Translations under genes and position numbers: made by a program
Notes under the pieces: model-generated
Database searches by the model: none
The model's input: only the letters and a program-made list of their open reading frames with translations
What the model was told of the DNA's origin: nothing
From: Oscillospiraceae bacterium
GTDB taxonomy: Bacteria > Bacillota > Clostridia > UBA1212
NCBI GenBank assembly: GCA_015069195.1
Contig: SVJA01000008.1
Location: 1-64,000, forward strand
Reading direction: 5' to 3'
Length of the DNA: 64,000 nucleotides
Part shown: positions 1 through 64,000 of the stretch, one piece after another
Numbering within the stretch: position 1 is the first letter of the stretch
Layout: every line of letters starts with the position of its first letter

Positions 1-1
1 G

Positions 2-1627
2 GCAGCAGACGGAAAGATTATACATCAAATTGGCGTTTATTATGTTTCTAAGAGTAACTTCGGCGTTGGTCAGAAAGTCGCTGATTATACTGATCTTTCC
101 TTCCTTAAAAAAGAGCATTTTTCTGCGTTTATTGAAAAAGTAAAGCAATTATCTCTCCCACAAGAAGAAATTGAAAAATTAAAGGAACGTAGAGAACAAG
201 AAATTACGGCAAGCCTCGTAAAGCTCAATAATGATATTTTTAAGAGCGAAAAAGGACTTAGTGAAAATGACCGTGTTTATCTTGTTGCCGCTTCTATTAT
301 GGCAACTCTCGGCGATGTTGACAATAAAGTATATCCGTTGACCAAAGCTGAGTTGAAATCTTCTGACGAAGAAGGCGACAGAGACGGCGATATTATGATT
401 CGAAAAATCAACTCTTTCCTTAATGCCAAAAAGCTTCCTAAAGATAAGAAAGATTTGATTGTGAGAACCCTTCAAAATACGCTTACTACTGATAATATAA
501 ATAAGGTTGAAGATGGCGAGAGCCAGCTCAAGCGTGTATTTATAAAAATTGTTGATGACCTCGGTATTTACTACAAAATTGGCTTAACAACTGATTTTAC
601 TGGCAAGTTGTTCAATGAAATGTATTCTTGGCTCGGCTTTACACAAGATCAGCTTAATGACGTTGTACTAACCCCTTCTTATGTTGCAACTCTTTTGTGC
701 CGCCTTGCAAGAGTTAATAAAGACTCTTACGTATGGGACTTTGCAACGGGTTCGGCAGGTTTGCTTGTTGCGGCTATGAATGAAATGCTGATAGATTCAA
801 AAAATACAATAAAATCTCCTGAAAAATTAGCTATCAAACAAGCAGAAATTAAAGCTAATCAGTTGCTCGGTTTGGAAATCCTTTCAAATGTTTATATGCT
901 TGCTGTTCTTAATATGATTATGATGGGTGACGGTAGCTCAAACATTTTGAACAAAGACTCCTTGAACTTTGACGGACACTATGGATTTGGTAAGACTGAC
1001 GAAAAATTCCCAGCGAATGCTTTCGTTTTGAATCCTCCGTACTCTGCCGAAGGCAACGGAATGATATTTGTCGAAAAAGCTCTTTCTATGATGGAAAAGG
1101 GATATGCAGCAATTATCATTCAAAACTCAGCCGGATCTGGCAAAGCAACAGAATATAATAAGAGTATCTTGACACACAGCACACTTCTTGCAAGCATTAG
1201 AATGCCGATAGACCTGTTTATCGGTAAATCAAGTGTACAAACTAATGTATATGTTTTCCGAGTAGGCGAAGCTCATCAAAACGACGATGTTGTTAAGTTT
1301 ATTGATTTTTCAAATGATGGTTACACTCGTTCTGACCGTAAAAAAGCAAGTAAAAATCTATTTGACACCGATAGAGCTAAAGAACGCTATCAGGAAGTTG
1401 TAGATCTTGTGCGTTTTGGAAAAATAAAACTTAATATTTTTACTGAAAAAGAATACTATGAGGGACACATTGATCCTGAAAACGGTAATGATTGGAACCA
1501 AACTGCGCCTATTGATACAACACCTTCCTTAGATGATTTTAAAAAGACAATTAATGACTATCTTGCTTGGGAAGTAGCAACACTTTTAAAGAATGAATCT
1601 TTGGAGGATGACCGCCTGGGAAAATAA
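2..1627 (+). CDS. hsdM: N-6 adenine DNA methyltransferase subunit (HsdM or BcgI-A like), 5' end cut by window
   Basis: This is the modification subunit of a type I or type IIB/IIG restriction-modification system. It transfers a methyl group from S-adenosylmethionine to adenine in a target set by the S subunit. The frame stays open to the window edge, so the gene begins upstream; the internal ATG at 299 is not the start. AdoMet motif I (DFATGSAG) and the catalytic motif NPPY are clear in the middle of the visible 541 residues. No restriction (HsdR) gene is seen. In BcgI-like enzymes the nuclease domain is fused at the N-terminus, which would lie outside the window, so the choice between type I and BcgI-like stays open. 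The S gene follows directly. Confidence 0.85.
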   Translation, partial: AADGKIIHQIGVYYVSKSNFGVGQKVADYTDLSFLKKEHFSAFIEKVKQLSLPQEEIEKLKERREQEITASLVKLNNDIFKSEKGLSENDRVYLVAASIMATLGDVDNKVYPLTKAELKSSDEEGDRDGDIMIRKINSFLNAKKLPKDKKDLIVRTLQNTLTTDNINKVEDGESQLKRVFIKIVDDLGIYYKIGLTTDFTGKLFNEMYSWLGFTQDQLNDVVLTPSYVATLLCRLARVNKDSYVWDFATGSAGLLVAAMNEMLIDSKNTIKSPEKLAIKQAEIKANQLLGLEILSNVYMLAVLNMIMMGDGSSNILNKDSLNFDGHYGFGKTDEKFPANAFVLNPPYSAEGNGMIFVEKALSMMEKGYAAIIIQNSAGSGKATEYNKSILTHSTLLASIRMPIDLFIGKSSVQTNVYVFRVGEAHQNDDVVKFIDFSNDGYTRSDRKKASKNLFDTDRAKERYQEVVDLVRFGKIKLNIFTEKEYYEGHIDPENGNDWNQTAPIDTTPSLDDFKKTINDYLAWEVATLLKNESLEDDRLGK

Positions 1628-1647
1628 ATGCCTCACTTAATAAAAAA

Positions 1648-2772
1648 TTGCAAGCGGTTAAGTGGGGCGAATATACGCTTGGAGATTTATTTACAAGTCA
1701 AAATGGAGATTTTGACATCCAAAAGACCCATATAAACGGTAAAGGCGAATATGTTATTACTGCTGGTTTGTCTAATAATGGTGTTTTAGGAAAATCTGAT
1801 GTTAATGCTAAAATATTTAAGAAAAACACCATAACCGTTGATATGTTTGGAAATGCGTTTTACCGTCAGTTTGATTATAAGATGGTGACACATGCTAGAG
1901 TATTTTCTTTAGCAGCAAATTTCAGCATTACCGAGAGACAAGGGCTATTTTTGGCAAACTCTTTTTGCTATTTGAGCAATGAGTTTGGTTTTGATAATAT
2001 GTGTTCATGGGAAAAGATAAAAACAAAGTCAATACGACTACCTTATAAAGATGGTGAAATCGACTTTGATTTTATGGAATCCTTTATAGCTGAGCTGGAA
2101 GCTCAGCGGATAGCTGAGCTTTCCGCTTACTTAAAAGCAAGCGGATTCGATAATTACGAATTGTCGGAAGAAGAGCTTAATGTTCTTGAAAGATTTACTG
2201 AGCTTGGCGACGATAATTGGGGTACATATATTGTAGGTAATCTTTTTGAAAAGGTAACGACAAAGAAATTACCGTACAAGGCGAAGGAACTACCAAAGCA
2301 GCCGACTGATGATTTTGTGCTTCCTTGTCTTACATCAAGTTTCCAAAATCAAGGGTTAAATTATTATGCCCCAAAAGAGGGAGCAACTGTTATAAATAAC
2401 GTAATCTCGCTCCCTTCTAATAGCGATGTTTACAGAGCTTATTATCAGTCAAGAGATTTTACCGTTCTTTCGGACTCTTATGCTATCCAATGGAAATCGA
2501 CAGAGAACAAACCTACACCCAACCAATATTTGTTTATGGTTATGTGTATCAACAAAGTGACTGATCTGCCAATTTATTCCTACAAAAACAAATTGGGCGG
2601 ATGGAATGTTGTGAAACACAAGGAAATCAGATTACCCGAAAAGGATGGCAAAATTGATTTTGCGTTTATGGATACTTTCATATCTGCAATCAAGAAATTG
2701 GCTATTAAAGATGTTGTTAAGTACAGCGATGCAAAAATCAAGGCAACTAAAAAGGTTGTATCCTGTAAATAA
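1648..2772 (+). CDS. hsdS: restriction-modification specificity subunit S
   Basis: This is the DNA-recognition subunit that directs the upstream methyltransferase. The protein has two target-recognition halves, each starting with a WGEYTLGDLF or WGTYIVGNLF type segment and ending with an (I/L)RLP-KDG-IDF-FM motif before a helix. This is the standard two-domain layout of the family, at about 374 residues. The start is uncertain. The TTG used here has no ribosome binding site, while a good GGAGG at 1603-1607 belongs to an ATG at 1608 in another frame that stops after ten codons. Removing one A from the run near 1620-1626 would join that ATG to this frame. The gene is probably translated together with the M gene. 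Confidence 0.8.
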   Translation: MQAVKWGEYTLGDLFTSQNGDFDIQKTHINGKGEYVITAGLSNNGVLGKSDVNAKIFKKNTITVDMFGNAFYRQFDYKMVTHARVFSLAANFSITERQGLFLANSFCYLSNEFGFDNMCSWEKIKTKSIRLPYKDGEIDFDFMESFIAELEAQRIAELSAYLKASGFDNYELSEEELNVLERFTELGDDNWGTYIVGNLFEKVTTKKLPYKAKELPKQPTDDFVLPCLTSSFQNQGLNYYAPKEGATVINNVISLPSNSDVYRAYYQSRDFTVLSDSYAIQWKSTENKPTPNQYLFMVMCINKVTDLPIYSYKNKLGGWNVVKHKEIRLPEKDGKIDFAFMDTFISAIKKLAIKDVVKYSDAKIKATKKVVSCK

Positions 2773-2783
2773 GGAGTACCACT

Positions 2784-3863
2784 ATGAATACACAAAAACT
2801 TAATTCAGCAATAGCTGAATTTACAAAGAAAAAGAAATCTAATGCTGCATATTACGAAGAAAACTGGGCTGAGCGTAAGGAGCGTAAGGACTATTATCAG
2901 TCGTTTACCAAGGACAAGCTTATCGCTATGACTGAGGATGAGTTCTTAGAGTACATCAGTAAGCTGTGGTCTATGCTCATTTGGGGTAACAAAAAATATG
3001 TTGTCGACAAACTCATTGACGATAACGGTTTTGCCACACTTAAAAAGCAGTTGGCTGAATTACTCTATGGTACAAGCTCTATCGAAAAGCGTTGGGACGT
3101 GTTCTTGAAGTCAATTAAGGGTATGGGTCCCGCAACTATCAGTGAATTGCTTACATACGCTAATCCGCAGGAATATGTAATCTTTAATAAGACAACTATT
3201 CTTTGCTATGGCTATCTTGATATTCCCGATATGCCGAAATATAACTATCAGTACACCGGAAAGAAATATGCTGAAGTTTGCGCTATTGCAAAAGAGATTG
3301 CCTCAGAGCTCAAAAAGGCTGGCGCAGACGATTATGATCTTTTGGCTGTGGATTACTTTATGTGGGATGAGATTCTTCCCCTTGCTGAAAAGAAAACTTC
3401 AGATACTCCTGCTACCCCTGAAGTTAAAAAGCCTGTTGATGTAACGGATTCAAAGTCTCTCCACGATGAGATTAAAGAAAAAATAGTAGTAATAGGAAAG
3501 TTACTCGGTTTTGACAGTCGTGCAGAAGTGAAAATCTCTTGCGACTCTATTGTTGATGCAATTTGGGAATCCAAAATAGGAAACATGGGAAAAGTTATCT
3601 ATGTTTTTGAGGTTCAGTCTAAAGGTTCTATCTCAAATATGCTAATCAATTTAAAGAAGGCTCAATCTAATGCGGCGGTACAAGCTGTTGTTGCTGTGTC
3701 TGATGAAGAACAATTATCCAAAATAATCAAAAAAAGCAAGGATGTCATCGATGAAAGCTCTTTGCGAACTTGGTCAATTGATGAAGTTCTTACTGTTCAC
3801 GATTCATTGGTAAGAGCTCACGAATCAATCAACAAACTGGCTTTAGTGCCGGAAAGTTTTTAA
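2784..3863 (+). CDS. unassigned protein with helix-hairpin-helix-like segment and nuclease-like C-terminus
   Basis: I do not recognise a named family. The 359-residue protein has three parts. Residues about 40-200 form a compact, conserved-looking domain containing a helix-hairpin-helix-like turn (IKGMGPATISELL, 111-123). A low-complexity linker follows at about 204-222. The C-terminal domain shows D254, D258 and an EVQSKGS strand (276-282) spaced like the acidic and ExQ/ExK residues of restriction-type nucleases. It sits between hsdS and hamA on the same strand, with a good AAGGAG ribosome binding site and 11 bp after hsdS. This suggests a role in the same defence locus, perhaps as the missing cleavage subunit or an accessory nuclease. 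The nuclease reading is inference. Confidence 0.6.
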   Translation: MNTQKLNSAIAEFTKKKKSNAAYYEENWAERKERKDYYQSFTKDKLIAMTEDEFLEYISKLWSMLIWGNKKYVVDKLIDDNGFATLKKQLAELLYGTSSIEKRWDVFLKSIKGMGPATISELLTYANPQEYVIFNKTTILCYGYLDIPDMPKYNYQYTGKKYAEVCAIAKEIASELKKAGADDYDLLAVDYFMWDEILPLAEKKTSDTPATPEVKKPVDVTDSKSLHDEIKEKIVVIGKLLGFDSRAEVKISCDSIVDAIWESKIGNMGKVIYVFEVQSKGSISNMLINLKKAQSNAAVQAVVAVSDEEQLSKIIKKSKDVIDESSLRTWSIDEVLTVHDSLVRAHESINKLALVPESF

Positions 3864-3879
3864 ATAGGAGCAATAAAAA

Positions 3880-4797
3880 ATGAGAGCTTCCATACAAAAC
3901 CTTATCAAAAACTCGATTTTTATTGAATGTACTTTGCCAAACACGGAACATAGTATATGTAAAACTAAATATACTACTGCCGAGGATTTTTGCTTAACCA
4001 AAAGCTCAGATGATTCTATTGCGCAAATTATCTATAACAATATAGTCGAATATGCAATAGGCGAGTTTGATATAGATTATAACAACTTGGATGAGGAACA
4101 GTGCCGAGCTATTGCTGAAAACTTAAAATTTGATGAAGACGCTAATTACACTTCAAAATTGAGATATGGTTTTTATGGAGAGGTTTTATTGTACTCATTG
4201 TTAATTAATCTTTTTTCGACTGACGTGCTAATTTCAAAGGGATATTTTTACAGTCCTCTCGAAAAGGGAGAGCCTAAAGGATTCGATGCTTACCATTTAA
4301 TTCAACATGACGATAAAGTAGAATTATGGTTCGGAGAAGCGAAATTCAGAAAAGATTATAAAACGCCCATCGATGAAGTGTTATCTGGATTTTCCAAAAC
4401 AACTTCGGAAGGCTACTTTAGTGATAATGTGTTAGCAATTGTTAAGGAAAAACATAACATATCAAACGGCAGGGATATTATTGATAAACTCACACCTATT
4501 ACCCAAACATGGAAGAAAAGCGTATTGATAAATATTGCGGAAGAATTAGAAAAGAATAATGCTGAGATGGTTTATCCAATAATGATTGCATATCAACAGC
4601 CCAAACGTTGCAATTATTATGATGGTGTTAAAAAATGTATTGACTATATTGAAGAACAATTTAACTCAGGAAAATATACAATTAACACAACATTTGCAAT
4701 AAAAGTATTCTTTATGTTTTTTCCAGTTGATGATGTCAAAAAGATTAAGGAGCAAGTAATTGAATGGATAAGCAACAAAGAGCCATTGATATCATAA
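3880..4797 (+). CDS. hamA: HamA-like DUF1837 nuclease of a Hachiman defence system
   Basis: HamA is the effector nuclease of the two-gene Hachiman anti-phage system. It is held inactive by the helicase HamB and released when HamB acts on phage-altered DNA. The 305-residue protein shows a plausible PD-(D/E)XK site: G100-E101, a GFD strand with D136, and GEAK with E153 and K155. This spacing matches the DUF1837 pattern, and the length fits the family. A TAGGAG-type ribosome binding site precedes the ATG. The end of the gene overlaps the next gene by 34 bp, in keeping with co-translation of partners. The identification rests on motifs and on the helicase neighbour. Confidence 0.75.
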   Translation: MRASIQNLIKNSIFIECTLPNTEHSICKTKYTTAEDFCLTKSSDDSIAQIIYNNIVEYAIGEFDIDYNNLDEEQCRAIAENLKFDEDANYTSKLRYGFYGEVLLYSLLINLFSTDVLISKGYFYSPLEKGEPKGFDAYHLIQHDDKVELWFGEAKFRKDYKTPIDEVLSGFSKTTSEGYFSDNVLAIVKEKHNISNGRDIIDKLTPITQTWKKSVLINIAEELEKNNAEMVYPIMIAYQQPKRCNYYDGVKKCIDYIEEQFNSGKYTINTTFAIKVFFMFFPVDDVKKIKEQVIEWISNKEPLIS

Positions 4798-7016
4798 AAA
4801 ACTATTACTTAGCAGAAGAACAAAATGATCTTTCTGATATGATTAGAAGTGTTTGTTCTTATTTCGATTTTATGAAAAATCAAGAGCTCTCATCAGGGGA
4901 CATAGATTTTCTGCAGGATCTTTCTAATAGTATAGGTGTTCCGCAGTATGTAAAGTTACTGGAAAGAGACTTTTCTGCTAATTACCCCGATCAAAGAGAA
5001 ATATCGCTTTCGACATTAGCATCCTATTATAACGAAGCAAATCTTACACGGGCTGGACAAATTCTGCATCGATATCAGAAAAATGTGTTAGATATGTTTG
5101 TTTCAGGCCAAAATAATCGTTTTATTTTGTCTGCTCCGACTTCATTCGGAAAAACATTTATTGTGTACGAAATCATCAAAAAAATACGATACAAAAATGT
5201 CGTTTTAATTTTTCCTACAATATCTCTCTTATCAGAAAATTTTGAGAAACTACTTTCCGGCCTTTCTAACACCTTTAATGACTATAAAGTACATACTTTA
5301 AGCGAAGATGATGAAGTAGCCGAGAAAAACATATGGATATTTACTCCTGAACGCTTCTTATCTTTCACTGATAAACATGAATCCCAACAATTTGATTTTG
5401 TGTTTATCGATGAAATATACAAGATAGACAATGAATTTATAATTGATAAAGAAACTACTGGAGAAAATGAGCGAGACGTTGCTTATCGGGTAGCGTTGTC
5501 TTATGCATGTAAAAAATCTAACGATTTGCTTCTGGCGGGTCCATATATGAATATGGCAAATAAAACCTCCTTTGCCAATTTTGTTAAAGATAATAATTTT
5601 ACTGTAATTAATTACAACAATATTGAAATTGTAAATAAAACAATAACCGATATAAAAGGAAAAAAAGAATATAATATTGATGGCATACAAATTGAGTTAG
5701 ATGAAAATTCAAAATATTCCAAAGTGTGTGATATTGCCGTAAGACTCACTAATTCAAAAGAGAACACAATAATATATAACAATTACAAGTCAGGCACAGA
5801 ACGATACGCAAAAGAGATTATTTCTAGACTTGATCAAAAGGAAATACATTTTGAATCAGATGATCCTATTTATAGAATGTTTGTGGAACATCTTGAAAAC
5901 ACATATAGTGCAGAGTGGATTATCGTTAAGGCATTAAAGTATGGAATTGGTATCCACCACGGTCTTGTTCCCAAATACATACAGAAGGAAATTATCAATT
6001 TGTTTAATAGAGGGATTCTTCTTTATCTTATATCTACTACTACTATTACCGAGGGGGTTAATACTTCGGCAAAAAATATTATTATAACATCGAATAAAAA
6101 AGGTAGAAAAAATCTTAAGCCTTTTGATGCCAAAAATATTGCTGGAAGAGCTGGAAGATTCCTGCAACACTTTTCCGGTCGGGTAATTATCATTGACAAC
6201 AATTTTGAGGAAGTTTTGACTTCAAACGAAGATGAATTACAACATAAAAACTATGATGTCGACAGTAAAAAGACAGACGTTGATTATACGATCACATCAG
6301 ATAAGTATTTATCAAAAGACGATAGCGAGAAAAAAGATAAAATATTTGAAGAAGTCCGCAAAAGGGATATTCCAAGAGAAATTATTGAACAGTATAAAAC
6401 GGTCAGCATCTCTGATAAAATAATAATTTATGACAGAATGCAAATTCTAACACCAATGCAGTTAACAGAAATAAAGGCATTAATATCAAGACTCAACTAC
6501 AATATGCAGATTTCGTGGAATGGTTTCCAAGAAATAATTAATATTTTGAAGCCAATTATTCGAGATGCTAAATTGTTTGAGTTGGCAAATGCAACATGCA
6601 GAGACAGCGATTTTTCTCTTATAACTGCGAAGGTACACTTTTATTTGAAAGGCGGTTTCTTTGGACTGCTACAATATAACACCAAAGGAACTCGTTATGA
6701 TGATGCAATGCGAAATACCGCAGATATGGTTTACAATGTTTTTAAATATCAATTGGTAAAATATCTTGGTGTTTTCAATTTGATTTATCAGCATGTAATG
6801 GCGCATAAAGAAGGGGTGAGCATCGATGAAGTTTCTGGCATCACCACCCTACTACAAAAGTTAGAATATAATGCTTTTAGATCAAAAGCATTGATTTTAA
6901 GTGATTATGGAGTTCCATTCAAACTAGTCGACTATTATGATGATCCTAATGGCAGGAAGCATTTTGATTTTTACGAACAATACATCGACAATAAAGTTTC
7001 TCATATAATCCAATAA
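4764..7016 (+). CDS. hamB: HamB-like superfamily 2 helicase of a Hachiman defence system
   Basis: This is a Ski2-like DNA helicase, the sensor partner of HamA. Motifs in order are a RYQ segment near 103, Walker A APTSFGKT (124-131), TPERF (194-198), the Walker B variant DEIY (216-219), GIHHG (396-400), motif V STTTITEGVN (424-433) and motif VI NIAGRAGRF (458-466). The remaining C-terminal 280 residues are helical and family-specific. At 750 residues it is somewhat short for the family but contains every helicase motif. Its start lies inside the end of hamA with an AAGGAG in the hamA reading frame. The context supports a Hachiman role over a generic helicase. Confidence 0.78.
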   Translation: MDKQQRAIDIIKNYYLAEEQNDLSDMIRSVCSYFDFMKNQELSSGDIDFLQDLSNSIGVPQYVKLLERDFSANYPDQREISLSTLASYYNEANLTRAGQILHRYQKNVLDMFVSGQNNRFILSAPTSFGKTFIVYEIIKKIRYKNVVLIFPTISLLSENFEKLLSGLSNTFNDYKVHTLSEDDEVAEKNIWIFTPERFLSFTDKHESQQFDFVFIDEIYKIDNEFIIDKETTGENERDVAYRVALSYACKKSNDLLLAGPYMNMANKTSFANFVKDNNFTVINYNNIEIVNKTITDIKGKKEYNIDGIQIELDENSKYSKVCDIAVRLTNSKENTIIYNNYKSGTERYAKEIISRLDQKEIHFESDDPIYRMFVEHLENTYSAEWIIVKALKYGIGIHHGLVPKYIQKEIINLFNRGILLYLISTTTITEGVNTSAKNIIITSNKKGRKNLKPFDAKNIAGRAGRFLQHFSGRVIIIDNNFEEVLTSNEDELQHKNYDVDSKKTDVDYTITSDKYLSKDDSEKKDKIFEEVRKRDIPREIIEQYKTVSISDKIIIYDRMQILTPMQLTEIKALISRLNYNMQISWNGFQEIINILKPIIRDAKLFELANATCRDSDFSLITAKVHFYLKGGFFGLLQYNTKGTRYDDAMRNTADMVYNVFKYQLVKYLGVFNLIYQHVMAHKEGVSIDEVSGITTLLQKLEYNAFRSKALILSDYGVPFKLVDYYDDPNGRKHFDFYEQYIDNKVSHIIQ

Positions 7017-7106
7017 ATGAAAAACATAACTAACGTTTATCTTCCAAAAGAAAATTTATTGTAGATATCGTTAACCATGTAGAAGACCAAGACTAGGAGT
7101 TGCTAT

Positions 7107-8033
7107 ATGAATTTTATCGAAAACAAATTACCGTCGTCAACAGAAGAAGTGAAGTGGCATTGGACACAATGCATACAAGAAAAACTTGATTTCACAGAAG
7201 TTAGTGTTCACGGAAAAAAGCAGAACTTCACGCTTCCCGCTGATTATTTTGATATGAAAGATTCAGATGCAGACAAAATTGCATTTATCGGAAGGCAATA
7301 TGTTTTTTTCTCTCAACCCGTTGCGATGGAGGATTTTGAACTTAACATATTTGGTGAAATAAATCCGGATACTCAAATAGGCGGATTATTAAGCAGTATA
7401 AAACATCTTCGTCCAACTGCTGACGTTTATGGTTTATTTGCAAGATACAAGTACATAGAAAAATCTGTATATTGTGCAATTACCGTATGCTATGTCGATA
7501 AAGAATTTGGATCAGAAATGGAAACAGCGGTATTCGAAATTAGCGAAGATGAACATGCATATGTACTTCCGGTAGGAATTAATGAGGAAGCTTTAGATTA
7601 CTATACGCTTGACGACCTCGCAAAACTAGCATACTGGTTAGGTAATTTTTGGTTAGGAGTACAATATGAAATTAAAAATTGTCCAGAAGAAATCCGTGTC
7701 ATTGAAAAGCGTGGTCCTATCACGCCTGCTCTGGAAGAAGAAATTCATCAGAAAAAAAGGCCCATTTTAATTAAACGAATCATCCCAATAGATGCAGATG
7801 GAAATGAAGTCAAATATGAGTCAACTGGATCAGGAAGGAAGTATACACTTCCAGTGTGGGGAGTAAGAGGACATCCACGAACATTGCCAAATGGAAGAAT
7901 TACTTTTGTGCGTCCTTATCCAAAAGGTAAAAACAGAAAAAATCCAGATGCATTGATAAGCAAAGAATATAAATTTGTTGAGGATAAAATCGATTTAGAT
8001 ACAGAAACGACTGAGAGTAAAAGTGGACTATAA
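7107..8033 (+). CDS. hypothetical protein, last plus-strand gene of the defence cassette
   Basis: No family is recognised for this 308-residue protein. It has no membrane segment or signal peptide. The C-terminal part has a basic motif with the pattern RGHPRTLPNGRITFVRPYPKG, which resembles short RGHxRxxxxGxxxxVxPY tails seen in various phage and mobile-element proteins. That tail may bind nucleic acid. The gene has a TAGGAG ribosome binding site, lies 90 bp after hamB on the same strand, and ends just before a strong bidirectional hairpin. Position suggests it travels with the Hachiman pair, but nothing in the sequence assigns it a function. Confidence 0.6.
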   Translation: MNFIENKLPSSTEEVKWHWTQCIQEKLDFTEVSVHGKKQNFTLPADYFDMKDSDADKIAFIGRQYVFFSQPVAMEDFELNIFGEINPDTQIGGLLSSIKHLRPTADVYGLFARYKYIEKSVYCAITVCYVDKEFGSEMETAVFEISEDEHAYVLPVGINEEALDYYTLDDLAKLAYWLGNFWLGVQYEIKNCPEEIRVIEKRGPITPALEEEIHQKKRPILIKRIIPIDADGNEVKYESTGSGRKYTLPVWGVRGHPRTLPNGRITFVRPYPKGKNRKNPDALISKEYKFVEDKIDLDTETTESKSGL

Positions 8034-8045
8034 AGTAACAGAATA

Positions 8046-8090
8046 AATGATAACAGGCACGAGAGGTTGACTCCCGTGCCTGTTATCATT
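8046..8090. terminator. bidirectional hairpin between convergent genes
   Basis: Perfect 16-bp arms (8046-8061 and 8075-8090) around a 13-nt loop. The hairpin closes the plus-strand defence cassette. Its right arm also holds the stop codon of the convergent 48-residue gene. Confidence 0.75.
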
Positions 8091-8232
8091 TTGTGTATTT
8101 GATTATGAACTCATCGACGCCGTCGGTGTATTTGCCTTTAGATATCAGCTTGTTGCGATATTCGAGCAAGCACTGAAGGATGAGGCGGTGTTCTGCATCG
8201 GTCAGACTAAGGTAGTATTTTCGTTTTCTCAT
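8086..8232 (-). CDS. 48-residue conserved mobile-element protein
   Basis: This is a short basic protein beginning MRKRKYYLSLTDAEHR. Similar small proteins of unknown function accompany TnpV-type genes on clostridial transposons and integrative elements (from memory, not searched). Its ATG overlaps the stop of the upstream tnpV-like gene by 4 nt (ATGA), which argues for translational coupling and supports it as a real gene despite its size. Its stop codon lies in the arm of the terminator hairpin shared with the opposite strand. Confidence 0.6.
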   Translation of the reverse strand: MRKRKYYLSLTDAEHRLILQCLLEYRNKLISKGKYTDGVDEFIIKYTK

Positions 8233-8600
8233 ACGAACACCACGTCGGAATAGACAGTTTCAACTACACGCTCTCGGATGTTATTCATCTTCTGCACCCA
8301 CTTCATTTGGTCGGTGGATTTGAGTTGTTTGGTGATGCCTTCTTTTTCAGCGTATTCTTTTACGAGCTGAGAAAAGAGATCCTGTGCTTGCTCTTCGACA
8401 TCTGCAAGGTGGGAATGGAGCTTTCCGGAAGTGAGCAGATTGTAATACAATACCTTACGATGATGCTTTAGGTATTTCAGCCTTCGTTGTCCCCATACGC
8501 CGATGGGGTGTTTTTCTTCGGTAGGTGGGATTAGGTTTGGTAGGCGATAATCGCCTTGCACTGTGTAAATGCCGCCCTGTTGTTCAAATATTGATTTCAT
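8229..8600 (-). CDS. tnpV: TnpV family transposon-encoded protein
   Basis: This 123-residue protein has the features of the TnpV family: a central segment with GVWGQRRLKYLKHHR and a helical, acidic C-terminus. TnpV proteins are encoded on clostridial transposons; their role is not established. A GGAGG ribosome binding site precedes the ATG. It sits in a minus-strand run with a DUF6809-like gene upstream and a 48-residue gene downstream. That context marks this part of the window as mobile DNA. Confidence 0.72.
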   Translation of the reverse strand: MKSIFEQQGGIYTVQGDYRLPNLIPPTEEKHPIGVWGQRRLKYLKHHRKVLYYNLLTSGKLHSHLADVEEQAQDLFSQLVKEYAEKEGITKQLKSTDQMKWVQKMNNIRERVVETVYSDVVFV

Positions 8601-8613
8601 ATGTAATCCTCCT

Positions 8614-8916
8614 TTATGATTCCTTCAGCAGATCTCCAAACGGTGTTTCGGTGGAGATAAACGCATCGTAGGCGAAATTCGCTCCTAAGCGAAAGCCCAT
8701 AATGAAGCTATCGAGATTGGATTCGCCGTTTACCACGCTCCACGCATTAGAAAAATCGAGAAACCATTTCTTTTGCTCGTCCTGTAGGGTGTTGGTGAGC
8801 TGTTCTTCGGTTTTAGTCAGCACCGCCAGTTCCTTTTGTACCGTCTTATTTTGCCTTGTGCTTCGTGCCTGCGGGTCGATGTTGCCGCAATAAAACTCTT
8901 CAATAAATCGTGCCAT
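8614..8916 (-). CDS. DUF6809-like small mobile-element protein
   Basis: This is a soluble 100-residue protein starting MARFIEEFYCGNIDPQ. It resembles the small DUF6809-type proteins common in Clostridia, whose function is unknown. The ATG at 8916 was chosen over one 25 codons upstream because a textbook AAGGAGG lies just ahead of it. The segment FIMGFRLGANFAYDAF near the C-terminus is the most family-like part. The gene is 13 bp upstream of tnpV and is probably co-transcribed with it. Confidence 0.6.
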   Translation of the reverse strand: MARFIEEFYCGNIDPQARSTRQNKTVQKELAVLTKTEEQLTNTLQDEQKKWFLDFSNAWSVVNGESNLDSFIMGFRLGANFAYDAFISTETPFGDLLKES

Positions 8917-9032
8917 TGGTTGCACCTCCTTATGGCTATAGTGTAACAAAAAGCAGTAATCCGTGCGATTGTGCAAATTTTGAAATCGCACATTGAAAAA
9001 GCACCCACCCGAAGGTGGATGCTCAAAAGCGT

Positions 9033-9614
9033 TTATTTGCTCTGCTCTTTCTTCATAAGATGATAGAACTCATTGATCGTCTGTATATGCCAAGAAGTTT
9101 TCCGGATAATACTGCGAAAATATGGTGAGCAGAAAAACTCGATGAGAAATACTTTGGGGATGTAATATGTATTGTGCTTTATAAAGTGTTTAAGCCTCCC
9201 TTTGCCGCACCAATTGTTAATAGTGGTCTTTGCATATCCGGTCAGTTTAACGACCTCCTTAGAGGAAATAACGTCCTTGTAATCGGATAAAATATCGACA
9301 TAATATTCGTGAAGCAACTTCAACGTAGCATCGGTCATATTCGTCGGAAGCGATACTTTCCGCCAACCCCTATGCCACCCTTTTGAAACAGCGTAATACT
9401 CAGGATACTTGCCTTTGCTTTCCAAATATTTTAGCACGTCTTCTTTCTTGATTTTATAGCATCGGGTTTTCTTACCCGAATACTCGCACGGTACTGCCCC
9501 ACTTTTTAGCAGATACAAAGCCGTGGTTTTGCTGATGTGACAGATACGTTAGAATTGTTCTTTTGTAATAACGTCAGGAACCTCGTTCCAGTTAATTGGT
9601 ATGTGATATTTCAT
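9033..9614 (-). pseudogene. helix-turn-helix DNA-binding protein interrupted by a nonsense codon
   Basis: A 193-codon frame starts at ATG 9614 and continues to 9033, but codon 22 is TAA (9549-9551). The interruption falls in ITKEQF-stop-RICHISKTTA, the first helix of an N-terminal helix-turn-helix of excisionase/MerR type. A second HTH-like stretch (SSKEVVKLTGYAKTTINNW) lies further on. The intact family member would be a mobile-element DNA-binding regulator. Restart at a later codon could still make a protein without the first HTH. Sequencing error or stop-codon readthrough are other possibilities. Confidence 0.6.
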
Positions 9615-9693
9615 AGCAATACGCCTTTCAAACTTTATTTGTCGGTTTGAAGTTCGTCCTGAGTGTATTGACATTATGTTTTGATTTGCATCT

Positions 9694-9735
9694 GTTCTCT
9701 CCTGAGTTCTCTCCAAAACGCCCTCAGTTCTCTCC
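9694..9735. repeat. three copies of a 9-bp direct repeat near the element end
   Basis: GTTCTCTCC occurs at 9694-9702, 9706-9714 and 9727-9735. Short direct repeats inside the end of an integrated element can be integrase arm-type binding sites, but this is inference from position only. Otherwise the 9615-9888 stretch shows no supportable gene. Confidence 0.4.
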
Positions 9736-9888
9736 TAAATGCGATTTTTGATTCGATTCGAACGCTCTTAGGAAAAACGGAGCTTGGATGAAGTGATACC
9801 CGAAAAAGCCTTATTTTATGCGGGTTTTGACGAGTATCAGACTGCCTGAAAAAACCTGTAAAAATCAGCAAGTGTCCAAAGGCTAAAA

Positions 9889-9943
9889 GACTCGAAATCA
9901 GTTTGCCGGCAACGGCACGAGGGTTCGAATCCCTCCGTCTCCG
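9889..9943 (+). other. attachment-site scar: 3' half of tRNA-Ser(CGA)
   Basis: The segment reads as a serine tRNA from the anticodon loop (CTCGAAA, anticodon CGA) through a long variable arm, the GGTTCGAAT T-loop and the 3' acceptor strand CGTCTCC plus discriminator G; CCA is not encoded. The matching 5' half (GGAGACG) is absent upstream, and the anticodon stem cannot close with the sequence present. It is therefore a partial copy, as left by site-specific integration at the 3' end of a tRNA gene. A perfect terminator hairpin follows and probably served the original tRNA gene. Confidence 0.75.
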
Positions 9944-9944
9944 C

Positions 9945-9988
9945 TCAAAAAGCAAAAGCACACCTGCCGGTGTGCTTTTGCTTTTTGA
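9945..9988 (+). terminator. tRNA terminator hairpin next to the attachment site
   Basis: Perfect 20-bp arms (9945-9964, 9969-9988) with a 4-nt TGCC loop and a T-rich 3' arm. It immediately follows the tRNA-Ser fragment and lies just before the end of the convergent minus-strand gene, so it can work in both directions. Confidence 0.8.
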
Positions 9989-9989
9989 C

Positions 9990-10430
9990 TCATTCATTCG
10001 TTTCTTTTGCGTTTGTTTTTTCGAGCATATTGTTAAGTCCCCTTACAAATTCGCGGTAACCCTTTGGGAAATTTTCGGAGCCATCGGCGCGGATCGTCTG
10101 TCCGGTGTTCACAATAGCCGTGAAGCTGAACATTATTCCATCTTTTACATTTCGTGGGTGCTTACCATGGAAGCCGTCCCAGCGAATCACACCACAGGTG
10201 TTCATAAATTCAATAAATACACAGGTATCAACCACCGTGCTATTTTCGAGTTTGAGAACAGATTCTCCGTTTGAATAAAATTCCCGATAAAAGCGAAGTT
10301 CCAATTGTTCCGTATCATTTACGATTTCATACACGGTACTTCCACGCATACCACGCAAAGTAAGCGTAACCGACTCAACCGACGCAATTTTTTTAGAACC
10401 AAAAAATTTTAACAGCACTTTGCACTTCAT
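9990..10430 (-). CDS. hypothetical protein, 146 residues
   Basis: A soluble protein of unknown function, with no signal peptide or membrane segment. It has a good AAGGTGGAG ribosome binding site. The order of conserved-looking blocks (a segment around FMNTCGVIRWDGFHG, then a beta stretch with G-TIRADGSENFP, then a C-terminal helix) is similar to that in the neighbouring 153-residue protein, so the two may be distant paralogues. It is the first chromosomal gene beyond the island end. Confidence 0.6.
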   Translation of the reverse strand: MKCKVLLKFFGSKKIASVESVTLTLRGMRGSTVYEIVNDTEQLELRFYREFYSNGESVLKLENSTVVDTCVFIEFMNTCGVIRWDGFHGKHPRNVKDGIMFSFTAIVNTGQTIRADGSENFPKGYREFVRGLNNMLEKTNAKETNE

Positions 10431-10520
10431 AATGCTCCACCTTTATAACATAATATTTTACTATCCATCTTTAAAAGACCAATGTACTTCTTAGCCTTCC
10501 ATTTCAGTCCAATCAAATAT

Positions 10521-10982
10521 CTATACAGCTCGGCTCTTAAACAAATCTACCAGCTTTATAACCGCCTCACGCGGAATAAAATTCGTTTCATTATCCGAAG
10601 CATAAATTTGTTCTCCCGATGCGAACTTTATATCAACTAAAGCACCGTAGTTATCGGGAAGGCCTGCCACAAAACAATACTCACCGTTATATCTTGCAAA
10701 GTCATATTCATTAATAATGTTGTACAACCTTTGCATAAATTCGACCGATTCGCTGAAACTCTGCGCAAGCGCATCGCCGTAGCGGTCTCGGCATTTATAT
10801 TCGCCTTTTACGGCACCGTTTTCAAGAACTGCGTCAAGGTTATAGACATACCCGCAATATTCGTCCTCCTCCGCATCTGCGACGGTAGACATTTCAACGC
10901 AAAAATTGATAATATCCGTTGATTCTATATGTTTCGGCGCATTTTTAGCCGCTTTTTTCGTAACACCGCCATCGATTTCCAT
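10521..10982 (-). CDS. hypothetical protein, 153 residues
   Basis: A soluble, acidic protein of unknown function. It appears to share an overall layout with the 146-residue protein downstream: a mid-region helix, a GEYCFVAGLPDNYG turn, a strand ending in G-QIYASDNETNFIP, and a C-terminal helix. AAGG precedes the ATG and a sigma-A-like promoter lies about 30 bp upstream. The two genes are separated by 90 bp and may form one transcription unit. Confidence 0.6.
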   Translation of the reverse strand: MEIDGGVTKKAAKNAPKHIESTDIINFCVEMSTVADAEEDEYCGYVYNLDAVLENGAVKGEYKCRDRYGDALAQSFSESVEFMQRLYNIINEYDFARYNGEYCFVAGLPDNYGALVDIKFASGEQIYASDNETNFIPREAVIKLVDLFKSRAV

Positions 10983-11013
10983 ATGCCTTCATCCTTTTAC
11001 GTTATTTTGTTTT

Positions 11014-11041
11014 ATTGTATCACACATTATAGGATTTTCAA
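11014..11041 (-). promoter_or_regulatory. sigma-A-like promoter for the two hypothetical genes
   Basis: On the minus strand TTGAAA (11036-11041) and TACAAT (11014-11019) are 16 bp apart, directly upstream of the 153-residue gene. Confidence 0.55.
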
Positions 11042-11086
11042 CCGATGCAGTTGTACATTCATTGCTTGCTGTTCCGACCATACACA

Positions 11087-11122
11087 AACGCGGCACAAAC
11101 CCTCTCGGGCTTGTGCCGCGTT
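11087..11122 (-). terminator. possible terminator downstream of the SPFH gene
   Basis: Arms AACGCGGCACAA and TTGTGCCGCGTT (12 bp, 11087-11098 and 11111-11122). On the minus strand only a weak T-rich tail follows. The rest of the 10983-11195 gap shows no gene. Confidence 0.5.
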
Positions 11123-11195
11123 CCCATTAAAAATCTAATTTCCTTATTCAAAAATTTCACAATATTTTCTTCAATATCCGCTACTCTCCGCCCCA

Positions 11196-12143
11196 TCAAT
11201 CACAGCACGGATCTTTTTTCGGCGGTGCTGCCGGATCATCCGGTGCGGGATGTGTTACATCTCCCAAGCCGGAAGTTTCGGAGAACATTACATTCGCTTT
11301 TGTCATATCGACAGCGTCTGTCGGAACGATAATCTTGGAAGCTTTGCCGTCTGACATAGCGACCAACGCTTCGTACTTTTTGAGTTCGAGAACAGCGTTA
11401 TCTACGCCTGCGTTCTTTAATTCGCGGAGACCGTCAGCCTCGGCTTTCTTAGCAAGATAGATGGCTTTAGCTTCACCCTCGGCACGAGCTATGCGTGCGT
11501 CACGTTCACCCTCTGCGGCGAGAATCATTGCCTGCTTGTCACCCTCTGCACGAGTGATGGCTGCAGCCTTGTGACCTTCTGCCTGAAGCAATGTTTCACG
11601 GCGGTCACGCTCTGCCTTCATCTGCTTTTCCATCGCATTCTGAATCTCTGCGGGCGGGATGATGTTCTTAAGCTCAACACGATTTACCTTTATTCCCCAC
11701 TTGTCTGTGGCTTCGTCGAGGATCTCCGTCATTTTCGCATTGATTGTGTCACGTGAAGTAAGTGTGCCGTCAAGTTCGAGTTCACCGACGATGTTACGCA
11801 ATGTTGTCGCGGCAAGGTTTGACAAAGCTGAAATCGGATTTACAGCACCGTATGCGTAAAGTTTTGCATCGTAAATCGCATAGTAGATGACAGTGTCGAT
11901 TTGCATGGTAACGTTATCCTTTGTGATAACCGGCTGCGGCGGCGAGTCGAGAACCTGCTCCTTAAGTGTCACTCTTTTGGAAATCTGCTCAAAGAACGGA
12001 ATCTTTATATGAAGTCCTGCCGACCATGTCGTTCGGTACTTTCCTAAAAGTTCTATAACAAACTCATGCGCCTGAGGCACGATTTTTATATTGGCGATAA
12101 GGATTATAAGTATCACTGCCAATACTATGAGAAATGGTATCAT
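11196..12143 (-). CDS. SPFH/Band 7 (stomatin-like, QmcA/HflC type) membrane protein
   Basis: Stomatin-like proteins form large ring assemblies on the inner face of the cell membrane and are linked to membrane microdomains and protease control. Residues 1-20 form one hydrophobic anchor. The SPFH domain follows (about 25-180), then a long charged helix rich in alanine and repeated EGE/AEG units (about 170-240) that would coil in the ring. The tail is proline-rich and ends KKDPCCD. Length 315 is typical. The start has AAGGAG upstream. The downstream neighbour usual for this family, NfeD, is not seen; a small unrelated anchored protein gene is upstream. Confidence 0.85.
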   Translation of the reverse strand: MIPFLIVLAVILIILIANIKIVPQAHEFVIELLGKYRTTWSAGLHIKIPFFEQISKRVTLKEQVLDSPPQPVITKDNVTMQIDTVIYYAIYDAKLYAYGAVNPISALSNLAATTLRNIVGELELDGTLTSRDTINAKMTEILDEATDKWGIKVNRVELKNIIPPAEIQNAMEKQMKAERDRRETLLQAEGHKAAAITRAEGDKQAMILAAEGERDARIARAEGEAKAIYLAKKAEADGLRELKNAGVDNAVLELKKYEALVAMSDGKASKIIVPTDAVDMTKANVMFSETSGLGDVTHPAPDDPAAPPKKDPCCD

Positions 12144-12258
12144 TCGTCATCACTCCTTAAAAATTCATTGTGTATATTATACTTCAAAAAGTGATTATTT
12201 ACAACAAAAACACGATTTACTAAATCGCGATTTGATACTATCGAACCTAAAAAATGTA

Positions 12259-12726
12259 CTACTTTATCCGCACCAGATATTTACCCAGGTTGCCGACATT
12301 TACCGATGTTCCCACAATGGTTGTGTCGATGTTTCCTACAGCCGATTCGATTGTGACCGAAGCCGAACCGGTGAGATTGTGGCCTTTTACTATGACGACA
12401 TCGCCGCGGCGAACTTTCAGATTTTTAAGGTCGCCCGATGTTATGTTGGCTTTCATTGTGTTGTTTATAAAAACATAAACGCCTCCGCCGCCGAGGTTTG
12501 TACATTTGAGAGATATCATACCTCTGTCCTTTGCAAACTCCTCAGCCTGCAGAGCCGCTTCTCTGATGTTTTCCGTGTCAAAAGCCATTCCGCTGTCGGG
12601 ATAGCTTACTTCGCGGGAACTGACTTTCATATATATTTGTGCGGTCACAACGGTAACCATCAATGCCGCAACTATGATAAAATAAGTTTTCGCATCGCTG
12701 AAAACTTTTATTAAAATCGACTTCAA
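12259..12726 (-). CDS. membrane-anchored hypothetical protein, 155 residues
   Basis: One N-terminal membrane segment (about residues 13-32) is followed by an outside-facing domain of about 120 residues rich in beta strands and glycine, ending in a KVRRGDVVIVKGHNLTG stretch. The start is TTG with no clear ribosome binding site; an in-frame stop lies three codons upstream, so no longer form is possible. It lies upstream of the SPFH gene on the same strand. The beta-rich end recalls the small barrel of NfeD, the usual stomatin partner, but I cannot claim homology. Confidence 0.5.
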   Translation of the reverse strand: MKSILIKVFSDAKTYFIIVAALMVTVVTAQIYMKVSSREVSYPDSGMAFDTENIREAALQAEEFAKDRGMISLKCTNLGGGGVYVFINNTMKANITSGDLKNLKVRRGDVVIVKGHNLTGSASVTIESAVGNIDTTIVGTSVNVGNLGKYLVRIK

Positions 12727-12770
12727 ACAAAATCAACTGCCGTATTTTCTGTACGGTCTATATGTATTCA

Positions 12771-14045
12771 TCAATCCTTTTGTATATTCGCACCGACTGT
12801 GTAACCGGTTGAAAATGCTATGGTCAGGTTAAAGCCGCCGGTATAAGCATCAACGTCGATAACCTCTCCGGCAAAGTACAATCCGCGACAAAGCTTTGAC
12901 TCCAATGTTTTCGGATTTATCTCCGAAGTTTTTATGCCGCCCATCGTAATTATCGCCTCAGCAAACGGTGCACTGCCGCTTATATGAAGCTTGAAATTTT
13001 TCAAAGTTTCCGCAACTTTTCTGCGCTGAACTTTTGTTATGGTATATACCTTATCTTCGGGATTCAGACCGCTCTGCTTTATGACAATCGGTATCAGACG
13101 TGACGGAAGCAAGTCACCGAAAGCGTTAGATATCTGTTTTTTGTTGTACTTTTCAAAATCACGAAGAAGTCTTTCATCAAGTTTTTCGAGACTGAGCGCA
13201 GGTTTAAAATCTATATACGTAATTAGATTTTTAAAGTCGTGAAGTGCTGCAAATCGACTGGAGCTTAATACAATGGGACCTGAAACGCCTTTTGCGGTAA
13301 AAAGCATTTCTCCGAAATCCGAATAAAGTTTCTTTCCTGAATTATCGCAAAGTGTGAATTCGACGTTTTTAAGTGAAAGTCCTTCAAGCTCCGATATCCA
13401 TTTTTCGCGGCATTCCAGAGCGCAGAGAGAAGGTTTGGGAGTAACTATCGTGTGACCGAGCTTTTCCGCCCATGTATATCCGTCTCCGGTAGAGCCTGTA
13501 AGAGGATATGATTTGCCGCCTGTCGCCACCAAAATATTCGGTGCGTAGAAACACATCTCATTTTCCGCGCATTTTACACCCGAAACACGCTTTGTTTCCT
13601 CTTCGTCGTCAATTATTAACTCTTTTACCGTCATTCCGTATTTGACCGATACGCCCGCTTTTTTCGCTTCATTTTTCAGTGTCTCTGCGACATCGGTAGC
13701 CTTCTGCGATGCCGGAAATACTCTGCCGCCTCTTTCGTCAACCGTTTTTAGTCCGGCATCGTGAAAAAAGTCAATCGTGCTGAAGTTATCAAAATTACGG
13801 AGCGACGAATACAAAAAGCGACCGTTGCCCGGAATATTTTCCATAAGTGTATCAAAGTCACAGTTGTTTGTAATATTACATCTGCCTTTGCCCGTAATGC
13901 GAAGTTTTCTGCCAATCATACCGTTTTTCTCCAGAACGATGACAGAAAGACCGCGCTTTGCCGCAGTGATCGCGGCAAGAATACCGGCAGGGCCTGCACC
14001 TATAACGATAAAGTCACATTTAATTTTCGGAAGTTCTTCGTTCAT
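12771..14045 (-). CDS. BaiN/HI0933-like FAD-dependent oxidoreductase
   Basis: A flavoprotein of the HI0933/YhiN family; BaiN of this family has been linked to bile-acid dehydroxylation in some gut Clostridia, but most members have no known substrate. The FAD-binding motif VIGAGPAGILAAITAAKRG is near the N-terminus. GKGRCNITNNC follows, and the C-terminal GEVIDVDAYTGGFNL motif binds FAD, as in the family. The start at 14045 was chosen over one eight codons upstream because AAGG lies 8 nt before it. It follows nusB with a small terminator between them. Confidence 0.85.
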   Translation of the reverse strand: MNEELPKIKCDFIVIGAGPAGILAAITAAKRGLSVIVLEKNGMIGRKLRITGKGRCNITNNCDFDTLMENIPGNGRFLYSSLRNFDNFSTIDFFHDAGLKTVDERGGRVFPASQKATDVAETLKNEAKKAGVSVKYGMTVKELIIDDEEETKRVSGVKCAENEMCFYAPNILVATGGKSYPLTGSTGDGYTWAEKLGHTIVTPKPSLCALECREKWISELEGLSLKNVEFTLCDNSGKKLYSDFGEMLFTAKGVSGPIVLSSSRFAALHDFKNLITYIDFKPALSLEKLDERLLRDFEKYNKKQISNAFGDLLPSRLIPIVIKQSGLNPEDKVYTITKVQRRKVAETLKNFKLHISGSAPFAEAIITMGGIKTSEINPKTLESKLCRGLYFAGEVIDVDAYTGGFNLTIAFSTGYTVGANIQKD

Positions 14046-14069
14046 AAAAAATACCTTCAGATAAAACAA

Positions 14070-14088
14070 TCAGGCGATAAACGCCTGA
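14070..14088 (-). terminator. small terminator after nusB
   Basis: A 7-bp stem (TCAGGCG/CGCCTGA) with a 5-nt loop. On the minus strand it is followed by TTGTTTTAT. It lies between nusB and the flavoprotein gene. Confidence 0.5.
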
Positions 14089-14107
14089 TCATCCGTAAAA
14101 TATAATA

Positions 14108-14539
14108 TCAATCTTTCAAAATCTTATATACACTGCCGAGCACACCGTTTATATACGACGGAGAATCGTCCGTACCGTACTTTTTGGCAAGCTCCACGGC
14201 TTCATTTATCGAAATGCTCTCCGGAATATCTTCGCGGAACTTCATCTCATATACGGCAACTCTCAGGATCGCAACGTCAGCTTTTCCGAGACGTTCAAAC
14301 GACCAGCCTTTTATACAAGATTTTATAAGCTCATCGATCTCGTCGATGTTGGAAATCACACCTCTGACTACGTTGCAAAGGTACTCATACTCTTCTTTCG
14401 CACCGCCTTCGCTTTCGTCAAAGTCCTGCATATAGCTCTCTATAAGTTTTTCTACCGATTCGGGACTGTTGTCCGTAACCGAAAAAGAATATTCGAAAAT
14501 AATTTTTATTGCTGCATCTCTTGCATCTCTTCTGCTCAT
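14108..14539 (-). CDS. nusB: transcription antitermination factor NusB
   Basis: NusB pairs with NusE (ribosomal protein S10) and binds the boxA RNA of ribosomal operons, letting RNA polymerase pass terminators. The 143-residue protein is all helical, begins MSRRDARDAAIKIIFEY and ends with the SINEAVELAKKYGTDDSPSYINGVLG signature. The ATG at 14539 was chosen because GGAGG lies just upstream; a longer frame has no such site. It closes the Asp23/AmaP/DUF2273 gene group, an order common in Clostridia. Confidence 0.93.
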   Translation of the reverse strand: MSRRDARDAAIKIIFEYSFSVTDNSPESVEKLIESYMQDFDESEGGAKEEYEYLCNVVRGVISNIDEIDELIKSCIKGWSFERLGKADVAILRVAVYEMKFREDIPESISINEAVELAKKYGTDDSPSYINGVLGSVYKILKD

Positions 14540-14594
14540 TTTATTCCTCCGAAATAACCGTAACGGTATATCTTTTCTCTCTTTAGTCTGTATA

Positions 14595-14822
14595 TCATCT
14601 GTAAGTGCCGGGCGGCAAAATCTTATCAAGAAGTTTCTTTATAAAGTCCTTATCCTTCTGCAACCTCTTACCGAGCCAGAAACCGCCGAATACACAAAGT
14701 GAAATGAACAGTGTCTTAAAAAAGCCTATAAATACGAAAGAAAGGCCTATACCCAAACCGATAAGAGCGCCGTTTATTCCGTAATAATTTGTTCTGTAAA
14801 ACTTATACAATCTTCTCAGCAT
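14595..14822 (-). CDS. DUF2273 small membrane protein of the Asp23 group
   Basis: A 75-residue protein with one or two membrane segments (about residues 15-50) and a basic C-terminus. DUF2273 proteins are regularly encoded beside AmaP and Asp23 and are thought to help hold the Asp23 layer at the membrane. Here the gene lies 18 bp after amaP, which fits that role. Confidence 0.8.
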   Translation of the reverse strand: MLRRLYKFYRTNYYGINGALIGLGIGLSFVFIGFFKTLFISLCVFGGFWLGKRLQKDKDFIKKLLDKILPPGTYR

Positions 14823-14840
14823 AACAAGCTCTGCCTTTCA

Positions 14841-15380
14841 TCAATCCTGTGCTGTATGCACACCCTCAACATTTACGCTTACTTCTTTTACCTTTATCTC
14901 CATAGAAGCCTCGACGGACTCTTTTACTCTCTCCTGTATGCTCTTACAAAGCGCGGGAACATTTATATCCGGAACAACGGTGAGCTTTATGGCAATCTCT
15001 ACTTTCTGGTCGCGGAAAGATACCTTTGCCTTAGACTCTTTTACGCCCTGGAATCTCTTGGACAATGCAAGTGCAATGTTTTCGATGGAGTTGGAAGAAA
15101 TTCTCACAATACCGTTCTCGTTCTCTGCACAGATATATCGGGTGCTTCTTCTGAGTCTGAGACCTGATGTAAGAACTACGATATTAAGTACAAAGAATAC
15201 AAATCCTATCAGGAAAATAGCTATATCGTACTGCTTTGACTGATAACATGTTATGTTAAGATAATCGAGTACCATAGACATAAGTTCTTTGTTTCCGAAC
15301 GGTGAAATCATGATAAATCCGAAAACAACCGTCAAAATAAGTGAATATACGGCAACAAGTATTCTAAAAAACAAATTCAT
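14841..15380 (-). CDS. amaP: AmaP, membrane anchor of Asp23
   Basis: AmaP tethers Asp23 to the cytoplasmic membrane. The 179-residue protein has two membrane segments (about 5-27 and 55-77) and then a cytosolic Asp23-like domain with the pattern RISSNSIENIALALSKR near residue 95. GAGGAG precedes the ATG. It sits between asp23 and the DUF2273 gene, the canonical order. Confidence 0.88.
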   Translation of the reverse strand: MNLFFRILVAVYSLILTVVFGFIMISPFGNKELMSMVLDYLNITCYQSKQYDIAIFLIGFVFFVLNIVVLTSGLRLRRSTRYICAENENGIVRISSNSIENIALALSKRFQGVKESKAKVSFRDQKVEIAIKLTVVPDINVPALCKSIQERVKESVEASMEIKVKEVSVNVEGVHTAQD

Positions 15381-15421
15381 CTCTTTTTCTCCTCAATCAA
15401 TAGTAATCAGTTATGAGTCTC

Positions 15422-15946
15422 TCAATCGTCAATGTCGTCAAAGAACTGGAATACCGACATGTCACGTGTCTTGTTCTTTTTCGGGGCAGGATTTTCTATA
15501 GCTTTCTCTGTCGTGACCGCGCGTTTCGTCTCGTCGCCGAACTCTATACCCTGTATGTGAATATTTACCGCAGAAACTACAACACCGGTCAGCTTCTCAA
15601 CGCTGTCCTTTACGTGCTCCTGTATTTCCCAGGCAATGTCTGAAATCCTGCTTCCGTAATTTACGATCACATACAAATCGATAACGGCCTCGTCCTCTAT
15701 CATTTCGACCTTTACTCCCTTGGCGGGATTGTGTCTTCCGAGGGCTTCCGCTATACCGCCGGCAATACCTACGCTCATACGCGCAACTGACTCCACTTCG
15801 GTAGCCGCAACGCCTGCAACTATCGCAATGGACTCATCGGTAATACGCAGATTTTCGTCATCCGACGCATCTCCTGCGGCTCCGTGCTCTCCGATATAAA
15901 GTTCTTCGATGTTCTCAGCATCAAACTCATTGTCTGTACCGGGCAT
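15422..15946 (-). CDS. asp23: Asp23/Gls24 family envelope stress protein
   Basis: Asp23 proteins form a layer under the membrane and respond to cell-envelope stress. The 174-residue protein has the family core: DESIAIVAGVAATEVESVA, a KGVKVEM strand and IAWEIQEHVKDSVEKLTG. The N-terminal 25 residues are acidic and the last 30 residues carry a lysine-rich stretch. The ribosome binding site lies inside the arm of an inverted repeat that also overlaps the promoter (see 15953-16012), so expression is probably set there. Confidence 0.9.
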   Translation of the reverse strand: MPGTDNEFDAENIEELYIGEHGAAGDASDDENLRITDESIAIVAGVAATEVESVARMSVGIAGGIAEALGRHNPAKGVKVEMIEDEAVIDLYVIVNYGSRISDIAWEIQEHVKDSVEKLTGVVVSAVNIHIQGIEFGDETKRAVTTEKAIENPAPKKNKTRDMSVFQFFDDIDD

Positions 15947-15952
15947 AAAAAC

Positions 15953-16012
15953 CTCCCTGTTTAACTGTCAATTAAACAGGGAGATTATAACATTTCACGC
16001 CGATTCGGTCAA
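15953..16012 (-). promoter_or_regulatory. asp23 promoter with overlapping inverted repeat
   Basis: On the minus strand TTGACC (16007-16012) and TATAAT (15984-15989) are 17 bp apart. A perfect 12-bp inverted repeat (15953-15964 and 15972-15983) starts at the -10 box and ends in the asp23 ribosome binding site. In RNA coming from the spoIIIA operon the repeat can fold, bury that site and be followed by GUUUUU. RNA started at the local promoter (start near 15977) would lack half of the upstream arm. Confidence 0.65.
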
Positions 16013-16013
16013 C

Positions 16014-16580
16014 TTAATACACACTGCTTACCGTAAGATACTCCGGAGATATTTCAGTTTGCGAATATACAACCGTCGCAATTGTCTCAACTTCGCTCTG
16101 TGTGATGTTCTCGGCAACCAGCACAACATCGATAAAACCGTCATCTCCGAACCCTACATATACATCATCGTAGCCTCTGTTTTTAAGTGCACTCTCCAGT
16201 GCATCCTCACACTCCGTAATCGAATTTACCGTGAGAATTTCATCCTGTGCGCTGAGGATTTCGCTCTCCGTAGAAGATGTATCGTCTATTATAGCAAGAC
16301 ATTCCTCGGTATAGGCACTTCTGTCTGCCTCACGCTCTATGCGCAAACCTGCTATGTAGTCAAGGGCATTATCACACTTTACTCCTGTGGGAACTCCGTC
16401 TCCGAGGATACTGTCCGCTTCTTCGCTGTTATAATCCTGTACAAACACAACATCCTCTGACTCATCACCGCTGTCTGCACCGCTTTCGACGCCGTCATGC
16501 CTTACATTCTGATATATAGCAGCCGCAAGCAATACACAGCACACACACAATGCCAATATTCTTTTAACCTTTAAACTCAT
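16014..16580 (-). CDS. spoIIIAH: stage III sporulation protein AH
   Basis: SpoIIIAH is the mother-cell half of the zipper across the two membranes around the forespore; it binds SpoIIQ and forms part of the feeding channel. One N-terminal membrane segment is followed by an acidic linker and a ring-building domain like those of type III secretion (YscJ/FliF). The C-terminal half shows the SITECEDALESALKNRGY helix and two strands. The ATG at 16580 was preferred to the TTG two codons earlier because AAAGGA is 10 nt upstream. It is last in a complete spoIIIA operon. Confidence 0.88.
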   Translation of the reverse strand: MSLKVKRILALCVCCVLLAAAIYQNVRHDGVESGADSGDESEDVVFVQDYNSEEADSILGDGVPTGVKCDNALDYIAGLRIEREADRSAYTEECLAIIDDTSSTESEILSAQDEILTVNSITECEDALESALKNRGYDDVYVGFGDDGFIDVVLVAENITQSEVETIATVVYSQTEISPEYLTVSSVY

Positions 16581-16650
16581 ACTCAAACAATCCTTTCTGA
16601 CTAAACATATTTTATGTATATGACAAGTTCAAAAATAAATGCGCGGTTTG

Positions 16651-17250
16651 TCAATTTTTACCCGCTTTCTTTACGACAGAGATTTTATGAACAGGAATGC
16701 CGTACAAACTCGAAACCGCCTCTATGACCGTCTCTTTCACGGTATTTTTGTCTGCACCTTCCGCAGAAATCAGAATCCCTTTTATTTCAGGATATTCGTC
16801 ATAAATATGTACAAGGCGCTCGTTTCCGTCCGAATCTTTCACCACTTTATACACAGAACTCTCCTCAAGCCTTGAATTCACCCTTTTTCCGCCGTTTGAG
16901 TCACCCTCGTCGGTGTTTTCCTCAGTTGTCTGTATTTCGCTTGCATTGACCGTTTTTAAGCTTGTTTCGACATATATGATGACATCTGCATCCCCTACAC
17001 CCTTTATATTTTTTAAAACACTTTTAAGCCGTTTAGCTTCCGCATCAGCATAAGACAATTCACCGGCTGAATCATTTTTAAGCGACACATTGCTCTGATT
17101 TGCGTCATTTTTTGTCGAATCAGTATTATCACTTTTATCAAACAGCGGCGGAACAAACAACAAAATTAAAACACCCGCAATAATCGCAACAGATTCGAAT
17201 TTAAAATTTTTAAGTACTTTGAAATCAAATTTTTTAAACGACAACTTCAC
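16651..17250 (-). CDS. spoIIIAG: stage III sporulation protein AG
   Basis: SpoIIIAG forms a large ring in the intermembrane space between mother cell and forespore. A membrane segment (about residues 20-38) follows a basic N-terminus. After a serine/asparagine-rich linker comes the ring domain with LKSVLKNIKGVGDADVIIYV and the C-terminal IKGILISAEGADK strand-helix. A GTG start at 17250 is preferred because AAAGGGGG lies 7 nt upstream, leaving no overlap with spoIIIAF. Confidence 0.88.
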   Translation of the reverse strand: MKLSFKKFDFKVLKNFKFESVAIIAGVLILLFVPPLFDKSDNTDSTKNDANQSNVSLKNDSAGELSYADAEAKRLKSVLKNIKGVGDADVIIYVETSLKTVNASEIQTTEENTDEGDSNGGKRVNSRLEESSVYKVVKDSDGNERLVHIYDEYPEIKGILISAEGADKNTVKETVIEAVSSLYGIPVHKISVVKKAGKN

Positions 17251-17252
17251 AT

Positions 17253-17840
17253 TCACACCCCCTTTGAATCTATTTCGCAAATTTCCGCAGAAACGCCCAG
17301 CGTATCGCTTAAAGTTTTCCTGATGCCGTCATAGTCAAATTCCGGCTCTTTACTGTTCCCCCCAAAGGAAATCTCTATATCCTCTATCAGCGGAACGTTC
17401 GTGATAATTCCTTTATCTCCTGACGTCTCAGGTTTCTCGTCCGACACAACACATTTCACGCCCAACACAGAGCCGAACAGCGACGATTTTATATCCTTGC
17501 ATACAGTAACCGACACATCACAGATAACACCGTTTTCTTCAAGCAGCTTTTTCTCCGCAAGAGTTTCAACGGATGAAGAATATTCAGAAATAACGTTTTT
17601 TATGTAATTGTCATCTGCACTGTCAGAGACCGTCCCGATTTTACTTTTGAAAAGCATATCAATGTTCTGAGGATCAAAGCCGTCCGAAAACATATTCAAA
17701 ACCGGAACTGCAGTTACAAGCAGAAAAATTATTCCGAATGCAGTATGCACCGTCTTTTTCACGGAATTTTCGGGAATGATTTTTAAAATCAACGACATCA
17801 CGACGGAAGAAACAATTATTCCGATAATCCACCTTGCCAT
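17253..17840 (-). CDS. spoIIIAF: stage III sporulation protein AF
   Basis: SpoIIIAF is a membrane component of the SpoIIIA-SpoIIQ channel, with a domain related to the ring-forming proteins. Two membrane segments occupy about residues 3-55, and a periplasm-like soluble domain follows, ending in IRKTLSDTLGVSAEICEID. The ATG at 17840 fits a GAGGTG site better than a GTG two codons earlier. It is 12 bp after spoIIIAE. Confidence 0.87.
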   Translation of the reverse strand: MARWIIGIIVSSVVMSLILKIIPENSVKKTVHTAFGIIFLLVTAVPVLNMFSDGFDPQNIDMLFKSKIGTVSDSADDNYIKNVISEYSSSVETLAEKKLLEENGVICDVSVTVCKDIKSSLFGSVLGVKCVVSDEKPETSGDKGIITNVPLIEDIEISFGGNSKEPEFDYDGIRKTLSDTLGVSAEICEIDSKGV

Positions 17841-17852
17841 AAGCACTTCACC

Positions 17853-18881
17853 TCACGAAAAACGAACGGATGTAAACATTGCAATGTTCAATATAAAAAA
17901 CACACCGATAAGTCCGACCATACCCATAAGCATCGTAAAAGCTTCTGATATATTACCGATTACCGATTTTATTCTGCCGTTACCGAAAGGCGTTGCTATA
18001 AAAGCCGCAATCCGTAAAAGTACCGTATATGCAAACAATTTCAGAAACGGAGAGATTCCTGTTATAAATACTGCAGCAGAAGCACCTATCCCCGCAGCAC
18101 TTTTAACGGCACACAGCCCGGAAAAGACAAGATCCGCCGACTCCGACAAATACGAACCTACAAACGGAATCAGATTTCCTGCATATTTAACGGTTTTACC
18201 CGCCACTCCGGAAAACTGCCCCGACACCGCACCGGTCACCGCAGTTACACAGAAAAACACCGTCATCGTGAGACCCAACCCCCACACAAAAAGGCTCTTT
18301 ACGCCTCCTCTGAGTTCCGAAACAGGAAACTTGTCCGTCAGGCAATCGCACAGTCCCAAAGCACCGTATAAGACCGCCAAAGGTACAAAAAACCAGCAAA
18401 CCACAGCCGACACATACTGTGCTACGGCAACAAATACCGTACTCCCCGTTTTAAGCCCGAGTGCTGCAATAAGCGGTATCACCGCAACGGAAACCGACTC
18501 CATACCGGTAGCGGCTTCAACAGCAAACTGCACTCCTCCTATAAAAAGACCGCTCAAAAGAATTGAAACGATTATCGCAGAAGTATTCTCGTTAAGCTCA
18601 TAAAAAGGGCTGTTACTCCCTGCAAAATTCGCCGCAACTGCAGACAGTATGCATATCCCCAGAATTATCGCCGTAAGACCTATATTTTCCGTAAGGTTGT
18701 CCAGCAACTCTTTGATTATCGCGGCAATCACGCTCCCCGGCGACAAATTCATTTCACCGTTAAGAGCATCCGCCATCAGTCCTCCCGGATCTACTGCACC
18801 GCCGTAACTTCCGTAAGCCGAAAGCATATCCGAAATCGCACCCAACTCTTTTTGACTGTTTTCCGTCGCATAAAGTGTCAT
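17853..18881 (-). CDS. spoIIIAE: stage III sporulation protein AE
   Basis: SpoIIIAE is the largest membrane protein of the mother-cell channel apparatus. The 342-residue protein has about eight hydrophobic segments from residue 65 onward. It is shorter than the about 400 residues usual in Bacillus because it lacks the N-terminal signal-like region; AGGTGAG directly before the ATG supports this start. The C-terminal PFLKLFAYTVLLRIAAF segment is typical of the family. Confidence 0.88.
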   Translation of the reverse strand: MTLYATENSQKELGAISDMLSAYGSYGGAVDPGGLMADALNGEMNLSPGSVIAAIIKELLDNLTENIGLTAIILGICILSAVAANFAGSNSPFYELNENTSAIIVSILLSGLFIGGVQFAVEAATGMESVSVAVIPLIAALGLKTGSTVFVAVAQYVSAVVCWFFVPLAVLYGALGLCDCLTDKFPVSELRGGVKSLFVWGLGLTMTVFFCVTAVTGAVSGQFSGVAGKTVKYAGNLIPFVGSYLSESADLVFSGLCAVKSAAGIGASAAVFITGISPFLKLFAYTVLLRIAAFIATPFGNGRIKSVIGNISEAFTMLMGMVGLIGVFFILNIAMFTSVRFS

Positions 18882-18908
18882 AATCTCACCTGCCTGCCCT
18901 TTGGTAAA

Positions 18909-19310
18909 TTAAAAAACATTTGTATTTATTATTTCTATAACTGTTTCGGTCAATGTTAAGGCGAGCGGCATTACGGCGGAAACGACGCAGATGCGGCCGG
19001 TCGTTTCCACCGTGGTCGCGACGGCGGCGCAGCCGCCGTCGCGACAAGTTTCGGCAGCAAAGCTGCACACGAAACTTATGCCGCTCACCTTTAATATTGT
19101 TGAAACATAAATATTGCCGTCAGAATAATTTGCCAGAAGCGATTTCATACCGGCAAACAAATCGTTCACGGAAGAAATCACCGACAGAAAAATGATGCTG
19201 ACACCTGCCAAAGAAATTAAAACAGCAAATTCAGGTTTGATCTGCCGCATAACAACTGCCAGAACAGCCAGAATAATGCCGAAAATACCGATTTTGATAA
19301 TATCGTACAT
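18909..19310 (-). CDS. spoIIIAD: stage III sporulation protein AD
   Basis: SpoIIIAD is a small multi-pass membrane protein of the SpoIIIA channel. Its 133 residues and four hydrophobic segments match the family, and the segment VSTILKVSGISFVCSFAAE corresponds to the conserved ILKIxGIAY region. From codon 74 onward the base composition becomes much richer in G and C than the neighbouring genes, and 134 nt fold into four nested inverted repeats (18958-19091). The protein alignment shows no insertion, so the DNA structure is written into an otherwise normal gene. Confidence 0.88.
   Translation of the reverse strand: MYDIIKIGIFGIILAVLAVVMRQIKPEFAVLISLAGVSIIFLSVISSVNDLFAGMKSLLANYSDGNIYVSTILKVSGISFVCSFAAETCRDGGCAAVATTVETTGRICVVSAVMPLALTLTETVIEIINTNVF
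18958..19091. repeat. cloverleaf of four inverted repeats inside spoIIIAD
   Basis: An outer stem (18958-18971 with 19078-19091, 13 of 14 paired) encloses three hairpins. They are 18973-18986 with 19000-19013 (13 of 14), 19015-19028 with 19032-19045 (14 of 14, 3-nt loop), and 19046-19053 with 19070-19077 (8 of 8) extended by GCAGC/GCTGC. Only one or two bases remain unpaired between stems. All of it is coding sequence for spoIIIAD. Confidence 0.85.
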
Positions 19311-19320
19311 AAATCCACTC

Positions 19321-19515
19321 CTAAAAGCCGAAAACCGCCCTTAAGGCATCCATAAGTGCGCCTATTTCCTGTACAACTACTATAAGGACTATCACAAGGC
19401 CTGCAATCGTAACCATCAATGCCTGCTCGTCCCTGCCCGATTTAGACAGCAAAATATTTATAACCGCAACAATTACCCCGACTGCTGCTATTTTAAAAAT
19501 CAGATCGATATCCAT
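19321..19515 (-). CDS. spoIIIAC: stage III sporulation protein AC
   Basis: A 64-residue protein with two hydrophobic segments, the normal size for SpoIIIAC. It contains the family stretch LSKSGRDEQALMVTIAGL between the segments. It acts in the mother-cell membrane with SpoIIIAD. It lies 10 bp before spoIIIAD and 12 bp after spoIIIAB. Confidence 0.9.
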   Translation of the reverse strand: MDIDLIFKIAAVGVIVAVINILLSKSGRDEQALMVTIAGLVIVLIVVVQEIGALMDALRAVFGF

Positions 19516-19527
19516 TACACCGCCCCC

Positions 19528-20058
19528 TTACCACAACAACAAAATCAATACGGCAGAAGCCGCCGCACCGAGCTTTATAAAAAGGTTGCCGTCTTTCTTT
19601 AATTTCACATCGGCTTCCGTTATCAATAAATCGAGTTTTTCCGCCACCGTTTTCAGATGCTCCGAATGATGCTTTACATCGGCTCGTCCGAGTGTAGAAG
19701 ACAGCGAACATAAAAGATTTATTTCACCATCCGAAAGCAAACCTTTTTCCGAAACCGATTCTACCGTATCTCGCCAGGCTTCCTCACCCGACAAAATCCC
19801 TTGCGAAAGCTTATCACCAAAGATTGAAAACAAATTATATTCCGGATATTCTTTACAAAATCTTTGTCGGCATTCATTCATACATTCCTCTAAAGCAAGC
19901 TCGTCCAAAGAAATTCTACTTTCCGTAAATTCAATCCCGGCTCTGTATTCCGCAAGAATATCACGCCGCATTTGCAATCGCTTTTTCAGCTTATATCCTG
20001 TCATTATTCCGGAAGACGCAATCAAGACAGCCCCCGCAGATTTCAAAACAAACAACAT
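19528..20058 (-). CDS. spoIIIAB: stage III sporulation protein AB
   Basis: SpoIIIAB is an inner-membrane protein resembling type II secretion GspF components, and a partner of the SpoIIIAA ATPase. From the ATG at 20058 it is 176 residues, with an N-terminal segment containing SGIMTGYKLKKRLQMRR, the family hallmark, then helices and a C-terminal membrane segment. A longer frame begins inside spoIIIAA; the AAAGGAGAG before 20058 supports the shorter start. Function follows from the family and operon. Confidence 0.88.
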   Translation of the reverse strand: MLFVLKSAGAVLIASSGIMTGYKLKKRLQMRRDILAEYRAGIEFTESRISLDELALEECMNECRQRFCKEYPEYNLFSIFGDKLSQGILSGEEAWRDTVESVSEKGLLSDGEINLLCSLSSTLGRADVKHHSEHLKTVAEKLDLLITEADVKLKKDGNLFIKLGAAASAVLILLLW

Positions 20059-20078
20059 CTTTTGTAAATACTCTCCTT

Positions 20079-21014
20079 TCAGACAATCTGCCTTACACTG
20101 CCCGGACCGTCCGAACAATCAAGCACAATAAATCGTTCAAAAAAGTTATCATCAATCATATTTCCGATTTCTTTCCTCGCCCTTACCTCTTCCAGACTGC
20201 TTCCGTGCGTCGTTGAAATTACTTTAATTCCGGAATTTATTGCCGAAGCAACAGCCGCATAATCCCCCGGTCCGCCTATTTCATCAGTCACAATAACAGA
20301 CGGCGCCATCGACCTTATCATCATATAAATGCCCTTTTCCTTTACACAGCCGTCCAGAACATCAGTTCTTACACCCACATCATTTGAAGGTACACCGTTT
20401 TCACACGAACAAATCTCCGACCTCTCGTCAATAATTCCTACATTCGCCCCTCTGAACCTGACCGGTGACTGTCCTCCGTTTGATAAATACCTTGCAATAT
20501 CTCTGACAAGCGTTGTCTTACCGCAACATGGCGGCGAAATGATAAGCGTACTCCTTATTTCTCTTTCGCTTTTTACGATGAACGGCAACACTTTTTTCGA
20601 ACAACCTATAATCTCCTTCGAAACCCTGATATTCAACGCCGTTATATCGCGTATCATCCCGTCACTTTGTACTCTGCCGCATATTCCTACCCTGTGACCG
20701 CCCGAGAGCGTCACAAAACCATTTCTTATATCTTCCGTGTATGCGTAAATCGAATTTCTGCAAATTCTCAAAAACAAATCGCGCATCTCATTCGCCGTCA
20801 TCCGAAGTGCCCTGTCCGTATGTTTCAGACTCAAACCGTTTGCAGTCAAAAAATACGACTCATCGTCAATAACAACGGAAAGCGGTTTTTCCGTCCTCAG
20901 ACGTATTTCTTTCACCTTGCCGACGGTTTCCGCATTCACCGCTTCCGAAAGCAGCTTGCCGGCAGTTCCGCCAATCTTATCGGTTATCTCATTCTTAAAT
21001 TTTAAACAGTTCAT
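20079..21014 (-). CDS. spoIIIAA: stage III sporulation protein AA, ATPase
   Basis: SpoIIIAA is the motor ATPase of the mother-cell channel, related to type II/IV secretion ATPases. The Walker A motif is SPPCCGKTTLVRDIARYLS, and the Walker B region is VIVTDEIGGPGDYAAV. The 311-residue length from ATG 21014 is normal; GGAGGAGCGGG lies just ahead of it, so the longer frame to 21092 is not used. It is the first gene of the spoIIIA operon. A sigma-E promoter would be expected in 21015-21130, but I could not identify one with confidence. Confidence 0.93.
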   Translation of the reverse strand: MNCLKFKNEITDKIGGTAGKLLSEAVNAETVGKVKEIRLRTEKPLSVVIDDESYFLTANGLSLKHTDRALRMTANEMRDLFLRICRNSIYAYTEDIRNGFVTLSGGHRVGICGRVQSDGMIRDITALNIRVSKEIIGCSKKVLPFIVKSEREIRSTLIISPPCCGKTTLVRDIARYLSNGGQSPVRFRGANVGIIDERSEICSCENGVPSNDVGVRTDVLDGCVKEKGIYMMIRSMAPSVIVTDEIGGPGDYAAVASAINSGIKVISTTHGSSLEEVRARKEIGNMIDDNFFERFIVLDCSDGPGSVRQIV

Positions 21015-21132
21015 AAATCCCGCTCCTCCGCCTGCAACTTGTACACAACAATCTATGCACCAAAAGCACCGTTTAGAACTGTTTGTCCGCAAAATTTATC
21101 TGTATACAATTTAATTAAATAAAAATCAAAAA

Positions 21133-21170
21133 GGCACACCTCACAGACATTTACGCCTATGGGGTGTGCC
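21133..21170 (-). terminator. terminator after the satD/DUF3307 unit
   Basis: Arms GGCACACC and GGTGTGCC (21133-21140 and 21163-21170); on the minus strand TTTTTGATTTTTATT follows. It separates satD/DUF3307 from spoIIIAA. Confidence 0.75.
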
Positions 21171-21209
21171 GCATGCTTCATATTAAAAACGGATAAATCC
21201 GGAATAATA

Positions 21210-21705
21210 TTAACCATATAATGAAAGAACGTATTTGATTAATAATGTTGAAATAAGTGTAATAGAAAGGCTCAATAAAGTTCCGATTAAATATTTTTCT
21301 GCAAAATCTTTATCTTCAAGTTGCTTAAAACGAGCAATACTTTTTGCAGTAAGAACCAGACCTATTACACTGTATTGGTTACCAAGCAATAATATAGCAG
21401 TTATAATTCTTTCCAATTTTCCAATAATACTTCCTGCGTTGTTACTTGGACTATTATTAGTTTCTTCATTTTTAAAAATAAAGGCAAATATCTTTTTTAT
21501 AAAAACTGCTGTTGGATCAAGCAGTAGTACAAACAGCAAACCATAGTTCAAAAAACAGAAAATCAATAATTATAAAAGTCAAAAAATACATACCGCTATG
21601 AGCCAATAAAACACTAACATTATTTTTCTTACTTTCTGCCATATCTGAAGTTTGCAAAAAATAATCAGCAATCATATGCCCAATCAATAATATTACCAAT
21701 AACAT
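21210..21705 (-). pseudogene. DUF3307 membrane protein, frameshifted and probably shortened
   Basis: Two overlapping frames hold the two ends of one gene. The first (21517-21705) starts MLLVILLIGHMIADYFLQT, the DUF3307 N-terminus. The second (21210-21566) carries the conserved C-terminal part: IGKLERIITAILLLGNQ, then AKSIARFKQLEDKDFAEKYLIGT. They are out of phase, and the central membrane part expected between them (about 80-100 residues in full-length relatives) is missing. A deletion with frameshift is the simplest reading. DUF3307 genes commonly sit beside satD, as here, one base apart. Confidence 0.65.
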
Positions 21706-22566
21706 TTATACTACCTCCAAGTGTTTCAAATACTTCAATGTCACAACAGCCAAATTTCTTGCTTCATATATGTTCGCAGCTTTTATCGTTTTATCTGCAC
21801 TTTGTCTGGTAACACCAAGTATTTCCGATAGTTGCATAGGCAATCCGCGGACTTTACCTTCTGTAACAAAAAAAGTATCAGTATTTTCGATTGCATCGAT
21901 TGGTCTGCTTTCAAAATTTAAATGTGATAATTTGAAAATCAAAGGTTCTCGATGTTTTTTATAAATCTTAAAAACATCGAATTGTACAGTCTCACTTCTA
22001 AGTAATATTAATCGCACAATATCTTTTAATACATTTATATTGATTATATCATACGCGTTAATGGGATATAAAAGTTCAGACAGTAGCATTATCTGGTTCT
22101 GATATTCACTCTGTTTATTAATAATTAAAGCGGTAGAATTAAATAGTGAATTAATTATAATATCATTTTTTTCACCGGAGAAAAGTAGAACAGAATAACC
22201 CAAAGATTCTTCTGTGGCATTTATTGCACGTCGTGCATTATGATAAGCAGATCCGTCTTGAGCAGTGGTTCCGGCATATTTTATGATAACATCCCACTCG
22301 CCAACTCCGATTCCGGCTCTTATTTCAACCGGAGCAACTAACATACTAAATAATCTAAAATATAAGTAAGATGCTTCAACCGAAGAAAACAATCCCTGCA
22401 ATTCATCACCAGCACTAAAAAAAACGTCTTTTTCCAAAGAACGTCTAAATGCTATATTTAAAACTTGGACAACATGATAAATATAATCTTGTATTTCATT
22501 TCTGTTTTTCGAAGAATATCTTCTGGATTTCTTTAAATCCATTATAAGAGCAGTATATTTATTCAT
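21706..22566 (-). CDS. satD: SatD family protein
   Basis: SatD proteins are found in Firmicutes beside DUF3307 genes; the name comes from an acid-tolerance locus in Streptococcus mutans. The biochemical role is not known. The 286-residue protein has an N-terminal domain starting MNKYTALIMDLKKSRRYS and containing AGDELQGLFSSVEASYLYFR and GIGVGEW, which resembles a nucleotide-cyclase-like fold. The C-terminus has a helix-turn-helix (QLSEILGVTRQSADKTIKAA). The HTH and two palindromes over its promoter suggest that it regulates itself. Confidence 0.78.
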   Translation of the reverse strand: MNKYTALIMDLKKSRRYSSKNRNEIQDYIYHVVQVLNIAFRRSLEKDVFFSAGDELQGLFSSVEASYLYFRLFSMLVAPVEIRAGIGVGEWDVIIKYAGTTAQDGSAYHNARRAINATEESLGYSVLLFSGEKNDIIINSLFNSTALIINKQSEYQNQIMLLSELLYPINAYDIININVLKDIVRLILLRSETVQFDVFKIYKKHREPLIFKLSHLNFESRPIDAIENTDTFFVTEGKVRGLPMQLSEILGVTRQSADKTIKAANIYEARNLAVVTLKYLKHLEVV

Positions 22567-22585
22567 CTACCTCACCTCAGCAATG

Positions 22586-22658
22586 ATTATATGATACAAT
22601 GATTTAAAAAGCAACCGTTTTTGGTTGCTTTTTAAATTAGCAACCATTTTCAGTTGCT
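22586..22658 (-). promoter_or_regulatory. satD promoter with two palindromic operator-like sites
   Basis: The minus strand has TATAAT (22586-22591) 17 bp from TTGCTT (22609-22614). The -35 box lies inside a palindrome with arms AAAAAGCAACC and GGTTGCTTTTT (22606-22633). A second, AGCAAC-N8-GTTGCT, is centred 29 bp further upstream (22639-22658). The repeated AGCAAC half-site suggests binding of a dimeric regulator, perhaps SatD itself. Confidence 0.65.
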
Positions 22659-22684
22659 TTTCTCGTATATACTTTTGCCAAAAA

Positions 22685-22721
22685 GCGCCCGGGCAGCGAT
22701 TTAAAATCGCTGCCCGGGCGC
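22685..22721 (-). terminator. strong terminator of the surface repeat protein gene
   Basis: A perfect 17-bp stem (22685-22701, 22705-22721) with a 3-nt loop; TTTTTGG follows on the minus strand. Confidence 0.88.
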
Positions 22722-22739
22722 AGGTCTTATAATCTGTTA

Positions 22740-25700
22740 TCAGAACAAGTCAAAAATATCGGAATTGTCGATATTATTATCCGGCTCTGCATAAAGTGTA
22801 AACCTATCTCCGGAAAGTATTCCGCTTTCTGTAGACGAAACATACGTTGCTGTTGAGAACACATACGTATCACTGTATGTAACAGCATATTTTGTCTCAC
22901 CATCTTCTTCATAAGAATATGTACAATACATTCTTACATAGATTGTCTTATTACCTCTTACATTGATCGAAGCCGCGTACTGACCTGACGGAGTTGCATT
23001 ATCTCCGTAAACATTACTGATTTTTTGCAGATTTGCAGAATTAGATTCAAGTGTAAGAACATTCACAGTCGATGTTTTACCTGTATCGGGATCCGTTACT
23101 ACAGTAGCAGGTTTGTCAGTAGTACTGTCAACACCGTAGAACAATGTACCCCACTCAACAATCTTGTAATCAGCGTTCGGAGTAAACATACCGTAAACTG
23201 TATACCTATAATATGAAGAGGTCTTATTATTAACCAACTGAAGAACAGGAGTTATCGAAACATTCGGCTTAGCTTCAACAGAAGTACCGTATATAGGCTG
23301 AAGCTTCATCGTATTCAAAGCCTTGAAACTGAATGTTTCCTCGTAACTGATATACGGATAATATACACCGCTTATCAAGCAAGCTTCCGAACTCTTGCGA
23401 GTTGTTCCGGCATTTTTGTCAATCCAACCTACGAATGTACCTGAACCTGTAGCAGTCGCTGTAACCGTTGTGTTGTAATCAACTGAAATAGATGTCTTCG
23501 CACCATTTACAGTTCCATTTTCTACTACTGTGATTACCACTTTATTCTCTGTAGCAATCTTTGTGTAAGAAGCATCGATATTTACTACACCGCCGTTACC
23601 GTTTACGTAGATGTACATCGGAGTTACACAATTTTTCTCTTTGTAAAGTATGCTGTAGTCATACTTGTAACCGGTCTGGGTTGTGCCTTCGACAAGGTAA
23701 TACGTTGTATTATTGTATTTGGTTTCTTTATAACCTGCCTTATCCGCATGTTTCAGGAATTCCCAACCTGTGAACGCACTTCCGGCTTTAAACGGAGTGG
23801 CTGTTATAGCATCTACAGAGATATAAGAACCCTTTGCAGCCACTATTGTCTGAACAACCTGACCTGCAACATTCATAAAGTTAAACTGTGTACTTGTATC
23901 CGATGTTGCAGTAAATACTGCTACAATCTGCATATCCGTATGCAAACCATCATCAGAAAGCGTATATGATTTCGCTGTTGAAATAAGTCTGTCATAATCA
24001 TACGCAGCAGCTGCAGGAGACTTATGATACCATCCGAGGAAGCTGAGCGTATTACCGGATACACCCAATGTAACCTTACCACCGTATGTACCTACAGAGG
24101 TAACAGATATCGTACCCTGAGAAAATGGTTTCGATACAGCAGAAGAACCGCCGTTGTTTACAAGACTTTCTGCTGAAATTGCGCCACCGATTGTCTGGGT
24201 AAACACCTCAACTTTAAACACACTGATAAATTTAGCAGTAACTACTGAATCAGCGGTAACAGTGAAAGTATTACCGGTGATAGCATTACCGTTCACATAA
24301 ATCTTGTTCAATGTATAGCCGGGGTTCGCTTCGGGAGTAACCTCAAGCGTCCATACTGAATGATCCACATAATCACCCGAATTAATAACTTTATTGCCGT
24401 CTCTATTGTTTACGTTGATGGTAATCGTACCATTAGGCATATCTTTTATTGTTACCTTATACATTGCTCTGCACAAAGCTCTATATTCAGTATCAGCATT
24501 AACAGTATGTTCCTTAGATAAAATACCACGTGTTTCAGCACTATTATAAATAAGGTTCTCATTGTTTGCATAAAGTATACGTAATCTGTATTTTTGGGTT
24601 CCGGTAGGCGGAGTATACGTAACCGTAAGTTTCGTACCTGCATCTACGTAATCGCCATCTGAAACCTTAGCCTGGGTTTCACTGTTTTTGATGGTAATTT
24701 CACCCATAGACACACCGTTGTAGGTCTCATTCTTCTCCGCAGTCAACGAGCCGATTGTTACCTTATATATCGCTCCTACTGTTCCCGAGAAAGTAACATC
24801 GCTTGTAACCTTATGGTCTGCCGACACTACAGCATTTGATATCGTCGAGTTATCCTTGATAGATGAACCACCTGCTGTAATTGTCTTTACTCTGTATCCG
24901 TCAGCAGGATCAAGTTTAACTGTAAGTTCCGTGCCTGTATCTACATAACTATCGCTGGCTACAGTTGTCGTTGTGCCTTTTTTCACAACCGTAATTGTTC
25001 CATTGGTAATGTTACTGTAGGTAACCTTATATATCGCTCCTACTGTTCCAGAATATGTTACAGTTCCTGTAACCTTATGAGTTTGTGACACTACAGCATT
25101 CGATATCGTCGAGTTTTCTTTAATAGAGGTACCGCCTGCTGTAATGGTCTTTACTCTGTATCCGTCACCGGGATCAAGTTTAACTGTAAGTACCGTATCC
25201 ACATCCACATAACTATCTGCAGCGACAGCATTGCCGTTCGGATCCGCAAGTGTAATTACACCATTATCAGGATTAGATATCTTTACCTGATAGATCCTTC
25301 CTACCGTACCGGATATAACATCATCGTTTGCAATAGCATATGTATACGTTACCGCTGTCGTTGACATCGTTGTAAAGTCCTTCTTCTTAGTTCCATCTAA
25401 TGTAACTGTCTTCACTCTGTATCCTGAACCAGGGGTAAGTGTTACTGTAAGTTCCGTACCTGTATCTACATAACTATCGCTGGCTACGGTTGTCGTTGTG
25501 CCTTTTTTCACAACCGTAATTGTACAATTGCTAAAGTCGCTGTAAGTTACTTTGTATATCCTTCCTACCGTACCGGATATAACATCATCGTTTGCAATAG
25601 CATATGTATACGTTACCGCCGTCGTTGACATTGTTGTAAAGTCCTGCTTCTTAGTTCCATCTAATGTAACAGTCTTCACTCTGTATCCTGAACCAGGGGT

Positions 25701-28151
25701 AAGTGTTACTGTAAGTTCCGTACCTGTATCTACGTAACTCTCGCTGGCTACAGTCGTCGTTGTACCTTTTTTCACAACCTTAATTGTACAATTGCTAAAG
25801 TCGCTGTAAGTTACTTTGTATATCCTTCCTACCGTACCGGATACCGTAAATGCCGCCGTACCTACAGTATACGTGTAAGTTACAGCTGTTGTTGACATTG
25901 TTGAATATGTCTGCTTAGTAGTACCTCCGATTGTAGCAGTCTTTACCCGGTATCCGCTTTTCGGGGTAAGTGTAATCGTAAGCTTAGTACCATAAGGAAC
26001 TTTGTCACCACTACTATAGTTCACATTATCATTACCCTTAGCAGTAATTGAGGTCATATTATCAGGTACTGTTATTGTCATAGTATACGAGTTCTTAGTA
26101 AATGTAGCCTTAACAGTAGTAGCACCGCTAACTTTAAACGTACCGCCGCTACTCAAAGTCGTGCCACCGGCTGTAATAGATTTTAACGTATAACCCGGAT
26201 TCGCCGTAGCAGTTACCGTAAGCGTTGTATTATAGTCGATTTTATCACCACTGGAAATAGCCGTATTACCGTTTTTAACCGTAACAGTACCTCCGGCAGA
26301 CGGATCAGGCGTAATCGTAATCGCATACTTATTTGCGGTAAACGAAGCAGATATCTGAGTATTGGCACTGATTGTTTTTGTACTGCCGCTTGAAAAACTA
26401 CTGCCGGCTACTGTAAGAGAACTGAAAGTATATCCGGTACTTGCAGTAGCAGTTACTTTAATAACCGTACCTGTATCTACGTAGTTGCCTGAGCTGATAG
26501 TAGCACCGCTTGAGTTATTTGTAACTGCGATTGTACCACCGGTAGGCTGACTGAATGTAACCGTATACATTCTTACATATGTAACTGTAATTGTAGTATT
26601 AGCAGTAATAGTATATGTTTTAGATATGGTTTTATCGTGTGTCATATCTGTGTTGGTCCAAGTACTGCTGCCAACTTTAATCGATTTTACTCTGTAACCT
26701 GAGTTAGGATTAGCACTAACGGTAATTGCTTTATTATACTGAGAGAAAAAACTACCGGAGGTATAAGAAGTACCGGCGTAATTTGTAAACGTGGCAGTAC
26801 CACCGCTACCGTTATCTATCGTTATCTTTGGATCTATTCTGAAATTGTCCGAAGTAGTATTACCTAGAGAAATATCTTTTGACGTACCGTTGTTATAAAC
26901 AGTGGCATACAGAGAGTTATTAAAATTCGCACTCGATGTTGAGCCTTTTCCATCATAAGCAATCCATGCAGTATAGTTACCGGGAGCCAGATGAGTAGTT
27001 CCGCTTGAGCTCTGGTTTTGTGATGGGAAAGTAACCGAACCGTCGGAAGTTGATACAATTTTAAATTGCTTTGCCGACTCTTCTCCCGGTTTTTTTCCGC
27101 TGGCATAGACGGCAACAAACGGGGTTTGTTTCTGATCTGTGTTCAGATAACTGCCGAGACCCGTATAACTAATCGAAATAGAATTTCCGTAATTATACGC
27201 CGCACTAGCCGAAACGCCAGGAGTGGAGATCGAACTGAATAGCTGTACGGAACGCACATAACATTTTTTATTGGCGGGCACAGCGCTTGATGGCGCGTTA
27301 AAGTAATCTAAACGTAACGCCTTAATCGTTCCCTGCCAGGCACCGCTTGTAAAAGCTGACATATCAAACACATAATCATGCCACAACCCGTCATTTATTA
27401 GAGTGAAACCGAATCCAAAACCTGTAGCTGCCGCATAACCACTAGGAGCGATTTGTGACGTAATCGGATATAACATTCCGTTTGTATACGATTCTGACGT
27501 TTTCATGGTAATAACGATATATCTATAATTCATTGCATAGAGAGTAGTTTTACTATCATATTTTATATATACATATGGGTCTTTATTAATACTGGTATCG
27601 CTTGAATAAACCGTCGTAAGTTGCATACAAGCATCATTAAGTCCGGCGTAATCAGGCAAATTAACTCTTCCAGTAGTTGTAATTCTATGCATCGAGTTAG
27701 CAGCCGTCACCAATGAATAATCAGTATCATTATCAAAAACAATACTGTCATATGAATTTTTGAAAACCACTTTAATTGTAGTATTCTGATGCGGCATTGT
27801 AACTAGCCAATGTTGGTAAGCACCGGTAACTGCAACACCGGTATATGTTCCGAGATCTGTGCCATTAATCGTAACCGATGCAACCACATATCCGGTGTCC
27901 GGTCGTACCTCAAAGTCAAACTTCGTCCCACCTGTAACAGTCGCCGATTGTATCCATGCACCACCGCTCTGACCGAAGTCAGAAACTCCGCCTGCATTAT
28001 TCGTCGTCGTAACGGTATAGTTTGCAGCCTCTGCCGTAATAGATATCAAAAAGATCACAAAGAATAAAACAAGAGCAAGCAATAAAGATAAAAGAACTAT
28101 ATGTTTTCTTTGCATTCCTTTAGTTTTCATAAACATTCCTTTCATTTTCAT
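22740..28151 (-). CDS. very large secreted repeat protein with InlB B-repeat/bacterial-repeat domains
   Basis: A secreted or surface protein of about 1,800 residues. A basic N-terminus and hydrophobic segment (VLLSLLLALVLFFVIFLI) ending near AEAA form a signal peptide. Then come a carbohydrate-binding-like beta domain (to about residue 320) and more than ten units of 60-90 residues of the type YTVTF...GGTI...G..V..GT..TVTATA..GYTFKSI, typical of divergent InlB B-repeats. The end (from about 1600) is a different beta domain finishing NIDNSDIFDLF. No LPXTG sorting signal, SLH domain or dockerin is evident, so it may be released or held by unknown contacts. Three 21-bp repeats at the start offer alternative start codons; 28151 is taken because AAAGGG precedes it. 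Confidence 0.8.
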   Translation of the reverse strand: MKMKGMFMKTKGMQRKHIVLLSLLLALVLFFVIFLISITAEAANYTVTTTNNAGGVSDFGQSGGAWIQSATVTGGTKFDFEVRPDTGYVVASVTINGTDLGTYTGVAVTGAYQHWLVTMPHQNTTIKVVFKNSYDSIVFDNDTDYSLVTAANSMHRITTTGRVNLPDYAGLNDACMQLTTVYSSDTSINKDPYVYIKYDSKTTLYAMNYRYIVITMKTSESYTNGMLYPITSQIAPSGYAAATGFGFGFTLINDGLWHDYVFDMSAFTSGAWQGTIKALRLDYFNAPSSAVPANKKCYVRSVQLFSSISTPGVSASAAYNYGNSISISYTGLGSYLNTDQKQTPFVAVYASGKKPGEESAKQFKIVSTSDGSVTFPSQNQSSSGTTHLAPGNYTAWIAYDGKGSTSSANFNNSLYATVYNNGTSKDISLGNTTSDNFRIDPKITIDNGSGGTATFTNYAGTSYTSGSFFSQYNKAITVSANPNSGYRVKSIKVGSSTWTNTDMTHDKTISKTYTITANTTITVTYVRMYTVTFSQPTGGTIAVTNNSSGATISSGNYVDTGTVIKVTATASTGYTFSSLTVAGSSFSSGSTKTISANTQISASFTANKYAITITPDPSAGGTVTVKNGNTAISSGDKIDYNTTLTVTATANPGYTLKSITAGGTTLSSGGTFKVSGATTVKATFTKNSYTMTITVPDNMTSITAKGNDNVNYSSGDKVPYGTKLTITLTPKSGYRVKTATIGGTTKQTYSTMSTTAVTYTYTVGTAAFTVSGTVGRIYKVTYSDFSNCTIKVVKKGTTTTVASESYVDTGTELTVTLTPGSGYRVKTVTLDGTKKQDFTTMSTTAVTYTYAIANDDVISGTVGRIYKVTYSDFSNCTITVVKKGTTTTVASDSYVDTGTELTVTLTPGSGYRVKTVTLDGTKKKDFTTMSTTAVTYTYAIANDDVISGTVGRIYQVKISNPDNGVITLADPNGNAVAADSYVDVDTVLTVKLDPGDGYRVKTITAGGTSIKENSTISNAVVSQTHKVTGTVTYSGTVGAIYKVTYSNITNGTITVVKKGTTTTVASDSYVDTGTELTVKLDPADGYRVKTITAGGSSIKDNSTISNAVVSADHKVTSDVTFSGTVGAIYKVTIGSLTAEKNETYNGVSMGEITIKNSETQAKVSDGDYVDAGTKLTVTYTPPTGTQKYRLRILYANNENLIYNSAETRGILSKEHTVNADTEYRALCRAMYKVTIKDMPNGTITINVNNRDGNKVINSGDYVDHSVWTLEVTPEANPGYTLNKIYVNGNAITGNTFTVTADSVVTAKFISVFKVEVFTQTIGGAISAESLVNNGGSSAVSKPFSQGTISVTSVGTYGGKVTLGVSGNTLSFLGWYHKSPAAAAYDYDRLISTAKSYTLSDDGLHTDMQIVAVFTATSDTSTQFNFMNVAGQVVQTIVAAKGSYISVDAITATPFKAGSAFTGWEFLKHADKAGYKETKYNNTTYYLVEGTTQTGYKYDYSILYKEKNCVTPMYIYVNGNGGVVNIDASYTKIATENKVVITVVENGTVNGAKTSISVDYNTTVTATATGSGTFVGWIDKNAGTTRKSSEACLISGVYYPYISYEETFSFKALNTMKLQPIYGTSVEAKPNVSITPVLQLVNNKTSSYYRYTVYGMFTPNADYKIVEWGTLFYGVDSTTDKPATVVTDPDTGKTSTVNVLTLESNSANLQKISNVYGDNATPSGQYAASINVRGNKTIYVRMYCTYSYEEDGETKYAVTYSDTYVFSTATYVSSTESGILSGDRFTLYAEPDNNIDNSDIFDLF
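25296..25823 (-). repeat. two nearly identical 264-bp tandem units in the repeat protein gene
   Basis: CCTTCCTACCGTACCGGATA recurs at 25296, 25560 and 25824, an exact period of 264 bp or 88 codons. The units differ at only a few positions, so they duplicated recently and can be expected to vary in number between strains. Confidence 0.85.
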
Positions 28152-28271
28152 AAGCATCCCTTTCATTCAAGTCAAATCAAATAAAATTATATTAATTAAT
28201 AAACTAAACTGATAAATAGAATACAGAATACAAATCATAATACCCTAATATTCTAATATTCTACATATGGG

Positions 28272-28301
28272 ATTATAGCACACTCATCATAGCTTTTTCA
28301 A
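28272..28301 (-). promoter_or_regulatory. sigma-A-like promoter of the repeat protein gene
   Basis: TTGAAA (28296-28301) and TATAAT (28272-28277) on the minus strand, 18 bp apart. It leaves an A/T-rich leader of about 100 nt with three TAATATTC-like repeats. Confidence 0.65.
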
Positions 28302-28423
28302 TATGAAAACTTTTATTTTTTTACAGATCCATCGAGAATTTACCAAATTTTATTAAACTAAAGTTAATTGACATGAAATATCAGTTTGCTCCTTTGTTCA
28401 TTTATATGCCGATCATACACAAA

Positions 28424-28458
28424 AAAGGATGCCCCATCTTAATGACAGAACATCCTTT
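28424..28458 (-). terminator. terminator-like hairpin in the 28167-28743 gap
   Basis: Arms AAAGGATG and CATCCTTT with a long loop; on the minus strand TTTTTTG follows. It lies just after a 26-codon frame and upstream of the repeat protein promoter. Confidence 0.55.
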
Positions 28459-28466
28459 AAAAACAT

Positions 28467-28547
28467 TTAATTTTTTAGGCATCCGATAGGAATAACAAAA
28501 ACTCCGTCAGCTCGCCTATATCCGTATACTTTAGTGATTTGAGGCAT
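28467..28547 (-). other. 26-codon open frame, probably a gene remnant
   Basis: ATG at 28547 opens a frame MPQITKVYGYRRADGV... that stops at 28467. There is no ribosome binding site. The PQITKV start is read from the same sequence that recurs as a direct repeat around the ATPase gene and resembles, from memory, the first residues of some serine recombinases. It is more likely a scrap of a lost mobile gene than a working peptide. Confidence 0.35.
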
Positions 28548-28590
28548 TTTACTTTAGTAATTTGAGGTATCTTTTCAAGAGAAACGCACA
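28528..28590. repeat. left copies of a direct repeat flanking the ATPase gene
   Basis: ACTTTAGTGATTTGAGGCA (28528-28546) and ACTTTAGTAATTTGAGGTA (28551-28569) lie in tandem. The second extends through CTTTTCAAGAGAAACGCA and matches the copy at 30062-30101. Confidence 0.7.
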
Positions 28591-28669
28591 GTAATATGGG
28601 AAAGTATATTAAGGATAGTTGATTTAGCAAATAAATAACAGCACTTTTTTATATACTATCTATTGCATA

Positions 28670-28698
28670 TTGTTTTTTTTATATGGGCATAGTATAAT
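28670..28698 (+). promoter_or_regulatory. promoter of the DUF4143 ATPase gene
   Basis: TTGTTT (28670-28675) and TATAAT (28693-28698), 17 bp apart, about 45 bp before the ATG. Confidence 0.6.
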
Positions 28699-28743
28699 TC
28701 ATGCAGAAGTTATGACAAAATTGTTATAAGTAAGAGGTGTATT

Positions 28744-30018
28744 ATGATTAATCGTGACTTTTATCTGAATCGAATCAAGCACAATATGTGGAATGGTGAA
28801 ATTAAGGTCATCACCGGCATCCGTCGCTGCGGCAAATCGGTTCTCCTTTTTGAGTTGTTCTATAACTATCTTCTTGAAACAGGAATCAAGGATGACCACA
28901 TCATTAAAATCGAACTGGATCAGCGCAAGTACTATAAATTCAGAAATCCAATTACATTATGCGAATACGTAGAGGGTATTGTCCAATCTAAAAAAGATGA
29001 AAAGTTTTTTCTTTTCATTGATGAAGTACAATTCACCCAAAAGGTGGTTGACAAGGAATACGGCAATATTGAAGTAACTATCTACGATATGCTGAACGAA
29101 CTGAAAGCATATAAAAATCTCGATGTATATGTTACCGGTAGTAATTCCAAGGCCCTTTCAAGTGATATTGCTACAGAATTTCGTGGTCGCGCAACCCAAA
29201 TCCATGTTTATCCTTTTTGCTTTGAAGAATACTACTCCTTCGTTGGTGGAGATGAACACAAAGCGTTAGAGCAGTTTATGCTGTACGGTGGTATGCCACG
29301 GGTAGTTGGTATGCAGGACGAAAAAGACAAAAAAGACTACCTATCATCTCTCTACAAAGAACTATATATTAAAGATGTTGTTGAACGAAACAAGATTGAA
29401 CGCGAAGATATACTAAATGATATCCTTGATTTTCTTGCATCTCAGATCAGTTCTTTAACCAATCCAACAAACATTGCAAACGCACTGTCCAGTATGCGAA
29501 ACGAAAAGATTGATTCCGGGTTGGTTTCAAGATATGTTAAGCACACAACCGATTCTTTTCTCATCACAATTGCTCGTCGCTACGATGTGAAAGGTAAGAC
29601 ATATTTCAATTATCCAAATAAGTATTACTACGCCGATGTTGGTCTGCGTAATGCAAGGCTGAACTATAGACAATACGATCCCGGTCACATTATGGAAAAC
29701 ATCGTTTATAATGAATTGATCCGCCGTGGTTATTCTGTTGATGTAGGCGTTGTGTATGACCGCAAAAACGGTTCTAATATTCCAAAGGAAATTGATTTTG
29801 TGGTAAACGATGGCGACAAAAAGCTCTATATTCAATCTGCATTCCAAATGGACACTACCGTTAAGGAAAACTCCGAGCTGAAATCATTAATGCTTACAAA
29901 AGACTTTTTCAAAAAGATTATTGTACGTCTGGATATCCCTCATAATTATTATGATGATAACGGCATATTCCACTGCAACCTGATTGATTTTCTCCTTGGC
30001 AAAATTGAACTATTCTGA
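28744..30018 (+). CDS. AAA-family ATPase with DUF4143 domain
   Basis: A 424-residue protein of the AAA_14/DUF4143 class, widespread in gut bacteria and archaea, without a settled role; ideas include toxin-antitoxin-like or defence functions. Walker A is GIRRCGKS (about residues 25-32), Walker B is FFLFIDEVQ (about 88-96), and YVTGSNSKAL contains the sensor. After about residue 200 comes DUF4143, with a winged-helix part and a C-terminal PKEIDFVVNDGDKKLYIQ core that resembles a nuclease fold (E, D, Q positions). It is monocistronic, plus strand among minus-strand genes, and lies between direct repeats, all suggesting a mobile cargo gene. Confidence 0.83.
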   Translation: MINRDFYLNRIKHNMWNGEIKVITGIRRCGKSVLLFELFYNYLLETGIKDDHIIKIELDQRKYYKFRNPITLCEYVEGIVQSKKDEKFFLFIDEVQFTQKVVDKEYGNIEVTIYDMLNELKAYKNLDVYVTGSNSKALSSDIATEFRGRATQIHVYPFCFEEYYSFVGGDEHKALEQFMLYGGMPRVVGMQDEKDKKDYLSSLYKELYIKDVVERNKIEREDILNDILDFLASQISSLTNPTNIANALSSMRNEKIDSGLVSRYVKHTTDSFLITIARRYDVKGKTYFNYPNKYYYADVGLRNARLNYRQYDPGHIMENIVYNELIRRGYSVDVGVVYDRKNGSNIPKEIDFVVNDGDKKLYIQSAFQMDTTVKENSELKSLMLTKDFFKKIIVRLDIPHNYYDDNGIFHCNLIDFLLGKIELF

Positions 30019-30019
30019 C

Positions 30020-30055
30020 AAAACGCATCTCGGCAGAAAAGTCGAGATGCGTTTT
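30020..30055 (+). terminator. terminator of the ATPase gene
   Basis: A 13-bp stem AAAACGCATCTCG/CGAGATGCGTTTT with a 10-nt loop ends in TTTTT. Confidence 0.85.
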
Positions 30056-30061
30056 TAGTTC

Positions 30062-30101
30062 ACTTTAGTGATTTGAGGTACCTTTTTAAGTGAAACCCAA
30101 C
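30062..30101. repeat. right copy of the direct repeat flanking the ATPase gene
   Basis: ACTTTAGTGATTTGAGGTAC is followed by a stretch similar to the left copy (28551-28590), at about 35 of 40 positions by eye. The pair encloses the ATPase gene with its promoter and terminator. Confidence 0.65.
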
Positions 30102-30301
30102 TTTACACTTTTTAGAGCGAATGACAATTTTACTTATTTTTTGTGTCGGTTCTGCAGTTATCTTAATTTATCAAGATAACAAGATAACTTTTCGACTAAT
30201 CCTAAGTACTACTTTGGATTATCCAATTTTACAATAGTGTCAAGCCGGTTTCATCGTGACCTGATTCACGCTGCCAGCCGGTGCGACGTGTGAAACAAAA
30301 A
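30102..30301. other. intergenic stretch without a recognisable gene
   Basis: Contains a small inverted repeat GTTATCTT/AAGATAAC near 30156-30180 and a GC-richer stretch (about 30240-30295) that looks foreign. I see no gene, promoter or RNA I can support. Confidence 0.5.
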
Positions 30302-30336
30302 ACAAACCCGATTCGGCAAAACCGAATCGAGTTTGT
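30302..30336 (-). terminator. terminator of rplJ-rplL
   Basis: A 15-nt arm pair (30302-30316, 30322-30336) with one mismatch; on the minus strand TTTTTTG follows. Transcription of rplJL ends here instead of running into rpoB. Confidence 0.85.
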
Positions 30337-30363
30337 GATAAAGTCAATATAAGTATTAAAAAA

Positions 30364-30747
30364 TTACTTAAGCTCAACTTCTGCGCCGGCTTCTGTCAAC
30401 TTAGCTGCGAGAGCGTCTGCATCCTCTTTAGAGATGTTCTCTTTGATTGTGCTGGGAGCGCCGTCAACTATCTTCTTAGCGTCCATAAGAGCAGCACCTG
30501 TGAGCTCTTTAACGAGCTTAATAACTGCCATCTTGTTAGCGCCTGCGCTCTTAAGAATTACAGTGAATTCTGTCTGCTCAGCTGCTGCCGGTGCGTCTCC
30601 TGCTGCTGCAGCGCCTGCTGCCGGTGCTGCAACTGCAGCTGCAGCTGTAACTCCGTATTTCTCTTCAATTGCTTTAACGAGCTCGAAAAGCTCCATAACT
30701 GTCATGCTATCGATTGACTCGATGATGCTATCAATTTTCTCTGACAT
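30364..30747 (-). CDS. rplL: ribosomal protein bL12 (L7/L12)
   Basis: L7/L12 forms the stalk of the large ribosomal subunit that recruits translation factors. The 127-residue protein has the N-terminal dimerisation helices, an alanine-rich hinge ([21 protein letters not shown]) and the C-terminal domain with [14 protein letters not shown] and [12 protein letters not shown]. The ATG at 30747 has GGAGG upstream. It follows rplJ and ends at a terminator. Confidence 0.97.
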
Positions 30748-30844
30748 TTTAGTTTCCTCCAAAAATTTTCTTTTAAAATAATATTACTGTCTGTGACAGC
30801 GTAGGGATTTTCCCGAAAATAAAATATATTGTGCAGGTCTTTTA

Positions 30845-31342
30845 TTAAGCCTCCTGCTTCTGCTCTGCAACTGCCTTTACAGCAACTGCGAGTTTGCTCA
30901 TATTGCCTGTGAGAGCACCGAGCAACATAGAAAGAAGACCTTCTCTCGACGGAATCTTAGCAAGATTCTCAACCTTCTCGGCTGTGATAGTTTCACCATC
31001 AACAATACCGCATTTGATTTCGAGATTTTTATACTTCTTTGCATAATCGATAAGAATTTTAGCTGCATCTGTGTAGCTGTCGCTTGTAGCGATGGCTGTA
31101 GGTCCGCTGAGATATGCGTCCAAACCTTCGATACCTGCCTCTGCAGCAGCCTTAGATGTGAGAGTATTTTTTCTTACTCTGAACTTCACGCCTGCTTTTC
31201 TGAGGTCTGCACGAAGTGCTGTATCTTCCTCAACAGTCAAACCTCTTGAGCTGACAACAACTGTTGCAACAGAATTTTTCAAATCCTCTGCAATCTCTGC
31301 AACTTCTGCTCTTTTTAATGAAAGAGTCTTTTCACTTGGCAT
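30845..31342 (-). CDS. rplJ: ribosomal protein uL10
   Basis: L10 anchors the L7/L12 dimers to 23S rRNA, and the L10-L12 complex represses its own mRNA through the leader. The 165-residue protein starts MPSEKTLSLKRAEVAEIAED and holds the family segments TVEEDTALRADLRKAGVKFR and SYTDAAKILIDYAKKYK. GGGAGG lies 11 nt before the ATG. It is the first gene after the leader. Confidence 0.96.
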   Translation of the reverse strand: MPSEKTLSLKRAEVAEIAEDLKNSVATVVVSSRGLTVEEDTALRADLRKAGVKFRVRKNTLTSKAAAEAGIEGLDAYLSGPTAIATSDSYTDAAKILIDYAKKYKNLEIKCGIVDGETITAEKVENLAKIPSREGLLSMLLGALTGNMSKLAVAVKAVAEQKQEA

Positions 31343-31380
31343 CCTTATGACACCTCCCTTCAATGATTAGCTATGCAAAT

Positions 31381-31530
31381 AGGATTTTTTTACAATAGCT
31401 TCATTGCCATAACAAAAAATCCTTCGGGAACCAAAGATAGTAACCGAAGGATCTGAATACAAGATTCTTTTCGCAACCTCGGCGGGACTTACTTGTCTGA
31501 AACAAAGCCAGCTGTCTTTGGCAACTTAGA
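31381..31530 (-). ncRNA. L10 leader of the rplJ-rplL operon with attenuator
   Basis: The 5' part of the transcript (from about 31525) contains TTGCCAAAGACAGCTGGCTTTG and conserved-looking helices of the L10 leader that the L10-L12 complex binds. The 3' end holds a terminator stem, ATCCTTCGG/CCGAAGGAT (31419-31427, 31444-31452), followed on the minus strand by TTTTTT. This suggests control by termination as well as by translation. Confidence 0.78.
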
Positions 31531-31531
31531 T

Positions 31532-31560
31532 ATTATATAAATTATTTGACAGTTTGTCAA
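31532..31560 (-). promoter_or_regulatory. sigma-A promoter of rplJ-rplL
   Basis: Perfect TTGACA (31555-31560) and TATAAT (31532-31537) with 17 bp between them on the minus strand. Confidence 0.92.
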
Positions 31561-31570
31561 TAATTTTTAA

Positions 31571-32266
31571 TTATTTCGCAGGATTGATCTTTATTCCGGG
31601 GCCCATTGTCGATGTAACAACAGCGCTCTTTATATACTGACCTTTCGCTGCAGCCGGTTTAGCTTTCATAACTGCATCAAACAAAGCTCTGAAGTTCTCT
31701 TCGAGTTTCTCTCTGCCGAAAGAAGCTTTTCCGATAGGACAATGGATGATGTTTGTCTTATCGAGTCTGTACTCGATCTTACCTGCTTTAAGATCAGCAA
31801 TAGCTTTCTTAACATCCATTGTAACTGTACCTGCTTTCGGGTTAGGCATAAGTCCCTTAGGACCGAGCACCTTACCGAGACGACCTACAAGGCCCATCAT
31901 ATCCGGTGTAGCTACGATAACATCAAAGTCGAACCAGTTTTCGTTCTGAATCTTTGCTACCATATCCTCTGCACCTACATAATCTGCACCTGCAGCTTCT
32001 GCATCAGATGCTTTATCTCCTTTTGCGAACACAAGAACACGAACGGTCTTACCTGTTCCGTGCGGAAGTACTACCGCACCTCTTACCTGCTGGTCAGCAT
32101 GTCTTGAGTCAACGCCTAAACGCAAATGTAACTCGATTGTCTCGTCAAACTTTGCCTTTGATGTAGCAACAACCAAATCAAGAGCCTCTGAAGGATCATA
32201 AAGCTTTGTCGAATCGATCAACTTTGCGCTATCCTGATATTTTTTACCTCTAAACAATTTACTCAC
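31571..32266 (-). CDS. rplA: ribosomal protein uL1
   Basis: L1 binds 23S rRNA at the exit-site stalk and can repress its own operon. The 231-residue protein has [12 protein letters not shown] at the start, [19 protein letters not shown], and the signature [17 protein letters not shown]. The start is uncertain: the GTG at 32266 directly abuts an AAGGAGA, whereas a TTG at 32257 has 10-nt spacing and would give the family's usual N-terminus. It follows rplK by 35 bp. Confidence 0.95.
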
Positions 32267-32301
32267 TCTCCTTACATTACTAAAAAGTCTGAACTGAACA
32301 A

Positions 32302-32727
32302 TCAGTCAACTACTACGATACCCATACTTCTGGCTGTACCGGCGATCATGCTTGCGGCAGCTTCGATAGATGCAGCATTGAGATCAGGCATCTTCTGCTC
32401 TGCGAGCTTAAGAAGCTCAGCCTTTGTAATTGTAGCAACCTTGTCTCTGTTCGGCTTTCCTGAACCGCTCTCTATTTTGCAAGCTTTCTTCAGCAAAACA
32501 GCTGCCGGCGGAGTCTTAGTAATGAAAGAGAAAGTTCTGTCTTCATAAACAGTGATAACAACAGGGATAATAAATCCTACGTCGTTCTTTGTCTTTTCAT
32601 TGAATTCTTTACAGAATCCCATAATGTTTACGCCATGCTGGCCTAATGCTGGTCCAACCGGTGGAGTCGGTGCTGCTTTTCCTGCAGGTATCTGCAATTT
32701 AACATAACCTTTGATTTTTTTTGCCAT
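32302..32727 (-). CDS. rplK: ribosomal protein uL11
   Basis: L11 binds the GTPase centre of 23S rRNA with the L10 stalk and is needed for the stringent response. The 141-residue protein begins [18 protein letters not shown] with [15 protein letters not shown], the L11 hallmark. The ATG at 32727 was chosen over one 12 codons upstream because GGGAGGTGG lies just before it. Confidence 0.97.
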
Positions 32728-32797
32728 GGTAAAATCCACCTCCCAAAATAATAAATATATCAAACTGCCACTTCGGGCAGATCAATAACAAAATAAA

Positions 32798-33379
32798 TTA
32801 TAATACTTTTTGAATCTGTGAATATTCGAGTTCCGCCGAAATCTGACGACCGAACATAGAAACGAGAACTTTTACGCAACCCTTCTCTACATTTACAGAT
32901 TCCACAACACCCGAGAAGCTCTCGAGCGGTCCCGAAATAACGTCAACAGCGTCACCGGGCTCATAATCAACAACTGTCTCTACGAAGTCAACGCCGAGTG
33001 CACGGATTTCCTGCTCTGTAAGCGGCGTGGGAACCGAACCGGTACCTACGAAGCCGGTAACTCCTCTGACGCTCTTTACCACGTGCCATGTTTCGTTGGA
33101 ATAAATCATCTTTACCAAAACATAACCGGGGAACAACTTCTTAAGAGCAGACTTCTCCTTGCCGTCCTTTATCTCTACTTCCTCAAGCATAGGGATTATG
33201 ATATCAAAAAAGTAATCATGCAAACCGAGGTTGTCTATCATACGCTCTAAACTTGCCTTAACCTTATTCTCATATCCCGAATAAGTATGTATAACATACC
33301 AACCTGCAGCATCGGAAGCAGATGAGCTCTCTTCGATATCATTGTTTGTCATCTCAATGAATTCTTCTGTATCACTCAT
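32798..33379 (-). CDS. nusG: transcription elongation factor NusG
   Basis: NusG rides on RNA polymerase and affects pausing and termination. The 193-residue protein has an acidic 25-residue extension, then the NGN domain (GWYVIHTYSGYENKVK, LFPGYVLVKM, VRGVTGFVG) and a C-terminal KOW domain (GDAVDVISGPLESFSG). It lies between secE and rplK, the standard order. Confidence 0.96.
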   Translation of the reverse strand: MSDTEEFIEMTNNDIEESSSASDAAGWYVIHTYSGYENKVKASLERMIDNLGLHDYFFDIIIPMLEEVEIKDGKEKSALKKLFPGYVLVKMIYSNETWHVVKSVRGVTGFVGTGSVPTPLTEQEIRALGVDFVETVVDYEPGDAVDVISGPLESFSGVVESVNVEKGCVKVLVSMFGRQISAELEYSQIQKVL

Positions 33380-33401
33380 AATGTAATCCCTCCGACAAAC
33401 C

Positions 33402-33638
33402 TTATCTCATACCTGAAATAAAGTTAAGCAGACTATTTAACCCTAAGTCAGCCAAAAAGATTATAAGACCGATAATTACGCAGAAAACGATAACAGAAAT
33501 AGTATTAGCAACTACTTTCTGCTTTGTCGGCCATGTAACTTTCTTAAGCTCAAGGAAAATATTCTTAAAGAAAGATGTAAAAGCTTTCCATGCTCTGACA
33601 AAAATATTCTTTTTTACGTTTTTGTTGCTGTCTGCCAT
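33402..33638 (-). CDS. secE: preprotein translocase subunit SecE
   Basis: SecE stabilises the SecYEG channel. The 78-residue protein has the conserved amphipathic part FLELKKVTWPTKQKV and a single membrane segment after it. The start two codons into the longer frame follows GAGGGG. It is upstream of nusG as usual. Confidence 0.94.
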   Translation of the reverse strand: MADSNKNVKKNIFVRAWKAFTSFFKNIFLELKKVTWPTKQKVVANTISVIVFCVIIGLIIFLADLGLNSLLNFISGMR

Positions 33639-33706
33639 GAGCAAACCCCTCTCTTTTGAATATTACAACATCCGTTGCAATAACTTACATAATAATACGG
33701 AACAAA

Positions 33707-33856
33707 TTACTTTGTCTCTTTGTGAGCTGTATGTTTCTTACAGAACTTACAGTATTTGTTCATCTCAAGTCTCTCAGTAGTGTTTTTTTTATTCTTCATT
33801 GAAGTATAATTTCTCTGCTTACACTCTGTACATGCCATAGTAACTTTAACTCTCAT
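33707..33856 (-). CDS. rpmG: ribosomal protein bL33, zinc-binding form
   Basis: A 49-residue large-subunit protein with CTEC and CKFC pairs, the zinc-binding C+ form of L33. The start at 33856 follows GGAGGTG; the longer frame is not supported. It leads the secE-nusG-rplK-rplA unit. Confidence 0.95.
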
Positions 33857-33903
33857 GTAAAACACCTCCACTAAAATACACGCTGAATATACGCACAAGC
33901 GGT

Positions 33904-33932
33904 AATTTACCATAATAAAATCAGCTTGTCAA
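33904..33932 (-). promoter_or_regulatory. promoter of the rpmG-secE-nusG-rplK-rplA unit
   Basis: TTGACA (33927-33932) and TAAATT (33904-33909), 17 bp apart on the minus strand. Confidence 0.75.
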
Positions 33933-33989
33933 TACGAAAGAACACCTGTCGCACGACAAACCTCTGCGTATTTTACAACTTTTCTTGAA

Positions 33990-34490
33990 TTATTGCAATA
34001 TCAAAAATAAATTATTTTTATAAAAAATTTCAGAAATGTAAGAGTCTTTTATTATACTCAACACTTTTTGGGTGTTTACCCAATATTCTGCCATGCCGAT
34101 TACCGAAAAAGCCACACTGCACATAATCACGCCGAACATAACACCCAATATCAATCCGAGCACCGAATCAAGCGAACTTATAACAGGCAACATCGAAAAC
34201 AATTTAAGTATCCGCCCTGCCCAGAAAAGCACTGCACTCACTATGATTGATATGGTGAAGTATAAAATAATGTTTATGACAAGCAATGCAACGGGTGACG
34301 CCGATTCACTCACTATGCCTATATATGTCAATACTGCAAATACAGCCGGTCTGAGCAATGCCGCCGCTACAAAAGATATAAACACTGATACAAAAGAGAA
34401 AAGAGCCATTATAAAGCCCTTTTTCTTAAAAAACATTCCCACAAGCACAATAAAAGCAACAACAATCAAGTCAAGCAATATTCCGCTCAT
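33990..34490 (-). CDS. CvpA family membrane protein
   Basis: CvpA-family proteins have four membrane segments; in Escherichia coli CvpA is needed for colicin V production, and the general role is unclear. The 166-residue protein starts MSGILLDLIVVAFIVLVGMFF and contains SSLDSVLGLILGVMFG, a typical family segment. It lies 15 bp after the DUF5711 gene and is probably in the same operon. Confidence 0.78.
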   Translation of the reverse strand: MSGILLDLIVVAFIVLVGMFFKKKGFIMALFSFVSVFISFVAAALLRPAVFAVLTYIGIVSESASPVALLVINIILYFTISIIVSAVLFWAGRILKLFSMLPVISSLDSVLGLILGVMFGVIMCSVAFSVIGMAEYWVNTQKVLSIIKDSYISEIFYKNNLFLILQ

Positions 34491-34505
34491 ATAAGAGACC
34501 TCCGT

Positions 34506-35687
34506 TTATTTTTCCGTAAAGGATACTATCATCAATCTCGACTGCATCTGAACCAATACTTTCTCGCCGTTTATAAAATCGGCAATTTCGATATCAGACA
34601 TTGAGCCGTATGTACTTTTCTGACTGAAACTCTTGCTCATAAAGTAAACCGAATAATCGGAACTGAGCAAAAAGCTGTCACGACCTGCCTTTACAAAATC
34701 CACTCTCTCGGAAAAAGATCTTGATTCGGAAAGTTTGCAATCCTCATTAAAATACTTTACCATAGATTTCCCGGAAGTTTCGTCGCTGCTGCCGAACGCA
34801 ACACAGAATCCTTCGTTTATCAATACATCCAGATCAAGCAAAACATCGGAGTTGCTTTCACGTGTCCAAAGTTTCGTTATTTTATCTTTTTTCGTATCCA
34901 CCGAGGCTGTTTTGGTTACAGCTATAAGCGAATCCGAATTAGCCGCAATCAAAGTATCTCCGTCAAGATACTCTGCATACGGATAAATTCCGTCAGAAAC
35001 CTCAGTGGAGAAAACCTCACCGTCATTCATACGAAGAAACATTATGACTCCCGCGGTTTTTTCTCCTTCCGGATAGAATCCGGACAAAGCAAACTGCGAA
35101 CAATCAGGAGATACGGAAACGTTTACGACAAATTCATCAACAAACTTTCCGCTGAAAATATCCTTTAAATTATTCTTGTAATCTATAATATAGACTTCTG
35201 AATTATATTCCTCACTGTCTGTGATAATCGATACAAAACCCGTTCCGTCGTGCGCTACCGCATTTCTGATTTTGTTATCAAAAGTCTTTGACCACATTAT
35301 ACCCGCGGAATTGAATGCCGATACAATTTTTGATTCAGGATCGTGAATCAACACGAAATCGTCATATGATTGAAGTACCGGGTCGATAAATTTCGCATCG
35401 TTGTGCCATTTCCAGGATCCCCCGTTGTCATATCCCGTAACTCCGTTTTCGTCAAATATTACAATGGTATCGTCAGCGCCGGAAATTTTATAATTACCGT
35501 GAGGGGTAAACTCCACGGCTATTCCGTCTGCCTTGTATTCTCTTTTTACATCAAAACCTAAAAATTCAAATACATTTTTGTAGATTCCCGTAACAAAGAA
35601 AAGTACAACAACCAATATGACAGTCAATGCCAAAACTGCCAATCCGATCAATTTCTTATTTTTTTCTTTAGAATCTTTTTTCATCAT
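34506..35687 (-). CDS. DUF5711 family membrane-anchored beta-propeller-like protein
   Basis: A 393-residue protein with one N-terminal membrane anchor (about residues 13-31) and a large outside domain of repeated beta strands, several containing DG/NG turns (GVTGYDNGGSWKW, SAGIMWSKTF). This pattern fits DUF5711, a family from Clostridia with no known function. It lies downstream of the ABC exporter and DUF4340 genes, 26 bp after the latter. A role in envelope assembly is only inferred. Confidence 0.7.
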   Translation of the reverse strand: MMKKDSKEKNKKLIGLAVLALTVILVVVLFFVTGIYKNVFEFLGFDVKREYKADGIAVEFTPHGNYKISGADDTIVIFDENGVTGYDNGGSWKWHNDAKFIDPVLQSYDDFVLIHDPESKIVSAFNSAGIMWSKTFDNKIRNAVAHDGTGFVSIITDSEEYNSEVYIIDYKNNLKDIFSGKFVDEFVVNVSVSPDCSQFALSGFYPEGEKTAGVIMFLRMNDGEVFSTEVSDGIYPYAEYLDGDTLIAANSDSLIAVTKTASVDTKKDKITKLWTRESNSDVLLDLDVLINEGFCVAFGSSDETSGKSMVKYFNEDCKLSESRSFSERVDFVKAGRDSFLLSSDYSVYFMSKSFSQKSTYGSMSDIEIADFINGEKVLVQMQSRLMIVSFTEK

Positions 35688-35713
35688 TTGTCCCCTTAAG
35701 CTTTTCGCCTAAA

Positions 35714-37186
35714 TCATTTCATTGCATCAATTACTTTTTCGAGTGCGCCTTTTATACCGTAGTCCTCGTAATCACCGTACAATCTCTCAGCTGTTTTCAT
35801 ATATCCGCCGAAATATTCGCCGTTTTTGTAAAGATATGCTGTAGTATCGTCACGTTTGTAACACTCAACAGTTATAACTTTTCCGTCAATTTTCTTGTAC
35901 TCTGCCTTAAAAAGCAATTCTCCTTTTTCTGTAGGGGCTTTTGAATCAACCGTAGTTATGCCTACAAGATACATAGACGCCAAAAGGTGATTGAACTTAT
36001 CTTCCGGTGTATCGAGATTTTCGTCCTGGTAACTATCCTCGTCGTGTACGAAAACGCCGTCAAAAAATCTCTCTTCTTTTTTGTCCTCACCAAAAACAAA
36101 TTTCATCGTATGCGACTTTCCGCCGAATGTAAGATTTACTGTCGAAAGGTCTGTGTACATATCATAGAAAAGCTTTCCGTCTATATAGTCTTCGAGCGTA
36201 ATGTCCACCATAATATAAGAAGCATTCACTGTGTATATAAAAGAATTATTTCCGTCTATTATACAGTAATACTGAGACGAATCCTTCGTTTTGTTTCCGA
36301 GAGCTATTGACTTCGACTCTTTTTTTCCGGAACTGCTCGAATAAACTATACTGTACTCTATGGTAGGTTTGTCAAGACCGTACTCCGATATATCTTCGCA
36401 GGCGCCGTCATAAAGAGACGCAAGAGGAACATCCCTGAGCGATTTCACAAGGTTATTCATATTATCGTCATTTGCGGCAATTTCTATAGGCTCAGTTACC
36501 GTCCATTTTACGGTATCTTTCATATCTTCTGTTTCTGCAGGTACATACACGCCCTGCGCAGAAAGCATGAGTTCGCCGCCTTTTTTTATAATAAAATATG
36601 ACGGATTGTAATCCGATGAAAATGAAAGAGCCTCCATCCTTACAAGATGCTTTTTTGTCATTATTATCGAATCGGCGCTGAGCTTGGAAATGCTGTATAT
36701 CGTATCTTTTACTCCGTCAACGGTTATATATCTGTACGATTCTTTGTTATCCGTAATACCGAATCTCACCGTAAACACGGTGCCGTCTTCGAGGGTCAAT
36801 GTAGTATACATCGAACTGTCTTTTAGTCCGAAATCATCAAGGCTGTCATAATCTTTTATAATGTATCCGGACAAACCGCAAAAATCATCTATAAAAGATT
36901 CAACAGAACTGTCGTAAATTTCGATTTCGGTATGCGACTTGCTGTTCCACTTGCCGTCAGCATAATACAATGAGAAAAACTCCTCATTCTTAGATTCGAT
37001 CTTTACTACTTTTTCTTTATCGAATTCGAATATTTCAACTTTTGTTTTGTCGCTCGGTGTCTGTGACGGGTTATCTCCGCCGTTGTCCTTTCCGTCATCG
37101 AGTACAAATACCTTTACTGCAAAGAACGCACCTATTGTAATCAACAAACATATTACGGCTATTATCGTAGTTTTGAAATTTCTCAT
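35714..37186 (-). CDS. DUF4340 domain protein of a Gld-like ABC system
   Basis: A 490-residue protein with an N-terminal membrane anchor and repeated DUF4340-type beta domains outside the cell. DUF4340 genes almost always follow GldG-like genes; the protein is thought to act with the exporter, but its substrate is unknown. The start overlaps the GldG-like stop by 4 nt (ATGA), implying coupled translation. AGAAGGAGA precedes the ATG. Confidence 0.82.
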   Translation of the reverse strand: MRNFKTTIIAVICLLITIGAFFAVKVFVLDDGKDNGGDNPSQTPSDKTKVEIFEFDKEKVVKIESKNEEFFSLYYADGKWNSKSHTEIEIYDSSVESFIDDFCGLSGYIIKDYDSLDDFGLKDSSMYTTLTLEDGTVFTVRFGITDNKESYRYITVDGVKDTIYSISKLSADSIIMTKKHLVRMEALSFSSDYNPSYFIIKKGGELMLSAQGVYVPAETEDMKDTVKWTVTEPIEIAANDDNMNNLVKSLRDVPLASLYDGACEDISEYGLDKPTIEYSIVYSSSSGKKESKSIALGNKTKDSSQYYCIIDGNNSFIYTVNASYIMVDITLEDYIDGKLFYDMYTDLSTVNLTFGGKSHTMKFVFGEDKKEERFFDGVFVHDEDSYQDENLDTPEDKFNHLLASMYLVGITTVDSKAPTEKGELLFKAEYKKIDGKVITVECYKRDDTTAYLYKNGEYFGGYMKTAERLYGDYEDYGIKGALEKVIDAMK

Positions 37187-38709
37187 AGATGTCTCCTTCT
37201 GAGCCAGACGATAAATCCTGCAACAAATACCACAAGAGGAACTGCAATCGCAATTATTATCGCCAAAACCTTCTGTTCGCTTTCGGTAGCATCAACTATT
37301 GTTTTTACCACGCTGTTAAGATATTTAGCATCGATAGAATCTCCCGGATTTTCAACAGAGTTAAGGTTCATCCAGTTAAGATTATCTTTTACAAGTTTTA
37401 TACCCGCATTTCCGCCCCACGATACCTGAAGAGACTGAAGGTTTGCACTCGAACCGAAAAGCACTGCTTTTGACTCTTTGTGTCCTGCAACACAAGTAGA
37501 TGATGCAGCTACAATCTTTTTACCTGCAGTACCTGTTTTTCCGTCTGAAAGTATGATAGATGTAGCTTCATCCGATGTTTCGAGCAATGACGCTGTTTCG
37601 TAATACGAAGAATTAAGCGTTGTAAGAAGGCTTACACTTCTGGTATTAAAGCAATACAATTTGTATGATTCTTCGTTTTCCAAAGATCCTGCCGAAAGTG
37701 TACTCATAAGGAAGTAAGAATCTTCTTCGTCCTTTGTATTTGAACGGTAGTCCTCGCCCTCTTCTACAAAGTCATCGTTTATCTTAAGACCGAAACGTAA
37801 AAGAACTTTATTGAAATTAGTGAAATTCACATTTATAAAGTTACCCTTGGAATCCTTAGGATCCATAAAGAAAAATGCATTTCCGCCTCTGTCAAACCAA
37901 TATTCAAGCTTGTCAACGGTTTTATCGTCGAGGTCAGCTGTAGGTCTTACAAAGAATATAACCGAAGCATCCGCGGGAATATCCTGTGTTTTCAGATTAA
38001 GAGGTACTATGTCATAGTTTGAATCCTCAATATTGTTTACGAATGTCGAATATTCCGCATCATTTACGACAGCTTCGCCGAAATCTACCGACCAATAAAT
38101 CTTCGGCACTTCGGAAGTTACTCTTACGATAGCGCCTGTAACTTTTGTCTCAACTGCAAGACCGGTCGTAGTTTTCTGTGTGTAAAAATAATACACCTGC
38201 TGTTCGTATGTTATATACATATCCGAGGAATCAATTTTTCTCGTCTTGTCACCGCATTTTACAATATAATCCCCCGACGAATAATCGGCAGCATTGTTCT
38301 CGCCTACCAGATTCTTTACAAATGCAGGTTTCTTGCTTATATCGACGTACGAAACATCAATATTTCTATGATTGTTATAAAGATCAAGAACCTTTATAAC
38401 GGACGACTTATCACTGTCTGACTCTCCCGAAACTCTGTCATAAAGGGCATATATTTCAACTTTTTCTTCTAACTCGTCCAAGACCTTTTCGCTGGTTTCT
38501 GTGAGTGTGTAAAGTTTTTCTTCCGTAAGGTCAAGATTAAGCGGAATCTGCTCTATCACTATATTAAGCAATACAAAAACTACCAAAACGACCGCAGTAA
38601 AAATAACTGCATTTGTGCTGAAGATAATCTGACGTGCTTTTCTGCCTAAATCTTTCTTTTCAACAGTCATATTTTCTGCATTCAACTCTTGGTTTTCGCG
38701 TTTTTTCAT
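37183..38709 (-). CDS. GldG-like ABC transporter auxiliary protein
   Basis: This protein of about 508 residues has one membrane segment near residue 35, a large extracellular domain of the GldG/DUF7088 type (LDLTEEKLYTLTETSEKVLD; YWSVDFGE; DRGGNAFFFMDP), and a C-terminal membrane segment ending in WLRRRHL. Such proteins pair with GldA/GldF-like ABC components. The start chosen overlaps the permease stop by one base, with GAGGTGG upstream. Substrate unknown; gliding is not implied. Confidence 0.83.
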   Translation of the reverse strand: MKKRENQELNAENMTVEKKDLGRKARQIIFSTNAVIFTAVVLVVFVLLNIVIEQIPLNLDLTEEKLYTLTETSEKVLDELEEKVEIYALYDRVSGESDSDKSSVIKVLDLYNNHRNIDVSYVDISKKPAFVKNLVGENNAADYSSGDYIVKCGDKTRKIDSSDMYITYEQQVYYFYTQKTTTGLAVETKVTGAIVRVTSEVPKIYWSVDFGEAVVNDAEYSTFVNNIEDSNYDIVPLNLKTQDIPADASVIFFVRPTADLDDKTVDKLEYWFDRGGNAFFFMDPKDSKGNFINVNFTNFNKVLLRFGLKINDDFVEEGEDYRSNTKDEEDSYFLMSTLSAGSLENEESYKLYCFNTRSVSLLTTLNSSYYETASLLETSDEATSIILSDGKTGTAGKKIVAASSTCVAGHKESKAVLFGSSANLQSLQVSWGGNAGIKLVKDNLNWMNLNSVENPGDSIDAKYLNSVVKTIVDATESEQKVLAIIIAIAVPLVVFVAGFIVWLRRRHL

Positions 38710-39422
38710 CAATTCCACCTCTTTCTTTCGATATTAACTACTGTTATAAACAGTATAACTACCGTAAATGAGAGGTAGTAAACAACAGATGTGAGATTAA
38801 ACAGTCCCGTCGCAAAATCTGCGTATCTGGAAGACAGAGATATCCATACAAGAATGCTTCCCAATGTTCCGCCGAGCTGTGTTCCGATGTTTTCAACAAA
38901 CGAAAGCAAAAGCAATACGACCATACCGATAACCGCAGAAAGTGTCTGGTTTTCGGAAAGTGACGAAGCAAGCATACCCACGGAGAGATATGCACAGCCA
39001 AGCAATAAGAATCCTATATAACCGCCGACTGTTTTCGCCCAGGGGAATACACCACCGTCATTCATATTGAACGAAAGTATTATCGGGCAAACAACAGTAA
39101 ACAAAACCATAAGCAAAAACAGACAGAATGCCGCAAAGTATTTTCCCAAAACAACTCTGCGCATTTTTACGGCAGATGTTCTGAGCAACACTTCCGTACC
39201 GTTTCTCTTTTCTTCCGAAAGAAGCTTCATCGTAATTACCGGAATAAAAAACGGCAAAAATGATGAAAGTGCATTAAGAGTATTCGTAAACTCAATACTG
39301 CGATTTACCAGGTTCATATTCCAGAAATTAAGTCCCGTAAGTGCAAGGAACGAACCGATCAAAAAGTATGCGAGAGGCGACGTGAAATAAGCATGCATCT
39401 CTCTTTTAAAGATAGCTTTCAT
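38709..39422 (-). CDS. ABC-2 type permease, GldF-like
   Basis: The membrane subunit of the exporter: 237 residues with six membrane segments, starting MKAIFKREMHAYFTSPLAYF as in ABC-2 permeases. The cytoplasmic stretch LLSEEKRNGTEVLLRTSAVK is the coupling region of the family. The gene overlaps both the ATPase gene upstream and the GldG-like gene downstream by one base, a tight operon. Confidence 0.88.
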   Translation of the reverse strand: MKAIFKREMHAYFTSPLAYFLIGSFLALTGLNFWNMNLVNRSIEFTNTLNALSSFLPFFIPVITMKLLSEEKRNGTEVLLRTSAVKMRRVVLGKYFAAFCLFLLMVLFTVVCPIILSFNMNDGGVFPWAKTVGGYIGFLLLGCAYLSVGMLASSLSENQTLSAVIGMVVLLLLSFVENIGTQLGGTLGSILVWISLSSRYADFATGLFNLTSVVYYLSFTVVILFITVVNIERKRWN

Positions 39423-40378
39423 CAGTCAAACGCCTCCTTTACTCTTGCATCCTGATTAACTATGTCTATAAAAATTTCTTCGAGTGATTTTCCTACGGAA
39501 CGAAGTTCCAGAATAGGATAATTCATCTCAGCAAAAACTTTGTTTATATCGATTCTCGCATCAGTTCCCGGATTCGACTCGACAACAAAAACAGCATCGT
39601 CTCTGTCCATTCGCAAGAACTCAAAAGTCTTTATGCTTTCGATGATGGAAAGAAGTCTTATACACTCTGCCTTCGGAGCGCCGATTGTAATATTAAATCT
39701 CCCGGCATCGCCCTTTTTCATAGCAAAATCTGACACAGAACCGCTCGCCGCAACTCTGCCGTTATTTATGATAACAACGGAATTACACACCGCGGTAACT
39801 TCTTGCAATATATGTGTACTGAGTATTATGGTATGTTCTTTTCCGAGTGATGTAATGAGTTTACGCATCTCGACAATCTGTCTCGGGTCAAGACCTACTG
39901 TAGGCTCGTCCAGAATCAAAATCGGCGGATCTCCTACCAAAGCCTGAGCAAAACCTACTCTCTGCTTGTAACCTTTTGAAAGATTTTTTATGACTCTGCC
40001 TCGTATATCACCTATCTTGAGAAGATACATAATATCGTCAAGCATCGACTTTCTCATCTTCGAGGGAACATTTTTGAGATCACATATAAAGTTAAGATAC
40101 TCCTTTACCGTCATATCGGTATAAAGAGGCGGTATCTCCGGCAGATAACCAATGAGCTTTTTTACCTCTTCAGGTTCTGCCGTAACATCATGCCCGTCGA
40201 CCTTTACCGTTCCGCTTGTCGCAGAGAGATATCCGGTAAGAATGTTCATAGTCGTGGATTTTCCTGCACCGTTAGGTCCTAAAAATCCGAGAACATCTCC
40301 TCGTTTTACATTGAAGCTTACATCGTTTAACGCATCAATCTGACCGAATTTTTTTGTTAGATTCTTTATTTCAATCAT
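39422..40378 (-). CDS. ABC transporter ATP-binding protein, GldA-like
   Basis: The ATPase of the exporter. Walker A is GPNGAGKST, the signature NLSKGYKQRVG, Walker B PILILDEPTVGLDP, and the H-loop STHIL. The C-terminal 90 residues form the extra domain found in multidrug-type ABC-2 ATPases. It leads the exporter operon. The only good ribosome binding site, AGGAGGT at 40428-40434, is separated from the ATG by a 37-nt hairpin. Confidence 0.92.
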   Translation of the reverse strand: MIEIKNLTKKFGQIDALNDVSFNVKRGDVLGFLGPNGAGKSTTMNILTGYLSATSGTVKVDGHDVTAEPEEVKKLIGYLPEIPPLYTDMTVKEYLNFICDLKNVPSKMRKSMLDDIMYLLKIGDIRGRVIKNLSKGYKQRVGFAQALVGDPPILILDEPTVGLDPRQIVEMRKLITSLGKEHTIILSTHILQEVTAVCNSVVIINNGRVAASGSVSDFAMKKGDAGRFNITIGAPKAECIRLLSIIESIKTFEFLRMDRDDAVFVVESNPGTDARIDINKVFAEMNYPILELRSVGKSLEEIFIDIVNQDARVKEAFD

Positions 40379-40389
40379 TTAATAATATG

Positions 40390-40434
40390 CGAAATTTTCG
40401 GATGTGGAAAGCATCCGAAAATTTCGTACCTCCT
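40390..40434 (-). promoter_or_regulatory. hairpin between ribosome binding site and start codon of the ABC ATPase gene
   Basis: A perfect 15-bp stem (40390-40404, 40412-40426) with a 7-nt loop lies between AGGAGGT (40428-40434) and the ATG (40376-40378). Without the hairpin the distance would be about 12 nt. No T-run follows, so it is a poor terminator. Confidence 0.65.
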
Positions 40435-40445
40435 GTATTTCGAGT

Positions 40446-41552
40446 TTAATAAATCTTTATATAATAAGCATTGTCACCGAACGGATCGACATCGTCGCCC
40501 GTCACAACATACATACCCATACGGTATCCGCCTTTTGTAAAATCAAGACCGATATCTACATACTCGGTGAGGTTATCACCCATACTGTGCTTTATATTAT
40601 CCTTAAGTGTATAAAGAATATCCGATATATTTGACAGCTTCAGATTTTCAGGGGTGACTATCTGGGATGCAACTTCCGCCATAAACTTTACCTGATTTTC
40701 TTTACGGTACTCATCACCGCCGGCATAAGCATTTTCACCGGTAGAAGTGAATTTAGTTCTGTTTCTTACGTAGAACAACGCTTTTTCGGAATTAAGTTTC
40801 TGTGTACCTACATGTATCCATTTTTCTTTGGAACCGTCCGGATAAACCTTATACATATCATGTTCGGATGTTACGTAAACACCGCCTACAATATCTATAA
40901 CTTTCATAAAACCGCGGAAATCCACCTGAACATACTCGTCTATCTCACAGCCGTATGCAAACAAATTATCAATAACTGCACAAAGAAAATCGATTCCCGA
41001 ATTACCGAACTTACCGCCCGTATATCTGATTATAGAGCTTCCGACATACATCGCTGCATTTATTTTGCAGGAACCTACGGAATAATAGTATCCGGTTTTC
41101 TTCATAGCATTCAGAATGTCGTTTGAATACGGAACATATGCATCTCTCGGTATTGATACAATCTTTATCTCCTGTGCAGCAGGATTAAGATTTAATATAA
41201 ATATGGAGTCACAAAGCGACTCTTCGCTCATACCCAGCAAAAGAACATTTTTAGAACCTTTTGCAAATTTTACCTGATTTCCGCGAACTTTAGTTACCTT
41301 ACCAAGCTCGCCGACAGGAGTGTAGTCACCCTGCATCTCGTATCCTTCATCAGGAACAAAATCCTCATGAAGATTATCAAGACTGAGCACATCTGAACCG
41401 GTAATAGTTATAAAACCATGTGAATCCGTATTGTCCGCCGGATTAAATATAAGTTCGAGAACAGGTATACCTATCCAAAAATACACGACACATACAGATG
41501 CAACAATCAAAGACATAACAAACATAACAACCACAGGTGTTCTGAGTTTCAT
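40446..41552 (-). CDS. LytR-CpsA-Psr (LCP) family cell-wall glycopolymer ligase
   Basis: LCP enzymes attach teichoic-acid-like or capsular polymers from lipid carriers to peptidoglycan, outside the cell. The 368-residue protein has an N-terminal membrane anchor. The LCP domain follows: KNVLLLGMSEESLCDSIFI with the metal-binding Asp, VSIPRDAYV with the catalytic Arg, and EYVQVDFRGFMKVIDIVGGV. It lies between the ABC exporter and the CapD gene, which fits a surface-polysaccharide role. GAGGT precedes the ATG. Confidence 0.9.
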   Translation of the reverse strand: MKLRTPVVVMFVMSLIVASVCVVYFWIGIPVLELIFNPADNTDSHGFITITGSDVLSLDNLHEDFVPDEGYEMQGDYTPVGELGKVTKVRGNQVKFAKGSKNVLLLGMSEESLCDSIFILNLNPAAQEIKIVSIPRDAYVPYSNDILNAMKKTGYYYSVGSCKINAAMYVGSSIIRYTGGKFGNSGIDFLCAVIDNLFAYGCEIDEYVQVDFRGFMKVIDIVGGVYVTSEHDMYKVYPDGSKEKWIHVGTQKLNSEKALFYVRNRTKFTSTGENAYAGGDEYRKENQVKFMAEVASQIVTPENLKLSNISDILYTLKDNIKHSMGDNLTEYVDIGLDFTKGGYRMGMYVVTGDDVDPFGDNAYYIKIY

Positions 41553-41592
41553 TCTTTTGTAACCTCACTTTTTACCAGTCTATAAATGAAAT

Positions 41593-43503
41593 TTATTTAG
41601 AGCTTGCACTCTCATTGTGATATGTAGGAACATATTTTTTTATGCAACTTGCCACAGCCTCGTGTCCGAGATTTGTGCAAGCTTCAAATTCAGACAGCAT
41701 GGTCTGCATATCATCCCAATCCATATAAAAAGGCTTTGCAATAAATATACCGTTGTGGGAAGAATTCTCCACGCCCTCTTCCGCACGGAGAAGTTCTTCG
41801 TAAAGTTTTTCTCCCGGTCTGAGTCCGGTATATTCTATTTTTATATCGATGTCGGGAATAAATCCGGAAAGCCTTATCAAATCTCTTGCAAGATCTGCAA
41901 TCTTTACGGGATTTCCCATATCAAGTATAAATATCTCGCCGCCCTGCGCCATAGCACCTGCCTGTACAACAAGACGTGCAGCTTCCGGTATAGTCATAAA
42001 AAATCTTGTAATCTCAGGATGAGTAACCGTAACCGGACCGCCCTCTGCAATCTGTTTTTTGAACAACGGAACAACGCTTCCGTTACTTCCGAGCACATTA
42101 CCGAAACGAACTGCGACAAAACGAGTTACACTCACCTTGCTGAATGCCTGAATGACAATCTCTGCTACACGCTTTGTGGCACCCATAATATTTGTCGGAT
42201 TTACAGCTTTGTCGGTAGATATAAGGACAAAGTTTTTTACTTTATGCTCGTGAGCCACTCTTGCGGAATTATAAGTACCGAGAATGTTATTTTTTACTGC
42301 CTCACCCGGGCTGAACTCCATAAGAGGAACATGCTTATGTGCAGCTGCATGGAACACAACCTCAGGCTGTTCTGCATCAAAAACATCCGTCATCCTCTTA
42401 TAATCCCTTACCGAACCTATATAAGTTTTAAGAGGAATATATTTTCCGTAAATTCTGAACAACTCATTTTCGAGATCATATACATTGTTCTCATAAATAT
42501 CAAAAAGTATAAGTTTTTTCGGATGATACTTTATAATCTGACGGCAAAGTTCCGAACCTATAGAACCGCCCGCTCCTGTTACCAAAACAACGGAGTCTTT
42601 TATATATCCGCTGATGCTGTCCACATCAAGCTGAGTCTCTTCTCTTCCGAGAATATCATTTATATCTACATCCCTTACAGCAGAAAGTTTGAGATCGCCG
42701 TCTATGACCATATCGTAAAGAGAAGGAAGGCGTCTTACCTTACAACCTGTATTTTTACATCTGTCAATCATCGCAGCAAACTGCTCTGCAGTAGCAGACG
42801 GGGCCGCAATAATAATGGTATCCACATGCAAAGTCTCAACTGTTCTGTCTACACCGTTATGCGGTCCGTATATTCTGAGACCATGTACTGTCGAACCTAC
42901 CTTTGCCTCATTATCATCGTAAAAACCTACGATCTTGTAACCCTGATGAGGATTTCTCTGTAAATCTCTGAGTAATGCAACGCCTGCCTCACCTGCACCG
43001 TAAACCAAAACACGCGAAACGGATTTTTTGCTGTGTTTGTTAAGATATGAAGTTCTGACAGACTCAGCAGCACGCGGAATTGATCTTATAACTATCGTCG
43101 CAAGAATGATAAACATCGCAGCAATCAAAACTATGCCCGTAGGAATTCTGTTAAGACCTATATCATCCGGAATGAGATATTTAGCCAAGAAAAAGTTATA
43201 CAACACTGTAGCGGTAGTCGCCACAAGATTTGCCGCCACAATTTTAAAAGCATCTTCAAGAGTAATATGCTTAAGCAAAGTTGAATAAAGATTAAACAGA
43301 ATATATACAACAACATAGATACCCACAATCACAAAAAATGCAGGACTCAAAAGAACTTTGTATACATCACTCGGGGCTTGTGCAATAGACTTTATCTCTG
43401 CGAGCAAATCAAACGCGCGGATAAAAGCCGCAGTAAAAAAGCAAAGCACTATAACTGCTATATCGATCGGTATCAGGACATAGGATTTTATTTTTATATT
43501 CAT
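41593..43503 (-). CDS. capD: membrane-bound UDP-sugar 4,6-dehydratase (CapD/WbpM type)
   Basis: This enzyme forms a UDP-4-keto-6-deoxy sugar early in capsule or O-antigen-like sugar pathways. The 636-residue protein has four N-terminal membrane segments (to about 135), a first Rossmann domain (VLVYGAGEAGVALLRDL), and the catalytic short-chain dehydrogenase domain with VLVTGAGGSIGSELCRQI and STDKAVNPTNIMGATKR. Both glycine motifs are intact. It is upstream of the LCP gene on the same strand and 41 bp from it, so probably one operon. Confidence 0.92.
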   Translation of the reverse strand: MNIKIKSYVLIPIDIAVIVLCFFTAAFIRAFDLLAEIKSIAQAPSDVYKVLLSPAFFVIVGIYVVVYILFNLYSTLLKHITLEDAFKIVAANLVATTATVLYNFFLAKYLIPDDIGLNRIPTGIVLIAAMFIILATIVIRSIPRAAESVRTSYLNKHSKKSVSRVLVYGAGEAGVALLRDLQRNPHQGYKIVGFYDDNEAKVGSTVHGLRIYGPHNGVDRTVETLHVDTIIIAAPSATAEQFAAMIDRCKNTGCKVRRLPSLYDMVIDGDLKLSAVRDVDINDILGREETQLDVDSISGYIKDSVVLVTGAGGSIGSELCRQIIKYHPKKLILFDIYENNVYDLENELFRIYGKYIPLKTYIGSVRDYKRMTDVFDAEQPEVVFHAAAHKHVPLMEFSPGEAVKNNILGTYNSARVAHEHKVKNFVLISTDKAVNPTNIMGATKRVAEIVIQAFSKVSVTRFVAVRFGNVLGSNGSVVPLFKKQIAEGGPVTVTHPEITRFFMTIPEAARLVVQAGAMAQGGEIFILDMGNPVKIADLARDLIRLSGFIPDIDIKIEYTGLRPGEKLYEELLRAEEGVENSSHNGIFIAKPFYMDWDDMQTMLSEFEACTNLGHEAVASCIKKYVPTYHNESASSK

Positions 43504-43633
43504 GAGCCTTTACCCCCATTAAGTAATCTTTATTATCCTTCAAAGGATATCACTCAAGGCAATAAAAGTCAATTTAATTTCTTGTAAACAAGTTATTTAA
43601 ATACATAATCTAACGTAGCTTCACCAACAAAAA

Positions 43634-43658
43634 AGCCATAGGCAAAACACCTATGGCT
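43634..43658 (-). terminator. terminator of the 37-residue peptide gene
   Basis: A 9-bp stem AGCCATAGG/CCTATGGCT with a 7-nt loop; on the minus strand TTTTTTG follows. Confidence 0.82.
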
Positions 43659-43683
43659 CATACCGCAAATATATCAAATATAA

Positions 43684-43797
43684 TTACCAAATAACAACAC
43701 CGTCATCCGGAATCTCGGGAATACTATACTCGTCAGCTATATCACTTGTATTCTCAAAAACAACAACCTCAACATCGGGCTCATCAAAATATAACAT
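43684..43797 (-). CDS. small 37-residue peptide gene, stand-alone unit
   Basis: The frame reads MLYFDEPDVEVVVFENTSD then IADEYSIPEIPDDGVVIW and stops at 43684. GGAGGGGAG precedes the start; a TTG two codons earlier is an alternative start. A sigma-A promoter (43870-43897) and a terminator (43634-43658) frame it tightly. The xxEPDVEVVxFE opening resembles short clostridial peptides of the form KPExEVVxFxxxD known to me from memory, whose function is not established. It is acidic, has no signal peptide and no cysteine. It could be a peptide-product precursor or a small regulator. Confidence 0.6.
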   Translation of the reverse strand: MLYFDEPDVEVVVFENTSDIADEYSIPEIPDDGVVIW

Positions 43798-43869
43798 TTT
43801 CAAAAACTCCCCTCCAATGAAACAATATAACATCCGCATCCGATAAACCAATGCAACTAAACATCACAT

Positions 43870-43897
43870 ATTATACTCTTATGAATATATTTGTCAA
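43870..43897 (-). promoter_or_regulatory. strong promoter of the 37-residue peptide gene
   Basis: TTGACA (43892-43897) and TATAAT (43870-43875), both perfect, 16 bp apart on the minus strand. About 70 bp lie between the -10 box and the start codon. Confidence 0.85.
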
Positions 43898-43931
43898 GCA
43901 CTTCAAAAATATTTTTTATAAATTATAAATA

Positions 43932-44897
43932 TTATAACAAACTATATCTTTCTAAAAAGTTCATAAAATTTTTACCGGAAATATTATCAATAAACGTATG
44001 GTCTGATTCATTCGAAATATATTCCTCAATAAACAAATCATGGATACTCTGTTTTAAATCAACTTCATCCGGATACAGTCCGCCCGTTCCGTCTATATCA
44101 AAACCAAAACCTATGTTTCCCTCAAGGCCTGTTTGCTTCGCGTAGTATATATGTGAAAGCAAATTTTTTATACTATACGAATGATTATCACATACATCAC
44201 TCTCCCGAACAAATTTATGATACAGGTTTAATCCGATATACCCACCACGTTTTGATATCTCCTCAGCATGCTCTTTTGTAAGATTTCTGTTATGATTACA
44301 AACTTCACGAAAATTCGAATGGCTTGCACACGGCGGCCGTTTTGTAATTGCAAATATATCTCTTATCGTATTATCCGATGAATGTGATACATCAATGATT
44401 ATTCCGAGTTTTTCGCACAATTCTATAAGTTCCACACCCTTTTCGGAAAGTCCCGCATCTTCCGGAGTTCCTGTCGAAAGACTTCCGGCAGCCCACACAT
44501 TATTGTGATTCCACACCGGAGCGATCATTCTCACACCGTCTTCATAAAATCTGTAAACATTTTCAATACTTCCCATAAGACATTCTCCGCCTTCGATTGA
44601 AAGCATTGAAATGTATCTTGTATTTTCACGTATCGCACTCACTATTTCGGCAAGAGTTGTGCAATGCTTTATTTTTCCTTCCGAAGCGGCATTTTTGTAT
44701 ATATCAATATATCTGCACGCACGGTCGAAAGATTCTTTTGCCGTCTCGCCGTCTTCTGCACAGTACATTGCAAAGACCTGCAAGTGAGGATGTTTTTTTG
44801 AAGCATTATAATCATTTATTATCGATGACTTTCCTGCTTCAACAAATCCGAGCGTATCGCAATGAGTATCCGCAACGAGGGTTAAATCATAATCCAT
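43932..44897 (-). CDS. membrane dipeptidase family (M19) metallopeptidase
   Basis: M19 dipeptidases are TIM-barrel zinc enzymes that cleave dipeptides, including D-residue-containing ones. The 321-residue protein has the metal site VADTHCDTL near the N-terminus, the bridging acid in SIEGGECL, the ISH-type motif DVSHSSDNTIRDIF and ASHSNFREVCNHNRN. No signal peptide is present, so it acts in the cytosol. The start at 44897 follows GAAGGGTGG. It is downstream of the acyl-CoA ligase gene, with a terminator between them. Confidence 0.88.
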   Translation of the reverse strand: MDYDLTLVADTHCDTLGFVEAGKSSIINDYNASKKHPHLQVFAMYCAEDGETAKESFDRACRYIDIYKNAASEGKIKHCTTLAEIVSAIRENTRYISMLSIEGGECLMGSIENVYRFYEDGVRMIAPVWNHNNVWAAGSLSTGTPEDAGLSEKGVELIELCEKLGIIIDVSHSSDNTIRDIFAITKRPPCASHSNFREVCNHNRNLTKEHAEEISKRGGYIGLNLYHKFVRESDVCDNHSYSIKNLLSHIYYAKQTGLEGNIGFGFDIDGTGGLYPDEVDLKQSIHDLFIEEYISNESDHTFIDNISGKNFMNFLERYSLL

Positions 44898-44951
44898 ATC
44901 TGCACCACCCTTCTCATTATATGCCTTTGATTTAAAATATTGAAAGTCAAA

Positions 44952-44984
44952 AAGGTCCTGCCATATAAAAAGCGACAAGACCTT
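44952..44984 (-). terminator. terminator of the acyl-CoA ligase gene
   Basis: AAGGTC/GACCTT arms with partly paired inner sequence; TTTTTGAC follows on the minus strand. Confidence 0.65.
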
Positions 44985-45044
44985 AATTTAATTATTGACC
45001 GAGGACATTTGTTACCTTTACAACTCTTTTCAATAACTAACAGA

Positions 45045-46679
45045 TCATTCTGTAGTCTGAGCCTCAACAAGACTCTTTCCGCAATAAATCTCACGAAGCT
45101 TCGGCTTTTCTATTTTGCCTGTAGGATTTCTCGGAACCTTGGCAAAAATAATCTTTTTCGGTCTTTTATATCTCGGCATATCCATGCAGAAATTCATAAT
45201 ATACTCTTCCGTACATGTAATTCCGTCTTTTACTTCAATAATAGCAGCGGCAATTTCACCGAGTCTTTCATCTGGTAAACCGATTACGGCGACATCCTTT
45301 ACAACATCACATGCTCTTATAAAATCTTCTATCTGAACGGGATAAAGATTCTCTCCGCCTGTGATAATTACGTCTTTTTTACGGTCTACAAGATATATGA
45401 AACCTTCCTCGTCAACCTTTGCCATATCGCCTGTGTAGAGCCATTCGCCCTTTAAAATCTCATCAGTTGCCTTTTGGTTCTTGTAGTAGCATTTCATAAC
45501 GCCGGGACCGCTTACCGCAAGCTCTCCGACCTCACCCTGCGGAACTTCGTTACCGCGTTCGTCAACAACCATTGTTTTCCAAAGATAACCGGCTTTACCT
45601 ATCGCACCGACCTTGTGAATATTCTCTACACCCAGATGTACGCAACCGGGACCTATGGACTCACTAAGACCGTAGTTTGTATCGTAATCATGGTCCGGGA
45701 ATACTTTTTTCCAACGCTTTATAAGGCTAGGAGGAACAGGCTGCGCGCCTACATGCATAAGTCTCCATTGCGAAATTCTGAACTCTTCAAGCTTCAGATC
45801 GCCTCGTTCTATAGAGTCAAGAATATCCTGCACCCACGGAACCAAAAGCCACACAATACTTGCCTTCTCCTCTGAAACAGCTCTGAATATCCAATCAGGT
45901 CTGACACCTTTAAGAAGAACTGCTTTACCGCCTGTCAAAAGGCTTCCGAACCAATGCATCTTTGCACCGGTATGATAAAGCGGAGGAATGCAAAGGAACA
46001 CATCGTCCTTTGTCTGTGAATGGTGATTCTGCTCTGTAAGACAAGAACTCACGAGTGCCTTATGTGCGTGAAGAATCGCTTTCGGGAAACCTGTTGTACC
46101 CGAAGAAAAATAAATCGCAGCATCATCTTCGTCTTTTATATCAACAGCAGGAGCAATCGAAGAGCAGTAATTAACAATAGTGTCATAACTGTCGGCAAAC
46201 TCCGGAACATCATTTCCTACAAAAAAGAAATTCTTTATGTTTCCGAGCTGATCAAGCACTTCTTCCACTCTTCCGGTAAACTCCGGGCCGAAAACCAAAG
46301 TAGTCGCATCAGCAAGGTCGGCACAGTATTTAATCTCATCGGATGAATATCTGTAATTCATCGGAACGGCAAGCGCACCCGTTTTGAGCACACCGAAATA
46401 AATCGGAAGCCACTCTATGCAGTTCATAAGAAGAATAGCAACCTTATCACCGCGCTTTATACCCCTTGTAAGAAGAAGATTCGCAAAACGGTTTGCCTTT
46501 ATGTCAAACTCTTTCCATGTAATCTCCTTGCGATACCTCTCCGTAGATGTAGACTCAATAAGATTATACTCACGCCAGGTAAGTGTATTGTCCGGCTGTG
46601 CTGCAGGATTTATCTCAACGAGCGCTATGTCGTTAGGATAAAGCTTTGCGTTTTTTTCCAAAAATTCTGTAATAGGCAT
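45045..46679 (-). CDS. AMP-forming acyl-CoA synthetase, T-box controlled
   Basis: An adenylate-forming enzyme that activates a carboxylic acid as acyl-AMP and then acyl-CoA. The 544-residue protein has the AMP-binding loop IYFSSGTTGFPKAI, NYGLSES, the hinge YTGDMAKVDEEGF and the catalytic lysine region PRNPTGKIEKPK. A local duplication TWREYN...TWKEFD lies near residues 34-57. AAAGGGAG precedes the ATG at 46679; a longer frame runs into the leader and is rejected. The leader is a T-box with a probable tyrosine codon, unusual for this enzyme class. The acid used is unknown; an aromatic acid linked to tyrosine metabolism is a guess. Confidence 0.85.
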   Translation of the reverse strand: MPITEFLEKNAKLYPNDIALVEINPAAQPDNTLTWREYNLIESTSTERYRKEITWKEFDIKANRFANLLLTRGIKRGDKVAILLMNCIEWLPIYFGVLKTGALAVPMNYRYSSDEIKYCADLADATTLVFGPEFTGRVEEVLDQLGNIKNFFFVGNDVPEFADSYDTIVNYCSSIAPAVDIKDEDDAAIYFSSGTTGFPKAILHAHKALVSSCLTEQNHHSQTKDDVFLCIPPLYHTGAKMHWFGSLLTGGKAVLLKGVRPDWIFRAVSEEKASIVWLLVPWVQDILDSIERGDLKLEEFRISQWRLMHVGAQPVPPSLIKRWKKVFPDHDYDTNYGLSESIGPGCVHLGVENIHKVGAIGKAGYLWKTMVVDERGNEVPQGEVGELAVSGPGVMKCYYKNQKATDEILKGEWLYTGDMAKVDEEGFIYLVDRKKDVIITGGENLYPVQIEDFIRACDVVKDVAVIGLPDERLGEIAAAIIEVKDGITCTEEYIMNFCMDMPRYKRPKKIIFAKVPRNPTGKIEKPKLREIYCGKSLVEAQTTE

Positions 46680-46701
46680 TTCAAAACTCCCTTTAAAATT
46701 T

Positions 46702-46990
46702 AATAAATAAAAGCCCTCAGGCTTTCTCCGAAAGCCTGAGGGCGAACAATCAATAATCCGCGGTACCACCTCAATTTACCGTCAAAACGGCCTCATCAGT
46801 ACAAATGCTAAAACAACATGCTATACCGTCAGCTGTAACGGGCCTCCCCGGCAAATCCTACTCGCAAAAGCTTTCAGACCGCTGCTCTCGAAATGTATTC
46901 GCATCACACATCCTGCTGTCTCCCACCACCCGACAACTCTCTGAAAAGATTACAAGCAATACTACTTCTTTTCGGTCGACACATTTAACA
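46702..46990 (-). promoter_or_regulatory. T-box riboswitch, probable tyrosine specificity
   Basis: T-box leaders read uncharged tRNA and decide between terminator and antiterminator. Seen here on the minus strand are AGAGAG followed by the GGTGGTG distal loop of stem I, a specifier loop GAA-TAC-A with TAC at 46895-46897, and then GCCGGGGAGGCCCGTTA. The conserved T-box AGGTGGTACCGCGG is at 46758-46771. A 13-bp terminator stem (46713-46725, 46731-46743) is followed by TTTTATTT. The downstream gene is an acyl-CoA ligase. Confidence 0.9.
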
Positions 46991-46996
46991 AATGTT

Positions 46997-47025
46997 ATTT
47001 TATTTCGTGAATCGAGGTTTGTCAA
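46997..47025 (-). promoter_or_regulatory. sigma-A promoter of the T-box leader
   Basis: TTGACA (47020-47025) and TAAAAT (46997-47002), 17 bp apart on the minus strand. Confidence 0.85.
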
Positions 47026-47079
47026 TAAGAAATTAGCAATGACACTATTGAAAATCCGGCACACATTGTTAACTTTCTC

Positions 47080-47112
47080 AATATTATGTTAACGAAGGGA
47101 TAACATAATATT
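47080..47112. repeat. perfect 12-bp inverted repeat upstream of cotJA
   Basis: AATATTATGTTA and TAACATAATATT (47080-47091, 47101-47112) surround a 9-nt loop. It ends 2 nt before the AGGAGG of cotJA and may be an operator or an mRNA 5' hairpin. Confidence 0.65.
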
Positions 47113-47126
47113 TTAGGAGGTAAATT

Positions 47127-47423
47127 ATGAATAATTGCAGTTGTGCATCGGAATTTCTTAACACTTCTTTAAGCGACATTGAATTTGATAATAAAAAATG
47201 TGCCCCCTCAAATTCAGCCGTTTTATCGAGAATTTATGTTTCGGTGCAACATCCCGGAAGACTTTACTCTCTCTGTGAGGGACTTTATAGAGGAACAATT
47301 TATCCTTGCCTTGACCAGCCTTATGAAGGGTGCCCCTGTTGTGAACCCGGTTGCGACGGCGAAGAGATAGCTCCTAATTCATACATTTGTAAGAAGGAGG
47401 AATCTTGTCATGGAAAAAGATAA
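47127..47423 (+). CDS. cotJA: spore coat associated protein CotJA
   Basis: CotJA is a small protein of the CotJ spore-coat operon, needed for coat entry of CotJC in Bacillus. The 98-residue protein holds the family core RIYVSVQHPGRLYSLCEGL then GTIYPCLDQPY. The N-terminal extension and C-terminal tail contain many cysteines (CPCCEPGCDG, CKKEESC), more than in Bacillus. AGGAGG precedes the ATG. It overlaps cotJB by 14 bp. Confidence 0.83.
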   Translation: MNNCSCASEFLNTSLSDIEFDNKKCAPSNSAVLSRIYVSVQHPGRLYSLCEGLYRGTIYPCLDQPYEGCPCCEPGCDGEEIAPNSYICKKEESCHGKR

Positions 47424-47685
47424 AATTCCTTATGCAAACAAAGCAGAATGTATGCGTGAAATCATGGCAGTTAATTTTGCTTTAATTGACTTAGTTCAGT
47501 ATCTTGACACTCACCCGAAAGATGCCGAAACAATCAAACTCTACAACAACCTTGTGTGCAAATACAGATCAATGGTTGAAAACTATCAGAACATTTTCGG
47601 ACCGCTTGTCATTCAGACTTACGACGGTTCAGAAGATTCATGGGATTGGACCGACAATCCGTGGCCATGGAATAAGGAGGTATAA
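47410..47685 (+). CDS. cotJB: spore coat protein CotJB
   Basis: A 91-residue coat protein of the CotJ operon, acting in the outer layers of the spore. The helical core VNFALIDLVQYLDTHPKDAE and the C-terminal WDWTDNPWPWNKEV are hallmarks of CotJB. AAGGAGG lies within the end of cotJA. It is followed after 3 bp by cotJC. Confidence 0.9.
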   Translation: MEKDKIPYANKAECMREIMAVNFALIDLVQYLDTHPKDAETIKLYNNLVCKYRSMVENYQNIFGPLVIQTYDGSEDSWDWTDNPWPWNKEV

Positions 47686-47688
47686 TTT

Positions 47689-48261
47689 ATGTGGCAATAT
47701 CAGAAACATCTTGAATATCCTATAAAAATTAAAAATCCGGATCCGAGAATGGCAAAACTCATCATCACCCAATACGGCGGTGGTGATGGTGAACTCGGTG
47801 CTGCACTACGCTATTTAAGCCAACGCTTTACAATGCCTACGGGTGAAACCAGAGGCCTTTTGACAGACATCGGAACTGAGGAACTTGCCCACCTCGAGAT
47901 GATAGGCACCATGTGTAGTCAGCTTCTTGACGGAGCTTCTTGCAAGCAATTAAAAGAAGCCGGATACGATTCGAACTACGTGGAACACGGTATCGGCGTA
48001 TATCCTGCGAATGCGGCAGGCGTGCCGTTTACCGCAGCCTACATACAGTCAAAGGGTGACCCTGTGACAGACCTTACGGAAAACATTGCCGCTGAGCAGA
48101 AGGCAAAGCAGACATACGAATATCTTCTCGATATGGCTGATGACCCCGATGTTATAGCTCCTCTCAGATTTTTGAGAGAGCGCGAGGTCGTACATCTCCA
48201 GAGATTCGGTGAAGCACTGCAAAAAGTACAGGAATTTAACGGAAGAAAGAAATTCTATTAA
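47689..48261 (+). CDS. cotJC: spore coat CotJC, manganese-catalase family
   Basis: CotJC belongs to the manganese catalases and is packed into the spore coat. The 190-residue protein starts MWQYQKHLEYPI and carries the two-metal helices with GDGELGAALRYLSQRF, TEELAHLEMIGTM, AAEQKAKQTYEYLL and REREVVHLQRFGEAL, giving the expected Glu and His ligands. TAAGGAGG precedes the ATG. Last gene of the operon. Confidence 0.93.
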   Translation: MWQYQKHLEYPIKIKNPDPRMAKLIITQYGGGDGELGAALRYLSQRFTMPTGETRGLLTDIGTEELAHLEMIGTMCSQLLDGASCKQLKEAGYDSNYVEHGIGVYPANAAGVPFTAAYIQSKGDPVTDLTENIAAEQKAKQTYEYLLDMADDPDVIAPLRFLREREVVHLQRFGEALQKVQEFNGRKKFY

Positions 48262-48281
48262 AAAGCTCTTATTAATATTCA

Positions 48282-48324
48282 AAAACTACTGTCGCTGAGC
48301 ATTTAGCACGGCGACAGCAGTTTT
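48282..48324. terminator. bidirectional terminator between cotJC and a glycosyltransferase gene
   Basis: 14-nt arms AAAACTACTGTCGC and GCGACAGCAGTTTT with one mismatch; T-rich on both sides. Confidence 0.78.
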
Positions 48325-48333
48325 AAATTAAAA

Positions 48334-49281
48334 TCAATTAATTCTGTTCGAATCACTGACATTTGTATCAGCAATAATATAATGCGGTCTATCCTTTACC
48401 TCAAGGTACATTTTAGCTATATATTGACCCATGATTCCCATACACAAAAGCTGTATACCGCCTATAAACATTATTATGCTGACAGTAGATGCCCAACCGG
48501 CAACAGGATCACCGAAAATAATTTTTCTAACTACTACAAAAACCACAAATATAAATGCAAGAATCGTAAAAACAATTCCTATAACTGATGCTATCGTTAA
48601 CGGCAGATGAGAAAAATTCACCATACCGTCAATGGAATATTTGAAAAGTTTCCAAAAGCTCCACTTTGTCTCTCCCGCAACTCGCTCTACATTTTCAAAA
48701 GGAAGCCAGTAAGTTTTGAATCCTACCCAACCGAAAATACCTTTTGAAAAACGATTATACTCTGTCATTTTTATAATGGCATCAACCATCTCACGTTTCA
48801 TAAGTCTGAAATCACGGGCACCGTCAACAATATCGGCATCTGACATCTTATTCATTAATCGATAAAACATCTTGGCAAAAAAAGATCGTATCGGTGGTTC
48901 ACCTTTTCTGGTTTCACGCCGTGTAGCCACACTGTCATAATCTTGTGTCTCTAAAATATCTATCATCTGAGGCAAAAGTGACGGAGGATCTTGCATATCT
49001 GCATCCATTACAGCGACATAGTTACCTTTTGTGTTGCAGAAACCGGCATACATTGCAGCTTCTTTTCCGAAATTTCTGGCAAACGAAAAATACTTTACCC
49101 TGTCATCACTATCGGACAAATCCTTCAAAATACTTAAAGTATTATCCTTTGAACCGTCATCAACAAATAAAAATTCAAAATCATATTTATCCAGTTCTTC
49201 TGTAACTTTGCACAATTCCTTATAGAAAATAGGCAACGCCGCACTTTCGTTATAGCATGGTACAATCAATGAAATCAACAT
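48334..49281 (-). CDS. family 2 glycosyltransferase, GtrB/DPM-like
   Basis: This membrane-associated enzyme probably transfers a sugar from a nucleotide sugar to a polyprenyl phosphate. The 315-residue protein starts MLISLIVPCYNESAALPIFY, holds VDDGSKDNT and the metal motif DADMQDPPSLLPQM, and ends with two membrane segments. The start at 49281 follows GAGGAGATG; the longer frame overlaps the next gene. It lies 17 bp downstream of the integral-membrane glycosyltransferase that would use the lipid-linked sugar. Confidence 0.88.
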   Translation of the reverse strand: MLISLIVPCYNESAALPIFYKELCKVTEELDKYDFEFLFVDDGSKDNTLSILKDLSDSDDRVKYFSFARNFGKEAAMYAGFCNTKGNYVAVMDADMQDPPSLLPQMIDILETQDYDSVATRRETRKGEPPIRSFFAKMFYRLMNKMSDADIVDGARDFRLMKREMVDAIIKMTEYNRFSKGIFGWVGFKTYWLPFENVERVAGETKWSFWKLFKYSIDGMVNFSHLPLTIASVIGIVFTILAFIFVVFVVVRKIIFGDPVAGWASTVSIIMFIGGIQLLCMGIMGQYIAKMYLEVKDRPHYIIADTNVSDSNRIN

Positions 49282-49298
49282 CTCAGCATCTCCTCGCT

Positions 49299-50798
49299 TT
49301 AATCTTTTACCCGATAAAGACATATATATTTATTCTTATCCTTTAACTCGTAATGGTTCTCCAAAATATCGCTCATTTTATTCTGAACAGTCTCATTTAT
49401 AGACATACTATCCTCATTTGGCGGTGTCATAATCCAGACAGGAGTTTCTTCTTCAAGCCAATTCAAAAAATCCGTATTTATTGACGGATCAGCTTTTGAC
49501 CACCAATCGTGTAGTATATAGTATTTATGACAAGGCAACAAATCACCGTACATATAATACCCCGCATTCAGATTATAGCCAATGAACGAATCCTTTTCAT
49601 CTTCAGGTATGATACTCAAACAGTTCCTTACGGTATTGTACACCTCTATTGTACTTTTATTCAAATAATAAGCGTTTACAGAAGCGTATGAAAACATCAA
49701 AACTTTAAAAGCATATAACATCAAACATACGGCAATCAAATATGTCTTAACATCTTTTAAACGGAATTTCCAATAAATACATACTACAAACATATACAAA
49801 GGAACAAATACAGTAAAATAATGAGAATACTGATTTGCGAGTATAAGACTGGCTGTATTTACGACCAATGATACCGCGACTACCCAATCAATCAACTGTA
49901 TCTTGAATTTATTCCTTATCAAATTACAAAAAAATAATATAAAGGAAATAATAACCGGCAAATAAAGTATTGCATACTCAGGTAAATTGCTAAAAATCGA
50001 TACAGAGCTTGATGCACTTGTATATTTAAAATTATAAAGAAATGTCGCATATATCATATCGTACAGAGCACCTTTATAAGTAAAATAAATCACTATCGGT
50101 ACGGTAACCACAGCGACACCAAATACTCCAAAAAGTAAATTCATTAATAAATTTTTAAATTTCTTTTTGTAAATGAGGTATAAAAAGATAACCAATACAC
50201 CGGCACATATAGTAACAGCGTTATTCAGGCGAATGAAAAACACAGCAGAAATCGCAATACCGTACAAAAAGGCATACCAAACAGGATGTTCAGTCGAATG
50301 CTCCGCATTCAGTACATATTTTGTCATGAAATATAAACACACCGTTATAAACGGCAATGAATATTCTTCTGACAAATTTCCACCGGTAAAAGTATAGAAA
50401 AATACAGCAAATCCGGATACCAATACTGCCGAAACACTAAAAACGCTAAAAGAATTTTTCTTAGTTCCTATAAGTTTACATATATGGTAAAGAGACGTAA
50501 TCGTAATAATTCCGAAAATACATTCAATAATAAATATAGCAATTTTTCCGCCAAACAGATACCCAAATGCTTCAATGAAAAACAATACAGGACCTTTATG
50601 ATCAAAGATATCAACATAAAGAACCTTCCCAGCAACCATACTTTTACCCATCATCATAAAAATAGCAGAATCTCCACCATAATTATTTAAATATAATGGG
50701 CTAGTATAGCGTGCCACAATTAACAGTCCAAATATAAACACAGCATACACAACAAGCAAAAAAAGTCTTTCTTTTCTTTTAGTTATAGTAGCAGACAT
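49299..50798 (-). CDS. integral membrane glycosyltransferase (family 39-like)
   Basis: A multi-pass protein of about 499 residues resembling ArnT/PMT-type enzymes that move a sugar from polyprenyl phosphate to an acceptor outside the cell. The N-terminal loop after the first membrane segment has GGDSAIFMMMGKSM and VDIFDHKGPVLFFIE, with the acidic residues expected at the catalytic loop. About ten membrane segments follow, then a short soluble C-terminus. GGAGG lies 7 nt before the ATG at 50798. Confidence 0.8.
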   Translation of the reverse strand: MSATITKRKERLFLLVVYAVFIFGLLIVARYTSPLYLNNYGGDSAIFMMMGKSMVAGKVLYVDIFDHKGPVLFFIEAFGYLFGGKIAIFIIECIFGIITITSLYHICKLIGTKKNSFSVFSVSAVLVSGFAVFFYTFTGGNLSEEYSLPFITVCLYFMTKYVLNAEHSTEHPVWYAFLYGIAISAVFFIRLNNAVTICAGVLVIFLYLIYKKKFKNLLMNLLFGVFGVAVVTVPIVIYFTYKGALYDMIYATFLYNFKYTSASSSVSIFSNLPEYAILYLPVIISFILFFCNLIRNKFKIQLIDWVVAVSLVVNTASLILANQYSHYFTVFVPLYMFVVCIYWKFRLKDVKTYLIAVCLMLYAFKVLMFSYASVNAYYLNKSTIEVYNTVRNCLSIIPEDEKDSFIGYNLNAGYYMYGDLLPCHKYYILHDWWSKADPSINTDFLNWLEEETPVWIMTPPNEDSMSINETVQNKMSDILENHYELKDKNKYICLYRVKD

Positions 50799-50851
50799 AA
50801 ACAAACCTCCGCTAAAAGCATTTTATCACATGCTATCCAAACTGAATCATT

Positions 50852-51802
50852 TCATATCATCAAAAGCAATGCTACCAAAGGCATTGTACCGAGTGCCAAA
50901 ATAGTGCTTATCGGAACAAGCTTGCCGGATGTTATTGTATCGCAATTGAACTTTTCGGCAAATACGCCTACGGAAGTCGCACAGGGAGTCGCAGAGCTGA
51001 TCAATACAACCTTCATTGCAACCTCTGAACAAAGGCCGACAATCATCAAACCTCTTAAAGCAGCCCATATAAGAATCGGACACAAAATAAGTCTTAAGAA
51101 TATACATTTGTACAGTTCAAAGTCTTTGAAAATTGTTTTCCAATCCACTGCAGCCATATGAAAACCGACAAGTATCATTACAAGCGGTGAAACCATGCCT
51201 GAAAGAGCTTTTATGCACTCATTTAAAGGCTCAAAACCGGTGACATATCTGTTTAACGGAGTCAAGAAAAATACCAGACCGATGGCAATCGAAACCGTTG
51301 CAGGATTTATAAACATCTTCTTTACGGACATATATTTTTTGTCTTCAGAGTATATGTAACAGCCAAGAGACCAGATAAACAGATTGAAACCGATCTGATA
51401 TATAGCCGCATATATAGCTGCCTCACTACCCATAAATGCTTCGATAAGAGGAATTCCCATATAACCAGCATTTGAAAAAATTACTGCAAATCTGAACACT
51501 TTTTGCTTTTCTACCGGCACTTTTTTGAATGAAAGAATAGCAACTACAAAAAACAAGGCATGTGCCACAATAGAAAATACTGCAATCTGAATCATATTTT
51601 CTACGATATCCATTCTGAAATCCGTCAGAAAAGGCTTGATTATCAAAAAAGGCTGTCCGACATAAAGTGTAAGATTTGCAAGTCCTTTCGCAAATTTTTC
51701 TTCACCGAATTTTAATTTTCGGAATATAAAACCCGGAACCAACATTACTACAAGCAATAATACCTGATAAAAAAGTTGCAATATTTCACTTGACCCTATC
51801 AT
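50852..51802 (-). CDS. AEC family transporter
   Basis: A membrane carrier of the auxin-efflux-carrier fold, often for organic acids; the substrate cannot be read from sequence. The 316-residue protein has about ten membrane segments in two similar halves, with [16 protein letters not shown] and the second-half [17 protein letters not shown] crossover motifs. It overlaps the ftsK stop by 4 nt (ATGA), so it is translated after it. Confidence 0.87.
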
Positions 51803-54489
51803 AAATTATCCCACTCTTCCCTTGTCATGATTACCTGACGCGGCTTGCTGCCCTCTGATTTTGACAAAAGGCCGCGTTCTTCCAATGTATCAATTATTCT
51901 GCCTGCACGGTTGAAACCGATTTTCATTTTTCTCTGCAAGAAAGATGCAGAAAGCTGGTTAAACTCAAATGCAAGCTCTGCAGCCTCCTGTATAAGTTCT
52001 GCATCAGCATCATCTTCCTGTGCATCATCTGCGCTCTTTCGGACAGTAATACTTTCAGCAACCGATGTTTCAATACTCTTTACAACTTCTTCGCTGTAAT
52101 ATGCAGTACCATATGATGATTTTATAAATTCCACAAGTTTTTCAACTTCTTCGTCTGACACAAAAGCACCCTGGACACGCATCGCTTTCGGCTGACCTAT
52201 CGGCATATAAAGCATATCACCTCTGCCGAGAAGTTTTTCTGCTCCCGCCGTATCAAGAATCGTTCTTGAGTCAAACTGCGATGCCACAGCAAAAGCAATT
52301 CTCGAAGGAATATTTGCTTTTATAAGTCCCGTAATGACATCTACGGACGGTCTCTGTGTCGCAATGACAAGATGCACACCTGCCGCTCTTGCCTTTTGCG
52401 CAAGTCTTATGATTGAAGTCTCTACATCATGCGATGCCGCCATCATAAGGTCAGCAAGCTCATCGACGATTATAACTATCTGAGGTTCTTTCGGTAGTTT
52501 CCCGCGTGACTTTTCGGCAATCTTATTATAAGATTTGAGGTCTCTTACATTGCACTCTGCAAACACATTGTACCGCCTGTCAACTTCTTTGACGGCCCAT
52601 GCAAGCGCCGCAGAGGCTTTTTTAGGCTCTGTGACAACTGGAATAAGAAGATGTGGAATTCCGTTATAAATGCCTAATTCGACCACTTTCGGATCTATCA
52701 TAATGAATTTAACTTCATCCGGAGATGCACCGTACAAAATCGATGTGATTATCGTATTTATGCATACACTCTTACCCGAACCGGTGGAACCTGCGATAAG
52801 CATATGCGGCATCTTTGCAATGTCTCCGATAACTACTTTTCCGTTAAGGTCAACTCCAAGCGCAAATGCAATCTTTGACGAAGCATTTTTATACGCTTCG
52901 GAACTGAGCACATTGTACAAATATACCGTATCAATACTTTCATTCGGAATTTCAATACCGATAGCAGACTTTCCGGGAATCGGAGCTTCCATACGGACAC
53001 CTGATGCTGCAAGATTTAACGCAATGTCGTCTGTAAGTGATACAATTCGACTTATCTTCACACCTATATCAGGCTGGAATTCAAATCTCGTAACGGCAGG
53101 ACCTTTTGTAATACCCGTAATTTTCACACCGATACCGAAGCTTTTCAATGTATCTACAAGTTTTTGTGCCTTTTCTTCTTCAGCAGGACCCACATAACCG
53201 TTCTTGCCTGAATCGCCGCCGTTTCTCATACCCTTAGGCTTCACAATATCAATATTCGGGTACACATACATAGGTCGGTGTTCAAATTTCGGTGTATCAG
53301 TAACCGAAGCCGGAGTTTTTTCTTTAATAACACGCTCAATTATTTTCTCTGTTTTTGTTTCTTCTTTTTTTTTTAATCCGGAGATAGCTCTGGATAAAAA
53401 ATTTCCTTTAGGTTGTGGTTTCGGCTCATTTAACTTTTCGCCGTAAAGCTCATCAAGCTTATTTTGATCCGCATCAACAGTGTCGGCAGTCGGCGTAAAA
53501 TCATAATCCGCGTCAAAGTCACTTGTGTCTTCGACTTTTTCAGTGTCTCCGAAAACATTCTCACTCTCTTTCGCAGTAGCACTTTCCACAGCATACGGAT
53601 CAAATATCTTATGAGAATGTCGTCTGTGAGTATTTACTCTTTCTCTTATTTCTTTAGACAAGCTCTCCGTAGTCTGCTGAATTTTGTTTACACTCATAGG
53701 CTCTGCCACGGTCTGTGTCAGTCCGCTTTTCTCCGCATTTTCTTCTGCAGTGTTATAAACTTCTTCCGGCAAAGTCTGCTCAGTAATTTCTTCTTCGGTA
53801 ACAACTTCAACATCTGCATCATCTTCAAAAACGTTATCGGACTCAGTATAAAGCTCATCAAGTGCTACCGTATCAAAATGCACATCATCTGTTACCGTCA
53901 ACTCATATGTATCTTCCGTAGTCTCTTCGACAGAATCAAACTCTTCAACATTATCTACATTTTCGGCAGCATGATCAGCCTCCTCTTCAACAATCTCTGC
54001 AGGAGGCGCAATGTCAAACGGACTTCTTTTCCTCGGCATATCAAGTATTACAGATTTTCTCTCCGGGCGTTCAAAAGAAACAGCAATTTCCTCATCGGCT
54101 GCTTCAGCAGTCTCCGGAGCGTATGTATAAGTGCGAATTCTGCGCACACGCTTTACAGGCGTTTCTTCAACAACCTGCTCTGCCGGTTTAATTTTTTCTT
54201 TTTCGAGCATAGCCTGACCTTTGGCTTTTCTGCGAGCTCTTATCTCCGCCTCTTTTTTAAGCTGTTCTTCGGATTTTCCGTAGGTAGTCTTTCTTTTGTG
54301 TATATAAGACTGCCGCGTATACTCGATAAGACATCCGATCACAAAATACAGAACAAACAACATGAGGATCGACAGTATGAAATTAACATCATACCAAAGT
54401 GCAAGTATCAGCGACAGCACAACCACCGCCGCTAATGCATGCCAATTAGAGATTAAAATATTTTTTACAGCATTTAAAATATCTTTCAT
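51799..54489 (-). CDS. ftsK: FtsK/SpoIIIE-type DNA translocase
   Basis: A membrane-linked motor that pumps chromosomal DNA at division or sporulation septa. The 896-residue protein has only two N-terminal membrane segments (about 15-55), fewer than the four usual in FtsK/SpoIIIE. A long acidic, low-complexity linker (about 95-400) follows. The motor domain has [18 protein letters not shown] (Walker A) and [13 protein letters not shown] (Walker B). The C-terminal winged-helix gamma domain ([19 protein letters not shown]) reads chromosome polarity signals. AAAGGTGAT precedes the ATG. It could be the sporulation or the vegetative form. Confidence 0.93.
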
Positions 54490-54506
54490 ATATCACCTTT
54501 GTAAAA

Positions 54507-55886
54507 TTATCTGCAATCAAGATCCGCATAACTTTGTCTGCCGCCAATATTCTTATAAGCAGGTCTTATTATCTTCTGACCGGCAATAAGCTCCTCTATA
54601 CGGTGAGCTGCCCAACCTGCAACACGCGACACAGCAAACAAAGGTGTATACAAATCTCTCGGGATATTAAGCATCGAATATACAAATCCGGAATAAAGAT
54701 CAACATTTGCACACATAACCTTACTCTTACCTCTTATAAGTTCAAAAGCTTTAGGTGTAAGTTTCTCTATGTTCTGATAAAGCTTAAATTCGTCCTCTTT
54801 GCCCATAACGGTCGCGAGTTCTGTAGCCTTTTCTTTCAAAAGTACTGCTCTGGGATCAGACATTGTATATACTGCATGACCCATACCGTACACAAGACCT
54901 GTATGATCATATGCTTCTTTACGCAAAATCTTACAGAGATAATCAAACATCTTATCTTCGTCTGTGCAATCATCAACATGAGCTTTTATATCATCAATCA
55001 TATCCATAACTTTAAGGTTTGCACCGCCGTGTTTCGGACCTTTAAGCGAATCTATAGCAGACGACACCGCAGCATAAGTATCTGTACCGCTCGACGATAC
55101 TACTCGGATTGTAAAAGATGAGTTATTACCGCCGCCATGCTCTGCATGAAGTATCAATGCGAGATCAAGTATCTCTGCCTCAAGTTTTGTAAATTTTCCG
55201 TCCGGACGAATCATATGTAATATATTTTCCGCTGTCGACATATTTCTTTCCGGTCTGTGAATATAAAGGCTGTTTCCGTCGTAATAATGCGACTTTGCCT
55301 GATAAGCATAAGAAACCATTACCGGAAGCTGTGCTATCAAAAGCAAGCTCTGTCTGAGGACATTACTTATAGAAAGGTCATCCGGATTCTCATCATATGA
55401 ATATGCCGCAAGTACGCTTCTTGCAATTTTGTTCATAATATTTGAGCTGGGAGCCTTAAGAATCATATCCTCTGCAAAACCGTTGGGAAGGCTTCTGTTA
55501 TCGGCAAGATACTGTGTAAATGTATCAAGTTCAGACTTATTAGGAAGCTTTCCGGTAAGTAAAAGGTAAATACACTCCTCGTAACCGAATCTGCCGTCTT
55601 TTCTGCAACCTGCGCAAAGATCATAAACATCTATACCTCTGTAAAGAAGTCTGCCGTCAATCGGAACTTTCTCATTCTCATCAATTATATAACCGCGAAC
55701 TTCACCTACACGAGTCAATCCAACCAATACACCCGTACCGTCGGCGTTTCTCAAACCCCTTTTAACATTGTACTTGTTATACAAATCCAACGATATATTT
55801 TTATTTTCACAAGTTTCGTCGCACAGCGTGCTCAAAAACTCACTGTAATCAGTATTACTTACATTCTCCGAATAAAAAGGAACCAT
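54507..55886 (-). CDS. gltA: citrate synthase (citrate/2-methylcitrate type)
   Basis: Condenses acetyl-CoA with oxaloacetate. The 459-residue protein has the family's catalytic regions: LHAEHGGGNNSSF and GPKHGGANLKVMDMI with the His residues, and GMGHAVYTMSDPRA with the His/Arg. An extra N-terminal extension of about 60 residues precedes the RGIDV region. The start at 55886 follows TTTGGAGTG; the longer frame lacks such a site. It stands alone between ftsK and rpoC; no other citrate-cycle gene is in the window. Confidence 0.9.
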   Translation of the reverse strand: MVPFYSENVSNTDYSEFLSTLCDETCENKNISLDLYNKYNVKRGLRNADGTGVLVGLTRVGEVRGYIIDENEKVPIDGRLLYRGIDVYDLCAGCRKDGRFGYEECIYLLLTGKLPNKSELDTFTQYLADNRSLPNGFAEDMILKAPSSNIMNKIARSVLAAYSYDENPDDLSISNVLRQSLLLIAQLPVMVSYAYQAKSHYYDGNSLYIHRPERNMSTAENILHMIRPDGKFTKLEAEILDLALILHAEHGGGNNSSFTIRVVSSSGTDTYAAVSSAIDSLKGPKHGGANLKVMDMIDDIKAHVDDCTDEDKMFDYLCKILRKEAYDHTGLVYGMGHAVYTMSDPRAVLLKEKATELATVMGKEDEFKLYQNIEKLTPKAFELIRGKSKVMCANVDLYSGFVYSMLNIPRDLYTPLFAVSRVAGWAAHRIEELIAGQKIIRPAYKNIGGRQSYADLDCR

Positions 55887-56022
55887 AGTATCACTCCAAA
55901 ATTTGTATAAAACTGTCCGTAAAGGCAAACTCTTCCTTTATAAACAAGTTACATAATATCACAAAATCTTCACAAAAGGCAACACTTTCAATTAAAAATA
56001 CCGCTTTATAAAATATATAAAA

Positions 56023-56059
56023 TTCCGCCCCGGGGCAATTATATTGTCCCGGGGCGGAA
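56023..56059 (-). terminator. terminator of rpoB-rpoC
   Basis: A 17-bp stem with one G-U pair (56023-56039, 56043-56059), very GC-rich; TTTTATATATTTTAT follows on the minus strand. Confidence 0.88.
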
Positions 56060-56077
56060 AAAAACTGAATCAATTAA

Positions 56078-59000
56078 TTATTCTTCATCAAAACCTTCAT
56101 CTGCAGATTCTGTTTCTTCTTCGTAAACTACCTCTTCCTCAAAGATTTCCTCTTCTGCTTCAGCAGTTTCAACAGACTCTTCGGATTTTGTCTCAGTTTC
56201 GGCAGGAGCCGCAACAGCGATAGGTTCGACATCGATTTCGATATCCTTATATCTGCTCATACCCGTACCTGCAGGAATAAGTTTACCGATGATAACGTTC
56301 TCTTTAAGTCCGAGAAGCATATCTGTCTTACACTTAATAGCAGCATCGGAAAGAACTTTTGTTGTTTCCTGGAATGATGCAGCTGACAAGAATGACTCAG
56401 TCGCAAGAGATGCCTTTGTGATACCGAGAAGGATTCTGGATCCTGTTGCTTCTCTCTTACCTTCTGCAGCAGCTTTAGCATTTGCATCAGCAAATGTGAA
56501 CAAATCAACTACGCCGCCGGGGAGAAGATCTGTTTCACCGGGATCGTTAACCTTTATCTTACGGAGCATCTGGCGAACGATAACTTCAAGGTGTCTGTCA
56601 TTGATTTTAACACCCTGCGAGTTATATACGCGCTGTACTTCTTCGATAATGTACTTCTGAACACCGTCTACACCTCTTACACGGAGCATGTCGTTCGGGT
56701 TTATAGCAGCACCTACGATAGGTGAACCTTTTTCTACGTACTGGCCTTCCTGTACTTTGAGTTCCATAGCAGCGCTTATTACGCAAGACCATGTCTCACC
56801 GTCTTCGGCAGTAACTGTAATCTCATTCTTCTTACCTTTCTCTTCGATAGTAACTTTACCGGAGATCTCGGCAATTACCGCAAGACCCTTCGGTTTACGA
56901 GCTTCGAAAAGCTCCTCAACTCTCGGAAGACCCTGTGTGATATCGTCCGCAGTAGCAACACCACCGGTATGGAACGTTCTCATAGTAAGCTGTGTACCAG
57001 GCTCACCGATAGACTGAGCTGCAATAATACCTACAACTTCACCGATGTTACAAGGTGAGTTAGAAGCAAGGTTTGTACCGTAACACTTAGCACATACGCC
57101 GTATCGGCAACCGCAAGTGAGTACTGATCTGATTCTTACCTGCTTTATGCCTGCAGCAGTAATCTTCTTAGCTGAATCTTCATCAACAAGCTCATTTTTA
57201 CCGATAATAAGTTCACCTGTAGACGCCTCAACAACATCTTCAGCAATATATCTGCCGACAATTCTGTCTTCGAGCGGAACTACTACATCCTTACTTGCAG
57301 TTTCTTCGTTTACAATCTCTGCAACTGAAATGCCGTCGTCAGTACCGCAATCAAACTCTCTGATAATTACTTCGTGGCTGACATCAACAAGACGTCTTGT
57401 GAGGTAACCTGAGTCAGCTGTTCTGAGCGCTGTATCGGACAATGTCTTACGAGTACCGTGGCTGGAGATAAAGAACTCGAGCACGTCAAGACCTTCACGG
57501 AAGTTAGCCTTAATCGGAATTTCAATAGTCTTACCTGATGTATCCGACATAAGACCACGCATACCTGCGAGCTGCTTAATCTGGTTGATGTTACCACGGG
57601 CTCCGGAGTCTGACATCATATAGATGTTATTAAACTCACCCATGTTAGCTTTGAGTATCTCAGTAAGCTCATCGATTGTCTTTTTCCAAACTTCGATAGT
57701 ACATCTGTAACGCTCGTCTTCGCTGCAACGGCCTCTTCTGTATTCATTTCTGTATGCATCAACAGCTTTGTCAGCCTCAGCTATCAACTCTTCTTTTACA
57801 CTCGGAACTATGATATCCGCAACACCTACAGTGACAGCACCGCGAGTTGAATATTTATAACCCTGAGCTTTGATTTTATCAAGTACAACAGCAGTCTTGG
57901 TGAGACCGTGTTTCTTTATACATCTGTCTATAATCTGCTCGAGAGTTTTCTTTTTAACAAGAGTATTTATTTCAAGCTCAAATACTTTCTCTCTGTCTGT
58001 TCTGTCAACAAATCCGAGATCCTGAGGAATAGCCTGGTTAAATATCAATTTACCCATTGTAGTCTTTATGGATCCGCTTATAAGCTGACCTTCAAACATT
58101 GCTTCTCTTCCCACGATAAGAGGTGTATGAAGAGTTATGGCGCCGAGATCGAAAGCTGCCTTTGCCTCATCTTCGTTTTTGAAGATCTTGGCCTGGCTGA
58201 AATCTTTCTCCTTGAGAAGTGTCAGGTAGTAGCTACCGAGAACCATATCCTGTGTAGGAACAGTAATCGGCTTACCGTCCTTCGGAGCGAGCAAGTTATT
58301 TGCAGAAAGCATAAGGAATCTTGCCTCTGACTGAGCTTCTACTGAAAGCGGTACGTGAACAGCCATCTGGTCACCGTCGAAGTCAGCGTTGTAAGCTGTA
58401 CACACGAGCGGATGGAGTTTCAAAGCTCTTCCCTCTACCAACACAGGTTCGAATGCCTGGATACCGAGTCTGTGAAGCGTAGGAGCACGGTTCAAAAGAA
58501 CAGGATGCTCTTTGATGATTTCCTCAAGTACACTCCATACTTCAGGTTCTGCTCTTTCAACTTTCTTTCTTGCGCTCTTTATGTTCTGTGCAGTCTGGTC
58601 TGTTACGAGTTTCTTCATTACGAAAGGTTTGAACAACTCAAGTGCCATTTCCTTAGGAAGACCGCACTGATAAATCTTAAGTTCAGGACCTACTACGATA
58701 ACGGAACGACCTGAATAGTCAACACGCTTACCAAGAAGATTCTGACGGAATCTACCCTGCTTACCTTTGAGCATATCTGAAAGAGATCTGAGAGGTCTCG
58801 ATCCGGGACCCGTAACAGGATGTGAACGTCTGCTGTTGTCAAACAACGCGTCTACAGCTTCCTGGAGCATTCTCTTCTCATTTCTTACGATAATGTCAGG
58901 TGCATGGAGCTCTTTAAGCTTTTTGAGACGGTTGTTTCTGTTTATAACACGTCTGTAAAGGTCGTTTAAGTCTGATGTAGCAAATCTGCCGCCGTCGAGC

Positions 59001-59770
59001 TGTACCATAGGACGGAGATCCGGAGGAATAACCGGGAGTACATCGAGAACCATCCACTCAGGCTTGTTGTGGGAAAGTCTGAAAGCTTCTACAACTTCGA
59101 GACGCTTTACAAGCTGTGCTTTCTTATTAGCAATTGTCTGACCGCCCTTTTCTTTCTCTGTAGCTGTGAGTGCATCAATCTCCTCGCGGATTTCCTTTGA
59201 AAGAGCCTCTAAATCAAGCTCCTGGAGAAGAGTCTGGATAGCTTCTGCACCCATCTTAGCAACAAAGCTCTTGGGGCCGTACTGTGCGACAGCGTTCTGA
59301 TAATCATTTTCGCTGAGCACCTGTTTGTATGAAAGGTTTGTTTCACCCGGATCCAAAACCACGTATGAAGCAAAGTAAAGAACTTTCTCAAGCGGCTTCG
59401 GATTTATTCCGAGCACCAATGACATACGGCATGGAACGCCTTTGAAGAACCAGATGTGTGACACAGGAGCTGCAAGCTCGATGTGTCCCATTCTTATACG
59501 TCTTACCTTTGAGTTTGTTACCTCAACGCCGCACTTGTCACATACAATACCTTTGTATTTGTTTTTCTTATATTTACCGCAGTGGCACTCTCCGTCTTTC
59601 TGAGGTCCGAAGATTCTTTCACAGAACAAACCGTCCTTTTCAGGCTTAAGAGTTCTGTAGTTTATAGTTTCCGGTTTTTTTACCTCACCGTGAGACCACT
59701 CTCTGATTTTTTCAGCGGAAGCTAAGCCGATCTGAATTGAATCAAAATTGTTAAATTCGTTAAAATCCAT
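56078..59770 (-). CDS. rpoC: RNA polymerase beta-prime subunit
   Basis: The catalytic subunit that holds the active-site magnesium. The 1,230-residue protein has the N-terminal zinc site ([20 protein letters not shown]), the catalytic [16 protein letters not shown], the bridge-helix/trigger-loop region [20 protein letters not shown], and the second zinc site ([13 protein letters not shown]). The tail is very acidic. AAGGAGG precedes the ATG. It follows rpoB by 19 bp. Confidence 0.98.
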
Positions 59771-59789
59771 AGTGCTGTTACCTCCTTAA

Positions 59790-62700
59790 TTAGTTGTAAT
59801 CCGAACCGTCGAGAACTGCTTCGGCATCGTCAAGTATAAATCCGTCAAGATTTCCGCTCTGTGCAGCAAACTCTTCATCAGTGAGAAGCGCACCGTCTCC
59901 CATAAATACTTCTGTTATGTCCGAATTATCCAACTCTACCTGTACATCCTCTGCACCGATATTAGCAACTGCATCGGGATTTTCGGTAGTCTGACTTGTT
60001 CTGTATCTCTCAGGAAATTTTATATATCCTTCTTCCATCTCTTTGAGCGGAATTACCTCGCCGTTGTCATCAAACAAGCTTACATCGAGAGCCAAGCTCT
60101 GAAGTTCTTTAAGGAGAACCTTGAACGACTCAGGAATACCCGGTGAAGGAATATTTTCGCCTTTTACGATAGCTTCGTAAGTCTTTACACGACCGATTGT
60201 ATCATCGGACTTTATTGTAAGGATTTCCTGCAATGTGTAAGCTGCACCGTAAGCTTCAAGAGCCCAAACTTCCATCTCACCGAAACGCTGTCCGCCGAAC
60301 TGAGCTTTACCGCCGAGAGGCTGCTGTGTTACAAGTGAGTAAGGACCTGTAGATCTCGCATGAATCTTGTCATCTACAAGGTGATGGAGCTTGAGGTAGT
60401 ACATATAACCAACTGTAACCTTGTTATCAAACGGCTCACCTGTACGTCCGTCATAAAGCTGAACTTTACCATCATCCGGAAGTCCCGCTTCCTTAAGTGT
60501 ATCAAAAATATCTTTCTCTGAAGCACCGTCAAATACAGGAGTAGCGATTTTCCAACCAAGTGTCTTAGCAGCCATACCGAGGTGAACCTCGAGAACCTGA
60601 CCGATATTCATTCGGGAAGGAACGCCCAAGGGGTTAAGTACAATTTCAAGGGGTGTACCATCAGGAAGGAAAGGCATATCCTCTTCAGGAAGTATACGTG
60701 ACACGACACCTTTGTTACCGTGACGACCCGCCATCTTATCACCCACAGAGAGTTTACGTTTTTGTGCAACATATACTTTTACTACTCTGTTTACACCTGC
60801 TGCAAGCTCGTCTGAGTTTGTTCTGTCAAATTCTTTCACATCAACAACGATACCGGATTTTCCGTGAGGTACACGAAGAGAGGTATCTCTTACATCTCTC
60901 GACTTCTCACCGAAGATAGCTCTCAAAAGTCTCTCTTCTGCAGTAAGTTCTGTCTCACCCTTAGGAGTAACTTTACCTACAAGTATGTCACCTGAGCGAA
61001 CTTCAGAACCGGGGATAATTACACCATGTGCATCAAGATACTTAAGTGCATCTTCACCTACGTGAGGAATTTCATTTGTTATTTCCTCGGCGCCGAGCTT
61101 TGTATCACGAGCTTCACAGTCAAAGCTGTCAATATGAATAGATGTGTAAGCATCCCATTTAACGAGATTTTCATTTATAAGAACAGCATCCTCGTAGTTA
61201 TAACCTTCCCAAGTCATAAAACCTATGAGAGTGTTTCTACCGAGTGCTATCTCACCCTTATCGGTAGCAGGACCGTCAGCAATAACGTCACCCGCTTTGA
61301 GCTTCTCGCCTATTTTAACGATAGGCTTCTGATTTATACATGTATCCTGGTTTGAACGGATATACTTTAAGAATGTGTAATGGTCAATCTGTCCGTCTGA
61401 ATCACGTTTTACATCAACATATCTACCTGTTACATCTACAACCGTACCATCATTTTCACAAAGTACAACAGAACCCGAGTCCACTGCAGCTTTGTACTCG
61501 ATACCTGTCGCAACGATAGGAGATTCTGCACACATAAGCGGAACTGCCTGACGCTGCATGTTACAACCCATAAGCGCACGGCTGGCGTCATCGTTCTCAA
61601 GGAACGGAATCATAGCAGCGGCAACCGACACGACCTGCTTCGGTGATACGTCCATATAGTTTACTTTCGAGCCTTCTACTTCGAGGAACTCATCTCTGTA
61701 ACGGCAAACAACCTTCTTATTTATGAAACGACCTTCTTCGTCAAGCGGCTCATTAGCCTGAGCAACTATATAACGATCTTCCTCGTCAGCCATCAAATAG
61801 TCAATCTGGTCTGTTACACAACCCTTCTCGCTATCATACTTACGGTAAGGAGCCTCGATAAATCCGTACTCATTTATTCTCGCATAGGTACTGAGTGAAC
61901 CGATAAGACCGATGTTCGGACCTTCAGGTGTTTCGATAGGACACATACGTCCGTAATGTGAGTAGTGAACGTCACGAACCTCAAATGTAGCACGATCACG
62001 GTTAAGACCACCAGGACCGAGAGCGCTGAGACGTCTCTTGTTTGCAAGTTCAGCAAGCGGGTTGGTCTGATCCATGAACTGTGAAAGCTGGCTGGATCCG
62101 AAGAACTCTTTTACAGCGGCAGTAACAGGTCTTACATTCATAAGCTGCGAAGGAGTTGCAGTATCCATATCCTGTGTAGCCATACGTTCGCGTACAGCCT
62201 TTTCGAGTCTTGCAAGACCGATGCGGAATGTGTTCTGTAGAAGCTCGCCCACACACTTTATTCTTCTGTTACCGAGGTGATCGATATCATCTATATAACC
62301 TACATCGTATGCAAGGTTCATAATGTAGCTGTAAGAGGAAATAATGTCATCAATTGTAATATGTTTCGGAACAAGGCTCGCTACATTCTCAACTATAAAG
62401 TTCTTGAGAGTCTCCTCGTCGCCCTCAGCAGCTTCGATGAGCTCTTTGAGAACAGCAAAATGAACATACTCTGTGATGCCTACCTCTGCAGGATCGAATG
62501 AAACGAACTTAGCGAGATCTACAGTGTTGTTACCGATAACTTTTACAGGTCTGTAAGGAGTATTTATACATACTTCATTTATACCTGCATTCTGAATCTC
62601 GAATGCAAGCTCTTCACTGATCATATCACCTGCAGATGCAAGAAGTTCGCCTGTCTCGGGGTGAATGATATCATATACAGTAACTCTGTTTGTAATTCTG

Positions 62701-63605
62701 GCAGCAAGAGAAAGTTTCTTGTTGTATTTGTAACGTCCTACCTTTGCAAGATCATATCTCCTGGGGTCGAACAACATATTATTGAGAAGTGTACGGGCAC
62801 TCTCTGCAATAGCAGGCTCGCCGGGACGGAGCTTCTTATATATATCTATAAGAGCCTCGTCTGTATTCTTTATGCCTGACTCCTTCTGAAAAGTCTTCAT
62901 GAGTCTCTCATCAGGACCCCACTGTCCTGCGATCTCTGGTGTGGCACCTGCACAGTTTCCGATAGAGAACAAGTTTATAATATCCTCATCAGAACTGAAA
63001 CCGAGCGCACGGAGGAATGTTGTGGCAGGAACTTTTCTTGTACGGTCAATACGCGCAAAGATAAGCTCGTTGTGATCTATCTCACATTCAAGCCATGCAC
63101 CTCTGTTAGGAATAAGGGTAAAGTTATACAAATCCTTATCCTTTGTCTTATCATAATTCTTTTCGAAATATGCACCGGGAGAACGAACGAGCTGGCTTAC
63201 AATAACACGCTCCGCTCCATTCATAATAAAAGTACCGTTTTCTGTCATTCTCGGGAAGTCACCGAAGAATATGTCATCTTCTTTCATTACGCCGGTACTC
63301 TTGTCTATAATACGTACACGCACATACAGTTTTGAAGAATATGTCGCTTCTCTTTCTTTACACTCTTCTATAGAATAGTTTGTTTCTTCCTGAATCTTAT
63401 ATCCCACAAATTCAAGAACAAGACGCTCCGAATAATCAGTAATCGGGAATACGTCATTGAACACTTCTCTCAAGCCCTCTTCGCAGAAATGCTTGTAGGA
63501 GTTTTTCTGAATGGCGATAAGATTAGGCATCTCAAGAATTTCCTGAATTCTCGAGTAACTCATTCTTTCGTTTCGTCCATACTTTACCGCATGCACTTTA
63601 ACCAT
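59790..63605 (-). CDS. rpoB: RNA polymerase beta subunit
   Basis: The beta subunit forms the other half of the active cleft and carries the rifamycin pocket. The 1,271-residue protein shows the rifampicin region with [19 protein letters not shown], then [11 protein letters not shown], and the C-terminal [19 protein letters not shown]. The pocket sequence looks like wild-type sensitive enzyme. The start at 63605 has GAGGTGATC 9 nt upstream. Its own promoter lies about 140 bp upstream. rplL is not adjacent. Confidence 0.98.
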
Positions 63606-63742
63606 GTTGATGATCACCTCAAATTATTTTTTAAACCGAAACAACCTGTCCGATTTAGGTACTGTAATGTTCCGCATTTGAACTTTCGAGCCCAAAAGGA
63701 TACAAAAGCGCAATAATGCATTATATTACAATGCAATATAGG

Positions 63743-63771
63743 ATATTAACACTAATTTGAAGTTCTGTCAA
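63743..63771 (-). promoter_or_regulatory. sigma-A promoter of rpoB-rpoC
   Basis: TTGACA (63766-63771) and TAATAT (63743-63748), 17 bp apart on the minus strand, giving an untranslated leader of about 130 nt. Confidence 0.88.
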
Positions 63772-63873
63772 ACAAATTTTTCCACTTTTAAAAAATATTT
63801 TTACGTAAAAAAGCAAATGCAACATTAAACAACTGTTACATTTACATTGTGAATTTATCCATTACCGTATATA

Positions 63874-63999
63874 TCAAACACAAATGTCCGCATACTCATA
63901 TGTAATCACTTTTTTCAAATCATCCGGTGACAATTCTACCTGATAACCTATCTTGCCACCACTGAATATCACGGTTTTCAGATTTTCAACGGAACTATC
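63874..63999 (-). CDS. C-terminal fragment of an unidentified gene at the window edge
   Basis: An open frame enters from the right edge and stops at 63874. The last 41 residues include KTVIFSGGKIGYQVELSPDD and end YEYADICV. The family is not recognised, and no start is visible. It ends about 100 bp before the rpoB promoter on the same strand. Confidence 0.5.
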   Translation of the reverse strand, partial: DSSVENLKTVIFSGGKIGYQVELSPDDLKKVITYEYADICV

Positions 64000-64000
64000 C

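Follow-up and report, generated by a model that had tools for sequence, protein, structure and literature searches.

Within the spoIIIAD coding sequence of an Oscillospiraceae bacterium (assembly GCA_015069195.1) lies a 134-nt cloverleaf of inverted repeats, a coding palindrome with a four-way junction, and the account we favor, with about even confidence, is that it arose in place by substitution and owes both its origin and its upkeep to processes acting on DNA. The element occupies positions 18958-19091 of the window (the whole stretch of DNA analyzed, 64,000 nucleotides), its sense strand being the minus strand, and its architecture is that of a closing stem and three hairpins set back to back. 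The closing stem P1 joins sense positions 1-14 (5' arm, 19078-19091) to 121-134 (3' arm, 18958-18971) through 14 pairs including one G.U, and encloses hairpins H1 (sense 15-46, at 19046-19077; 8+5 bp), H2 (sense 47-77, at 19015-19045; 14 of 14 bp perfect, with a 3-nt loop) and H3 (sense 79-119, at 18973-19013; 14+3 bp), all on the minus strand; the arms of H2 are perfect, and P1 and H3 contain wobbles. The preliminary description is confirmed in its central observation, as all four of its stems are present and the GC-richness that it had remarked on against an AT-rich chromosome is borne out (about 0.63 in the region versus 0.39 for the genome). Its two C-A mismatches exist as positions, but the coding strand has G.U wobbles there (sense 5-130 and 83-115), so that the transcript pairs better than was first thought.

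The minus strand reaches an MFE of -97.1 kcal/mol (z -11.8 against dinucleotide shuffles) and the plus strand one of -89.3 kcal/mol (z -10.6). Synonymous recodings of the same protein average -43.7 and place the cloverleaf at z -10.3, with 0 of 3000 as low; permuting the codons of the region itself, again 3000 times, leaves it at z -6.6 with none as low. The element had also been called exceptional for this stretch, and it is indeed the sole structure of such strength lying wholly inside a coding sequence in the window, the other strong folds being intergenic terminators or weaker. Two adjoining hairpins at 2026-2159, in the ORF at 1648-2772 (plus strand), are weaker than spoIIIAD (z about -5.9); a strong intergenic hairpin pair with a 29-nt tandem repeat is found at 22591-22814, and intergenic stems of 20-30 bp, unusually long and close to perfect, are numerous in this genome. 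The window further contains a T-box leader (46735-46988, minus strand; RF00230, 113 bits), a gene for a secreted-looking 1808-aa repeat protein, whose tandem copies of a 264-nt unit match at 96% (22740-28166, minus strand), and, at 9889-9944 on the plus strand, 56 nt identical to the 3' end of a tRNA-Ser gene present in full elsewhere in the genome (G000:C21, L064 2107-2195). This fragment resembles the duplicated attachment site that would mark one end of an integrated element; no complete tRNA is found in the window.

The host gene and the fold in a congener

The spoIIIA operon of the window is intact on the minus strand and, together with two downstream genes, spans 14841-21092 with the same gene order in the sole congener compared (G001; the source genome of the window is G000). 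It comprises spoIIIAA (20079-21092), spoIIIAB (19528-20118), spoIIIAC (19321-19515), spoIIIAD (18909-19310), spoIIIAE (17853-18881), spoIIIAF (17253-17846), spoIIIAG (16651-17280) and spoIIIAH (16014-16586), the last of these and the two downstream genes being assigned from position and orthology with G001 rather than by family search. SpoIIIAD itself is intact at 133 aa and colinear with its family: TIGR02849 aligns to it without a gap (28-128 to 1-101), although with a score below the model's cut-off (62.9 versus 85.6 bits). The gap-free alignment means that nothing was inserted and that the palindrome is overprinted on an intact coding sequence, in line with the earlier judgment that this is no simple insertion. 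In its structured segment the protein resembles the family less than any other sequence compared does, yet the region keeps most of its 14 near-invariant residues (10 in G000, 12 in G001), both arms of the palindrome encoding conserved residues.

The SpoIIIAD proteins of the two species are 57% identical and their synonymous sites are heavily diverged, identical residues sharing the same codon in about 46% of cases across the operon. In the same region G001 nevertheless shows the same topology, a closing stem and three hairpins with zero unpaired bases at the junction. Some pairs are broken there, 47 of 58 still being pairable, and four double compensatory changes are spread over all three hairpins: one in H1 (G-C to A-U at 22-39, with the apical helix shifted in register), two in H2 (48-76 and 55-69) and one in H3 (84-114), where a wobble has in addition become U-A at 83-115; P1 is reduced to the 7 contiguous bp adjoining the junction. 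The G001 fold (-69.2 on the sense strand, -62.7 antisense) lies 7.9 sd below synonymous recodings of G001 itself, and redrawing only those G001 codons that differ from G000 gives a mean MFE of -51 against the -69 observed (P 0.0007). Since the fold exceeds this shared-codon null despite synonymous divergence, the structure has been kept.

The strong evidence here comes from the energies, and the covariation counts are weak alone because only two sequences are available (39 of 500 shuffles are as high, and P is 0.07-0.14 in another test). A conserved fold with compensatory changes, the pattern expected of a cis-regulatory RNA, is present as judged from two sequences only. Of the two signs of constraint that the preliminary description had proposed looking for in relatives, compensatory change was found to this extent, and suppressed synonymous variation was not, the same-codon rate of the structured region (19/33) being unexceptional beside the rest of spoIIIAD (20/41). 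Beyond the genus, spoIIIAD of a member of the same family (G002) and of members of the order and class is without such a fold (z -1.9 to +0.9). The element is therefore confined to two species in this comparison and its changes cannot be polarized.

Similar elements in other genes

A search for further copies, also suggested at the outset, found no second copy of the cloverleaf by sequence, and the confident hits of a covariance model were limited to the spoIIIAD sites of the two congeners, none elsewhere being convincing. What the genome does contain is other GC-rich branched coding folds. When about 1.2 Mb of G000 was scanned for structure, such palindromes came to light in folC, the feoB linker, yfhO and adhE, in an O-methyltransferase gene and an orphan gene, and in the genes of an ABC permease, an FAD-dependent protein and a ThiF-like protein (the last named by reading its sequence), the lists varying with the thresholds chosen. 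The elements that can be checked are structured in G001 as well (spoIIIAD, feoB, adhE and the orphan gene); the G001 assembly, which is incomplete, yielded neither the folC nor the O-methyltransferase gene, and the folC, adhE and O-methyltransferase elements are mostly absent outside the genus. There are, in short, several coding palindromes per genome, at positions partly shared between related species.

The feoB linker (G000:C16:94464-94565, L075 14464-14565; conserved in G001 at L137 ~3601-3700) forms a four-way junction without an unpaired base, whose core is conserved and to which each species has added different extra hairpins on either side, the resulting length differences being in frame. 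The orphan gene, which has no Pfam match, carries tandem hairpins (G000:C5:14056-14320, L042; G001:C11:17070-17300, L204). One hairpin of its G001 copy has a 19-bp coding stem free of mismatches, and a comF-like gene of the same genome, named from sequence (G001:C1:9195-9334, L195), contains consecutive coding palindromes with stems of up to 16 bp. Such elements are also carried by G002 and a further genome, G009, with spoIIIAE, named by its position beside spoIIIAD, among the genes concerned: elsewhere in this operon, GC-rich branched folds are seen at 10705-10914 in spoIIIAE of G002 (L170, C13) and at 6611-6757 and 7542-7751 in spoIIIAD/spoIIIAE of G009 (L177, C4).

Across 315 orthologous gene pairs of G000 and G001 (6320 windows), local structure is correlated (r 0.23) and extreme windows coincide, the mean z of G001 being -3.4 where that of G000 is below -4; the two strongest coinciding windows are those of spoIIIAD and the orphan gene, the latter with 33% amino acid identity there. 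Perfect coding stems of at least 12 bp number 23 in G000 against 1.0 in codon-shuffled sequence and 11 in G001 against 0.3, an excess of more than 20-fold over all coding sequences, where genes outside the window are uncurated ORFs and some may be spurious; among genes with confirmed orthologues the counts are 6 against 0.8 and 7 against 0.3 (about 8- to 20-fold). In 177 kb of Escherichia coli no perfect coding stem of at least 11 bp was found, the control-genome samples being drawn partly around the same genes. The comparison relies on draft assemblies, and many of the tests were designed post hoc, after inspection of the data.

Transcript, junction and insertion readings

A selected mRNA structure in the spoIIIA transcript is a possible but doubtful alternative; it could tune ribosome pausing during membrane insertion of SpoIIIAD, translation of spoIIIAE, whose start lies 77 nt downstream of the cloverleaf, or segmental mRNA stability. 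The better folding of the sense strand in both species is consistent with it, as are the correlated structure of orthologous coding windows and the G001 element, which keeps its position and junction with compensatory changes and beyond the shared-codon null. Were the transcript selected, however, G.U would be expected to be tolerated and A.C not, and the near-perfect coding hairpins have 15 G.T and 20 A.C on the sense strand, against 45 G.U and 13 A.C in these genomes' intergenic T-run terminators, whose action is at the RNA level (Fisher P 0.0015). In the elements proper the counts are 19 G.U to 17 A.C. This lack of a G.U preference on the transcript strand holds at the level of the class and is not decisive for the spoIIIAD element, whose own sense-strand mismatches (2 G.U, 1 A.C) decide nothing alone. 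The mismatch symmetry favors DNA-level origin and upkeep over a selected mRNA element, and the occurrence of similar elements in functionally unrelated genes, the missing fold in spoIIIAD of G002 and order members, and the lack of any Rfam match above the gathering score also speak against a transcript function. The proposal that the cloverleaf is an mRNA element controlling the spoIIIA membrane genes is accordingly unsupported; of the broader suggestion, that codons were shaped to preserve a DNA junction or an RNA fold or else that the gene was rewritten by a process forming palindromes, maintenance is upheld, and a DNA process that forms or perfects palindromes fits more of the evidence.

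The same symmetry is a DNA-like signal that would also suit a selected DNA junction, in which a structure-specific protein (a junction binder, resolvase, primase or nucleoid protein) would recognize the single strand or cruciform and the four-way geometry would act as a signal independent of sequence; we regard this as unlikely. A tight four-way junction is seen in 11 of 17 coding elements, compared with 1.7 expected under codon permutation, and three-way junctions number 1 against 3.9 expected, the P value of this test being overstated by non-independent orthologue pairs and the choice of 140-nt windows favoring elements of this size. An unbiased scan of coding sequences gives 9 four-way to 5 three-way junctions over G000, G001 and G002, whereas E. 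coli shows 2 four-way and 19 three-way (P 0.002), and zero bases are unpaired at the junctions of spoIIIAD in G001 and of feoB in both species. Independent hairpins should produce more three-way closures than are seen, so the excess of four-way over three-way junctions surpasses the independent-hairpin prediction and is only partly accounted for. A DNA junction with every base paired stacks better with four arms than with three, and this physical property could explain the excess; alternatively, the geometry could be the selected signal. Against selection stand the small number of elements, genes without a common theme, turnover beyond the genus and the absence of an identified candidate binding protein. 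The more general proposition, a dispersed class of sequence-unrelated four-way DNA elements in ordinary genes, selected and recognized by geometry through a junction-specific protein, appears to us more improbable again.

Rickettsia palindromic elements are inserted stretches of related sequence, carried in frame within bacterial genes, whose arms become less alike with time. In favor of a mobile element of this kind are the palindromic form of the cloverleaf, its GC-richness in an AT-rich genome and its place inside a gene, together with the lineage-specific hairpin insertions of the feoB linker. Unlike those elements, the spoIIIAD cloverleaf is not inserted relative to its orthologues or to TIGR02849 and has no second sequence copy in the genome, and we reject an RPE- or MITE-type origin for it as very improbable. 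Chance codon usage or an assembly artefact, to which only the reliance on draft assemblies lends anything, is scarcely credible given the synonymous recodings, the same junction in an independent genome, and the intact reading frame with most near-invariant residues.

Coding palindromes and DNA copying

The reading we prefer, a coding palindrome made and kept at the DNA level, would operate during replication, when the single strand may fold into hairpins; by quasipalindrome correction, a template switch of the polymerase inside a hairpin, one arm would be copied onto the other, which would keep the arms complementary and make them change together. GC-rich arms may be favored because they fold best or through GC-biased conversion. 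Three hairpins would bring their flanks together, the flanks could then pair as a closing stem, and a stacked four-way junction would result, the degeneracy of the code and conservative replacements presumably letting SpoIIIAD tolerate the palindrome. That templates are switched, that GC bias plays a part, that events came in this order and that the element has no dedicated function are our inferences from the patterns described here. The occurrence of elements in unrelated genes, growing by lineage-specific hairpins beside a conserved core, argues for a DNA-copying process; the four-way excess among coding elements argues against it, as does the fact that no mutation event was observed. Loss of SbcCD as the cause of palindrome tolerance was rejected, sbcD being present in both G000 and G001. 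Nor is an overlapping gene conserved in both species apparent: the sense +2 frame is open over the region in G000 and has a stop there in G001, and antisense frames were inspected by eye.

The closest known case is that of the coding palindromes in Nematomorpha mitochondrial genes, for which template switching has been proposed (Mikhailov et al. 2019, PMC6649704, where Rickettsia palindromic elements are also discussed). In both, long inverted repeats are overprinted on conserved coding sequence with both arms encoding conserved residues, and several occur per genome, some in the same place in related species, with dynamic gain and loss. The present elements differ in lying on a bacterial chromosome, in their stems of 7-20 bp compared with up to 284 bp, in their partly imperfect arms and branched four-way junctions, in being GC-rich in an AT-rich genome, and in the double compensatory changes between species. 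Template switching also creates and maintains RNA hairpins, producing compensatory changes of several bases (Monttinen and Loytynoja 2022, PMC8794818), and perfect stems with such changes would arise here from a similar DNA-copying process; those cases are RNA genes, whereas here the sequence is protein-coding and an RNA role is a candidate only. In yeast coding genes, where template switching acts as well (Abraham and Hazkani-Covo 2021, PMC8604942), inverted-repeat arms are similarly homogenized within coding sequence with amino acid replacements, but those repeats are short, the events single, and no nested junctions are kept across species. We found no description in the literature of such a palindrome in spoIIIAD.

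A palindrome and a protein compete for the same bases, and long nested palindromes in conserved genes should therefore be rare. The usual covariation criterion would call these elements selected RNAs, whereas their mismatch symmetry points to a DNA-copying process. A small class of elements with co-changing arms in a bacterial genus would be a natural system for testing how far compensatory change proves RNA function, and may represent a bacterial counterpart to the unexplained coding palindromes of hairworm mitochondria.
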